Below, piece by piece: positions 1-43,057 of a stretch of DNA of 43,057 bases. Made by a program: the position numbers and the translations under genes. Under the pieces are notes generated by a model. It searched no databases. It was given only the letters and a program-made list of their open reading frames with translations, and was not told where the DNA came from. Source of the DNA: an uncultured Methylococcaceae bacterium (lineage in GTDB: Bacteria; Pseudomonadota; Gammaproteobacteria; Methylococcales; Methylomonadaceae); NCBI GenBank assembly GCA_903866825.1, contig CAIPPE010000038.1, positions 1 to 43,057 of the forward strand, given 5' to 3'. The stretch's first letter is position 1, and each line of letters opens with the position of its first letter.

Positions 1-1931
1 ATGGTTGGTTGAGTCATACCGATCGGGCTTTTGTGACGTTTATAGCGAATCAGGAACCGTCGGACAATGAACTATTGCTTTGGGCGGCTGCCTTGGTGAG
101 TCAACAGCTCAGCTTAGGCGAAGTGTATCTGGATTTAGCAAGACTTGCCCAACAGACCGAAAGCACGTTAGCAATTAGTGTTACGGATGAAGATCAGGCT
201 AAAGATCCCAGTCTGGCAATCATTAAATCCTATACGCTGGCTGATTGGCAACGGGGATTAATGGCGGCAACCGTGGTCGGAACGGGGGAAGGGTGTTCTC
301 CTCTGGTTTTATCCGGTGAGCGATTATATTTAAGACGTTATTGGCAATGCCAACAAGTGCTTAATCAAGCCATTCAAGCGCGTGTCATACAGCGCAGGAC
401 TGAATTGCCAGATGCTTTAACAGCAGAAATAGACGCATTATTTTCCAGTAATCAACAGTCCCCTGATTGGCAAAAGATTGCTTGTGTTATTGCCTTACGC
501 GCCAGGTTTAGCATTATTACCGGCGGCCCTGGTACCGGTAAAACCACTACCTTAACCAAATTATTGGCTATTCTGGTTAAGCTCTATCGTATTGAACACC
601 CAGAGAAACACCCCTTAACTATTTTATTAGCCGCACCCACCGGTAAAGCCGCCGCCAGAGTGAGTGAGTCGATTAATAAAGCGATTGAAGGATTACCGGT
701 TGCAGAAGATATTAAAGCCGTCATGCCCACCCAGGCCAGTACCTTACATCGCTTATTAGGCAGTCGTCATGATACCCGGCAATTTCGACACCATCGTAAT
801 AACCCCTTAGTCGCGGATATTGTTATCGTCGATGAAGCGTCAATGATTGATTTAGAAATGATGGCGGCTTTATTGGAGGCTTTACCGAGTGAGGCGACTT
901 TAATTTTATTGGGTGATAAGGATCAGTTAGCTTCGGTTGAAGCGGGTTCTGTGTTAGGTGACTTGTGTCAGGGTGCCGTTGATATCGCTTATGATGCTAA
1001 AACCTGTGCGTGGATAAAAGCATACGTAGGCGAAAACTTAGCCATTAATCAAGCACTGACAACGAATACGGCTATCAATCAGCAAACGATTATGCTGTTG
1101 CACAGTTATCGCTTTGGCTCAAACAGTGGTATTGGACAATTAGCCAAAGCCGTGAACAGGGGGGATTATAAGTCTGCTCAAGCCATTTTAGACGATTCAA
1201 GTTATGTTGACTTAAAGCCTCGATTACTTGACGATCAGCCCACTATAAACGTATTATCCAGCAAAGAGTCAGCCGAGCGATTGTTAAAGCAATTAGTGCT
1301 GGCAAACTGGGGGAACAGTAAGGATGGTAAGCCTCAGCTTTGTCAGGGTTATGGTTATTATCGGGCGCTGATTAAAGCGCGTCCTAAAGACCCTCAGCCT
1401 GAGCTGATTAATGCCTGGGCTACCCAAGTGCTAAAAGGCTTTGATACCTTTCGGGTGTTATGTGCTTTGCGTAAAGGGCTTTGGGGGGTGGACGGTTTAA
1501 ATGAGCGCATTGAACACTGGTTAGTTGGCGAGCAGCTACCACAACTGTGGTACGAAGGCCGTCCGGTGATGATTACCAGTAACGATTATACGCTGGGCTT
1601 AATGAATGGCGATATCGGCATTGCCTTAAGAGATCATACCGATAAACTGCGGGTGGTGTTTCCGGCCAGTGAGGGTGAATCTATGCAGGGCTTGCATTGG
1701 GTGTCTCCGTTACGCTTGCCTAATGTAGAAACGGCTTATGCCATGACCGTGCATAAATCGCAAGGCTCAGAGTTTAACCATGTGGCTTTAGTATTGCCTG
1801 AAACGCTTAACAGAGTGTTAACACGCGAATTGATTTACACAGGTATTACCCGTTCTAAAGAAAATTTTAGCTTAATAGAAACACAAGCCGGTGTTTTTAC
1901 AGCAGCGATTAAAGTAAGTTGTGTTAACTGA
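1..1931 (+). CDS. recD: Exodeoxyribonuclease V alpha subunit RecD (5' end cut by window)
   Basis: RecD is the 5'-3' helicase subunit of RecBCD, which processes double-strand breaks for recombination. The frame is open from the first base and the residues before the TTG at 9 (G-W) still fit the family, so the true start lies upstream; compared with E. coli RecD roughly 15-20 N-terminal residues are missing. Counting from the TTG, the Walker A motif GGPGTGKTTT is near residue 172, Walker B VIVDEASMID near 275, GDKDQLASVEAGSVLGD follows near 300, and the C-terminal UvrD-like motifs AMTVHKSQGSEF and TRELIYTGITR close the helicase core. The gene ends at TGA 1929-1931. recB and recC would be expected upstream, outside the window. 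Identification is secure. Confidence 0.96.
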   Translation, partial: GWLSHTDRAFVTFIANQEPSDNELLLWAAALVSQQLSLGEVYLDLARLAQQTESTLAISVTDEDQAKDPSLAIIKSYTLADWQRGLMAATVVGTGEGCSPLVLSGERLYLRRYWQCQQVLNQAIQARVIQRRTELPDALTAEIDALFSSNQQSPDWQKIACVIALRARFSIITGGPGTGKTTTLTKLLAILVKLYRIEHPEKHPLTILLAAPTGKAAARVSESINKAIEGLPVAEDIKAVMPTQASTLHRLLGSRHDTRQFRHHRNNPLVADIVIVDEASMIDLEMMAALLEALPSEATLILLGDKDQLASVEAGSVLGDLCQGAVDIAYDAKTCAWIKAYVGENLAINQALTTNTAINQQTIMLLHSYRFGSNSGIGQLAKAVNRGDYKSAQAILDDSSYVDLKPRLLDDQPTINVLSSKESAERLLKQLVLANWGNSKDGKPQLCQGYGYYRALIKARPKDPQPELINAWATQVLKGFDTFRVLCALRKGLWGVDGLNERIEHWLVGEQLPQLWYEGRPVMITSNDYTLGLMNGDIGIALRDHTDKLRVVFPASEGESMQGLHWVSPLRLPNVETAYAMTVHKSQGSEFNHVALVLPETLNRVLTRELIYTGITRSKENFSLIETQAGVFTAAIKVSCVN

Positions 1932-1961
1932 TTTTTTGTCTTTTTCTTGATAGGAGTGCGT

Positions 1962-2150
1962 ATGAACATTAAGTATGGCTTATTGGATAAACCAGGCAAT
2001 ATCGTTGATTCAGATGAGTTTCAGGAAATGGTCGCAATCAATGCTTATTATAAAGCCGAGAAAAGAGGCTTGGAACCAAATCATGACATTGCTGACTGGA
2101 TCGAAGCGGAGCAGGACATAAAAACCCAGTTGCTGAATAAACCTAAGTAG
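1962..2150 (+). CDS. DUF2934-type small protein
   Basis: A 62-residue soluble protein. I chose ATG 1962 rather than the in-frame TTG at 1947 because AGGAG at 1952-1956 lies 5 bases before the ATG. The C-terminal half has the pattern I associate with DUF2934: an aliphatic/aromatic helix (AINAYYKAEKRG, about residues 24-35) followed by DIADWIEAEQDI (42-53). The function of that family is not known to me. It follows recD by 30 bp and could be co-transcribed with it. No signal peptide or membrane segment is visible. Confidence 0.75.
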   Translation: MNIKYGLLDKPGNIVDSDEFQEMVAINAYYKAEKRGLEPNHDIADWIEAEQDIKTQLLNKPK

Positions 2151-2211
2151 ATCAATCCGCTAACCGATATATAACCCAATGCTTCAATAATTTTAAAAGA
2201 TTATCAAAAAA

Positions 2212-2240
2212 TTGACATCCCCATTTCTAAAGTCTATCTT
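2212..2240 (+). promoter_or_regulatory. Sigma70-type promoter before the DUF1640 gene
   Basis: TTGACA (2212-2217), a perfect -35 hexamer, is followed after exactly 17 bp by TATCTT (2235-2240), a 4/6 match to the -10 box. The next start codon is at 2262/2268, leaving a short leader. This is the clearest consensus promoter I found in the window. It suggests that the DUF1640 gene, and perhaps the lipoprotein after it, are transcribed separately from recD. Confidence 0.6.
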
Positions 2241-2267
2241 GGCTGCATTAAATATAAAGAGATGATA

Positions 2268-2576
2268 ATGACCACATTAACTTTTGATACGCATGACTTT
2301 GTTAAAAAGCTCAAGGAAGCCGGGTTTAGTGAAGAACAAGCTGAAGCCTTAACTAATTTACAAAAAATCACAGCCTCTAATACACTAGAACATGCCAGGC
2401 ATGATTATCATTTGGATGATCTGGCAACAAAAAGAGATTTGAACGAAAGTCAGTTAAAATTACAAAAAGAAATTGCAGAAACTAAAGCTGAGCTAGTTAA
2501 GTGGGTTGTTGCTGTGGGATTATTGCAAATAACTATTATCACTAGCCTGTTATTGCGATTAACAGGAAAACTCTAG
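2268..2576 (+). CDS. DUF1640 (CCDC90-like) coiled-coil membrane protein
   Basis: A 102-residue protein; ATG 2262 is also possible and adds two residues, but MTTLTFDT is how I remember family members starting. The N-terminal part (FVKKLKEAGFSEEQAEAL, about 10-27) is the typical DUF1640 opening. It is followed by a charged helix likely to form a coiled coil (about 40-78, heptad-like L/A spacing through LATKRDLNESQLKLQKEIAE) and one C-terminal membrane helix (about 82-98, WVVAVGLLQITIITSLLL). Bacterial members are related to the mitochondrial CCDC90/MCUR1 group; their role is unclear. The terminal anchor suggests a tail-anchored inner-membrane protein, probably oligomeric. A strong promoter lies just upstream. 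Confidence 0.8.
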   Translation: MTTLTFDTHDFVKKLKEAGFSEEQAEALTNLQKITASNTLEHARHDYHLDDLATKRDLNESQLKLQKEIAETKAELVKWVVAVGLLQITIITSLLLRLTGKL

Positions 2577-2615
2577 GCGTGAATACAAAGTAAGTCGTCA
2601 TAGACGTGTCAATAA

Positions 2616-2894
2616 ATGAAGTTTTTTAAACGCATACTACAGGTGCTTATTTGCACTGCTGTACTCTCAGGCTGCGCCAGCTTTAAGATGTTAAATGCCC
2701 GAATGCCTTTAGATCAAAGAGTTTACATCTATAGCGGCACCCGACTTGATTGGGCTGCATTAAATGAAAATGCCGCAGCGCTAACCAAATATAAAGTAAC
2801 TCCCCCGCGTTATCCCTTAATTGATTTTCCTTTTAGTCTTTCATTCGACACCCTGTATTTACCGTTAGCCATTTGTGCAGAGGTTTTTAATTGA
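2616..2894 (+). CDS. YceK/YidQ-type lipoprotein
   Basis: A 92-residue precursor with a clear lipoprotein signal peptide: KR near the N-terminus, hydrophobic core 7-17, and lipobox LSGC with Cys20 as the lipidation site. The mature part carries VYIYSGTRLDW and PLIDFPFSLSFDTLYLP, the pattern of the YceK/YidQ (DUF1375) family of small envelope lipoproteins of unknown function. Serine and alanine follow Cys20, with no aspartate at +2, so sorting to the outer membrane is expected. Its stop codon (2892-2894) overlaps the ribosome-binding site of the next gene. Confidence 0.78.
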   Translation: MKFFKRILQVLICTAVLSGCASFKMLNARMPLDQRVYIYSGTRLDWAALNENAAALTKYKVTPPRYPLIDFPFSLSFDTLYLPLAICAEVFN

Positions 2895-2902
2895 GGAACT
2901 TG

Positions 2903-5900
2903 ATGGTAGAAAACAGCAACTTTGATTTTCTAAAGGAACATGATGCCTTATTTCTTCAGTTAGCTACCGCAGCAGAACGTGCTTTTTCAAGTGACCCTAA
3001 CACCACCTTAATTAAACTCCGGCAACTGGGAGAAGCCTTAGCTCAGGATTTAGCTGCCCGTTGTGGTATAGAATGTAACGAGAAAACCACGCAAGCGGAC
3101 TTACTCTTTAAGGTCGGTCGAGAAATCCGCCTTGACGCCAATATCCTTGAACTATTCCATACCTTACGTACCGAAGGCAATCGGGCTACTCATCAATTTA
3201 AAACCCAGCACAAAGAGGCCTTAGATGGTTTGCGACTCGCCAGAGCATTAGCTATTTGGTTTCATCAAGCCTTTGGAAAACAGGGAGCCATGTTTAAGCC
3301 GGGGGCGTTTGTTGCGCCGACTGATCCAAGCCAACAGTTACAAGCATTAACAATTCAAATAGAACAGCTTAAAGCGCAACTATCGGACGCTAACGAACAG
3401 GTAGAAAGTAATCATCAATTAATAACCTTAGTGGCCAAAGAGAAAGAGCAATTTTCCCTACTGGCTGAACAAATGGATGAAGAAGCCCGGGTGTTTGAAC
3501 AACTGGCTCAAGAACATGAACATCAACTGGTTGAAGAAAGAAAAGCCTTTGAGCTTCGGCTTAAAGCCCTACAGGCCAAGTTAGATGATCAAGAGAATCG
3601 AACCGAATTTATTAGCGCTACGGTCAATAAAGCCAGTGTCCAACTGTCTTTAAATGAAGAGCTCACCCGTATTCTGATTGATCAACAATTGATAGCCGCT
3701 GGATGGGAAGCCGATACCGAAGTGTTAACGCATAAAAACGGCGCACGTCCTGAGAAAGGTAAAAATATAGCCATTGCAGAATGGCCTACGCAAGGCAATC
3801 AGTCCGCAGATTATGTGCTATTTGCAGGCTTAACCGCCCTTGCAATTGTAGAAGCCAAACGCGAAAACATGAATGTTGCCGGTAAAATTCACCAGGCAGA
3901 ACGTTATTCACGAGGGTTTAAACAAGCAGAAGGCTTTTTACCCAGTTGGCAAACAAGGCCGCACTATTGCTTGGGCAGATGCTGAAGAGGGACATTATCA
4001 AGTTCCGTTTGTGTATTCCTGTAATGGTCGGCCTTATGTTAAACAACTTGCTGAACAATCGGGCACCTGGTTTCGTGATGTCAGAGAAGCCGCTAACCTT
4101 GCCAAACCACTCCATGATTTTCATAGCCCCGAAGGTTTGCTGGATAAATTAAAACGCAGTCAAGTAGAGGCCCAGCAGAAACTGCAAGACGAAGGTTTTG
4201 CTTATCTTAAATTACGTGACTATCAACAAAAAGCCATTACTGCCGTAGAAGCGGCTTTAGCCCAGAATCAAACCAACTGTCTTTTGGCGATGGCGACCGG
4301 TACCGGTAAAACCCGTACCATTATCGGTTTGATGTATCGCTTCTTAAAAGCTGAACACTTTAAACGTATCCTGTTTTTAGTCGATCGTACAGCGTTGGGT
4401 GAGCAAGCCATCGACTTTTTTAATGATGCGCCGCTAGAGAATAATCTAACGCTCTCGAAAATATACAATATTGCCGAGTTGGGTGATATGGCCGCTGAAG
4501 CAGAAACCCGTATTCAAGTCGCTACTGTTCAGGCGATGGTTAAACGTATTTTTCAATCCGATAATCCCCCGAATATTGATGCCTATGACTGCATTATCAT
4601 AGATGAAGCGCATCGGGGTTATACGCTGGATCAAGAAATGACCGAAGGCGAATTAACCCTAAGAGATGTGTCTCAGTATTTATCCTGTTATCGTCGGGTA
4701 CTGGATTATTTTGATGCTGTTAAAATTGGTTTAACGGCCACCCCCGCTAAACATACCACCGAGATTTTCGGTAAACCGGTCTTTACTTACAGCTACCGAG
4801 AAGCCGTGGCCGATGATTGGTTAATTGACCATGAACCGCCGATTCGATATGAAACCTTACTGACCCAAAAAGGTATTCATTTTGAAAAAGGGGAGAAAGT
4901 CAGTGTTATTGATACGAAAACCGGCGCCATAGAACTGGCAGAGTTGGAGGATGAACTTGATTTTGAAGTAGAAGCCTTTAACCGTCGCGTCATTACCGAA
5001 AGTTTTAACGAAGTGATTTGTGAGCAACTGGCTAAAGAATTAGACCCCTTTGGATTAGAGAAAACCCTGATATTCTGTGCCACGGATTTACATGCCGACA
5101 TGGTTAAGCGCTTATTGGATAAAGCGTTTAAAGCCCTTTATGACGATGAATATAACGAAGCCGCTGTGCGTAAAATAACCAGCCAAAGCGACAAGGTTAA
5201 ACAACTCATTCGGCAATACAAAAATGAAAAGTATCCCTCGATTGCCATCACCGTTGATTTACTCAGTACCGGGATTGATGTGCCGCCGATATGTCATATT
5301 GTGCTATTACGTCGGGTTCGTTCGCGTATTTTGTATGAACAGATACTGGGACGTGGTACACGTCGCTGTGATCAAATTGGTAAGACTGTCTTTAAAATAT
5401 ATGACCCTGTGGATATTTATGCGGCACTGCAAGACGTGAGCGCAATGAAGCCCTTGGTTAAAGATCCTAATATTACCCTGGAACAATTGCTACAAGAATT
5501 AGTCGATCCGAATAGTCATGCGGCGGTAGGTAATAAACCCAATACCAGTCATGCCCATGATGTCTTGGATGTGGTGAGTCAAAAAGTGATGCGTATCTTG
5601 CGTAAGGCGGATAAAAAAGCCGAGCAAAAGCCAGAACTCAAACATAAACTCCAGGAACTGCAATCACTGTGGGGGATTGAGCCTAAAAAACTACCTCAGC
5701 ATTTGCATCAGTTAGGCCCGCAACAAGCCGCTCAATTTGTGCAGACGCATAGCCATTTACTCAGGCAATTAGCGGAAGTGAATGCGTTATTGGGTTCAGA
5801 TACAAACCCCTTAATTTATGAAGGGACTGATGAATTTAAAAGCCGTACCCAAACCTATGGCGTCAATGAAAAGCCCGCTGATTATTTAGACAGCTTTAAC

Positions 5901-6374
5901 CATTTTATCCGCAATCAGATTAACCAGTCGGTCGCCTTGAGTGTCATTATCAATAACCCCAAAGATCTGACCCGCGAACAACTTAAAGAAGTGCGTTTGT
6001 TACTGGATGCACACGGCTACAGTGAAGCTAAATTAAAAACAGCCTGGCGTAATCAAACCCATCAGGAGATTGCCGCCAGTATCGTTGGCTACATTCGTCA
6101 GGCCGCCTTAGGAGAAGCGTTGTTGCCCTTTGAACAGCGGGTTAATAACGCCATGCAAAAAATCTATACCCTGCATGATTGGTCAAACGTACAACGTAAA
6201 TGGCTGGATCGGCTCGCCAAACAACTTATTCTGGAAGTGGTGATTGATCAAGAATTTGTTAATCGTGCTTTTGAGAAAGATGGCGGTGCTAAGCGTTTAA
6301 ACACCTTACTTGACGGTGATCTGGATAAGGTGCTGGAAGCACTTAATGAGAATCTCTGGCAAGCGATGGGTTAA
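2903..6374 (+). pseudogene. hsdR: Type I restriction endonuclease subunit HsdR, split by a frameshift
   Basis: The two frames together encode one EcoEI-like HsdR, the DNA-translocating nuclease of a type I system. Start ATG 2903 follows AGGA at 2894-2897. Frame one gives a DUF4145-like N-terminus (about 10-110), a coiled coil (about 145-225) and the HSDR_N nuclease core with D in SADYVLF and EAK in AIVEAKREN. It goes out of frame near 3940-3955 and stops at 3983-3985. Frame two, one base later, resumes with TIAWADAEEGHYQVPFVYS and carries MATGTGKTRT (Walker A), IIIDEAHRG, GLTATPAKHT, LLSTGIDVPP and QILGRGTRR, then an EcoEI-type C-terminal domain to 6374. The flanking residues join into a normal HsdR sequence once one base is removed, so this is a single-base insertion: a real inactivating mutation or a sequencing/assembly error. 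T5 at 3934-3938 is a candidate slip site. hsdM and hsdS follow intact. Confidence 0.88.
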
Positions 6375-6408
6375 ACTACTTCTCTTTTTCTGCTAATAAT
6401 ACCGATTA

Positions 6409-8022
6409 ATGAACAACAACGATATCGTACAAAAACTCTGGAATCTCTGTGACGTATTGCGTGACGACGGCATTAACTACAGTGATTATGTGACTGAGTT
6501 GGTGTTATTGTTATTCATTAAAATGGAGTATGAAAATACCGAAGCCGGATTATTAGAGAAGCATAAACTCCCGGAAGGTTGCCGCTGGCCGGATTTGAAT
6601 AGCAAAAGTGGCTTATCCCTATTGACCGAATACAAGCGTATTCTGTTTACCCTTTCAACGGGTAAAGAAATCAGCAAAGACCCTAATGATGCTGATAAAA
6701 CCATTGAAAAACTCGTTATCACTGACCCGTTAATATTAGCCATATACGCCGATGCGCAAACCCGCTTACGGGAACCCCGTCATTTAGAACAACTGATTAA
6801 ATCCTTAGACTGTATCGACTGGTTTAGTGCCAGACGCGATGGCCTGGGGGATTTATACGAAGGCTTATTAGAAAAGAATGCCAGTGAAACCAAATCAGGC
6901 GCAGGCCAATACTTTACGCCACGGCCTTTAATCGACAGCATTATCCGGTGCATAAAACCGCAAGCCGGCGAAGTAATCCAGGACCCCGCTGCCGGAACAG
7001 CCGGTTTTTTGATTGCTGCCGATGCCTATATTAAAGGTCAAACCGATGATCTTTATGATCTTAACGAGCAAGCCCAAAATTTTCAACGTAATAAAGCCTT
7101 TGTGGGTATGGAACTGGTGCCGGGTACGCGCCGTTTAGCCCTGATGAATTGTTTGTTACACGGCATGGAAGGTGATGATGAAGGCGTGGTGCATTTAGGC
7201 AATACCTTAGGTTTACCGGGTACGCAACTGTCAGCCGCTGATGTTATTTTGACTAATCCGCCGTTTGGTACCGCCAAAGGGGGCGGTGGCCCTACGCGCG
7301 ATGACTTTACTTATAAAACCAGTAATAAACAACTGGCTTTCTTACAGCATATTTACCGTAGCCTTAAACCTGCCGGTCGTGCGGCGGTGGTGTTGCCTGA
7401 CAATGTATTATTTGAAGCCGGAGTGGGTACGGATATTCGCCGGGATTTAATGCACAAATGTAATTTGCATACCATCCTTAGATTACCGACCGGTATCTTT
7501 TATGCCCAAGGTGTTAAAACCAATGTGCTGTTTTTTACGAAAGGCACGGCAGAGAATCCACTGCAAGATGAGCATTGTACCGAACAAGTCTGGGTCTATG
7601 ATTTGCGTACCAATATGCCCAGTTTCGGTAAACGCACCCCATTTAGTGATCAGTATTTAAAACCGTTTGAAGATTGTTTTCATGCGTCAGAGCGTCAAGA
7701 AGCCCAGGGGAACATTGACGCAGTTGATGAGAGTGCAACCGATGTTGAGTTACAAACGCGCTGGCGGTGTTTCTCTCGGGATTGGATTAGCACGCAGAAA
7801 GGGGATTCTTTAGATATTGCCTGGCTAAAAGATCAAGACAGTGTAGATGCCGCGAGTTTACCAGAACCGGATGTATTGGCAGCGGAAGCCATGAGTAAAT
7901 TAACTGAAGCTTTGAGGGAGTTGAATGAATTAATGCAGGCTTTGGGGGCAGGGGATCAGGCACAAGTGCAGACTGAATTGTTGGCTGAGGTGTTGGGCTT
8001 GGGGGCGGGGAGTTTGGAATGA
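6409..8022 (+). CDS. hsdM: Type I DNA methyltransferase subunit HsdM
   Basis: N6-adenine methyltransferase and core of the type I complex; it needs HsdS for sequence recognition. The 537 residues start with the usual HsdM N-terminal helical domain (VQKLWNLCDVLRDDGINY). They contain the SAM-binding motif DPAAGTAGF (near residue 193), AGQYFTPRPLI just before it, and the catalytic N-P-P-F motif VILTNPPFG (near 283). No residue needed for activity seems to be missing. The gene starts 34 bp after hsdR without a strong Shine-Dalgarno sequence. It ends at 8020-8022, followed by a hairpin region before hsdS. Confidence 0.95.
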   Translation: MNNNDIVQKLWNLCDVLRDDGINYSDYVTELVLLLFIKMEYENTEAGLLEKHKLPEGCRWPDLNSKSGLSLLTEYKRILFTLSTGKEISKDPNDADKTIEKLVITDPLILAIYADAQTRLREPRHLEQLIKSLDCIDWFSARRDGLGDLYEGLLEKNASETKSGAGQYFTPRPLIDSIIRCIKPQAGEVIQDPAAGTAGFLIAADAYIKGQTDDLYDLNEQAQNFQRNKAFVGMELVPGTRRLALMNCLLHGMEGDDEGVVHLGNTLGLPGTQLSAADVILTNPPFGTAKGGGGPTRDDFTYKTSNKQLAFLQHIYRSLKPAGRAAVVLPDNVLFEAGVGTDIRRDLMHKCNLHTILRLPTGIFYAQGVKTNVLFFTKGTAENPLQDEHCTEQVWVYDLRTNMPSFGKRTPFSDQYLKPFEDCFHASERQEAQGNIDAVDESATDVELQTRWRCFSRDWISTQKGDSLDIAWLKDQDSVDAASLPEPDVLAAEAMSKLTEALRELNELMQALGAGDQAQVQTELLAEVLGLGAGSLE

Positions 8023-8051
8023 GCCACATTCATCAAGCACTCTTTGATACA

Positions 8052-8135
8052 ATGCACACCAACAGACCCGCCAAGCCTATGAGAACTTGTGTTCTTATGC
8101 TCAAATCGTGCGGGTTTTTTATGTCTGGGATTTAG
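8052..8135 (+). other. hsdM-hsdS spacer: nested hairpin with T-run and a 27-residue reading frame
   Basis: ACCCGC (8065-8070) pairs with GCGGGT followed by six T (about 8110-8120). Nested inside is ATGAGAAC-TTGT-GTTCTTAT, an 8-bp stem with a 4-base loop. The shape resembles a rho-independent terminator between hsdM and hsdS. The same DNA is an open frame of 27 codons from ATG 8052 to TAG 8133-8135 (MHTNRPAKPMRTCVLM...). That peptide faintly recalls small Ash-like prophage peptides; I am not sure of this. Either reading would affect how much hsdS is made relative to hsdM. Confidence 0.4.
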
Positions 8136-8142
8136 TGGGCTA

Positions 8143-9639
8143 ATGATTATGAATGAATCAATAAAGCTCTCTAATGAAGAAGTACAACAAGTTCAGGAGC
8201 AAATCTCAAATTACTTAGAGGACAGTGGGGTATCGGAGCACTCTACACTAGTTCAATCCACGAGGCTAACGGCACCTTGGCTTAACGTAAAATTCAATTA
8301 TGTCATCTCAAGTGTTACAAATGGTATAGGCGGTAAACAAACTAAAGATGGTATTGGAATACCAGTAACAAGAATAGAAACCATTGCAAATCAAACTATT
8401 GATTTCGATAAAGTGGGGTTTATAGCAGACTACGATATTTCTAAAATTGATAGATATTTATTGAATCAGGGTGATATTTTATTTAGCCATATTAATAGTC
8501 CTCTCCACTTAGGTAAAACAGCTATTTTTAGAGAGAACAAACCTCTTTATCATGGCATTAACCTTTTAAGAATTGTTACTAAAGCTAATGTAATGAGTCC
8601 TTATTACTTTAATTATCATTGCAAATTATTAAGGTCTCAAAGTGAGTTTTCGATGCAGGCTCAACATGCTGTGAATCAATCATCTTTGAACCAAAAAAAA
8701 CTTGGTGAATTTGAAATTCCATTACCGCCACTCGCAGAACAACAACAAATTGCTGCTAAGTTGGATGAGCTATTGGCACAGGTCTATAACCTTAAAACTC
8801 GTCTCGACAATATCCCAAAAATCCTCAAACACTTCCGTCAATCAGTCCTCGCCGCTGCGGTTAGTGGGAAGTTGACTGATGATTGGAGAAAAGATAACCA
8901 GATCAACGAGTGGTGCTTTACTCAATTAAGTGATTTAAATATTGATATACAAATAGGCCCTTTTGGAACCCTTCTTCATAAAAGTGATTATGTTGAAGGT
9001 GGTATTCCATTGGTAAATCCTATGCATATTAATGATGGCAAAATTATTCCATCGACATTTATGACTGTTGCGTCGGTCAAGGCAGCAGAACTTCAAAGGT
9101 ACAATCTTCAAATTGGAGATATTGTTTTAGGTCGCCGTGGCGAAATGGGCAGAGCCGCTGTTGTAAATATAGATGGTTTGATTTGTGGTACAGGATCACT
9201 TTATTTACGTCCAAATTTAAGTGAATTTGAGCCCATTTTTATTTGGTTAGTTTTATCAGCCTCAGAAACAATCAAATATCTCGAAGACAATTCAGTCGGC
9301 ACTACAATGGTTAATCTAAATCAGAAAATCCTAAAAGCTTTGCCATTTCCAGATGTTGAGAAGAAAGAACAAACCGAAATCGTCACCCGCGTCGAACAAT
9401 TATTCGCTTACGCTGATCAAATCGAGCAACGTGTTAAAGATGCACAATCTCGCGTTAACCAATTAACCCAAGCTATCCTGGCCAAAGCCTTTCGAGGTGA
9501 ACTCACCGCCGACTGGCGTACTCAAAACCCTGAACTCATCAGCGGTGAAAACAGCGCAGAAGCGCTATTAGCCAGAATCAAAGCCGAACGTGAACAAACA
9601 CAAGTCGTAAAAAAAGCTAAAGCCACTCCAAGCAACTAA
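8143..9639 (+). CDS. hsdS: Type I restriction-modification specificity subunit HsdS
   Basis: HsdS recognises the bipartite target and bridges the HsdM subunits. I chose ATG 8143 (8149 is equally possible) over the GTG at 8089 because the earlier start lies inside the spacer hairpin. Two target-recognition domains are each followed by a conserved helical segment: IPLPPLAEQQQIAAKLDEL then VLAAAVSGKLTDDWR in the middle, and QTEIVTRVEQLF then AILAKAFRGELTADWR at the end. The repeated SGKLTDDWR/RGELTADWR pair marks the internal pseudo-symmetry of the family. Length is about 498 residues. The C-terminal tail is lysine/alanine rich. With hsdM intact it should allow methylation even though hsdR is broken. 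Confidence 0.93.
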   Translation: MIMNESIKLSNEEVQQVQEQISNYLEDSGVSEHSTLVQSTRLTAPWLNVKFNYVISSVTNGIGGKQTKDGIGIPVTRIETIANQTIDFDKVGFIADYDISKIDRYLLNQGDILFSHINSPLHLGKTAIFRENKPLYHGINLLRIVTKANVMSPYYFNYHCKLLRSQSEFSMQAQHAVNQSSLNQKKLGEFEIPLPPLAEQQQIAAKLDELLAQVYNLKTRLDNIPKILKHFRQSVLAAAVSGKLTDDWRKDNQINEWCFTQLSDLNIDIQIGPFGTLLHKSDYVEGGIPLVNPMHINDGKIIPSTFMTVASVKAAELQRYNLQIGDIVLGRRGEMGRAAVVNIDGLICGTGSLYLRPNLSEFEPIFIWLVLSASETIKYLEDNSVGTTMVNLNQKILKALPFPDVEKKEQTEIVTRVEQLFAYADQIEQRVKDAQSRVNQLTQAILAKAFRGELTADWRTQNPELISGENSAEALLARIKAEREQTQVVKKAKATPSN

Positions 9640-9672
9640 ATCTGAATGTAGTCATTATAAAGGTAGCGAGTC

Positions 9673-9871
9673 ATGCAAGCAGAATATGATCTTTCTCAAA
9701 TGAACCCCCGGAAAAACCCTTATGCCTCAAAACTGAAAAAATCAGTGACTATCCGTTTAGGTGAGGATGTGGTTGGGTTATTTTAAAGACATGGCAGAAG
9801 GTACGGGTGTACCTTATCAAAGCCATCGAAAAATTGATATTTCTTGGCAGTCAACCACAAAGACGGTTTAA
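9673..9871 (+). pseudogene. Broken BrnA-type antitoxin gene
   Basis: The frame from ATG 9673 (MQAEYDLSQMNPRKNPYASK, then KSVTIRLGEDV) is the standard opening of a BrnA/CopG-like antitoxin. It stops at 9784-9786 after an extra G in GGG 9775-9777. Shifting one base restores GYFKDMAEGTGVPYQ, then a jump to SHRKIDISWQS, so about ten codons (the helix expected between PYQ and SHRK) are also missing. The two lesions mean it is dead. The first 97 bases recur at 11797 with about 13 differences. No cognate toxin lies next to it on the same strand. Confidence 0.75.
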
Positions 9872-9956
9872 GGTTATAGATTATTTGCTGGATGGCTTGC
9901 TTGAGTATTCAAAAGAACTCGGTTTTACACCACAAGAAGTTTTAACTTTAGATTAA
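9807..9956 (+). other. Possible 49-codon ORF overlapping the brnA remnant
   Basis: A frame open from GTG 9807 to TAA 9954-9956 would end ...FKVIDYLLDGLLEYSKELGF then TPQEVLTLD. The second half looks protein-like (amphipathic helices). The first part overlaps the dead brnA frame and is probably not original, so this may be the 3' remnant of another gene. I do not recognise it. From 9957 to 10112 I see no gene. Confidence 0.25.
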
Positions 9957-10112
9957 ATATATCTCTACCGTGTTGGTGGTCTATGTAGCCACGCCGCTAC
10001 AGAAGAAATCTTGATCCTCAGTCTATACTGGGCAGTCCTAGGCGAGAGCAACGGCTAATACAGGTCAATAGTGTTGTCTATTTGCGAATTACTATCACAG
10101 AATTAACAACAC

Positions 10113-10361
10113 TCAATTAGCTTGTGTTGCTTTGTTTACAGATGATTGTTCGAGGCGCTCAGCTAACCAGATTTTTATAATAGATTGACGAGTTACACCG
10201 ACTCTATTAGCTTCTTTATCCAAAGACTCAATCATCCAAGTAGGGAAGTCCACATTGACTCTTTTTTGGCCTTGTAAGACTCTTTTGGCCTGAGATAAAT
10301 CCAATGTATCTAAAATAGATTCACCGTCATCAAATTTATTTTCAAATTCATTCGCTTTCAT
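10113..10361 (-). CDS. brnA: BrnA-like ribbon-helix-helix antitoxin
   Basis: An 82-residue protein starting at the ATG whose C is at 10359-10361, overlapping the end of brnT by 14 bp, which implies translational coupling. The core KRVNVDFPTWMIESLDKEA followed by NRVGVTRQSIIKIWLAERLE is a ribbon-helix-helix DNA-binding fold (a beta strand VNVDFP, then two helices). It should neutralise the BrnT toxin and repress the operon. It lacks the usual C-terminal BrnA sequence seen in the degraded copies at 9673 and 11797, so it belongs to a different subgroup. A longer frame up to 10436 lies inside brnT and is rejected as the start. Confidence 0.8.
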   Translation of the reverse strand: MKANEFENKFDDGESILDTLDLSQAKRVLQGQKRVNVDFPTWMIESLDKEANRVGVTRQSIIKIWLAERLEQSSVNKATQAN

Positions 10362-10614
10362 AAATATGCACTTCTTCTTGTCGAGATCGTCGCACTGAAA
10401 TAATCCTAATGTTTTCATCTCGGTATGTAATAACACCAGACCAATATTTATTGTTAATCCTGCCTATAATCACAGATCGAGGTTCATCGATTGTTTTTGC
10501 AGGTATTTCTAATAAATAAGGATCATTCCAAAGCTGTTGAGCATCAATAAAATCGATCCCATGTTTCGCCAAGTTAGCTTGGCTTTTATTTTGATCAAAC
10601 TCAAATATAATCAT
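10348..10614 (-). CDS. brnT: BrnT family ribonuclease toxin
   Basis: An 88-residue toxin of the BrnT (COG2929) family, RelE-like ribonucleases that inhibit translation. Typical features: MIIFEFDQNKSQANLAKHGI at the start, FIDAQQLWND, EPRSVIIGRI with the following YWSGVITYR, and the basic C-terminal IRIISVRRSRQEE. All the usual conserved R/H positions seem to be present. It is the first gene of a two-gene minus-strand operon with brnA. No Shine-Dalgarno sequence precedes the start; a perfect palindrome overlaps the start codon, so the message may be leaderless or very short-leadered. Confidence 0.9.
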   Translation of the reverse strand: MIIFEFDQNKSQANLAKHGIDFIDAQQLWNDPYLLEIPAKTIDEPRSVIIGRINNKYWSGVITYRDENIRIISVRRSRQEEVHIYESE

Positions 10615-10633
10615 GGTATAAAAAATATACCAT
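10613..10633. promoter_or_regulatory. Palindromic operator at the brnT start
   Basis: ATGGTATA (10613-10620), five A (10621-10625), TATACCAT (10626-10633): a perfect 8-bp inverted repeat with a 5-bp spacer overlapping the brnT start codon (10612-10614). On the minus strand it contains TATATT, a plausible -10 box, so a bound ribbon-helix-helix antitoxin would block transcription. Autoregulation through such palindromes is the rule for this toxin-antitoxin type; binding here is inferred. Confidence 0.55.
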
Positions 10634-10855
10634 AACTAAACAATAAGCAAGTTTAATAATAATCGACAATGCGCTGTAAATAATTTGATAAAGTATGTTT
10701 AGTATTTACTAATCAGTAATCAATGCTCAGTAAAAAGTATTCAGAGGCAAATAGTCGGCATGATTTGTTTTTGATGAAATTTTTAAAGTTGCTAAGTTCA
10801 ATTTGTTTTATGATATCAGCAAACCTCATTATAAATAATTATTGGACGTAGGGAA

Positions 10856-11122
10856 ATGCGGAAAATTAGTCATGCTGTTAAGGTACAGACCACTGAAAAA
10901 ATAGACCCTGAAGCACCTAAATCCTTAACCCAAAAGCAACAAGCACGTCGCCTAAATCTTTTGTCCAGGGGGTTATCAGATTACTACGTTGGCTTATGTT
11001 TTGATGCATACCATCAAAGAATAATTTCTACTGGTCGCCTTGGTGAAGCTTTGTTAGCAAACCACGCCGAGACGCGTGAAATATCAATTTTATTTGGCAT
11101 ATCTATACATTATGGCGATTGA
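10856..11122 (+). CDS. Putative antitoxin paired with a PIN-domain toxin
   Basis: An 88-residue soluble protein, unrecognised by name. The N-terminal third is charged (KISHAVKVQTTEKIDPEAPK). The rest, LNLLSRGLSDYYVGLCFDAY then IISTGRLGEALLANHAETRE, looks helical with a possible helix-turn-helix around IISTGRLGEALL. ATG 10856 follows TAGGGAA directly. Its stop (11120-11122) overlaps the ATG of the next gene (11112) by 11 bp. Its small size, the overlap and the PIN-like partner all fit an antitoxin, but no known antitoxin family is evident, so this is inferred from context. Confidence 0.55.
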   Translation: MRKISHAVKVQTTEKIDPEAPKSLTQKQQARRLNLLSRGLSDYYVGLCFDAYHQRIISTGRLGEALLANHAETREISILFGISIHYGD

Positions 11123-11702
11123 CCCCACAATATTTTCGCAGATGGTTGTTGCCGATACTTGTTCAGTTTGGAACATGCTATCGTCTAAAAAATTATTCGA
11201 AGCCTCTAAATCAGCAAAAGTACATTTTTGTATAACTCCTATGGTTTTATATGAGTGCTTATCTAAGCCACGGACTTTAGTTAACCCAGAAAAAAATGAG
11301 TTAATAACACGCTTTGAAAAAGCAAGATCTTATGATTTTTTCCCTGTCCAAGAATGTCAGCTTGAAGATTTAGCGGCAATAGCAGTTCAAGCCCCTAAAG
11401 CACTAGGAAGTGGTGAAATGTCATGTATAGCAATGGCCTACCATATTCGGAGTATTGCCTTTATGACAGATGATCAAAAAGCAAGACGATTTGCCTCTGA
11501 AAGACTTTCTCTAATAGTTGAGACAACTCCAAAGTTATATGGGTGGTTACATTACAAGTTCTATCTTTCAGATTGTGATCATCAAGCTATTATCGACGAG
11601 CACGAAATTTATGAAAAAGGTCCATTAACTTCATATTTTAAAACAGCATTTGATGAAGCATTACGTTGTCGAGTTATGTCACTAAAAATGGTTAACTTAT
11701 GA
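11112..11702 (+). CDS. PIN-like domain protein, probable toxin
   Basis: A 196-residue protein; I use ATG 11112 because it overlaps the preceding gene and begins just before the first acidic motif (VVADTCSVWN). The PIN-like series of acidic residues can be followed: D in VADTCS, E in VLYECLSKP, E in LGSGEMSCIAMA, and DD in AFMTDDQKARR. This is the pattern of Mg-dependent PIN ribonucleases such as VapC, though the protein is longer than a normal VapC (about 130 residues) because of a C-terminal helical part (about 140-196). Likely cleaves RNA; the substrate is unknown. Read as a pair with the 88-residue protein before it. Confidence 0.65.
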   Translation: MAIDPTIFSQMVVADTCSVWNMLSSKKLFEASKSAKVHFCITPMVLYECLSKPRTLVNPEKNELITRFEKARSYDFFPVQECQLEDLAAIAVQAPKALGSGEMSCIAMAYHIRSIAFMTDDQKARRFASERLSLIVETTPKLYGWLHYKFYLSDCDHQAIIDEHEIYEKGPLTSYFKTAFDEALRCRVMSLKMVNL

Positions 11703-11796
11703 TTTGGGGAAATTAAATAATGATTTCAAAGAAAAAGAAAAAATTTTTGATAATTGCTCATTAATGGTAATTGAATTAGATAACTGATAACTTGTC

Positions 11797-11976
11797 ATGA
11801 AAGCGGAATATGATATTTCTCAAATGAAATCCCGAAAAACTCCTTATGACTCCAAACTAAAAAGTTCAGTGACTATCCGTTTAGGTGAGGATGCAGGTGG
11901 CTTAAGTGACGATTTCCCAGATGATATTAACGATGATGACTTGGGTGTCGATGTGCCTCGTGAGTCACTTGATTAA
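11797..11976 (+). CDS. Chimeric BrnA-like small ORF coupled to fic
   Basis: 59 codons from ATG 11797 to TAA 11974-11976. The first 33 residues (MKAEYDISQMKSRKTPYDSK, then SSVTIRLGEDA) are the N-terminal half of a BrnA-type antitoxin and match the copy at 9673. The rest, SDDFPDDINDDDLGVDVPRE with SLD after it, is strongly acidic and unlike BrnA. The stop shares its last A with the fic start (TAATG), so the two are translationally coupled. It may be a leftover antitoxin that gained a new tail, or a small regulator of the Fic protein. It lacks the second helix needed for a complete ribbon-helix-helix. Confidence 0.5.
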   Translation: MKAEYDISQMKSRKTPYDSKLKSSVTIRLGEDAGGLSDDFPDDINDDDLGVDVPRESLD

Positions 11977-12941
11977 TGAGCTATCATCCCCCTTACACCA
12001 TCACCCCCAAAATACTGCAACAAGTTGCCGATAGTGTTGAGTTATTAACGCGGTGGCAGATTTCCAGTCAAGCGTCTTTAACTCCTCAGTTAAGGCGTAA
12101 TAACCGTATTCGTACTATTCAGGCTTCATTAGCGATTGAAAACAATAGTCTCAATATTGATCAAGTCACCGCAGTATTAGACGGTAAACGGGTATTGGGA
12201 TTGCCCAGAGAAATTCAAGAAGTGCGTAATGCGTTTGCCGCGTATGAACAATTACCGCATTGGAAAGCAGAGTTAGAAGCTGATTGTTTAACGGCGCATG
12301 GTTTATTAATGGCTGGCTTGGTTGATCAGGCAGGCTGTTATCGTAGCAGCGGTGTCGGTATTTACAATAATCAAACCTTAGTTCATGCAGCCCCACCCGC
12401 CAGTCGGGTTTCTGCGTTAATGGCAGATTTACTGACTTGGCTGGCACCAGAATCAGTACATCCTTTAATAGCCAGTTGTGTGTTTCATTATGAGTTTGAG
12501 TTTATTCATCCGTTTGCTGATGGTAACGGTCGCATGGGGCGGTTATGGCAAACGTTAATATTAAGCCAGTGGCAACCCCTGTTAGCTTATTTGCCGGTTG
12601 AATCTATTATCAGAGATCGGCAAACAGATTATTATAAAGCGCTGTCTGATGCGGATATTCTAGCCAATTCGACACCGTTTATTGAATTCATGTTGCAAGC
12701 ATTGCTTGATGCACTGATAGAAGTCTTGGCGAAAACGTCGGAGAAAGTGTCGGTAAAAACGTCGGAGAAAATCCTGGTATTGGTTCAAGGTAATCCGTTA
12801 ATAACGATTGCCGAATTAGCCCGATCAATTGGTGTAACAGAGCGCTCTATTGAGCGTAACTTAAAAAAACTTCAAGCTGAACAGCGTGTGATCAGGAATG
12901 GACCAGCCAAAGGTGGGCATTGGGAAATGATTAAAGATTAA
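11976..12941 (+). CDS. Fic family AMP-transferase with C-terminal winged helix
   Basis: A 321-residue Fic protein. Fic enzymes transfer AMP (or a related group) to hydroxyls of target proteins. The catalytic loop HPFADGNGRMGR (about 176-187) is complete, with the His, Asn and Arg residues. An N-terminal inhibitory helix is visible as SLAIEN (S-x-x-x-E-N, about residue 51), the class II arrangement in which the Glu blocks ATP. Before the Fic core lies the Fic_N-like region (VLDGKRVLGLPREIQEVRNA). The C-terminal 60 residues (LVQGNPLITIAELARSIGVT, then ERSIERNLKKLQAEQR) are a winged helix, so it probably also binds DNA. A linker repeats KTSEK twice. It is the last gene of the island and is coupled to the 59-codon ORF. 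Confidence 0.92.
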   Translation: MSYHPPYTITPKILQQVADSVELLTRWQISSQASLTPQLRRNNRIRTIQASLAIENNSLNIDQVTAVLDGKRVLGLPREIQEVRNAFAAYEQLPHWKAELEADCLTAHGLLMAGLVDQAGCYRSSGVGIYNNQTLVHAAPPASRVSALMADLLTWLAPESVHPLIASCVFHYEFEFIHPFADGNGRMGRLWQTLILSQWQPLLAYLPVESIIRDRQTDYYKALSDADILANSTPFIEFMLQALLDALIEVLAKTSEKVSVKTSEKILVLVQGNPLITIAELARSIGVTERSIERNLKKLQAEQRVIRNGPAKGGHWEMIKD

Positions 12942-13127
12942 TGGGTGCTATCCTTGAATGTACTTGCAGATAATAAAATTGATGTTGTTTTGCCTAGAGC
13001 GGATAGTACAGTTGAATTACCTATCTACCGTATCGCTAAATAAACAGGGGTGTTATTGCAATGAAACTAACCATCACTGAAATCATTAAAACGTGCGATC
13101 GTCAAGCTGATCTTTTGAGTTGGCTAA
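12942..13127 (+). other. Gene-poor stretch with short coding remnants
   Basis: No complete gene. Two short frames look like fragments: ...NVLADNKIDVVLPRADSTVE then LPIYRIAK ending in TAA near 13043, without a start in frame, and a 30-codon frame from ATG 13061 (MKLTITEIIKTCDRQADLLS...) ending at TAG near 13153. I cannot assign either to a family. Confidence 0.25.
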
Positions 13128-13186
13128 TACACAGTAGCTTCTACATTCGATAGCGCAGCGATAAAATATTCATCATTAAGCTTTAA

Positions 13187-13420
13187 ACCAGTTAAAACTG
13201 CGATTATAGGTGTTTTAACTACTGATTCACCTGTTAAAGCAACGATTATAGGTGTATTAGCTGCTGTTACACCTGTTATAGTAACGATTACACATGTATC
13301 AGTTGCTGTTACACCTGTTATAGTAACGATTACACATGTATCAGTTGCTGTTACACCTGTTATAGCAACGATTATAGCTGTATCAGTTGCTGTTACACCT
13401 GTTACAACTGGGCATATGCC
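13187..13420. repeat. 42-bp minisatellite, five full copies plus a partial one
   Basis: Units begin at 13187, 13229, 13271, 13313 and 13355, with a partial copy at 13397. Copies 13271-13312 and 13313-13354 are identical over all 42 bases; the outer ones diverge. Each unit starts ACCTGTTA or close to it. It can be split into two 21-bp halves sharing 13 of 21 positions. Degenerate GTAACA-rich sequence continues to about 13510. The period is a multiple of 3 and of about 10.5, so it keeps both reading frame and helix face. It lies immediately downstream of the BLUF gene. Confidence 0.9.
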
Positions 13421-13519
13421 ATAACCACGGGTGTTTAAGGTGTAATAACAGCGATTTAATCTGTAACACTCAGTAATACACCTGTAACAGCAACTGAAGT
13501 AACTGTAAGTACGAACTTT

Positions 13520-13939
13520 TCACCGACTTTCATCTCGGAACATTTTTAGTAAATCCAGGCAACCAGTTGGATCTTTTTTGAAGTTTTCTGCGATTAATGC
13601 TCGATCCATAAACCGACTGAACCCAGGGATTTTTTGAATGTTTTGGTCGGTAAGATTGCGGAACGCCATTGACCACTCTCCAAATAAAGATTCGGAAGTC
13701 TGCTCATTGAGAAGTAAGATATGTCCATGATGACGGGGGTCGTGACTAATGACAGTGTATAATTGCTTCACTGCCGTTTCTTTACCTTCGATAAGCTGCA
13801 TAAAGTTGCCATCATTGTACAATAACATCCCGGTTATGCCTTTTTGACTGTTTTTTTCTCTAGACTTTACCAACAAGTCTACTAGTTCGCTTTCGCTAAA
13901 CGGTTTGATAGCGGAGCTAATATAAACAACACGAAACAT
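13520..13939 (-). CDS. BLUF-domain blue-light photoreceptor
   Basis: A 139-residue short BLUF protein that should bind FAD and signal blue light by rearranging hydrogen bonds around flavin. The key residues are all seen: Tyr6 (VVYISSA), Asn30 (SREKN), Gln48 (GNFMQLIEG), Trp89 and Met91 (GEWSMAF). DPRHHGHI and the C-terminal helices (IPGFSRFM, CLDLLKMF) are also typical. There is no fused output domain, so signalling would go through a partner protein. AAGGGA upstream of the ATG is the likely ribosome-binding site. The frame stays open after its UGA stop for 131 more codons into the minisatellite (see findings). Confidence 0.93.
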   Translation of the reverse strand: MFRVVYISSAIKPFSESELVDLLVKSREKNSQKGITGMLLYNDGNFMQLIEGKETAVKQLYTVISHDPRHHGHILLLNEQTSESLFGEWSMAFRNLTDQNIQKIPGFSRFMDRALIAENFKKDPTGCLDLLKMFRDESR

Positions 13940-13977
13940 AATTAAAATCCCTTAAAAAATTCTGTGCAATGTCGTAC

Positions 13978-14006
13978 TCTAAAGCTAATAAAGCCCCTGC
14001 TTTAGA
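13978..14006. promoter_or_regulatory. Inverted repeat upstream of the BLUF gene
   Basis: TCTAAAGC (13978-13985) and GCTTTAGA (13999-14006) form a perfect 8-bp inverted repeat with a 13-base spacer, about 40 bp before the BLUF start. No T-run follows on either strand, so an operator is more likely than a terminator. A minus-strand TATAAT (14047-14052) further upstream could be the -10 box. Confidence 0.35.
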
Positions 14007-14052
14007 ATATAGGCTCTTCTGGATTATGATTAAAGAGCACAGGGATATTATA

Positions 14053-14089
14053 ACCGATATTTTTTCTCCATGAAAAATAGGGGATCGGT
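14053..14089 (-). terminator. Compound hairpin after the DCC gene
   Basis: On the minus strand ACCGAT/ATCGGT (14084-14089 with 14053-14058) encloses an inner stem of TTTTTC with GAAAAA. It starts 2 bp after the stop codon of the DCC-family gene. No long U-run follows (TATAAT comes next), so termination may be weak. Confidence 0.35.
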
Positions 14090-14090
14090 G

Positions 14091-14489
14091 TTATTCCTTT
14101 ATTCGCTTTTTACCGGTCATCGGTAAACGATAGTGGGCGAAAATACGATAGAAAAACTCCAGTACTGGCAATAGCAAGGGCACATTTTCGACAATCGGGG
14201 CAAGGCGTCGGTAATAGGGCAGCTGTTTCCAGATGTGTAAAAAACCGAGCACGCCCGTTTGTAGTTGCTGATTTTCATCGATAACGTGCATCCTATCCAT
14301 GGTCTGTTTATAGGTTAAACCCGCTTTAGCTAAGGCTTCCTTGTCGCTGCTGATATCCACCCAGTTAATATTGCCCTCCTTATCCAGTTTTTTCATCGCA
14401 TTAATTTCAAGATTACAGAGTGGACACTCGCCATCATGAAAACAAGTGACTTTTGATGTAGCATTATTGGGTTGAGTAGAGGTTGTCAT
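14091..14489 (-). CDS. DCC-family thiol-disulfide oxidoreductase (DUF393)
   Basis: 132 residues from ATG 14489; an upstream TTG at 14501 would add four. The hallmark is CFHDGECPLCNLEINAM (about residues 17-33), where the D-G-x-C-P-L-C motif gives this family its name and a thioredoxin-like CxxC. Other typical parts: INWVDISSDKEAL, DRMHVIDENQ, GVLGFLHIWKQLPYYRRLAP, and a C-terminal hydrophobic stretch VPLLLPVLEFFYRIFAHYRL. Probably a cytosolic or membrane-associated redox protein; the substrate is unknown. It lies 54 bp after the membrane-protein gene at 14544 on the same strand, likely one operon. Confidence 0.88.
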   Translation of the reverse strand: MTTSTQPNNATSKVTCFHDGECPLCNLEINAMKKLDKEGNINWVDISSDKEALAKAGLTYKQTMDRMHVIDENQQLQTGVLGFLHIWKQLPYYRRLAPIVENVPLLLPVLEFFYRIFAHYRLPMTGKKRIKE

Positions 14490-14543
14490 TTTAATATCCA
14501 AAGGTATGAGTGAACTGACCGAGTGACTGCACCTTTCAATGCG

Positions 14544-15293
14544 TTACAAAGCTCTTTGCGCCGCTAAAAATGCAGCATAGTGGTTCCTTAACTGATCATG
14601 AGAGTTTTCCTCAGGATTTTTTAAATAGGCTTGTTCAAGTGTCCCTTGAACAGCTTTGGCCCAAGGTGCTTGAGGAATAAAATCATATAGTACCTTGCCA
14701 GCCAAACCAATTACTTTTTGCCCTAGGCTGGTGTTTGTTGAGGTCAGTGCCAACTCATAAGGATTTGCTTGGGGTTGCTTGATCATGGGTAATGGATTGA
14801 TATCAGCCCAGTTATTGTCCGGGAAAAATGTCAGGTCGTTTAAATCAGCAAATGAAATAAGTACAGCCGGAATTCCCATAATAATGATCAAGGCGTAACA
14901 GAACGTTTTACCTTTAAGCGCCCAAAACAATACGACACCGATCATTGCAAACAAAATGGCAGCACTAACAAACATTGCAGGAAATATTTTTATTGGTAGG
15001 TTGAGTGATAAAGGTGAGAAAAATAGCTCCGAGTAACAGGCCACTGTTGCCGAAAAAACCACGATGGGGAAGTAGGCAATCCGGAAGGCTAATAATTGTA
15101 AAACGAAAAAAACATAGCGTTTAAATAGGGTAGGTAATTGTTTTACTCCCCATACAGATATAACAGTCATTGCCGATAATCCAGCGATATGAAAACCAGT
15201 AAAAAGTTGCCAGACTTGAGCATTCGGACTCATCTCAAGGCTAATGCCAAATATAGCTAAGAGCAGGAGGGGTATCAGCGGAATGAACTTCAT
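14544..15293 (-). CDS. Membrane protein of unknown function
   Basis: 249 residues, not recognised. Five hydrophobic helices are likely: about 1-19, 30-49, 60-86, 100-126 and 131-150. They are followed by a soluble tail of about 100 residues (FPDNNWADINPLPMIKQ ... LEQAYLKNPEENSHDQLRNH). The tail starts with proline-rich stretches and ends in alanine-rich helices. The start is supported by AAAGG ahead of the ATG. It is the first gene of a probable two-gene unit with the DCC oxidoreductase, so the pair may act in a membrane redox process; this is only context. Confidence 0.75.
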   Translation of the reverse strand: MKFIPLIPLLLLAIFGISLEMSPNAQVWQLFTGFHIAGLSAMTVISVWGVKQLPTLFKRYVFFVLQLLAFRIAYFPIVVFSATVACYSELFFSPLSLNLPIKIFPAMFVSAAILFAMIGVVLFWALKGKTFCYALIIIMGIPAVLISFADLNDLTFFPDNNWADINPLPMIKQPQANPYELALTSTNTSLGQKVIGLAGKVLYDFIPQAPWAKAVQGTLEQAYLKNPEENSHDQLRNHYAAFLAAQRAL

Positions 15294-15311
15294 TTTTGAC
15301 CTTTATAAGTT

Positions 15312-15325
15312 ATATTGATCAATAT
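15312..15325. promoter_or_regulatory. 14-bp perfect palindrome, probable operator
   Basis: ATATTGATCAATAT lies 19 bp upstream of the membrane-protein start and within the divergent spacer to the cyclic-nucleotide-binding-fold gene at 15508. It contains the TTGAT/ATCAA half-sites known from FNR-type regulators but without the usual 4-base gap, so a different dimeric regulator is equally possible. Confidence 0.35.
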
Positions 15326-15507
15326 GACCAAGCTAATATGGAAGTATAGCAAACCCGTTTTTTAAATTCATGCCGATGTAGATTGTGAATGCTGTAATCC
15401 ATATGATTTTTATGGATATCTATAATCAAATTGCTTCCTTTTTTAAAAACAGTGAGTTACAATCGATATTCATCGCCATACTAACCAATGGTTTGTGGAG
15501 GTCTTAA

Positions 15508-15981
15508 ATGAACAATCAATCAATTTCCGAATATCTTTCGACCCACGAGTTTTTTTATGAGTTCAGCGATGATGCTCTAAAATTTCTCTGTGATTATTCA
15601 AGTACGGTCGAGATCAAAAAAGGAGAAATCCTGTTTCTAGAAGGCGAAACTGCAGACAAGTTCTATGTCGTTCGCAGTGGACGTATTTCTCTACAAATGC
15701 CAGCAATAATTGGTCCGACTTTAGAGATTCAATCTTTAGATGAAAACCAGATATTAGGATGGTCTTGGCTGATATCACCTTATAAATGGAATTTTCAAAC
15801 TAAAGCCGAAGAAGATTCTGAGTTACTGCAGTTTGATGGGGCAGCCATACTGGCTCGCTGCAATGAAGAGCCGAAGTTCGGTTTTGAACTGTTAAAGAAA
15901 TTTGCAGCATTGATGTCAGTGGGTCTTAATACTGCACGCATCAAGATGATGGATGAATGGAACCCACCAGGTTTTGCCTAG
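15508..15981 (+). CDS. Cyclic nucleotide-binding-domain protein without output domain
   Basis: 157 residues forming a single cNMP-binding beta-roll: KKGEILFLEGETADKFYVVR, SGRISLQM, then the phosphate-binding region ILGWSWLISPYKWNFQTKA, followed by helices. There is no C-terminal DNA-binding winged helix, unlike Crp/Fnr, so it does not itself look like a transcription factor. The phosphate-binding cassette lacks the usual G-E-x-A-L-L and R-T/S-A motif, so it may bind another ligand or none. The family with ISPY(K/R)W is common in bacteria, function unknown to me. GGAGG about 8 bases before ATG 15508 sets the start. It is divergent from the membrane protein gene. Confidence 0.82.
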   Translation: MNNQSISEYLSTHEFFYEFSDDALKFLCDYSSTVEIKKGEILFLEGETADKFYVVRSGRISLQMPAIIGPTLEIQSLDENQILGWSWLISPYKWNFQTKAEEDSELLQFDGAAILARCNEEPKFGFELLKKFAALMSVGLNTARIKMMDEWNPPGFA

Positions 15982-16305
15982 TTCCTTGGTTAAACCGTGT
16001 TTTTACCATGGCCGCTTTTAGCTTCTCATTAGTCACAGTTAACCAAGCCCGAATTAAAGTGATGAGATTTAAGCCCTTCAGGCAATATCCTGACTAAAAG
16101 AGTAGCAAAGTCAACCAAACTTAGCTTAGGAGTTTGCTGTGAGGGATTTTCTGTTTTTTATTGTGTATCCCCTGACATTACTTGTTCTAATGTAGTGGAT
16201 CGCGAACTGCTACTGAGGTTTATTGGCTTGGCGGTGTTTTTATCGCCATTACTTTGCCTCTGCTTCTGTCCAGACAATGGATAACTGCCAGTTGGTCAGT
16301 GTAAT
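15982..16305 (+). other. Gene-poor stretch, probable decay zone
   Basis: No complete gene. A frame without a start codon at about 16221-16304 encodes a hydrophobic segment (YWLGGVFIAITLPLLLSRQW) and may be the tail of another lost membrane protein next to the DUF3999 remnant. Before it I see nothing recognisable. Confidence 0.3.
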
Positions 16306-16306
16306 C

Positions 16307-16823
16307 GTTGCTAAAGCTACCCACACTCGTATCTCGGAGATATTGGAATAGACTCGCACCCAAAGTGATAGCGAGGAGCAAAGCAACGAAAAACTGGAAT
16401 TATTACATAATGAACCACTGCATATCGATGGTATCGACTTATGGCATAATCAATCAGAAACACTGCCGGAAACCGTGCAACAATTTGAATACCCAATTAC
16501 CGCTTTCAAAATCACCCAGGATGCCGAACACAAAACCAGCCGTAATGGTTATCAGCTTGTTTCTGCCACAATCCGGTCGGATTTATCGCTTGTGCTACGG
16601 TGCAAATAAAGCTGAGCCGCCCATTTATGATACCCAGTCTATTACAGAATTACTCCACAGAGGTTATCCAGCTATTACTGCCAGTTTAGGTCAGGAAACT
16701 GAAACTCCATCGATCAAAAACCAGTTGGACATTGGCAAATTATTGAACAGAAATTGAGTTCTGGGTGTAGTGATAGCCTTAATGTTGGGGGGTGCTTGTC
16801 TGGTGTTTATATCGAGTTGGTAA
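16307..16823 (+). pseudogene. Remnant of a DUF3999-type membrane protein gene
   Basis: Pieces in two frames add up to the C-terminal half of one protein. Frame A starts VAKATHTRISEI, hits TAG at 16349-16351, and goes on with NEPLHIDGIDLWHNQSETLP and QFEYPITAFKITQDAEHKTS. Near 16530-16570 the sense passes to the next frame, with PQSGRIYRLCYGANKAEPPI and TELLHRGYPAITASL. It then meets TGA 16755-16757 and ends in a membrane helix VLGVVIALMLGGACLVFI before TAA 16821-16823. The Y-G-x-x-x-A-E-P-P-x-Y pattern and the single C-terminal helix fit DUF3999. Two stops and a frameshift make it non-functional. Confidence 0.6.
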
Positions 16824-16952
16824 GAGGATTGGGGATATTCCAGAATAAGGCTATGATATTCTTAACACTATCATAGCCAATCCTTTTAAATTTAAGCTGG
16901 TTGAGTCTATATTGCGGGTCCGCCACGTTTTACAGGCGTATGGATCGAAAGT

Positions 16953-17819
16953 TTATAATCTGGATAGAAGCTCTGCTTTCTTTGATGAAAACTCATTATC
17001 TGTTAAGAAGCCTTTATCTTTAAGGGACGCCAGTTTCTCAATCGCTTCGAAAATATCAGAAACTTGACTGGCATCTGGACTATAAAATGGTGTTTCTGGA
17101 ATAAAGGGCGCAGCCGATTGTGATTGAACTGCAGGATGTACTGGCACGTTATCAACAGAAATCAGCGGTAAGGTGTTAATGTCTATGAGACCATATTGGC
17201 TGGTAAAGGTAACCGAGCTTCCGCCGGATTGTTGCTGCGAAAAGCCACTAATCTGATGGTCTAACGTGTCATAAAGGGATACATGTCCATTAACATCAAT
17301 TGCCAGTCTTTGAATGCTCGCAAAGTAGGCATAGCGCATATTATTTTGTGCGCCAGAGCTAGTTGGAAATTGCAGACCTGCAGGCCACCAGTTTCCTGAA
17401 CTACCGGCGGGGGGGGGTACAAACAAACTCACTGGGCTGCTGGGTCCAAAGTTATTTTGTTGCTGACTATTGCCTGTAAAATGATCGTTATGGTGGCTTT
17501 GTTGCTGAGTGCCCTGGTTTTGAGACTGAAAGCTGCCTGTTTGAATTAAGCCGGGTTGATTGGCAATTAAGTTGGATAGTTCCTGGCACAGATTACCTAC
17601 GGTATTCTTTAAGCCATTATTGAACATATCGCCTAACATGATCATGCCGCCGCGCATCCATTGACCTGAGCCACCAAATTCCGGGTGACTAAACTGGGCC
17701 ATTGAGCCATTGCCATTAATGACTGATTGCAACATGCTGAAGACAGCATCCGAACTAAAATTATAACGTTGAGCAATATTGTTGATTATTTGCTGGCCTT
17801 CCGGCGTAAGTTGTTTCAT
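16953..17819 (-). CDS. SHOCT-domain protein
   Basis: 288 residues, soluble. The N-terminus (LTPEGQQIINNIAQRYNFSS then AVFSMLQSVINGNGSMAQF) and HPEFGGSGQWMRGGMIMLGD form a conserved block I associate with a proteobacterial SHOCT family. Residues about 95-165 are a low-complexity Q/N/S/H linker. A beta-rich middle (YAYFASIQRLAIDVNGHVSL) follows. The last 32 residues (IFEAIEKLASLKDKGFLTDN, EFSSKKAELLSRL) are a clear SHOCT motif, a short helical oligomerisation element. Function unknown. It has no obvious Shine-Dalgarno sequence and stands alone. Confidence 0.85.
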   Translation of the reverse strand: MKQLTPEGQQIINNIAQRYNFSSDAVFSMLQSVINGNGSMAQFSHPEFGGSGQWMRGGMIMLGDMFNNGLKNTVGNLCQELSNLIANQPGLIQTGSFQSQNQGTQQQSHHNDHFTGNSQQQNNFGPSSPVSLFVPPPAGSSGNWWPAGLQFPTSSGAQNNMRYAYFASIQRLAIDVNGHVSLYDTLDHQISGFSQQQSGGSSVTFTSQYGLIDINTLPLISVDNVPVHPAVQSQSAAPFIPETPFYSPDASQVSDIFEAIEKLASLKDKGFLTDNEFSSKKAELLSRL

Positions 17820-18306
17820 TAGATAAAAGTCTGTTAGATGAGATTGGTGTTACTAGGGATAAATCCGGTGTTATGTGGATTTAGATCTTAATACTTGATT
17901 TATATGGTGTCAGTGTAAATGAATGGGCAATTAAAAGCACTCTTTTAATTAATTATAGTTGATATAAATAGAAGGTTATCATTTACCCATAGCGAGTGGT
18001 GTACACTTTGTTCCAATCAGCACTTTTTCAGTGCGATAAAATAGGTTCTGGCCAATTTGGTGCGGCAATATGAAGCTTCATTTTACAGGGATAACCGCTC
18101 TTGAAACTAGAATAAAGCAGCTTTAGCTGTTTTTACAGGCAATAGCTGAAGCGATTTCAACCCAGTATTTATTTATCTGTAAATCTATCGCTCGTCATGA
18201 ACCATTCAGTGTCAGCCTGAGCAATCGCTTTTATTGATGGCATATAATGTGCATTAGGTTATTACTAATATAACGTTTCTCAATAGAAATCGGCATCCTA
18301 TAAACC
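17820..18306. other. Intergenic region between divergent genes
   Basis: 487 bp with no gene. The only structure I see is AAAGCAGC-TTTA-GCTGTTTT at about 18114-18133, an 8-bp stem with T-rich 3' side that resembles a weak plus-strand terminator although no plus-strand gene precedes it. The 3' part (TAATATAACG around 18265) is AT-rich and could hold the promoter of the large downstream gene. Confidence 0.4.
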
Positions 18307-21300
18307 ATGAAATTGAATGATTCCAGCGACAAACTTGATACTTACTACCAACAAGTTCAAGACATCATACTAAAGAGGCAGGACTGGGTTACTGGCTTGC
18401 TCCCTGCCAGTACTGCCGTTAATGTTCATGGTAATTATACCGATGCCTGGGTTCGAGATAATGTCTATAGCATTCTTGCCGCTTGGGGGCTGGCTCTGGC
18501 CTATCGGCGTGTAGAAGATAAGCAGGGTCGGACTTACGTCCTGGAGCAAAGTGTTGTTAAATTAATGCGTGGCCTATTAACAGCCATGATGCGGCAAGCA
18601 CCCAAGGTTGAAAAGTTTAAGCAATCCCAGAATCCGATGGATGCGTTACACGCTAAATATGATACAAAGTCGGGTGGAGTCGTTGTCGGTGACAGCGAAT
18701 GGGGGCATCTGCAACTGGATGCAACTTCCCTGTTTTTATTGATGCTGGCTCAGATGACGGCATCAGGGTTACGCATCGTTTTTACCATCGACGAAGTTAA
18801 CTTTGTACAAAATCTGGTGCACTATATCAGCCGTACTTACCGTACGCCGGATTATGGTATTTGGGAGCGTGGCAATAAAATTAATCACGGGATTGCTGAA
18901 CTCAATGCCAGTTCAATTGGTATGGCTAAAGCGGCACTGGAAGCTTTGTCTGGATTTAATTTATTTGGTAAAGACGGTGGACAAGCCTCTGTTGTGCATG
19001 TCATCAGTGATGACATTGCGCGTACGCGTATTACCCTGGAATCACTACTGCCCAGAGAATCAATTTCTAAAGAAGTAGACTCGGCCGTTTTGAGTATTAC
19101 TGGCTTTCCTGCTTTTGCCATAGATAATCAAACCATAAGAGCTAAAACAGAAGCACTTATTTGTGAAAAGCTAGAAGGGCGTTATGGATGTAAACGGTTT
19201 TTATTAGATGGTCATCAAACCGTCATAGAGGATAGTAAACGCTTGCACTATGATCCGCATGAACTTAAACAGTTTATGCATATTGAATGCGAGTGGCCTT
19301 TGTTTTTTACTTATTTATTGCTTAATAATTTATGCGCGGACAATACCGAAGCCGCTTTGGATTATCGCAAAAAGCTGGAAGGCTTGTTAGTTGAACAAAA
19401 TGGACAGCTATTATTACCTGAACTGTATATTGTTCCAAAAGAGTTGATTGCTGCAGAAAAAGCCAATCCACATAGTCAGGAGCGGGTGCCTAATGAAAAC
19501 GTGCCATTGGTCTGGGCGCAAAGTTTGTATATATTGGGTTGTCTCATTCAGGATGACCTATTAACCTGTGATGACATTGATCCTTTGGATCGCCATAAAC
19601 AAGTTAAAAAGAAGCAGGAGTATCATTTACAAATTCAGATATTGGCTCAGGATGAAGCGGTTCAGGCCCGATTGCTTGAACATGGAATTTCTGCACAAAC
19701 CCTGGTCGAGATTGCGCCTATTCAAATTAGAGAAGCCAATGAATTAGCACAGGCTTACACCCATGTCGGTAGAAATGACCGGATTGGTTTAACAGGAAGG
19801 CCTTTACGGCAATTACGTACCTTAGCAACATCAAAGCTCTATACCTTGGCGGGTGAGCCCTTATTATTCCTGCCGCAATGCCTTAATCAAAAGGGATTCT
19901 ATCTGGCCTTGGATAACCGTTTACTGATTAAGAGACTCCGGGTTGAGTTATCTTATATCTATAAGCATTGGGACAGGCAAGGCAATCCACTGGTCGCCAT
20001 GACGATTAAACAGAATATGCTGGATAGTCGTCACAGCGATAATCTGATTGAATTTATCAATGAGTTAAAACAGGGGGAAACTAAAGGGATTCCTGTCCAA
20101 CTTGGAACCTTGTTAGAGTTTGCTGAGACATCCAGCTATGAAAAGATCAATTATTTGCATGACTTTCAGTTTTCACAAGCTTCATGGGAGGACGTTGAGC
20201 GGCCATTTTCTCAAGTACTACCTTTTGTTGCAGAAGCTTCACACCCATTAGAGTCGGTTTTGTTGAATGAATGGGAGGTTGCGACTGATGATGTTTTACT
20301 TGAACATTTAAAATCCAGCGTGAATTTGTATGCTCAACTGGAAGTATTAACCCTGTTGAGTGGGAGGCATGGTTTAAGCTATTCAACGGGTTTAGTTAAT
20401 GCAGAAGGGCTAGTGGCTAGTGTAGGGGATTTACTGGATGAGTTGTACGAACGCGCCGGGGATCAGCATGTCTGGGCAATTGTCAGACGGTGTGCAGGGT
20501 TGTTAGGCAAGTATGATATTAATCTTGAACAAGCGGCTACAGAAATATTGGTCAGGCAACATGCTTTGACCTTAGGCAGGGCTTATAGTGGTAAAGCCAC
20601 TTTATTGCGTCCTGCTGACTCTTCAGAAATTCTTCAGATTATCCGAACTTATAATAATACGGATACCAGCGAGCATATTATTATTCAGGAATTGATTCTT
20701 TATTTGGGAATGCTTATTAAATCAAATCCGGAATTGTTTACGGATATGCACACGATTCGAGTGGGCCATATTCTGCAATTAATTATTGTCAGGCAGAAAC
20801 GTGAATCGGGTAATGACTCATTGGATCAGGCATTTAATAGGGTTTTTTCCTTATCTCCTTCACTATTGTCGAGAAGGTTAAGGGAAACACTTGAAGACTA
20901 TAGTAATACAGAGGAACAATTAGATCGGGTCGAAACTCTACATTATGAGGGTGAGTGTCGTAAATTAGGCAGCGCTCGTTTCTCTAAAACGATTGATCCT
21001 AAAGATCGTGAAGGTAGTATTGACTGGTATGACTGGCGCGAACAACAAGGCAGTGTGGGTAGAGAGAGCAATGCTTTTTATGGCTCTGTCTGGGATATCC
21101 TGCATCATTGCAAAGGCTTGATGATGGGCGGTAAACTAAGCAGCAAAAATCGTCTGGATAGTGAAAACATACTGTCACAAATGACCAAGGGTGAGCAGAG
21201 TTTTAAGCTCCAAGTGAGTCATTTACTGAATAAGATTCAATCTCCAGTCTATCGACAACTCACTGCTGAAGCGTTAAAGGCATTAGCCTCTATTTTTAGA

Positions 21301-21513
21301 GATAATGCCCAGTTACACATTGATGATATTCTGTTAACCGATATTATAATTGGTCATGCTGTCAGGATTAGTTGGTTGCAAGCCCATCCTGAAAATACAG
21401 AAAACTATGAAGCTTATACGGCATTAGCCTGGCAAGATTTTTATAGGTTACCGCCCCATAGTGTGGCTAATGGTATTCTGGATGCATTAATACATCTACT
21501 AGACAATAATTAA
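18307..21513 (+). CDS. Phosphorylase kinase alpha/beta-like GH15-fold protein
   Basis: A 1068-residue protein that matches the regulatory alpha/beta subunits of animal phosphorylase kinase nearly end to end. Examples: DAWVRDNVYSILAAWGLALA (about 46-65), LEQSVVKLMRGLLTAMMRQ, VVGDSEWGHLQLDATSLFLL (126-145), LAQMTASGL, DYGIWERGNKINHGIAELNA (182-201), IECEWPLFFTYLLL (326-339), WAQSLYILGCL, GRPLRQL and, in the C-terminal domain, ILHHCKGLMMGG. The N-terminal half is an (alpha/alpha)6 glycoside hydrolase 15 fold; E187 in GIWERG and E329 in ECEW sit where catalytic acids would be expected. No signal peptide, so cytoplasmic. No kinase catalytic subunit is nearby. glk follows 11 bp later, suggesting a role in glucan or glycogen breakdown, either as a hydrolase or as a regulator. 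The C-terminal CaaX of the animal protein is absent. Confidence 0.88.
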   Translation: MKLNDSSDKLDTYYQQVQDIILKRQDWVTGLLPASTAVNVHGNYTDAWVRDNVYSILAAWGLALAYRRVEDKQGRTYVLEQSVVKLMRGLLTAMMRQAPKVEKFKQSQNPMDALHAKYDTKSGGVVVGDSEWGHLQLDATSLFLLMLAQMTASGLRIVFTIDEVNFVQNLVHYISRTYRTPDYGIWERGNKINHGIAELNASSIGMAKAALEALSGFNLFGKDGGQASVVHVISDDIARTRITLESLLPRESISKEVDSAVLSITGFPAFAIDNQTIRAKTEALICEKLEGRYGCKRFLLDGHQTVIEDSKRLHYDPHELKQFMHIECEWPLFFTYLLLNNLCADNTEAALDYRKKLEGLLVEQNGQLLLPELYIVPKELIAAEKANPHSQERVPNENVPLVWAQSLYILGCLIQDDLLTCDDIDPLDRHKQVKKKQEYHLQIQILAQDEAVQARLLEHGISAQTLVEIAPIQIREANELAQAYTHVGRNDRIGLTGRPLRQLRTLATSKLYTLAGEPLLFLPQCLNQKGFYLALDNRLLIKRLRVELSYIYKHWDRQGNPLVAMTIKQNMLDSRHSDNLIEFINELKQGETKGIPVQLGTLLEFAETSSYEKINYLHDFQFSQASWEDVERPFSQVLPFVAEASHPLESVLLNEWEVATDDVLLEHLKSSVNLYAQLEVLTLLSGRHGLSYSTGLVNAEGLVASVGDLLDELYERAGDQHVWAIVRRCAGLLGKYDINLEQAATEILVRQHALTLGRAYSGKATLLRPADSSEILQIIRTYNNTDTSEHIIIQELILYLGMLIKSNPELFTDMHTIRVGHILQLIIVRQKRESGNDSLDQAFNRVFSLSPSLLSRRLRETLEDYSNTEEQLDRVETLHYEGECRKLGSARFSKTIDPKDREGSIDWYDWREQQGSVGRESNAFYGSVWDILHHCKGLMMGGKLSSKNRLDSENILSQMTKGEQSFKLQVSHLLNKIQSPVYRQLTAEALKALASIFRDNAQLHIDDILLTDIIIGHAVRISWLQAHPENTENYEAYTALAWQDFYRLPPHSVANGILDALIHLLDNN

Positions 21514-21524
21514 AGGAGAAGACA

Positions 21525-22496
21525 GTGATTTTAGCGGGCGACATTGGTGGAACAAAAACCGTTTTATCGCTTTTGACAAAGGATGCTGGAGGTTTATTGA
21601 GCCGTTTGCAGGAACAATCATACCCCAGCCAACAATATTCTACGTTTGATGAGATTTTGAATGATTTCTTATCTGAAGACCAAGTGATTGAATCTGCGTG
21701 TTTTGGAATTGCTGGCCCAGTGGTCAATCAACGCTGCCAGACCACTAACCTGCCTTGGTTATTGGATGGAAACGACCTAAAAGCAAGGTTGAATACTAGC
21801 AAAGTAAAGCTCCTGAATGATTTAGAAGCGATGGCTGTGGGTATGAAATACTTACCTGAAGAAGATCTTGTGGAATTAAACCCAAAAGCGATACCACAAA
21901 CAGGTAATGTTGCGGTGATTGCAGCAGGGACGGGTTTAGGAGAAGCTATTTTATTTTGGGATGGTTCTGCTCATCATCCATTAGCGACAGAGGGTGGTCA
22001 TACCGATTTTGCTCCTCAAAATGAATTACAGGATCAGTTACTAAAATATCTTAGAAAGAAAACGCCTGAACACGTTAGTTATGAGCGTATTTTGGCAGGT
22101 GTTGGGTTTAGCAATTTGTATGATTTTTTGTGTGAAGAGGGGCTGGCTTCTCCTTGTACTGAAGTGACCGAATTAACAATCGATCAAGATAGAAATGCTG
22201 TTATTTCCCGGTTAGGTGTGACAGGTGAAGACCCTTGTTGTGTTCAGGTCTTAAGACTCTTTGTGGAAATATACGCTGCAGAAGCCGGTAATCTGGCTTT
22301 AAAGTCTTTAGCTACAGGAGGGGTTTATATCGGTGGTGGTATTGGGCCTAAAATATTACCTGCTCTCCAGGAAGGCGGTTTTATCGCCGCTTTTAAAGCA
22401 AAGGGGCGATTTTTACCTTTATTAGATACCTTGTCTGTCAAATTGTCATTAAATCCACGCACTCCTCTAATTGGAGCAATTAACTACTTTTTATAA
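21525..22496 (+). CDS. glk: Glucokinase
   Basis: ATP-dependent phosphorylation of glucose to glucose 6-phosphate in the cytoplasm. The 323 residues match the Glk (non-ROK) family: LAGDIGGTKTVL (ATP-binding phosphate-1 loop, 3-14), CFGIAGPVVNQRCQTTNLPW, LLNDLEAMAVGM, IAAGTGLGEAIL (glycine-rich) and TEGGHTDFAP, with the substrate-binding E-G-G-H. The C-terminal GGVYIGGGIGPKIL is the second nucleotide-binding loop. Starts with GTG 21525 preceded by AAGGAGA. It is directly behind the GH15-like gene, very probably in one operon, and may use glucose released by that enzyme. Confidence 0.94.
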   Translation: MILAGDIGGTKTVLSLLTKDAGGLLSRLQEQSYPSQQYSTFDEILNDFLSEDQVIESACFGIAGPVVNQRCQTTNLPWLLDGNDLKARLNTSKVKLLNDLEAMAVGMKYLPEEDLVELNPKAIPQTGNVAVIAAGTGLGEAILFWDGSAHHPLATEGGHTDFAPQNELQDQLLKYLRKKTPEHVSYERILAGVGFSNLYDFLCEEGLASPCTEVTELTIDQDRNAVISRLGVTGEDPCCVQVLRLFVEIYAAEAGNLALKSLATGGVYIGGGIGPKILPALQEGGFIAAFKAKGRFLPLLDTLSVKLSLNPRTPLIGAINYFL

Positions 22497-22517
22497 TGTT
22501 GGTTAGATTATAGCAGA

Positions 22518-25163
22518 TCAGTTCTCCAGCATTCTGAGTATATCATTGCGGATTTCGTTTTGTTTTTTCTTATCGTTAATGGGTTCTAATGCCTGGTTAG
22601 TGACATAAAACATATCTTCGGCGCGACTGCCTATGGTTGTTATTTTTGCACTGAGTAGATTAACATCCTGATTAACAAAAGCACGACCTATTTTTGATAA
22701 AAGCCCGGCATGGTCTGTAGTAATAATTTCAATAATCGTGTATCGCTTTAACGAGTCGGATACAAATTTAATACTAGTGGATATCGGGAAGTGCAGCGCT
22801 TGCCTAGATTTTGATTGTCGGTAAATATTGATTTGATCTTTTATTTCACCGTTTAGCAAATTGCTGCGTAAAGCCGAGCAAATGTGGGCTTCCCGGCAAA
22901 ACTCATTAATGGGTTTGCCGGTTTGTTCAAGTACCTGGAAGCTGTTAAGTACATAATTGTCTTGAGTAGTAATGATTCTGGCATCAAGAATAGTCAGTCC
23001 TAATTGATCAAGTGTGGCAGTACTAATTGAAAAAACAGGGCCTTTGTCTTTGGTGTAAACAAAAACCTCTGCACTTCCACGCTGGTTTTTTGTGCGCAGT
23101 AAAACTAAAGGCAGATCCATTTCTTTTGATGAGGCAATCGCCAGGGTGTGCCAGGCAATTTCATCTGCTGAGTACCGTAAAAAATAATCGTCATTAGTAT
23201 GTTGCCATGCTTTATCGATAATTTCATTGGCAATCCCTAGCTTAATTAGCTCGTTTTTGGCTTCTTGTTTGTTTTCGCGGATTCGATCTGTCAGTGCGAC
23301 AGGATTTTGCAGGCCTTGTTTTAAAGCTTTGTGCGTTACAGAATACAGTTCATTAAGTAGCGAGTTTTTCCATGCATTCCATAGTTCTGGGTTAGTGGCT
23401 CTAATATCTGCTACTGTAAGTAAGTACAAATGATTTAAGTATTCAATATTGTCAACTGTTTGCGCAAATTCATGAATAACATCGGGGTCACTAATGTCTT
23501 TCCTCTGCGCCGTCATCGACATAATCAGGTGACTTTTAACTAACCAGCTCACTAACTCAGTATCATGAGTAGAAAAGTCATGTTGAATACAAAAAGTGCG
23601 AGCGATATTTTCACCGATTGCTGAATGATCTCCATTTAAGCCTTTTGCAATGTCGTGGAATAAAGCTGCAATATAGAGTATTTCTGGTTTTTCTATATGT
23701 TTAAAGACAGTATTACACATAGGAAACTCATTTTTATGGGTATCTAATGCGAAACGCCTTAAATTACGAATTACAAACAAAGTGTGTTCATCAACGGTAT
23801 AAATATGAAATAAATCATATTGCATACGGGCAACTATGTTTGAAAAGTTAGGTAAATAAGCGGCTAGAATTCCATAGCGATTCATGCGTCTTAATTCATG
23901 AGTTAAGCCGCGCGGTCGACGAAATATTTCTATAAATAACTGATTGGCTTTTTTGTTATTTCTAAAGTCTGAATCAATCAGATGAAGATTTTTTCGAATG
24001 AGGCGTAGCGTGTTGGCACGGATTCCAATCAGTGATGGATTAAGCTGGAGCAACAAAAACACCTCTAACAATGCGAGGGGATACTGCTCAAACAAGTTGT
24101 TGTTGACGGCTTCAATATAACCGTTAATAGCAACAAATTTATCGTTGATGGCAATAGTTTTACTTTCTGTTTCTCCAGTAATAAAACGCTCATTAAAAAG
24201 CTGTAACAACATTTCATTAAGTCGTTCAAGTCCTTGAACCGTTTTGAAATAAAACTGCATGAACTGCTCAACGTCCTGATTGTGTCCTTGATTTTCTGAG
24301 CTAAAGCCAAACAGTTCCGCTAGATCATGTTGGTAGTCAAAAATAATTCTGTTTTCAGCTCGGTTAGTTAATAGGTGCAGAGCATAACGAATTCGCCAAA
24401 GTACATCTCGTGCAGAAATAAGTTCTGCATATTCAGATTCGGGTAAGAAATCATATTTAATGAGTTCTTTTAACGTTGAAGAGTTGTAATGGCGCTTAAA
24501 AACCCAAGCGATGACTTGCATATCCCGCAAGCCTCCGGGTCCTTCTTTAATATTGGGCTCCAGGTTGTAAGCCGTCTCATGGAATTTTGTATAGCGCAGG
24601 CGTTGTTCTTCCATTTTGGCTGCAAAAAATTGATCAGAAGGCCATATCTTATCAGGTGTAATGCGTAATTTGAGCTCATCATAAAGCACGGTTGACCCGG
24701 CAATTAAGCTAATTTCCATTAGACTGGTCATAATCGTTTGATCATTAATAGCTGCCAAAGCACATTCGTCAATTGTGCGGACGCTATGGCCTGGTTTAAG
24801 GCCTATATCCCATAGGAAAGTAAATAAATTACTTAGCTTCTCCTGATAAGGTGGGGTATCTTCAGAGTCAAGCAGAATAATAATATCAATATCTGAGTGT
24901 GGAAACAGTTCTCTTCGTCCGAATCCACCTACCGCGCATAAACTTAATTGTTTTGAGTGTGATCCTAAAAAATGTTCCCAGCAAACACTCAGGATCAGAT
25001 CAATAAAATCTGATTTTTCTTTAAGAAGGTTAGAAACGGACCGATGAGGATTAAATTTTGATTTTAATTCAATATCTTTTTGTTTGATTAAGCTCTTGAA
25101 ATGCAGCAAGCAATCTGGTTTTTCAAAAATACTTGTGTTGATATATTTATTCAATGCAATCAC
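22518..25163 (-). CDS. glnD: [Protein-PII] uridylyltransferase/uridylyl-removing enzyme
   Basis: GlnD senses glutamine and adds or removes UMP on PII proteins, controlling nitrogen assimilation. 881 residues with domains in normal order: nucleotidyltransferase (GGFGRRELFPHSDIDIIILL, about 83-102, with the two catalytic Asp), the linker (GPGGLRDMQVIAWV), the HD hydrolase (IAALFHDIAKGLNGDHSAIG, near 495) and two C-terminal ACT domains (about 690-770 and 800-870). It starts at GTG 25163 inside the end of map with a 17-bp overlap; a TTG at 25154 is an alternative. The overlap implies co-transcription with map. Nothing is missing. Confidence 0.96.
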   Translation of the reverse strand: MIALNKYINTSIFEKPDCLLHFKSLIKQKDIELKSKFNPHRSVSNLLKEKSDFIDLILSVCWEHFLGSHSKQLSLCAVGGFGRRELFPHSDIDIIILLDSEDTPPYQEKLSNLFTFLWDIGLKPGHSVRTIDECALAAINDQTIMTSLMEISLIAGSTVLYDELKLRITPDKIWPSDQFFAAKMEEQRLRYTKFHETAYNLEPNIKEGPGGLRDMQVIAWVFKRHYNSSTLKELIKYDFLPESEYAELISARDVLWRIRYALHLLTNRAENRIIFDYQHDLAELFGFSSENQGHNQDVEQFMQFYFKTVQGLERLNEMLLQLFNERFITGETESKTIAINDKFVAINGYIEAVNNNLFEQYPLALLEVFLLLQLNPSLIGIRANTLRLIRKNLHLIDSDFRNNKKANQLFIEIFRRPRGLTHELRRMNRYGILAAYLPNFSNIVARMQYDLFHIYTVDEHTLFVIRNLRRFALDTHKNEFPMCNTVFKHIEKPEILYIAALFHDIAKGLNGDHSAIGENIARTFCIQHDFSTHDTELVSWLVKSHLIMSMTAQRKDISDPDVIHEFAQTVDNIEYLNHLYLLTVADIRATNPELWNAWKNSLLNELYSVTHKALKQGLQNPVALTDRIRENKQEAKNELIKLGIANEIIDKAWQHTNDDYFLRYSADEIAWHTLAIASSKEMDLPLVLLRTKNQRGSAEVFVYTKDKGPVFSISTATLDQLGLTILDARIITTQDNYVLNSFQVLEQTGKPINEFCREAHICSALRSNLLNGEIKDQINIYRQSKSRQALHFPISTSIKFVSDSLKRYTIIEIITTDHAGLLSKIGRAFVNQDVNLLSAKITTIGSRAEDMFYVTNQALEPINDKKKQNEIRNDILRMLEN

Positions 25164-25923
25164 GCTCTTCTTTACGTAAAGTCAGAATTTCATAGCCGTC
25201 CGTCGTCACTAAAATGGTGTGTTCAAATTGTGCTGAAAGGCTTCGATCTTTGGTTACAGCTGTCCAACCATCTGAAAGCACTTTAACATCTTTTTTGCCT
25301 AAATTTATCATGGGTTCGATAGTTATTATCATATCTGCTTCAAGTTCTAAACCTGTACCAGCTTTACCATAATGTAATACTTGCGGCTCTTCGTGAAATT
25401 TTTTACCAATACCATGTCCGCAAAAGTCTCTAACAACTGAATAGCGATTTGATTCGGCATGCTTTTGTATGGCGTGACCAATATCACCAAGTTTTGCGCC
25501 TGCCTTTACTTGTTTTATACCCATGAACATGGCTTCTTCAGTTATTTTAATAAGCCGTTTAGCATGCGGACTCACTTCCCCAACACAAAACATTTTGCTG
25601 GTATCGCCATGATATTCATCTTTGATAACGGTAATGTCAATATTTACAATATCACCAGACTTTAGTTTTTTATCACAAGGAATGCCGTGACAAACAGTTT
25701 GATTAATCGATGTGCAGATGGATTTAGGAAAGCCGTGGTAATTGAGTGGAGCAGGGATGGCATCCTGAATATTTACAATATAATCATGGCATATTTGGTC
25801 TAGCTCGTTTGTTGTTACGCCTGGAACAACAAAAGGTTCTATCATTTCTAATACTTCAGCTGCCAATTTACCGGCAATACGCATTTTTTCAATTTCACTT
25901 GGGGTTTTTATGATGATGCTCAT
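25147..25923 (-). CDS. map: Methionine aminopeptidase, type I
   Basis: Removes the initiator Met from nascent proteins. 258 residues from the ATG at 25923, chosen since SIIIKTPSEIEKMRIAGKLA is where family members begin; a TTG at 25962 would add 13 atypical residues. Metal ligands are visible: D in VNIDITVIKDEYHGDTSKMF (two Asp), H in CGHGIGKKFHEEP, E in IITIEPMI and a last E in SAQFEHTILV. Short form without zinc-finger extension. It reads away from rpsB and overlaps glnD, the same arrangement as in E. coli. Confidence 0.96.
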   Translation of the reverse strand: MSIIIKTPSEIEKMRIAGKLAAEVLEMIEPFVVPGVTTNELDQICHDYIVNIQDAIPAPLNYHGFPKSICTSINQTVCHGIPCDKKLKSGDIVNIDITVIKDEYHGDTSKMFCVGEVSPHAKRLIKITEEAMFMGIKQVKAGAKLGDIGHAIQKHAESNRYSVVRDFCGHGIGKKFHEEPQVLHYGKAGTGLELEADMIITIEPMINLGKKDVKVLSDGWTAVTKDRSLSAQFEHTILVTTDGYEILTLRKEERDCIE

Positions 25924-26087
25924 AGGCGTTTTAGTTAGGTCGTAGTCAGGGATTAATGCCAAAGAGATCTGTATTGGCCTTACACTTACAAATGCAGTGA
26001 TTTTAACAGAGGTTTCCTTGTTGTAAAGTTTAAATTATGATATAAAGGTAAGTTCATTTTTGTAAAAAATACTCACGCTTATCGTCA

Positions 26088-26176
26088 CGTTTGATAGGGT
26101 GCTGACTTCTTAACTGAAGTTGGTTATCAAACGGGATAGGCGGAGGCACAACCCAACTCGGAATAAACAATTCCGA
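26088..26176 (+). promoter_or_regulatory. rpsB leader RNA structures (candidate S2 autoregulatory element)
   Basis: Two structures lie between the promoter region and the rpsB ribosome-binding site. The first has a perfect 9-bp outer stem, CGTTTGATA (26088-26096) with TATCAAACG (26125-26133), enclosing ACTTC-TTAACT-GAAGT (26105-26120). The second is TCGGAAT-AAACA-ATTCCGA (26158-26176) followed by TTTTAAAA, 12 bases before AGGAG (26188-26192). In gammaproteobacteria S2 is known to repress its own rpsB-tsf message through the leader; these stems are the likely site here, but S2 binding is inferred. Confidence 0.55.
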
Positions 26177-26198
26177 TTTTAAAACTTAGGAGAAATAA

Positions 26199-26945
26199 AT
26201 GGCAGCAGTATCCATGCGTCAAATGCTTGAAGCGGGTGTTCACTTTGGACATCAAACTCGTTATTGGAATCCGAAAATGGAAACATATCTTTTTGGAGCC
26301 CGTAACAAAATCCATATTATTAATTTGGAAAAAACGCTTCCAATGTTTAATGATGCTATGAATTATCTGGGTCAGATGACAGCAAACAAAGGGACTATTT
26401 TGTTTGTGGGCACTAAAAAGTCAGCACGTAAAGTGGTTGCAGAACAAGCAACTTTATGTGGTATGCCTTACGTTAATCATCGTTGGTTAGGTGGCATGAT
26501 GACAAACTTCAAAACGATTAAAAAATCGATTAATCGTCTTAAAGAATTAGAAGCCATGAAAGCTGACGGTACTCTTTATCAACGTTTCGGCAAGAAAGAA
26601 GCGTTAGGTATGGAGCGTGAACTTGAAAAATTAGAACGTAGTCTTGGCGGCATTAAAGATATGAAGGGCGTTCCTGATGTTATTTTTGTACTTGACGTTG
26701 GCTATGAAAAAAATGCCATCAGCGAAGCAAAAAAATTAGGCATTCCAGTCGTTGGTATTGTTGATTCTAATAATTCACCTGAAAAAATTGATTACATTAT
26801 CCCTGGTAACGACGATTCTATTCGTGCAGTTAAACTTTACTGTGAAAGTGTTTCTTCAGCCGTGTTGGAAGCTAAAGGTGCAACCTTAAGCTTATCAGCA
26901 AAGCCTGATGACTTTGTTGAGGAAGCAGAGATTGCAACAAATTAA
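26199..26945 (+). CDS. rpsB: 30S ribosomal protein S2
   Basis: Structural protein of the small subunit, 248 residues. Typical sequence throughout: [20 protein letters not shown] (6-25), [59 protein letters not shown] and [25 protein letters not shown] six bases upstream sets ATG 26199. First gene of the rpsB-tsf-pyrH-frr-uppS-cdsA-dxr-rseP run, divergent from map. Confidence 0.98.
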
Positions 26946-27001
26946 TTATAAATTTAACTTTTAAATTATTTTAGTTAGAAGTTAAATGCTACATTAGGCA
27001 A

Positions 27002-27030
27002 AAAAACGCCTCCTTTTGGGGGCGTTTTTA
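27002..27030 (+). terminator. Intercistronic rho-independent terminator or attenuator, rpsB-tsf
   Basis: AAAAACGCCTCC pairs with GGGGGCGTTTTT around a TTTT loop (27014-27017): a 12-bp stem with one G-T pair ending in five U. It lies 57 bp after rpsB and about 30 bp before tsf. It could reduce read-through so that EF-Ts is made at a different level from S2; partial termination between these genes is known in E. coli. Confidence 0.75.
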
Positions 27031-27059
27031 TAGTGATGATATATTGAGGAAATGCAGAA

Positions 27060-27950
27060 ATGAGTATTACAATTAGTGCAGGATTGGTTAAGGAACTTCG
27101 TGAAAGAACTGGCTCCGGCATGATGGAGTGTAAAAAAGCGTTAGTTGAAGCTAATGGTGACATGGATCTAGCGATTGAAAATATGCGTAAAGCAGGTTTG
27201 GCTAAGGCTGATAAAAAGTCAGGTCGTATAGCAGCAGAAGGCATTATCGGCGTTAAAGTTAGTCAAGATGGAAAAGCAGTTGCGATTGTCGATATAAATT
27301 GCGAAACAGATTTTGTTGCTAAAGCAGATGGTTTTGTTAATTTTGTGAATAGTGTAACTACTGCGTTATTGAACGCAGATCAAATTAACTCAGAAGAAGA
27401 ATTATTGGCTTTGCCATTAGAAGATGGCGTAACTGTCGACGAAATCCGTCGCGGCCTAATTTCAACTTTAGGTGAAAATATTACTGTCAGACGTTTTGAG
27501 AAATTCAAATCTGATGAAGGCGGTACAGCCTGCTATTTGCACGGTAGCAAGATTGGTGTAATTGTTGAGTTGGCGGCTTCTGATTCAGAATTAGGAAAAG
27601 ATATTGCTATGCACATCGCAGCAAGCAAGCCAAATTATGTGTCTGAAGAGCATGTACCTACTGACATTATTGAAAAAGAAAAAGAGATTTTCCGTGCCTT
27701 GTCAGCAGAAAGTGGCAAACCAGTTGATATCATAGAAAAAATGATTTCTGGTCAAATTAGAAAGTTCTTAGCTGAAGTTACTTTATTAGGTCAACCTTTT
27801 ATCAAAGATGATAAAGTAACTGTTGGTAAATTAATTGAATCAAAAGGTAACAAAGCTGTTCGTTTTACTCGTTTTGAAGTGGGTGAAGGTATAGAGAAAA
27901 AAGAAGAAAACTTTGCCGAAGAAGTAATGGCACAAGTTAGAGGAGTTTAA
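27060..27950 (+). CDS. tsf: Elongation factor Ts
   Basis: Nucleotide exchange factor for EF-Tu. 296 residues: the N-terminal UBA-like domain (LVKELRERTGSGMMECKKAL, 9-28), the catalytic TDFVAKADGF (about 79-88) contacting EF-Tu, and the core and dimerisation domains to the C-terminus (FTRFEVGEGIEKKEENFAEE). GAGGA lies upstream of ATG 27060. Downstream of an attenuator-like hairpin and followed by another hairpin before pyrH. Confidence 0.98.
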   Translation: MSITISAGLVKELRERTGSGMMECKKALVEANGDMDLAIENMRKAGLAKADKKSGRIAAEGIIGVKVSQDGKAVAIVDINCETDFVAKADGFVNFVNSVTTALLNADQINSEEELLALPLEDGVTVDEIRRGLISTLGENITVRRFEKFKSDEGGTACYLHGSKIGVIVELAASDSELGKDIAMHIAASKPNYVSEEHVPTDIIEKEKEIFRALSAESGKPVDIIEKMISGQIRKFLAEVTLLGQPFIKDDKVTVGKLIESKGNKAVRFTRFEVGEGIEKKEENFAEEVMAQVRGV

Positions 27951-27961
27951 GGCCATTTGTT

Positions 27962-27987
27962 TTGGGTTGCTATTTTTAGCAACCCAA
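27962..27987 (+). terminator. 11-bp hairpin between tsf and pyrH
   Basis: TTGGGTTGCTA (27962-27972), TTTT, TAGCAACCCAA (27977-27987): a perfect stem 12 bp after the tsf stop. On the plus strand it is followed by TTCATG, not a U-run, so it may serve as a processing or mRNA-stabilising structure rather than a full terminator. Confidence 0.55.
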
Positions 27988-28050
27988 TTCATGTATCTAT
28001 AAATGTTGGATAATAACTATCCAACCAAAAATTTTGAGCCCCATAATATT

Positions 28051-28776
28051 ATGAATAAACCAATTTACCAAAGAATTTTGCTTAAATTAAGCGGCGAAGC
28101 TTTAATGAGTGAGACGGGTGGTAGTATTGATTCTGATATTATTAAACGCTTGGCAACTGAAATTAAAGAATTGTGTGAGTTTGGTGTTCAGGTCGGTTTA
28201 GTCATTGGTGGTGGAAATATTCTACGGGGCGCTGAAAAAGCTGCTGAAGGTTTAGATAGGGTTACCAGCGACCAAATGGGGATGCTAGCTACGGTCATAA
28301 ATGCTTTGGCTATGCAAGACGCTTTAGAGTCACATGGTCAGCAGGTCAGAGTAATGTCAGCGCTTAAAATCAATCAGGTCTGTGAAGATTATATTCGTCG
28401 TAGGGCTGTAAGGCATTTAGAAAAGAGCCGTGTGGTTATTTTTGCAGCTGGAACTGGTAATCCATTTTTTACTACTGACTCAGCAGCGAGCTTAAGAGCC
28501 ATTGAAATCAACGCTGAGCTAATGATTAAGGCGACTAAAGTTAAAGGGGTATATTCAGCTGATCCTCAAAAGATAAAAGATGCTGTGTTTTATCCAAGAT
28601 TAACCTATGATGAGGCGCTAGATCAGCGTCTAAATGTCATGGACACAACCGCATTGGTCTTATGTAGGGATAACAATGTGCCAATGCGAGTAATGAATAT
28701 TTTTGAACAAGGTGCTGTCATGAGATTAATGATGGGCGAAGAGATTGGCTCTCTTATAGAGCGAGGAAGAAATTGA
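28051..28776 (+). CDS. pyrH: UMP kinase
   Basis: Phosphorylates UMP to UDP for nucleic acid synthesis. 241 residues from ATG 28051, the same length as E. coli PyrH; an in-frame TTG at 28003 would add 16 unrelated residues. Family signatures: [12 protein letters not shown] (8-19), [52 protein letters not shown] and [20 protein letters not shown]. It should be a hexamer regulated by GTP and UTP. Its stop overlaps the frr start (TGATG), so the two are coupled. Confidence 0.97.
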
Positions 28777-29333
28777 TGATTAGTGATATTCAACAAGATG
28801 CAGCAACCCGAATGGCTAAAAGCATTGAATCTTTAAAACATGAATTTTCAAAAATCAGGACGGGCCGGGCTCATCCAAGTTTATTAGATCAAATAAGTGT
28901 GACCTACTATGGTACTGAGTCGTCTTTGTCTCAAGTAGCTAATATAGCCGTTGAAGATGCTCGAACCCTGACAATTACGCCTTGGGAAAAGGGAATGGTA
29001 CAGGCTATTGAAAAAGCGATTTTAAAGTCAGATCTTGGCTTGAATCCAGCGACAAATGGTATGACTATCAGAATACCCTTACCTGCATTAACGGAAGAGC
29101 GTCGGCGTGCTTTAGTTAAAGTAGTGAAGAATGAATCTGAAAATGGAAGAGTAGCTATTAGAAATATTCGTCGTGATGCTAATTCAGAAATAAAAGAAGC
29201 TTTAAAAGAAAAACTGATTTCAGAAGATGAGGCACGCCTTGCAGAAGAAAAAATACAAAAAATAACTGATCAGTATGTTAAAGAAGTTGAAAAACTACTA
29301 GAAGCTAAAGAGGTAGATCTTTTATCTATTTAA
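28776..29333 (+). CDS. frr: Ribosome recycling factor
   Basis: Splits post-termination ribosomes with EF-G. 185 residues from ATG 28776, which overlaps the pyrH stop; a GAGGAAG ribosome-binding site lies inside pyrH at about 28763. The usual start [13 protein letters not shown], then [53 protein letters not shown] and the C-terminal three-helix segment [18 protein letters not shown] are all present. Complete. Confidence 0.98.
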
Positions 29334-29345
29334 TGGATAGTAATA

Positions 29346-30107
29346 ATGCCTAACCAGTCTCAGGAATTACAGTCGGATAATAATCCCCGCCATATTGCCA
29401 TCATTATGGATGGTAATGGTCGGTGGGCGCAAAAAAGATTTATGCCTAGAGCGATTGGACATAGAGCAGGTGTAAAAGCCGTAAAAAAAATTACCGAATA
29501 TTGTGCTAAAAACAGTGTTGAGGTACTGACTTTATTTGCTTTTAGCAGTGAAAATTGGCGTAGGCCAGAATCTGAAGTTAAGCTACTAATGTCGCTTTTT
29601 ATGTCATCACTTCAAAGAGAGATTGATAAGCTTCACTCAAATAACATTCGCCTGCGATTTATTGGCGATAGATCTGCATTTCCAGAAAGTTTGCAGAAAA
29701 AAATGATAGACAGTGAGATACAAACTCAAGCCAATACCGCATTGACATTAGTTATTGCTGTTAATTACGGTGGACATTGGGATGTGTGTCAGGCATTCCA
29801 GAAAATAGCTGAAAAAATAGAGACTGGAGCTATAGACAAGCTAGATATTAATGAACAGTTAATTGAGCAACATCTATCCACGGCAGACCTTCCCGATCCA
29901 GATTTATTCATAAGAACCGGTGGGGAGCAAAGAGTTAGCAATTTTTTATTATGGCAGCTAGCCTACACGGAAATGTATTTCACAACAACACTTTGGCCTG
30001 ATTTTGACCAAAATTCCCTTGAAGAGGCTATCAAGAGCTTTAAAGGTCGGCAACGGCGCTTTGGACACACCAGCGAACAAGTTCTTAATAAATCAGTCTC
30101 TTTATAA
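29346..30107 (+). CDS. uppS: Undecaprenyl diphosphate synthase
   Basis: Cis-prenyltransferase making the C55 carrier lipid for peptidoglycan and O-antigen. 253 residues: IAIIMDGNGRWAQKR (18-32) with the catalytic Asp, GHRAGVKAVK, LFAFSSENWRRP, FIGDRSAFP, and the C-terminal DLFIRTGGEQRVSNFLLWQL and YTEMYFT. ATG 29346 follows GGATAG. Twelve bp after frr and 26 bp before cdsA, same operon. Confidence 0.97.
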   Translation: MPNQSQELQSDNNPRHIAIIMDGNGRWAQKRFMPRAIGHRAGVKAVKKITEYCAKNSVEVLTLFAFSSENWRRPESEVKLLMSLFMSSLQREIDKLHSNNIRLRFIGDRSAFPESLQKKMIDSEIQTQANTALTLVIAVNYGGHWDVCQAFQKIAEKIETGAIDKLDINEQLIEQHLSTADLPDPDLFIRTGGEQRVSNFLLWQLAYTEMYFTTTLWPDFDQNSLEEAIKSFKGRQRRFGHTSEQVLNKSVSL

Positions 30108-30133
30108 TTTTATTACTTAATAGCTTACAAAAA

Positions 30134-31006
30134 ATGTTACTAAAACGAATTATTACAGCATCGGTACTTGCTACCCTGATTGCGTTAGCAGTATTCAAAC
30201 TACCCATAGAATTTTTTTCATTGTTGATAGGAATAATTACTCTATTAGCTGCTTGGGAGTGGACTAACCTTGCTGGCATTTCGGCTCTATATAAAAGAAT
30301 ATTATTTTTGTTGTTATTAATTGGGCCAATGTTAGGTGTACATTTCTGGACGCAAATACTTGAACTGATTGCCCAACTTACTGACTGGCCTGATGTACGA
30401 GACTATTCTGGAATTCTGGAATGGTTAGTTATACCGCCGGTATTGTTTTGGATCTTGGTAATGATCTTAATCAGAAATGCGCCTACAGGCGTCCTAAATC
30501 TACAATTAAAAACTCATTATAAAGGATTAATAGGTTGGTTTATTTTATTATCCGCATGGATGTTTCTGTCAAGATTGAGATCATTTTATGGTACAGAAAT
30601 GACCATGTATTTTTTAATTTTGATTTGGGTTGCTGATATTTCTGCATTCTTTGCTGGTAAAAAATGGGGCGTAACAAAGCTATCACCAGAAATAAGTCCC
30701 GGAAAAACGGTAGCAGGTATGTACGGAGCATTGATTTCTGGTTTGATCTGTGGTGCTGTTTTAAGTGTGGGTTATGGCTTCCAAGTCATGATTGCTTCAG
30801 ATTTTATCCTGTTATCCGTTTTAACAGTTTTGATTTCAATTTATGGTGATCTTTTTATTAGCGTAGTAAAACGTCAACGTGGAGTTAAGGACAGTGGTAC
30901 ATTGTTACCTGGGCACGGTGGAGTATTAGATAGGATCGATAGTTTAATTGCCGCTATTCCTTTTTTCTATGGCTGTATATTTTTTGTTTATAGGTTAGTT
31001 TCATGA
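30134..31006 (+). CDS. cdsA: Phosphatidate cytidylyltransferase
   Basis: Integral membrane enzyme forming CDP-diacylglycerol, the precursor of membrane phospholipids. 290 residues with about eight hydrophobic helices. The C-terminal signature can be read as [20 protein letters not shown] then GVLDRIDSL (about 240-268), with the earlier [37 protein letters not shown]. Its stop overlaps the dxr start as ATGA. Confidence 0.97.
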
Positions 31007-32187
31007 AAGGTATCTGCATACTCGGAGCGACTGGTTCTATTGGTGTTAGTACGCTAGATGTAGTCGCTAGACATTCTGACCTATACAAAGTCATTGCTTT
31101 AACTGCAAATAACAATATTGACTTGCTTTTCGAACAATGCCTGGTACATAACCCGGAATATGCTGTTGTCGTTGATGAAACAAAAGCTTTAGTTTTTTCA
31201 GAAACAATTAAAAACACTGCTATTGCTGATATAAAAGTGCTTTCTGGTGCCCAATCGCTGGAGTTTGTATCAACTTTGGAAAGCGTTGATTCAGTCATGG
31301 CTGCAATTGTTGGTGCAGCAGGCTTGTTACCGAGTATAGCAGCAGCGAAAGCGGGTAAAATTATTCTATTAGCGAATAAAGAAGCTCTAGTGATGTCTGG
31401 CGATATATTTATGCAGGCAGTGGCTGACTCAGGCGCACAATTATTACCCATTGATAGCGAACATAACGCTATTTTTCAATGTATGCCGGCTGGTTACAAA
31501 TCTGGGATGCAGGCAAAGCAGGCTAGACGAATTTTATTGACTGCTTCTGGTGGCCCTTTTCGTGAAATGCCAATTGATCAATTGATTAATGTTACACCAG
31601 CTCAAGCTGTTGCTCATCCAAATTGGGATATGGGTAGAAAAATTTCTGTAGATTCCGCAACTATGATGAATAAAGGCCTCGAAATGATTGAAGCCTGTAT
31701 TTTATTCGCGATGAAACCAGATCAAATTCAAGTTGTAATTCATCCTCAAAGTATCATTCATTCGATGGTCGATTATATTGATGGGACAGTTCTAGCACAA
31801 ATGGGTAATCCAGACATGCGCGTACCAATTGCCTATTCAATGGCTTGGCCAGAACGCTTTGAATCAGGTGTTGAACCTTTAAATATTTTTGACGTCAGAC
31901 GCATGGATTTTGAAGAGCCTAATTTAGAACGTTTTCCGTGTTTACGTCTTGCTTATAAAGCAATAAATCTAGGCGGGATAATACCCACTGTTTTAAATGC
32001 AGCCAATGAAATTGCTGTAGAGGCCTTTTTAAATGAACTAGTACGTTTCACTGATATTCCATTAATCATCGAGCGTTGTATGAATCAATTTGAAGTAAAG
32101 CCAGCTGACACACTTGCCATTATTTTAGAGGCCGACCACCAAGCTAGACTGGTTTCTAAACAAGTCATTGCCGAGCTGACCCAGTAA
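31003..32187 (+). CDS. dxr: 1-deoxy-D-xylulose 5-phosphate reductoisomerase
   Basis: Second step of the MEP isoprenoid pathway, NADPH-dependent. 394 residues: [16 protein letters not shown] (5-20, NADPH loop), [19 protein letters not shown], the substrate and metal site [44 protein letters not shown] and [20 protein letters not shown]. Starts at ATG 31003 overlapping cdsA and ends one base into rseP (TAATG). Supplies precursors to uppS in the same operon. Confidence 0.97.
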
Positions 32188-33548
32188 TGGATTTACTTCA
32201 TAAATTATTTTATTTCGTTATCACTATTGGGGCACTGGTTTCATTTCATGAATTCGGTCATTTTTGGGTGGCTCGTAAACTAGGTGTGAAAGTTCTTCGC
32301 TTTTCAGTAGGCTTTGGAAAGGTTTTATGGTCCTATCAAAAAAATGCTAAAACAACAGAATACGTTTTATCGGCGATTCCTCTCGGTGGTTATGTCAAGA
32401 TGGTTGATGAACGAGAAGATCATGTTAAAGCTGAAGATTTGGCCTTTGCTTTCAATAGAAAGTCTGTTTTAGTAAGAACAGCCATTGTGGCAGCTGGTCC
32501 AGTATTTAATTTACTACTCGCAGTTTTTTTATTTTGGGTGGCTTTAGTAATTGGTGAAACAGGAATAAAACCAATCATAGGTCAAGTTGGGCCGGATACC
32601 TTGGCTTATAATTCTGGTTTTACGGAAGGCGATGAAATTATTTCGGTTAATGAAAAAATAACGCCTACCTGGACTGAAGCTATGAGTGTTATTGTTGCCG
32701 CTGCATTAGATGGTAATCTGGCTATTAATGTTACAGTCAAAAATTTAGAAGAAAAACAAAGTCTTAAAGTTATTGCATTGACTGAAGAAAGCATTAAGAA
32801 TCCAGATTCACTGTATCAAAAGCTTGGCTTTAAGCCTTGGTCACCTCAATTAAAACCTATAATAGGAAAGGTGTTGCCGGATAGTGCCGCACTGGCTTCG
32901 GGCTTAAAAAAGGGTGATCTAATTATGAGTGCTAATGGAGTACCCATAAATGATTGGAAGCAATGGGTTGATATTGTTAGAGCCAACCCTGACATCTCTA
33001 TTGACTTAAAAATAGAGCGTGATGGTGTACAAATTCCAATCAGCATTACTCCAAAAAGTGTTCAAGCTGAGCAAAAGTCAGAAGGTAAAATTGGAGCTTC
33101 TGTTTATATTCCTGAAGATTTAATCAAGTCCGTCAGTGTTGAATATTCACTGGATCCCTTAGCTGCGATCCCGGTAGCTTTTGAAACTACTTGGTATTAT
33201 TCCTCTTCAACATTAAAAATGATGGGTAAAATGTTGATTGGAAAGGCCTCAGTAGATAATTTAAGTGGCCCTATCAGTATTGCGCAATATGCTGGGGAAT
33301 CTGCAGATATGGGCTTTGTCTCATTCATTAAGTTTATGGCTTTAGTTAGTGTTAGTCTAGGTGTTATCAATCTATTTCCAGTACCTGTTCTCGATGGTGG
33401 CCATTTAATGTTTTTTGCTTTGGAAGCAATTCGTAGAAAGCCTATTTCAGAGAAGATCCAAGGTTTTTTTCAGCAGGCAGGAATGGTTTTTTTATTATCC
33501 TTAATGTCTCTAGCGATGTTTCTGGATATTCAGCGGTTATTTCACTAA
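32187..33548 (+). CDS. rseP: RIP zinc metalloprotease RseP
   Basis: Site-2 protease of the inner membrane, cutting anti-sigma factors in the envelope stress response. 453 residues: HEFGHFWVARKLGVKVLRFS (20-39) contains the zinc ligands H-E-x-x-H. Two PDZ domains in tandem (about 115-200 and 210-300, GLKKGDLIMSANGVPINDW in the second). The third zinc ligand lies in NLFPVPVLDGGHLMFF (near 400). Start shares a base with the dxr stop. bamA, which often comes next, does not follow; a dsbC-like gene does. Confidence 0.96.
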   Translation: MDLLHKLFYFVITIGALVSFHEFGHFWVARKLGVKVLRFSVGFGKVLWSYQKNAKTTEYVLSAIPLGGYVKMVDEREDHVKAEDLAFAFNRKSVLVRTAIVAAGPVFNLLLAVFLFWVALVIGETGIKPIIGQVGPDTLAYNSGFTEGDEIISVNEKITPTWTEAMSVIVAAALDGNLAINVTVKNLEEKQSLKVIALTEESIKNPDSLYQKLGFKPWSPQLKPIIGKVLPDSAALASGLKKGDLIMSANGVPINDWKQWVDIVRANPDISIDLKIERDGVQIPISITPKSVQAEQKSEGKIGASVYIPEDLIKSVSVEYSLDPLAAIPVAFETTWYYSSSTLKMMGKMLIGKASVDNLSGPISIAQYAGESADMGFVSFIKFMALVSVSLGVINLFPVPVLDGGHLMFFALEAIRRKPISEKIQGFFQQAGMVFLLSLMSLAMFLDIQRLFH

Positions 33549-33624
33549 TCAAAACTTAATAACATTAAATTGATATAAGATGATTTAATTATTTAATAAT
33601 TCATTTAAGGAAAACATAAAAGTC

Positions 33625-34347
33625 ATGAAAAAAGTTATTATGTTCATTGCAATAACCGTATTCGGATCGACGCTGTCAGTTGCTAAAGCAGATGAAGCAG
33701 CTATTAGGCAATCAATTACAAGATCAATGCCCTCTATTAAAGTTGATTCTGTTAAGCCGTCGGTTGTTAAAGGTCTTTATGAGCTAACAATTGGAGCTAA
33801 TCTATATTATGTATCTGAAGATGGTAAGTATTTATTACAAGGACATCTTGTTGATATAGCAGCCAAAAAGGATTTAACTGAAGAAAAGCTAAATGGCACA
33901 AGAAAATCAGCTATCGCAAAAATGGGGGTAGCTAACATGATTGTATTTAAGCCTAAAATAGCTAAATATACCGTAACTATCTTTACTGATATAGATTGCG
34001 GGTATTGCCGTAAGTTACACTCTGAATTAGATCAGTATCTTGCTCAAGGAATTACCATTCAGTATATGTTTTTTCCAAGAGCGGGTAAAGATTCTGATTC
34101 TTATAATAAAGCAGTTTCTGTTTGGTGTGCTAATGATCGTAATGCTGCATTAACCGCAGCTAAAAAGGATCAGAATGTTCCGAGTAAAACCTGTGATAAT
34201 CCTGTAGATGAACACATGCAACTAGCTGCCGAATTTGATGTAAAAGGTACTCCAATGATTATCTCAGAAAATGGCAACGTTTATCCGGGCTATTTACCAG
34301 CAATACAATTAGCAGCCGCGTTAGAAAGTGAAAAGACCGAAAAATAG
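33625..34347 (+). CDS. dsbC: DsbC-type periplasmic disulfide isomerase
   Basis: 240 residues. A signal peptide (KK, hydrophobic 4-18, likely cut after AKA22) sends it to the periplasm. The N-terminal dimerisation domain (about 23-95, RQSITRSMPSIKVDSVKPSV) is followed by a thioredoxin-like domain with active site FTDIDCGYCRKLH (C-G-Y-C as in E. coli DsbC) and the cis-proline loop VKGTPMIISENG. A further Cys pair (WCANDRN, KTCDNP) is also as in DsbC. Expected to shuffle wrong disulfides with DsbD. About 76 bp after rseP, so perhaps with its own promoter; convergent with the sua5-type gene. Confidence 0.93.
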   Translation: MKKVIMFIAITVFGSTLSVAKADEAAIRQSITRSMPSIKVDSVKPSVVKGLYELTIGANLYYVSEDGKYLLQGHLVDIAAKKDLTEEKLNGTRKSAIAKMGVANMIVFKPKIAKYTVTIFTDIDCGYCRKLHSELDQYLAQGITIQYMFFPRAGKDSDSYNKAVSVWCANDRNAALTAAKKDQNVPSKTCDNPVDEHMQLAAEFDVKGTPMIISENGNVYPGYLPAIQLAAALESEKTEK

Positions 34348-34388
34348 ACATCCTATTTATAAGAATTACTTTAAAAGAATCACTGGCA

Positions 34389-35396
34389 CTAATGATTTGA
34401 CCAAGAGAGTGTGGTTGCTTTGCCAAGTCGATCATTGATTGCCTGCCAAGACTCTGTTTCTGGAGGTTGCTCTATCAGGATTACATCAAGCTCACGACTA
34501 TCTAAGTCACGTAAAGAAGCGTATAAGATTTGAGCATAACTGTCGGCCTGTTCAGGCATGCAAAGTAGGTGTAATCCTCTGTTATCAGGTGGGTTATATT
34601 GATATGCGAGCAGGCCAATCGTTTTATTTTGAAGGCTTAGTATCTTTATAATATCAGTCAGTCGATCATATGGGCAAAGCATAGCAACCGTTAATGGGGC
34701 ATAATGGATCGCCATCATTCCCGGTGCACGGACATCAGATGGATTGGATGGCTCTTCTCGGTTTTCCACAACTTTAAGTTCAGCTTGTAAAACAGCTTCA
34801 ACTTCTTGGCGGGTAATATGACCTGGTCTTAGAAGTTTAGGGATATTTCCGCTTAAGTCTACGATAGTAGATTCCACACCGACCCCGCAAACACCGCCAT
34901 CAAGAATCATGTCTACAACGGATCCTAGTTCTTCTTCAACATGTGCAGCTTGAGTAGGACTTATTCTGCAAAAACGATTAGCAGAGGGTGCAGCAATTCC
35001 TCCACCAAATACTTTTAATAATTGTAATGCAACAGGATGATCAGGCATACGTAAACCAACAGTAGATTGGCCGCCAGTTACTTCAAGTGGAACTTCTGGT
35101 TTTTTATTTAAAATGATAGCAAGTGGACCGGGCCAAAAGTGATTAGCTAGCTTTATTGCAGTATCAGGGATGTTGATTGCCCAGTCGCTAAGGCTTTCAA
35201 CGCTAGCAATATGAACAATAAGAGGATGATCGGAAGGCCGACCCTTGGCTTGAAATATTCGGTTAACTGCTATGGGGTTAGATGCATCTGCGCCCAAACC
35301 ATAGACTGTTTCAGTGGGAAAAGCCACTAAACGACCTTGACTTATTAATTTAGCCGCCACTTTAATAGCAGCATCATCGGCAAAAATAGGTTTCAT
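34389..35396 (-). CDS. L-threonylcarbamoyladenylate synthase, Sua5 type
   Basis: Makes threonylcarbamoyl-AMP for the t6A modification of tRNAs reading ANN codons. 335 residues: the YrdC domain (FPTETVYGLGADASNPIAVN, KGRPSDHPLIVHI, STVGLRMPDHPVALQL, APSANRFCRISPTQAAHV, ESTIVDLSGNIPKLLRPGHI), then a linker and a C-terminal Sua5 domain (about 225-330), unlike the short TsaC of E. coli. It stands on the minus strand, tail to tail with dsbC. Confidence 0.94.
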   Translation of the reverse strand: MKPIFADDAAIKVAAKLISQGRLVAFPTETVYGLGADASNPIAVNRIFQAKGRPSDHPLIVHIASVESLSDWAINIPDTAIKLANHFWPGPLAIILNKKPEVPLEVTGGQSTVGLRMPDHPVALQLLKVFGGGIAAPSANRFCRISPTQAAHVEEELGSVVDMILDGGVCGVGVESTIVDLSGNIPKLLRPGHITRQEVEAVLQAELKVVENREEPSNPSDVRAPGMMAIHYAPLTVAMLCPYDRLTDIIKILSLQNKTIGLLAYQYNPPDNRGLHLLCMPEQADSYAQILYASLRDLDSRELDVILIEQPPETESWQAINDRLGKATTLSWSNH

Positions 35397-36043
35397 AATA
35401 TAAACTTATAGCTAGTACTTGTAATGGCAGCTGTATTTCTGATAAATATATTATCATATGAGTTAATCTAGCTGAAAAGATACAGCAAAGACTTGATAGA
35501 TATAGAGGGGGCTTAAGTGTTTTTCAATAGTTTGAATCGTTAATATAACAGATTATCATCTATTTCGTTAACTTCGTGTAATTGACCTAATCTTTTGAAG
35601 AAAAGCCCTAAGAAATAATGGCTCATGGGACAAATAATGTGACGGGATAACATATTGGTACATATAGTTATTAGTGGGTGTAAGTATGCAAAACCGCCGA
35701 AAACAGTTCTAAACTGCTTGACTTTGGTATCGCTACGTACCTTTTGGCCTTTCAAAAATTAAATTTCCAAAATCACTTGCTATAGACCTTCTGGATAACA
35801 ATATTCCTGAAAGTTTAATTTGAAATTACTTATCTGAAAACCTATTAAATTATCAGTTATTCGAAGATAGTCTAATACTGGGTTAAACTTAAGTACTTGT
35901 TTAGCTGAATATTTTAATAAGTTTACCTTGGCGTTCATCACCAATCAGATGCAAAAGCGGTTAGAGAGGCGTAAAATCAAGCGATACTGGCACGAGGTTA
36001 ATTATTCTATTAAGTAATTAACTAATGCTGTTTTTCGATTACA
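35397..36043. other. Gene-poor spacer with degraded sequence
   Basis: About 650 bp with no convincing gene. A minus-strand frame of 71 codons (35540-35755) has no family features. Near 35925-36015 a plus-strand frame without a start reads FTLAFITNQMQKRLERRKIK then RYWHEVNYS; the basic RYWHE tail vaguely recalls transposase ends, but this is not enough for a call. The part just before 36044 lacks a clear ribosome-binding site. Confidence 0.4.
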
Positions 36044-36547
36044 GTGGGTAATGTGGCATTTATTATTGAATGGATTGATCGTTGTTTGGGATCTGAGGAA
36101 GTACTTAATGTGAATACACCTGCAGGTACTTTGTCTTTAATTCATAGAAACGGTGTTATCTGTCAAATGGACTGGGATCTGACTGTTACGGCTAACGACT
36201 CTCAGGATCATGAGCTTCAACAAAAATTCGCTGCCTTTTGGATAACCCCATCTCAGTCTATTAGCGTTAAGCTGTTAAAACATGGTACTGATTATCGTCA
36301 TCGTGTTTGGGCTGCACTTAATAACATTCCTTTAGGTACTACTTTGACTTATTCCGCACTAGCCAGCATCATTGAATCTTCTGCTCGTGCGGTGGGTAAT
36401 GCGTGTAGAGACAATCCCTACCCAGTCATCATTCCTTGCCATCGAGTTGTTTCAGTTGCGGGTCTGGGTGGTTATTGTGGTCAAACTGAGGGGGATTTCA
36501 TGACGATTAAATCCAGACTATTGAATTATGAGTCGAGGTTTATTTAA
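36044..36547 (+). CDS. ogt: Methylated-DNA-[protein]-cysteine S-methyltransferase
   Basis: Suicide repair protein removing methyl groups from O6-methylguanine. 167 residues with the DNA-binding domain GTTLTYSALASIIESSARAV then GNACRDNPYPVIIPCHRVVS, where P-C-H-R contains the acceptor Cys, and GLGGYCGQ. The N-terminal half is the degenerate ribonuclease-like fold of the family. Starts at GTG 36044 with no good ribosome-binding site, so the exact start is uncertain. Stops directly before xerD (TAAATG). Confidence 0.92.
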   Translation: MGNVAFIIEWIDRCLGSEEVLNVNTPAGTLSLIHRNGVICQMDWDLTVTANDSQDHELQQKFAAFWITPSQSISVKLLKHGTDYRHRVWAALNNIPLGTTLTYSALASIIESSARAVGNACRDNPYPVIIPCHRVVSVAGLGGYCGQTEGDFMTIKSRLLNYESRFI

Positions 36548-37432
36548 ATGACCTCCTCTGTGTTGATAGAGCAGTTTCTTGATGCGGTTTGGGTGGAGCA
36601 AGGTTTAAGTGAGAATACCTTGTCTGCTTACAGCAGTGATTTACGAATTTTTGCCAAATGGCTTGTAGATCGATCAATGCTTGACGTAACAACAGCCGAT
36701 TTATCAGCATTTTTAGCTAGTCGATATAAAGAAGGGATAGGGAATCGTTCTACCGCTAGAATTTTATCGAGTCTACGGCGCTTTTATGGTTATTATATTC
36801 GCGAGAATCGTATTACAGTTGATCCAACTGGTTTGATAGAGCCTCCGCATATAGGGAGGTCATTACCCACTTCTTTGTCTGAACATGATGTCGAGTTATT
36901 GTTAAACTCTCCAGAAGTGACTAACTTGCAGGGATGCAGAGATAAAGCGATGTTTGAAATGCTTTATGCTACTGGACTTAGAGTGTCTGAGCTGGTGGCT
37001 TTAAAATTTGATCAAATCAGTATAAGACAAGGCGTTGTAAGAATAGTGGGTAAAGGTAATAAAGAGCGTTTAGTGCCTGTAGGTGAAGATGCGATGAGTT
37101 GTTTAGAAGCTTATATGGAACATGCCAGACCGGCTTTAATGGGGCAGCAGCAATCGGATTATTTGTTTGTAACCAATCGTGCTGATGGCATGACTCGTCA
37201 GGCTTTTTGGCATATTATCAAGCGTCATGCAACCAAAGCAGGCATTAATAAGGAAATATCACCTCATACCTTACGTCATGCTTTTGCTACCCATTTGTTA
37301 AATCATGGCGCTGATTTGAGGGTTGTGCAGTTATTGTTAGGACACTCCGACTTATCAACCACGCAAATATACACGCATATCGCTAGTCAACGTTTAAAAG
37401 AGTTACATTCAAAATTTCATCCCCGAGGATAG
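36548..37432 (+). CDS. xerD: Site-specific tyrosine recombinase XerD
   Basis: With XerC it resolves chromosome dimers at dif. 294 residues. N-terminal SAM-like core-binding domain (FLDAVWVEQGLSENTLSAYS, 10-29) and catalytic domain with R in YATGLRVSELVAL, K in VGKGNKERLVP, H-x-x-R in HTLRHAFATHLLNHGADLR, and H...Y in LLGHSDLSTTQIYTHI. Length and the SPHTLRHAFATHL run favour XerD over XerC. It starts one base after the ogt-type stop codon. Confidence 0.95.
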   Translation: MTSSVLIEQFLDAVWVEQGLSENTLSAYSSDLRIFAKWLVDRSMLDVTTADLSAFLASRYKEGIGNRSTARILSSLRRFYGYYIRENRITVDPTGLIEPPHIGRSLPTSLSEHDVELLLNSPEVTNLQGCRDKAMFEMLYATGLRVSELVALKFDQISIRQGVVRIVGKGNKERLVPVGEDAMSCLEAYMEHARPALMGQQQSDYLFVTNRADGMTRQAFWHIIKRHATKAGINKEISPHTLRHAFATHLLNHGADLRVVQLLLGHSDLSTTQIYTHIASQRLKELHSKFHPRG

Positions 37433-37437
37433 TTAGT

Positions 37438-38223
37438 ATGGTACAAAATATTCACCCAACCGCTTACATAGCAACCGATGTTGTACTGGGAGATAATGCG
37501 ATTGTTGGTCCTTTTGCTGTGATTGAGAGCGGTGCTGTAATAGGCACTCATTGTCAGATTGGCGCTCATGCTGTCGTGCATAGTCATGTAAAGATGGGTG
37601 AGGGCAATATTTTGCACCCACATGCGGTGTTGGGTGGTTTACCTCAGGATACGGGGTTTAAACCCGAAACAGATTCCTGGTTAATTATTGGTGACAATAA
37701 TAACTTTAGAGAAGGTTTTACGGCACATCGGGCTTCAAAAGTAGAGGGTGTAACGCGTATTGGTTCTGGTTGTTATTTTATGAACAACAGTCATGTTGCT
37801 CATGACTGCCAAATTGGCAATAACACGATCTTTGCTAATAACGTGGCGATAGGTGGTCATGTTGAAGTGGGCAATAATGTATTTATGGGTGGTGCAGTCG
37901 TGGTGCATCAGTTTTGTCGAGTGGGTTCCTTTGCTATTGTGCAAGGGACAACAGGCCTGAATATGGATGTTATTCCATTTACATTAATTGGCGGACGACC
38001 GGCTCGACATTATCGATTAAACACAGTTGGCTTAAGACGGGCAGGTATTATTGGTGAGCGTTATAACGTGTTGTCGTCAGCTTTTAGGTTGTTAAGGGCT
38101 AAGCAAAGCCTGGATTCGTTAGAAGAGACTGTAGAATTAACGCAATTAAAAGAGTGGCTTGCGATTAAGTCGAAAAGGGGTACCCACGGATTTATTGAGG
38201 TTTCAATTAAAATCAAAGAGTGA
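37438..38223 (+). CDS. lpxA: LpxA-like acyl-ACP:UDP-GlcNAc O-acyltransferase
   Basis: 261 residues of a left-handed beta-helix acyltransferase, the first step of lipid A synthesis in canonical LpxA. Hexapeptide repeats begin at once (IHPTAYIATDVVLGDNAIVG). The catalytic region FREGFTAHRAS and SHVAHDCQIGNNTIFANNVA matches LpxA, with the general-base His in H-x-A-H-D. VVHQFCRVGSFAIVQG and GLRRAGIIGERY are also as in LpxA, but parts of the middle and tail are divergent, so it may be a second, LpxA-like paralogue outside the main lpxD-fabZ-lpxA cluster. Six bp after xerD. Confidence 0.85.
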   Translation: MVQNIHPTAYIATDVVLGDNAIVGPFAVIESGAVIGTHCQIGAHAVVHSHVKMGEGNILHPHAVLGGLPQDTGFKPETDSWLIIGDNNNFREGFTAHRASKVEGVTRIGSGCYFMNNSHVAHDCQIGNNTIFANNVAIGGHVEVGNNVFMGGAVVVHQFCRVGSFAIVQGTTGLNMDVIPFTLIGGRPARHYRLNTVGLRRAGIIGERYNVLSSAFRLLRAKQSLDSLEETVELTQLKEWLAIKSKRGTHGFIEVSIKIKE

Positions 38224-38781
38224 GAGCTTTAGCTCAATAGATATAGCCAGGTTAGCACAATATAATCTTTGTTTAAACCTGGCTCAAAACGGCAAAGCCA
38301 GTGTTCCTGCATTTGAAAAAACTTAATAAGCCAACGTTGTTTTTATAAACATCGGATTGTCTTTTTATTCAAACGTATAAACTTTTAATGAATGAAAAAA
38401 CTAATTGTCCTACAAGTGTAACTATAAGTATGTATGATAATCTTGACACAACGTCGATAAATGCTGGCCTTAAAAACACCAGTCTGTTATGTGTTTTTTT
38501 AATGGTTTGTGATACTTCTAGATTTAGATGGTTTATAACTCTAGAGAAATTGTTATCTACTAACATTGCTATACCTTTATTTTATTGTTATTATTTTTAG
38601 CTATAACCCGTCATGTTAATGACTTCAGATTATAACTTATCAATATAATACTCTAGTGGCTTAAGGTCAAGTATTTTCATACTGTTTTGGGAGGAAATTA
38701 AGTTATTATGGATGAGAAAATGTTGTATTTTCTTGAGCAGATTGTTTTTTAAATAGTATCATTGTTTAATTTAAGAGGCAT
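38224..38781. other. Intergenic region after lpxA-like gene
   Basis: No gene that I would call. AGCCAGGTT (38245-38253) and AACCTGGCT (38276-38284) form a 9-bp inverted repeat with a 22-base loop, no U-run after it; it may end or stabilise the lpxA message. Overlapping 65-70 codon frames on both strands near 38370-38600 have no family features. Confidence 0.4.
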
Positions 38782-38815
38782 AAAAAAAGGACTAGGCATA
38801 ATTGCTTAAGTCCTT
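38782..38815 (-). terminator. Rho-independent terminator of tRNA-Leu
   Basis: On the minus strand AAGGACT (38809-38815) and AGTCCTT (38787-38793) form a 7-bp stem followed by a run of seven T (complement of A at 38782-38788). It lies 20 bp past the 3' end of the tRNA-Leu fragment and is oriented to end its transcription, showing that the sequence left of the fragment is the original chromosomal flank. Confidence 0.75.
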
Positions 38816-38834
38816 GTTTTAATTTACTTCACTA

Positions 38835-38894
38835 TGGTGCCTCGGGCCGGAGTCGAACCGGCACGTCCTTTCGAACGAGGGATTTTAAGTCCCC
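38835..38894 (-). tRNA. 3' fragment of tRNA-Leu(UAA): attachment site of an integrative element
   Basis: The minus strand reads GGGGACTTAAAATCCCT (anticodon stem-loop with UAA), a class II variable arm, T arm GCCGGTTCGACTCCGGC and acceptor 3' strand CCGAGGC-ACCA with encoded CCA. Beyond the anticodon stem the D arm and the 5' acceptor strand (expected GCCTCGG) are missing; the adjoining sequence does not resemble tRNA. This is what remains at one end of an element that inserted into the anticodon/3' half of tRNA-Leu. The complete, reconstituted gene should be at the other end, beyond the window. It is probably not a functional tRNA. Confidence 0.85.
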
Positions 38895-39022
38895 CGACCC
38901 CCTGTTTTTATAGCCCCCGCCGTATCTGACTTAATGCCTTACAAGCCTTGTATTTACTAGATTTGTTACATTACTTGACATTACTCAAGTATTCTATAAT
39001 ATGCCTAAAATACTGTTTAAAA

Positions 39023-39124
39023 GTTACCCCGGAGTTACCCCGGATTTTAGACTTTTTTACAAAAACAACCCTAAGTCGTATTTGTATCAGTCCCCCGGCT
39101 GAATAACAGAATTACCGGGGTAAC
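39023..39124. promoter_or_regulatory. Repeated GTTACCCCGG sites before the integrase
   Basis: GTTACCCCGG occurs at 39023-39032 and 39034-39043 (11-bp spacing, one helical turn) and inverted as CCGGGGTAAC at 39115-39124, ending 15 bp before the integrase start. CCCCCGG at 39092-39098 is a partial copy. Position between the tRNA att core and int fits arm-type integrase/excisionase sites or an autoregulatory operator. Confidence 0.55.
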
Positions 39125-39139
39125 TTTGGAGTATTAAAA

Positions 39140-40354
39140 ATGGCCGAAAAATTCAATTTCACTCAACAAAGAATCGAAAAGTTACCTACACCTGAAAAGG
39201 ACAGAAAAGATTATTATGATACTGATAATAAAAAATTAATCTGCCGGGTGAGTGCAAGTGGTAACAAAACATTTTGCGTATTAAAGCGCACGTCGGACGG
39301 AAAGCTTCAACGGGTTACTTTGGGCAAGTGTAAAGAAATGACCGTTGATGCAGCGCGAAAAAAAGCAACATTGGCATTAACTGATTTAGACAATGGTATT
39401 AATCCCGCTGAAAAAAAGCGTGTTGAGAAAATTAAAAAGATTACCTTGTCGGAATTAATGACTCAGTACATAGAGCAAAAAGGTTTGAAACTAAAGGAAG
39501 GTACTGCGACCGATTATCGAAAAAAACTAGGTGAGGGATTTTCTGACTGGTTGGACAAGCCTGTTAATGCAATCACTCGTGAGATGGTGGCGAAGCGGCA
39601 CAAGACACTACCCGGCAATAGTACCTCCAAAGATAACAAGATGCGGGTATTACGGCTGTTAATGAGGTCAGCATTAGCATTAAAAATAATCACCGAAAAC
39701 CCTTGTGATGTTCTTAAAAAATCTGAGTTGGATTTGTGGAGCAAGCCCACGCGCAAAAATCGCATTATTCCAGCTGATAGTTTAAAAGAGTGGTATGAAG
39801 CTGTTTTGGAGTTGACTAACCCCAAGGCAAAAACCTATTTGTTACTATTACTCTATACCGGACTAAGGGCTAATGAAGCCTTACATTTGGAATGGAAAAA
39901 CGTAGATTTTAAAAATGACACGGTCACAGTGATGGAGACAAAAAATCACAGTAACTTTACCACCTACATTCCTACACAATTAAAGCCCTATTTGAGAAGC
40001 TTGCAAGAATTGACAGGAGGTAATAATTTTGTGTTTCCGGGTGATAATGCTGAAAGTGCGATGGCAATACCCCGCTGGCCACTAGATCAGATTACCTTAA
40101 AAACGGGTATTGAATTTAGCAGTCATGATTTAAGGCGTACATTCGCCACGATTGCTGAAGCTTCATTATTACCTGAAACAATCATTAAGCGTTTACTGAA
40201 TCACACCACGGATAATTGTGTTACTGGTGGATATATTTGCACCGAATCAAATACCATGAAACAAGCTATTGATCGTATTGCCGGGTTTATTCAAGACCAT
40301 GTATCACCTGACATTGAAAATCTTGTTAACATCAATAAATCAGCTACCCACTAA
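39140..40354 (+). CDS. int: Tyrosine integrase of the integrative element
   Basis: 404 residues. N-terminal DUF4102-like arm-binding domain (about 1-90: FNFTQQRIEKLPTPEKDRKD, KLICRVSASGNKTFCVLKR, GKCKEMTVDAARKKA), a core-binding SAM-like domain (about 100-190) and the catalytic domain with R in YTGLRANEALHLEW, H-D-L-R in SSHDLRRTFATIA, H in RLLNHTT and Tyr in VTGGYICTES. All active residues are present, so it should be functional. Reads away from the tRNA fragment, and its stop overlaps the ribosome-binding site of the antitoxin gene. Confidence 0.95.
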   Translation: MAEKFNFTQQRIEKLPTPEKDRKDYYDTDNKKLICRVSASGNKTFCVLKRTSDGKLQRVTLGKCKEMTVDAARKKATLALTDLDNGINPAEKKRVEKIKKITLSELMTQYIEQKGLKLKEGTATDYRKKLGEGFSDWLDKPVNAITREMVAKRHKTLPGNSTSKDNKMRVLRLLMRSALALKIITENPCDVLKKSELDLWSKPTRKNRIIPADSLKEWYEAVLELTNPKAKTYLLLLLYTGLRANEALHLEWKNVDFKNDTVTVMETKNHSNFTTYIPTQLKPYLRSLQELTGGNNFVFPGDNAESAMAIPRWPLDQITLKTGIEFSSHDLRRTFATIAEASLLPETIIKRLLNHTTDNCVTGGYICTESNTMKQAIDRIAGFIQDHVSPDIENLVNINKSATH

Positions 40355-40366
40355 GGAGCAGAAACT

Positions 40367-40555
40367 ATGAGCGCACAACCACAATTTATAACCAATGCCG
40401 ACGGTGAGAAAATATCTGTTATCTTGTCATTGGCCGATTATCAAGAATTGCTTGACGACTTGGAGGACTTGGCAGCCATTGCCGAACGTAAAGACGAAGT
40501 AACCATACCTTTTGAAATTGCACTAAAAGAAATTGGTTATGACATACGCGATTGA
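40367..40555 (+). CDS. RelB/Phd-type antitoxin
   Basis: 62 residues, first gene of a toxin-antitoxin pair. FITNADGEKISVILSLADYQ then ELLDDLEDLAAIAERKDEVT is the pattern of Phd/YefM-like or RelB antitoxins that partner RelE: a short N-terminal beta segment, a helix with acidic face and a flexible tail (IPFEIALKEIGYD) that wraps the toxin. AAGGAG precedes the ATG by nine bases. Its end overlaps the toxin start by 17 bp. Confidence 0.82.
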   Translation: MSAQPQFITNADGEKISVILSLADYQELLDDLEDLAAIAERKDEVTIPFEIALKEIGYDIRD

Positions 40556-40796
40556 GATCAAGCCAAGTGCACAGAAAGAGTTGGCAAAATTACCGCGAAG
40601 CATTGCTGATAAGGTTGTCAAAAATATTAGAACACTTGCTAATGACCCTCGTCCTAATGGCTGCAAAAAGCTGGTAGGCACAGACTATGCTTATCGAATC
40701 AGAATAAATAATTATCGTGTAGTGTATTCAATCTTCGACCAACAACTTGTTATTCAAGTAATTAAAATCGCACACAGAAAAAAAGCTTACAAATAA
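40539..40796 (+). CDS. RelE/ParE-family toxin
   Basis: 85 residues from ATG 40539 (a TTG at 40533 adds two). TYAIEIKPSAQKELAKLPRS, RPNGCKKLVGTDYAYRIRIN and NYRVVYSIFDQQLVIQVIKI then AHRKKAYK show the RelE fold, with the R-x-x-Y-R-I-R and terminal basic H-R-K-x-x-Y motifs typical of mRNA-cleaving members. Overlap with the antitoxin ensures coupled synthesis. It would stabilise the integrative element. Confidence 0.9.
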   Translation: MTYAIEIKPSAQKELAKLPRSIADKVVKNIRTLANDPRPNGCKKLVGTDYAYRIRINNYRVVYSIFDQQLVIQVIKIAHRKKAYK

Positions 40797-40897
40797 AATA
40801 TCGACTACTAAGCACCTGATATAATCAAATTTAACCGGATAGCTTTAGCGGGCAACAAGTAGGACTCATTACCCTATTTTCGGTTAATCCCTTCGTA

Positions 40898-41473
40898 ATG
40901 ATTGCACTTGAATGGAGTGTTACAGTGGTAAGTATATCCCCCGAGTTATTTGAAGCCATACATGGTGATGATGCTGTACTAAAGTATCTTGATATGATGC
41001 ACGAGAGATTCATTCAAGGTGAAAGAGACGGAATTTTAGGGGCTTTAGTGGTTTGTGCTGAATATCAGGCCGTTATACCTGACTGGGTAACTGATGAATT
41101 ATTAAGCCTTGATAGTAAAATCAACAGCGGGAAAGTCACAGATTACAATGAGTTTTTCGGATTTAACAAAGTCAAGGTACCTACACAAAGACATGAGTAT
41201 TTGATTAGGAAACATGAAAAAGAAGTGTATGGCGCTTTGTTAAAAGCAAGATTAGACGGGAAAGCTATTGACGGTAATCTTTATGAGGCAATCGCAGAAG
41301 AAACAGGCGTATCACGAAGATTAGTTGAGGCAATTTATAAAAAGTATAAGGCTAGTTTAAAAGGTTTGCCTAGGAGCAACCCTGAAAACATCAATCATGG
41401 ATTTATACACATGAATATCCCATTTAATGACGGGCGTAGGTATGGACGAGGTGTATTGAAGGATAAAGATTAA
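40898..41473 (+). CDS. Uncharacterised protein with possible helix-turn-helix
   Basis: 191 residues, no known family seen. The N-terminal half (SPELFEAIHGDDAVLKYLDM, ILGALVVCAEYQAVIPDWVT) is helical. The C-terminal half has LYEAIAEETGVSRRLVEAIY then KKYKAS (about 130-155), a good helix-turn-helix candidate. ATG 40898 lacks a ribosome-binding site; GTG 40925 preceded by GGAG is an alternative that loses nine residues. Its place between the toxin pair and an AlpA-like gene suggests a regulator of the element. Confidence 0.55.
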   Translation: MIALEWSVTVVSISPELFEAIHGDDAVLKYLDMMHERFIQGERDGILGALVVCAEYQAVIPDWVTDELLSLDSKINSGKVTDYNEFFGFNKVKVPTQRHEYLIRKHEKEVYGALLKARLDGKAIDGNLYEAIAEETGVSRRLVEAIYKKYKASLKGLPRSNPENINHGFIHMNIPFNDGRRYGRGVLKDKD

Positions 41474-41564
41474 TACACACTTTTTAAAAAAGGCGTGTTT
41501 TATTAAAGTTTAAAAGTTCTCTATATTGGCCAGAATTACAACAAACCCCTATAGGGCGGTCAAT

Positions 41565-41807
41565 ATGTCAGCAATACCCCGCAACATTTCATTAGATGAC
41601 AATATCATTGTCGATACTGCCGAAGCAGCAACGCTTATATGTACTCCTGAAAAGTCATTGATTAAATGGCGTTCTACTGGTGAACATAATATCCCTTTTA
41701 TTAAGATTGGTCGTAATGTTAGATATAGGACTAAAGACTTAAGGGAATGGATAGAAGCGCGTGTTCAAGGTGGTGAACATAAAGCAGCATTAAGAGAGGG
41801 CGCATAA
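41565..41807 (+). CDS. AlpA/excisionase-like winged HTH protein
   Basis: 80 residues from ATG 41565, preceded by AGGGCGG; an in-frame TTG at 41526 is rejected. IVDTAEAATLICTPEKSLIK then WRSTGEHNIPFIKIGRNVRY and RTKDLREWIEARV are the MerR-like wHTH of excisionases (helix, turn, helix, beta wing with the I-K-I-G-R-N-V-R-Y motif). Such proteins bend att DNA for excision or activate int in satellite elements. Likely co-transcribed with the 44-codon ORF after it. Confidence 0.82.
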   Translation: MSAIPRNISLDDNIIVDTAEAATLICTPEKSLIKWRSTGEHNIPFIKIGRNVRYRTKDLREWIEARVQGGEHKAALREGA

Positions 41808-41809
41808 TC

Positions 41810-41944
41810 ATGGACAGATTAGGCCGCGCCGCCACTGGTAATGACGGCACAAAAGAAATCAAGCAAAGCTATTCTATCACCTCAGTTAGATCATTGTTAA
41901 TCAAAATAGCATCATGGTTAAGATTAGTAGGTGTGAGCATATGA
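41810..41944 (+). CDS. Small 44-residue ORF of the element
   Basis: From ATG 41810, two bases after the AlpA-like stop codon, to TGA 41942-41944, which overlaps the next ATG (ATGA at 41941). The product MDRLGRAATGNDGTKEIKQS then YSITSVRSLLIKIASWLRLV ends in an amphipathic helix. The tight coupling on both sides argues for a real gene. No family recognised. Confidence 0.45.
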   Translation: MDRLGRAATGNDGTKEIKQSYSITSVRSLLIKIASWLRLVGVSI

Positions 41945-42975
41945 GTCAGTCAGCCGAACAAATAAAAACCAGTTTGCCAAATTTGCTTAACGAGCATGAA
42001 ATAACCGATAGAACCGATAGAACCGATTATTCACATATAACCAATGAACAATTTATAGAAGCTGTGTTCAGAGATCCTAACCCCGCCCGTCCATTTGTAG
42101 TAGGTTTCAAGGGTAATCCTGCAACCCAAAAAGATTGGAGTGGCCGAGCGGTTCATGTAGGTGGAAGCTTCAAAACACCAACCGAAGCAAATAATTATAT
42201 AAGCTGCTCAAGTTTTAACCTTAAAGACGGCGCATACAGAAGAAAAAAAGACCAGTTTCATGCTTATCACTGGATATTATGTGACGACATAGGAACAAAA
42301 GCTTCAATAGATCGGGTGACACTCGCACCGAGCTGGATAATTGAAACCTCAAAAGATAACTATCAATACGGTTATATTTTAGCTGAACCCTTAACTGATG
42401 ATGTTATGGCTAATAGGTTAGTTGATGGTGTTATTGCTGCTGGTTTATGCGATGAAGGAGCTAATGGCGCTACATCCAGACTGGGACGTTTACCCGTCGC
42501 TATTAATGGCAAAACAGACTTTCAATGTAAATTGATCGAATGGCAACCCGAGCGCCGTTTTTCAGTTCAAGAGATTGTTGACGGCTTACAAATTGAACTC
42601 AAAGAAAAAAATAAACCTGCACGAAAAACAAGCCAACAAGCGAACGACCAAGCCACACAAGATGACGTACATATACCAAGAGCCACGGACAACCCTGTTA
42701 TTCTCGCATTAGTAAAAAATGACTTATATAAGTCACCTTTAGGCGGCGGTAAGCATGACATAACATGTCCGTGGGTGAATGAGCATACCGATAGTGTAGA
42801 TAATGGCACGGCTTACTTTGAACCATCCGAAAGTTATCCTATAGGCGGGTTTAAATGTATGCATGGGCATTGTGCTGCCCGTCGAGTGAGCGCGTTATAT
42901 ACTCAGTTAGGTATCAGGGCTTCCAATTTAAGCCGGGACAAAATCAAGCACCCGTTGCTCAGTCCTGTATCATGA
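41941..42975 (+). CDS. RepB-type DNA primase-like replication protein
   Basis: 344 residues from ATG 41941, coupled to the small ORF. The central part HAYHWILCDDIGTKASIDRV, LAPSWIIETSKDNYQYGYIL and GATSRLGRLPVAIN resembles RepB-like primases of plasmids and phages, with D-D as likely metal ligands (about residue 117) and a conserved R-x-x-R-x-P. The C-terminus has a possible zinc finger, ITCPWVNEHTD ... GGFKCMHGHC, as in CHC2 primase proteins. Expected to prime replication of the excised element. The N-terminus holds a D-R-T repeat from a 9-bp DNA repeat. Confidence 0.7.
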   Translation: MSQSAEQIKTSLPNLLNEHEITDRTDRTDYSHITNEQFIEAVFRDPNPARPFVVGFKGNPATQKDWSGRAVHVGGSFKTPTEANNYISCSSFNLKDGAYRRKKDQFHAYHWILCDDIGTKASIDRVTLAPSWIIETSKDNYQYGYILAEPLTDDVMANRLVDGVIAAGLCDEGANGATSRLGRLPVAINGKTDFQCKLIEWQPERRFSVQEIVDGLQIELKEKNKPARKTSQQANDQATQDDVHIPRATDNPVILALVKNDLYKSPLGGGKHDITCPWVNEHTDSVDNGTAYFEPSESYPIGGFKCMHGHCAARRVSALYTQLGIRASNLSRDKIKHPLLSPVS

Positions 42976-42979
42976 GTTA

Positions 42980-43057
42980 ATGACAAAAAAAACAAAACAA
43001 CACAACACTAGAAATCCGAGCAACGAGCCGTCTGATTATCACCGACCTGGCAGGTTG
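42980..43057 (+). CDS. Start of a further gene, cut by the window end
   Basis: ATG 42980, four bases after the primase-like stop codon, opens a frame that continues to the last base (26 codons, MTKKTKQHNTRNPSNEPSDY then HRPGRL). Basic and polar; in similar elements a helicase or replication protein comes next, but nothing here proves that. Confidence 0.45.
   Translation, partial: MTKKTKQHNTRNPSNEPSDYHRPGRL

Follow-up and report, generated by a model that had tools for sequence, protein, structure and literature searches.

The locus

The interval 18307-22496 of the window (the whole stretch of 43,057 nucleotides that was analysed, contig CAIPPE010000038.1 of an uncultured Methylococcaceae bacterium, assembly GCA_903866825.1) consists of two genes, the first for a protein resembling the alpha and beta subunits of phosphorylase kinase (PhK) and the second for a glucokinase:

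18307-21513, plus strand: PhK alpha/beta-like protein, 1068 aa, GH15-like D1 through KPBB_C (ORF translation, domain profiles, PDB matches)
18307-19596, plus strand: D1, GH15-like (alpha/alpha)6 domain, residues ~1-430
20818-21507, plus strand: KPBB_C domain (PF19292, E 1e-91)
21513-21518, plus strand: AAGGAG, likely ribosome-binding site of glk (read by eye)
21525-22496, plus strand: glk, glucokinase, 323 aa, GTG start (PF02685, E 1.6e-99, residues 3-320; TIGR00749 above its cut-off)

Judged by its translation, the ORF at 18307-21513 is homologous to the alpha and beta subunits of PhK along its entire length. PF00723 spans residues 9-820 (E 2.1e-79) and PF19292 (KPBB_C) residues 838-1067, and the protein thus presents a GH15-like D1 followed by KPBB_C in a single chain, as is characteristic of the PhK alpha/beta family. 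Among PDB sequences at E <= 1, it matched only the human subunits PHKA1 (E 1.2e-221) and PHKB (E 1.3e-175); aligned with human alpha across 620 columns, it is 49% identical. The chain ends in LIHLLDNN and lacks a C-terminal CaaX farnesylation motif. The glucokinase match (PF02685) is full-length, and 11 nt separate the two genes, the first ending at 21513 and the second starting at 21525. Both the similarity to the animal regulatory subunits over the GH15-like and C-terminal domains and the 11 bp spacing to glk, as claimed in the first-pass annotation, were therefore borne out.

Fold and predicted catalytic pocket

In the structure models, D1 is an (alpha/alpha)6 barrel, as seen by comparison with GH15 enzymes; the structural check that had been proposed against GH15 glucoamylases and PhK gave a domain folded like the GH15 glucosidases in a chain folded like PhK alpha. 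The pocket loops have pLDDT < 50 in both models. Profiles A2 and A3, searched against the PDB with E limits of 0.1 and 10, respectively, reached PhK alone and no GH15 enzyme, apart from one unrelated match (E 0.8); therefore, the link to GH15 rests on the fold, the motifs, and PF00723. The residues of interest are the following:

18436-18438, plus strand: Tyr44 of the alpha1-alpha2 loop, predicted to partner the general base (Tyr in 106/106 covering bacterial sequences; Gln/Asp in human alpha/beta)
18448-18459, plus strand: W48-V-R50-D51, predicted subsite -1 (spacing, loop and conservation, compared with the GH15 residues in PMC12446779)
18700-18702, plus strand: Trp132, alpha3-alpha4 loop, possible counterpart of the subsite +2/+3 Trp of glucoamylases (Trp in 107/107)
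18865-18867, plus strand: Glu187, predicted general acid, equivalent to human alpha Glu185 (alignment)
19291-19293, plus strand: Glu329, conserved, not the base (its counterpart in human alpha is Glu327 rather than Glu371)
19420-19422, plus strand: Glu372, predicted general base, matched by Glu371 in human alpha and by Lys in human beta (alignment)

The catalytic pair is predicted to be E187 and E372, which fall in the alpha5-6 and alpha11-12 loops according to the alignment to human alpha E185/E371 and the helix count in the model. Of the two acids originally proposed, E187 and E329, only the former is retained. E187, E372, and W132 are invariant in 107 distinct bacterial sequences, and W48-x-R50-D51 and Tyr44 in the 106 that cover them. 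By spacing and loop, Y44, W48, R50, and D51 match the Tyr, Trp, Arg, and Asp of the GH15 subsite -1; these four and W132 presumably also resemble the corresponding residues of the Aspergillus niger glucoamylase. In GH15, the Tyr equivalent to Tyr44 has a base-supporting role, and the loop of Trp132 was assigned by setting the structure model against the same source (PMC12446779). The Gln that follows the base in the inverting GH15 enzymes AgGD, TtGA, and KfIG is absent, its position being occupied by Leu373 (Leu or Val in all 107 bacterial sequences); dextran dextrinase likewise lacks it, according to PMC12446779. H303, Q304, N396, N398, and the Y44 loop are invariant in bacteria and lost in human alpha. 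On these grounds, the bacterial pocket appears more complete than that of the human subunit, whose D1 keeps the same two Glu; on maltose, isomaltose, or glycogen, according to PMC10978961, its activity was undetectable. Loss of the Tyr44 loop and of the NxN and HQ motifs is a possible reason for this reported inactivity.

Distribution and phylogeny

The family is not rare, being found in 139 of 237 genomes of the host's family (Methylomonadaceae) and in many cyanobacteria. The A2 relatives from outside the methanotrophs (cyanobacteria and other gammaproteobacteria) are full length and 50-54% identical, and 45 pattern matches in viral contigs yielded no confirmed relative. Bacterial orthologues are already catalogued: K07190, the KEGG orthologue "Phosphorylase kinase alpha/beta subunit", stands in a gut-microbiome gene table (PMC12296014). 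Among the matches listed in the open-access literature, none was devoted to bacterial homologues of PhK alpha/beta.

When five divergent sequences were left out of the tree, human alpha and beta grouped with the cyanobacteria and two further relatives (L065 and L066), a group separated by successive splits with support of 97-100; when these five were kept in, the two human sequences joined the long-branch L067 with a bootstrap of 29. Eukaryotes are represented in these trees by one human alpha and one human beta, and neither the root nor the exact human placement is fixed. A recent gift from a eukaryote is not supported, human alpha and beta not nesting among the methanotrophs (divergent five left out).

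Genomic context

The glk gene comes next after the PhK-like gene in 31 of the 33 family loci fetched, and three of seven divergent relatives from outside the family are neighbours of glgB and glgX. An adjoining glk was not found in 20 cyanobacterial loci (three of which end within 300 nt downstream) or in six other loci. In eight of the cyanobacterial loci one recurring family lies upstream, which in L148, the one scanned, is a WecG-type gene. Glycogen synthase (GT5) co-occurs weakly with the PhK-like gene, with matches in 134/139 carriers vs 88/98 non-carriers (p 0.056); no GT5 match was obtained in five of the 139 carriers, among them G171 (99% complete).

The contig carries neither a PF00343 nor a PF00069 match, and the lack of a kinase and a glycogen phosphorylase first noticed here holds within the window but not genome-wide, since three glycogen phosphorylases and two Pkinase matches (one partial) lie elsewhere in the genome. 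The kinase search in the carriers covered the PF00069 family. A match was present in 115/139 carriers vs 85/98 non-carriers (p 0.47), which means that carriers are no richer in Pkinase. The remaining 24 carriers had none; they include the single-contig G116, and 13 are rated at >=96% completeness. Two of the 24 (G074 and G082) were counted as carriers on partial KPBB_C matches, and some genomes without PF00069 were counted as the complement of the listed matches, with agreeing totals (28, 37). Therefore, a PF00069 kinase is not required in these organisms.

Proposed function and alternatives

The PhK-like protein is probably a glucose-releasing enzyme rather than a kinase regulator. Specifically, we consider it rather probable, from the sequence and models, that it works in the cytosol as a GH15-type alpha-glucosidase, carries a C-terminal body of the PhK type, and feeds glucose to Glk. 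In the D1 pocket, E187 would act as the acid and E372 as the base, with Y44 backing the latter and W48-x-R50-D51 holding the terminal glucose. The substrate would probably be maltodextrin, glycogen, or isomalto-oligosaccharides, shortened by one glucose unit at a time at their non-reducing ends, and the released glucose would be phosphorylated by Glk, whose gene comes next and is probably co-transcribed. A probable role of D2-D5 is self-assembly or tuning, given that in human PhK the corresponding D1 helices and D5beta are sites of contact between subunits. The hydrolytic role upstream of Glk had been suggested before, and the invariant pocket, the GH15 fold, and the association with glk and, in some relatives, glgB/glgX argue for it; the inactivity of human alpha despite both acids and the dismissal of E329 as base argue against it. 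Also counted against the enzyme are Leu373, the low-confidence loops, the PDB profiles reaching only PhK, the loci in which glk does not adjoin, the carriers without GT5, and the attribution of free glucose to MalQ acting on maltodextrins, with no PhK-like protein involved (PMC8062543).

The main rival is a pseudo-enzyme that senses glucan or glucose, its pocket binding without cutting and its PhK body regulating Glk or the glycogen enzymes by contact. Human alpha would be a precedent, inactive with both acids in place, and PhK reportedly binds acarbose, with a rise in its kinase activity (PMC10978961); the tight linkage to glk and the joint retention of the GH15 and KPBB_C domains point the same way. 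Against this, the residues invariant in bacteria and lost in human alpha (the Y44 loop, H303, Q304, N396, N398) fit selection beyond binding, and the same pocket occurs in relatives without a nearby glk, so that we regard such a sensor as unlikely, though deserving attention. The same pocket might instead serve a transglucosylase, as in dextran dextrinase, or a trehalase, given that sequence alone cannot tell the GH15 mechanism (PMC12446779) and that there is a weak NCBIfam match to archaeal TreH1. Both are improbable: the dyad is Pro-Glu, as in the inverting AgGD/KfIG, whereas the retaining cluster has Gly-Glu (same source), and the TreH1 match, at 25.5 bits, is far under the cut-off of 820. 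An animal-like role, in which the protein would regulate a Ser/Thr protein kinase that targets glycogen phosphorylase, is suggested by the homology itself, by the kinase matches and phosphorylases elsewhere in the genome, and by the Pkinase match in most carriers. This role was not adopted as the main reading, since some carriers have no PF00069 match at all; in addition, carriers are not enriched in Pkinase, CaaX is missing, and Tyr593 and Lys588, which hold gamma in human alpha, correspond to E591 and E586 here (bacteria vary at the Tyr593 position). We consider it very improbable.

A broader possibility, about which we are more doubtful than about the glucosidase itself, is that the protein is a living ancestor-like PhK, i.e., an enzyme that hydrolyses glucans independently of any kinase and whose D4-D5 body was only later recruited to hold one. 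Eukaryotic alpha would then have lost catalysis via the Tyr44 loop and the NxN/HQ motifs while keeping the acids, with beta additionally losing the base as well as the Trp and Arg of subsite -1. The earlier description of hydrolysis as ancestral is left unpolarised by the trees. The 2024 structure paper (PMC10978961) states that it still needs to be investigated what the glucoamylase-like domains mean for PhK. The bacterial protein, which shares the PhK body, has a fuller pocket and a neighbouring glucokinase, and requires no PF00069 kinase, makes this question testable. If it cuts glucans, the kinase regulator would be an enzyme that has retired, and human alpha would show by its missing motifs where the break occurred. 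The protein is also a candidate extra source of free glucose in the glycogen turnover of methanotrophs.

Comparison with known systems

The GH15 enzymes KfIG (an isomaltose glucohydrolase, 5Z3A) and the bacterial glucoamylase 1LF6 are 13-16% identical to the PhK-like protein, which differs from them in lacking the Gln after the base and in carrying the extra D2-D5. Human PHKA1 (PDB 8jfk/8z5r) has 1223 aa and a CaaX motif, whereas the bacterial protein has 1068 aa and no such motif; PHKA1 has lost the HGxY loop and the NxN/HQ motifs, all present in the bacterial protein, and its gamma contacts are not conserved there. Human PHKB shares the whole architecture, with 39% identity over 611 columns, but has Lys, Gln, and Lys in place of W48, R50, and E372. 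The GH15-KPBB_C proteins of cyanobacteria and other gammaproteobacteria are full length, as here; the 20 cyanobacterial loci differ in that no adjoining glk was found in them, three of these loci being too short downstream to show one.

The Phosphorylase Kinase-Like Protein

The open reading frame at 18307-21513 of the forward strand is a genuine bacterial homologue of the alpha and beta subunits of phosphorylase kinase (PhK), as the first-pass annotation had claimed, with matches to both the GH15-like domain (PF00723, E 2.1e-79) and the C-terminal domain KPBB_C (PF19292, E 1e-91, residues 838-1067). Its most likely function is predicted to be the supply of freed glucose to the glucokinase Glk. 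Up to E 1, phmmer matched only two proteins among PDB sequences, human PHKA1 (E 1.2e-221) and PHKB (E 1.3e-175). Over domains D1-D2 (D1 being GH15-like, residues about 1-430) identity to the window protein is 48.9% for human alpha (620 columns) and 39.3% for beta, and human alpha shares 42.5% with beta and 53.0% with a cyanobacterial protein (L161); alpha is therefore closer in sequence to the window and cyanobacterial proteins than to beta, its partner. The family is broad and already has a Pfam model and a KEGG entry (K07190), but no study on any bacterial member was found in the open literature searched.

Features of the window
2891-9639, type I restriction-modification locus (HsdR-, HsdM-, HsdS-like)
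2891-3985, 364-aa ORF, DUF4145 match, overlapping the next ORF of the restriction locus
3873-6374, 833-aa HsdR-like ORF, matching only model positions 326-1121 of 1123
11976-12941, Fic-domain protein with C-terminal winged helix, close to the restriction locus
16953-17819, reverse strand, 288-aa protein with SHOCT domain at its end, upstream of the PhK-like gene and pointing away
18307-21513, forward strand, PhK-like ORF, 1068 aa
21525-22496, glucokinase gene (glk)
36548-37432, tyrosine recombinase gene
39140-40354, second tyrosine recombinase gene, integrase-like, with Arm-DNA-binding domain

The HsdR frame looks split into the 364-aa and 833-aa ORFs. By eye, the SHOCT protein is glutamine- and serine-rich. 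The first recombinase may, as a guess, be an ordinary Xer-type gene; a mobile element may start at the second, given its Arm-DNA-binding domain.

Gene Neighbourhood

The glk gene does start 11 nt behind the stop codon of the PhK-like gene, as first annotated, and is preceded by AAGGAG. A search for consensus promoters and terminators found fewer matches than in shuffles and was uninformative. Same-strand glk lies downstream in 31 of the 33 family loci examined (exceptions L059 and L076). A scan of genome contigs confirmed at least 587 relatives, the best 80 of which were retained as loci; in four the PhK-like ORF is truncated by the contig end, and 50 of the remaining 76 have glk on the same strand, with gaps of -17 to +47 nt in 44. 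The two sets are not independent, since 14 identical proteins are common to both. Two of the 50 carry non-methanotroph titles, Gammaproteobacteria bacterium Milos-ODIII6 (L141) and Thiomicrorhabdus (L162). In the other 26 loci (20 cyanobacteria, L098, L108, L115, L130, L143 and L155) glk is absent from the stretch examined, which in L144, L159, L160 and L130 stops 61-738 nt downstream, too short to judge.

Among relatives outside the host family, L067 reads glgB-glgX-malQ-phk, and L069 and L070 read phk-glgB-glgX (phk, the PhK-like gene); no glgB/glgX cluster was seen in L065, L066, L068 and L071, where the neighbours scanned were, in all, one for L065 and one for L068. At glk's expected place in L108, 2 nt behind the PhK-like gene, lies a 404-aa ORF (9249-10460) with no Pfam match at E 1e-5. 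The opposite-strand upstream gene belongs to one family in eight cyanobacterial loci (L144, L145, L146, L148, L152, L156, L158 and L161), the L148 copy being a WecG/TagA/CpsF glycosyltransferase.

Kinase and Glycogen Partners

The absence of a kinase and a phosphorylase, noted in the first-pass annotation, is true of the window but not of the genome, which holds three glycogen phosphorylase genes and two Pkinase matches (one partial) on other contigs, so that this absence is a window effect. Two GT5 glycogen synthase matches are also present, one on contig C288. Comparison across species is a stronger test. With PF00069 only (E up to 0.001), 37 of the 237 family genomes lack any match, and 24 of these carry KPBB_C, with partial KPBB_C matches only in G074 and G082; 13 of the 24 have a completeness rating of 96% or more, and one of the 24, G116, is a single contig rated 99% complete. 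Pkinase frequency does not differ between carriers and non-carriers (115/139 vs 85/98, p 0.47), and that of glk does (134/139 vs 75/98, p 6e-6, kinship not corrected). Pkinase matches occur in all five genomes tested via relatives' loci (L130, L141, L151, L155 and L162). One genome rated 99% complete (G171, locus L074) keeps the PhK-like gene and glk, with no GT5 match.

Distribution and Origin

The window contig belongs to a 4.28 Mb genome of 345 contigs, and its nearest named relatives, among the matches listed, are Methylococcaceae/Methylobacter. KPBB_C is present in 139 of the 237 host-family genomes (138 above cut-off), in 8/398 of the phylum sample (the window's own genome included), in 29/117 from the phylum of Calothrix L151 (28 above cut-off, its own included) and in one of 14 control genomes, Synechococcus elongatus. 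No relative was confirmed on viral contigs. Trees were built with and without five divergent sequences. Without them, human alpha and beta pair together (support 74) outside the methanotrophs, and human, cyanobacterial and L065/L066 sequences form one group (support 98 when both human sequences are in the tree, 97 when alpha is the only one); with them, the position of the human pair is unstable.

Assembly Contacts

According to a 2024 cryo-EM study of human PhK (PMC10978961), helices Asp68-Arg94 of alpha and Arg110-Arg131 of beta make a pseudo-twofold D1-D1 contact, D5beta self-pairs, and gamma is held by Tyr593 and Lys588 of alpha. In the alignment these two residues are not conserved in the bacterial sequences. 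The contact helices correspond to window residues 70-96 (alpha) and 75-96 (beta); 11 of the 36 positions in 70-105 are invariant in bacteria, no higher than in D1 as a whole (138/430), which makes a bacterial homodimer a guess.

Predicted Catalytic Pocket

The same study gives Glu185 and Glu371 as the catalytic residues of D1alpha, for which it saw no activity towards maltose, isomaltose or glycogen. These residues align with window E187 and E372, the predicted general acid and base. The first proposal of E187 thus agrees with the alignment; that of E329 fails, as it aligns with Glu327 of human alpha. Across 121 bacterial rows (107 distinct), E187, E372 and W132 are invariant in 107/107 distinct sequences, and H41, G42, Y44, W48, R50 and D51 in the 106 covering them (L117 does not extend that far). 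In human beta, W48, R50 and E372 are replaced by K, Q and K respectively; alpha retains all three. In D1-D2, 169 positions reach at least 98% conservation among the bacterial sequences; alpha has the conserved residue at 148 of them and beta at 120.

Human alpha has a deletion around HGxY and the substitutions H303Y, Q304K, N396M, N398K and A404G, through which its catalysis may have been lost, to go by one eukaryotic alpha sequence. At the spacing of Y44 it has Gln; its closest Tyr is two residues further away, so a shifted Tyr is possible. In GH15 enzymes, as described in PMC12446779, a Tyr of the alpha1-alpha2 loop hydrogen-bonds the base (Tyr326 in AgGD, Tyr337 in TtGA, Tyr48 in KfIG). Window Y44 stands seven residues before D51, the same spacing as Tyr326 of AgGD and Tyr337 of TtGA before Asp333 and Asp344.
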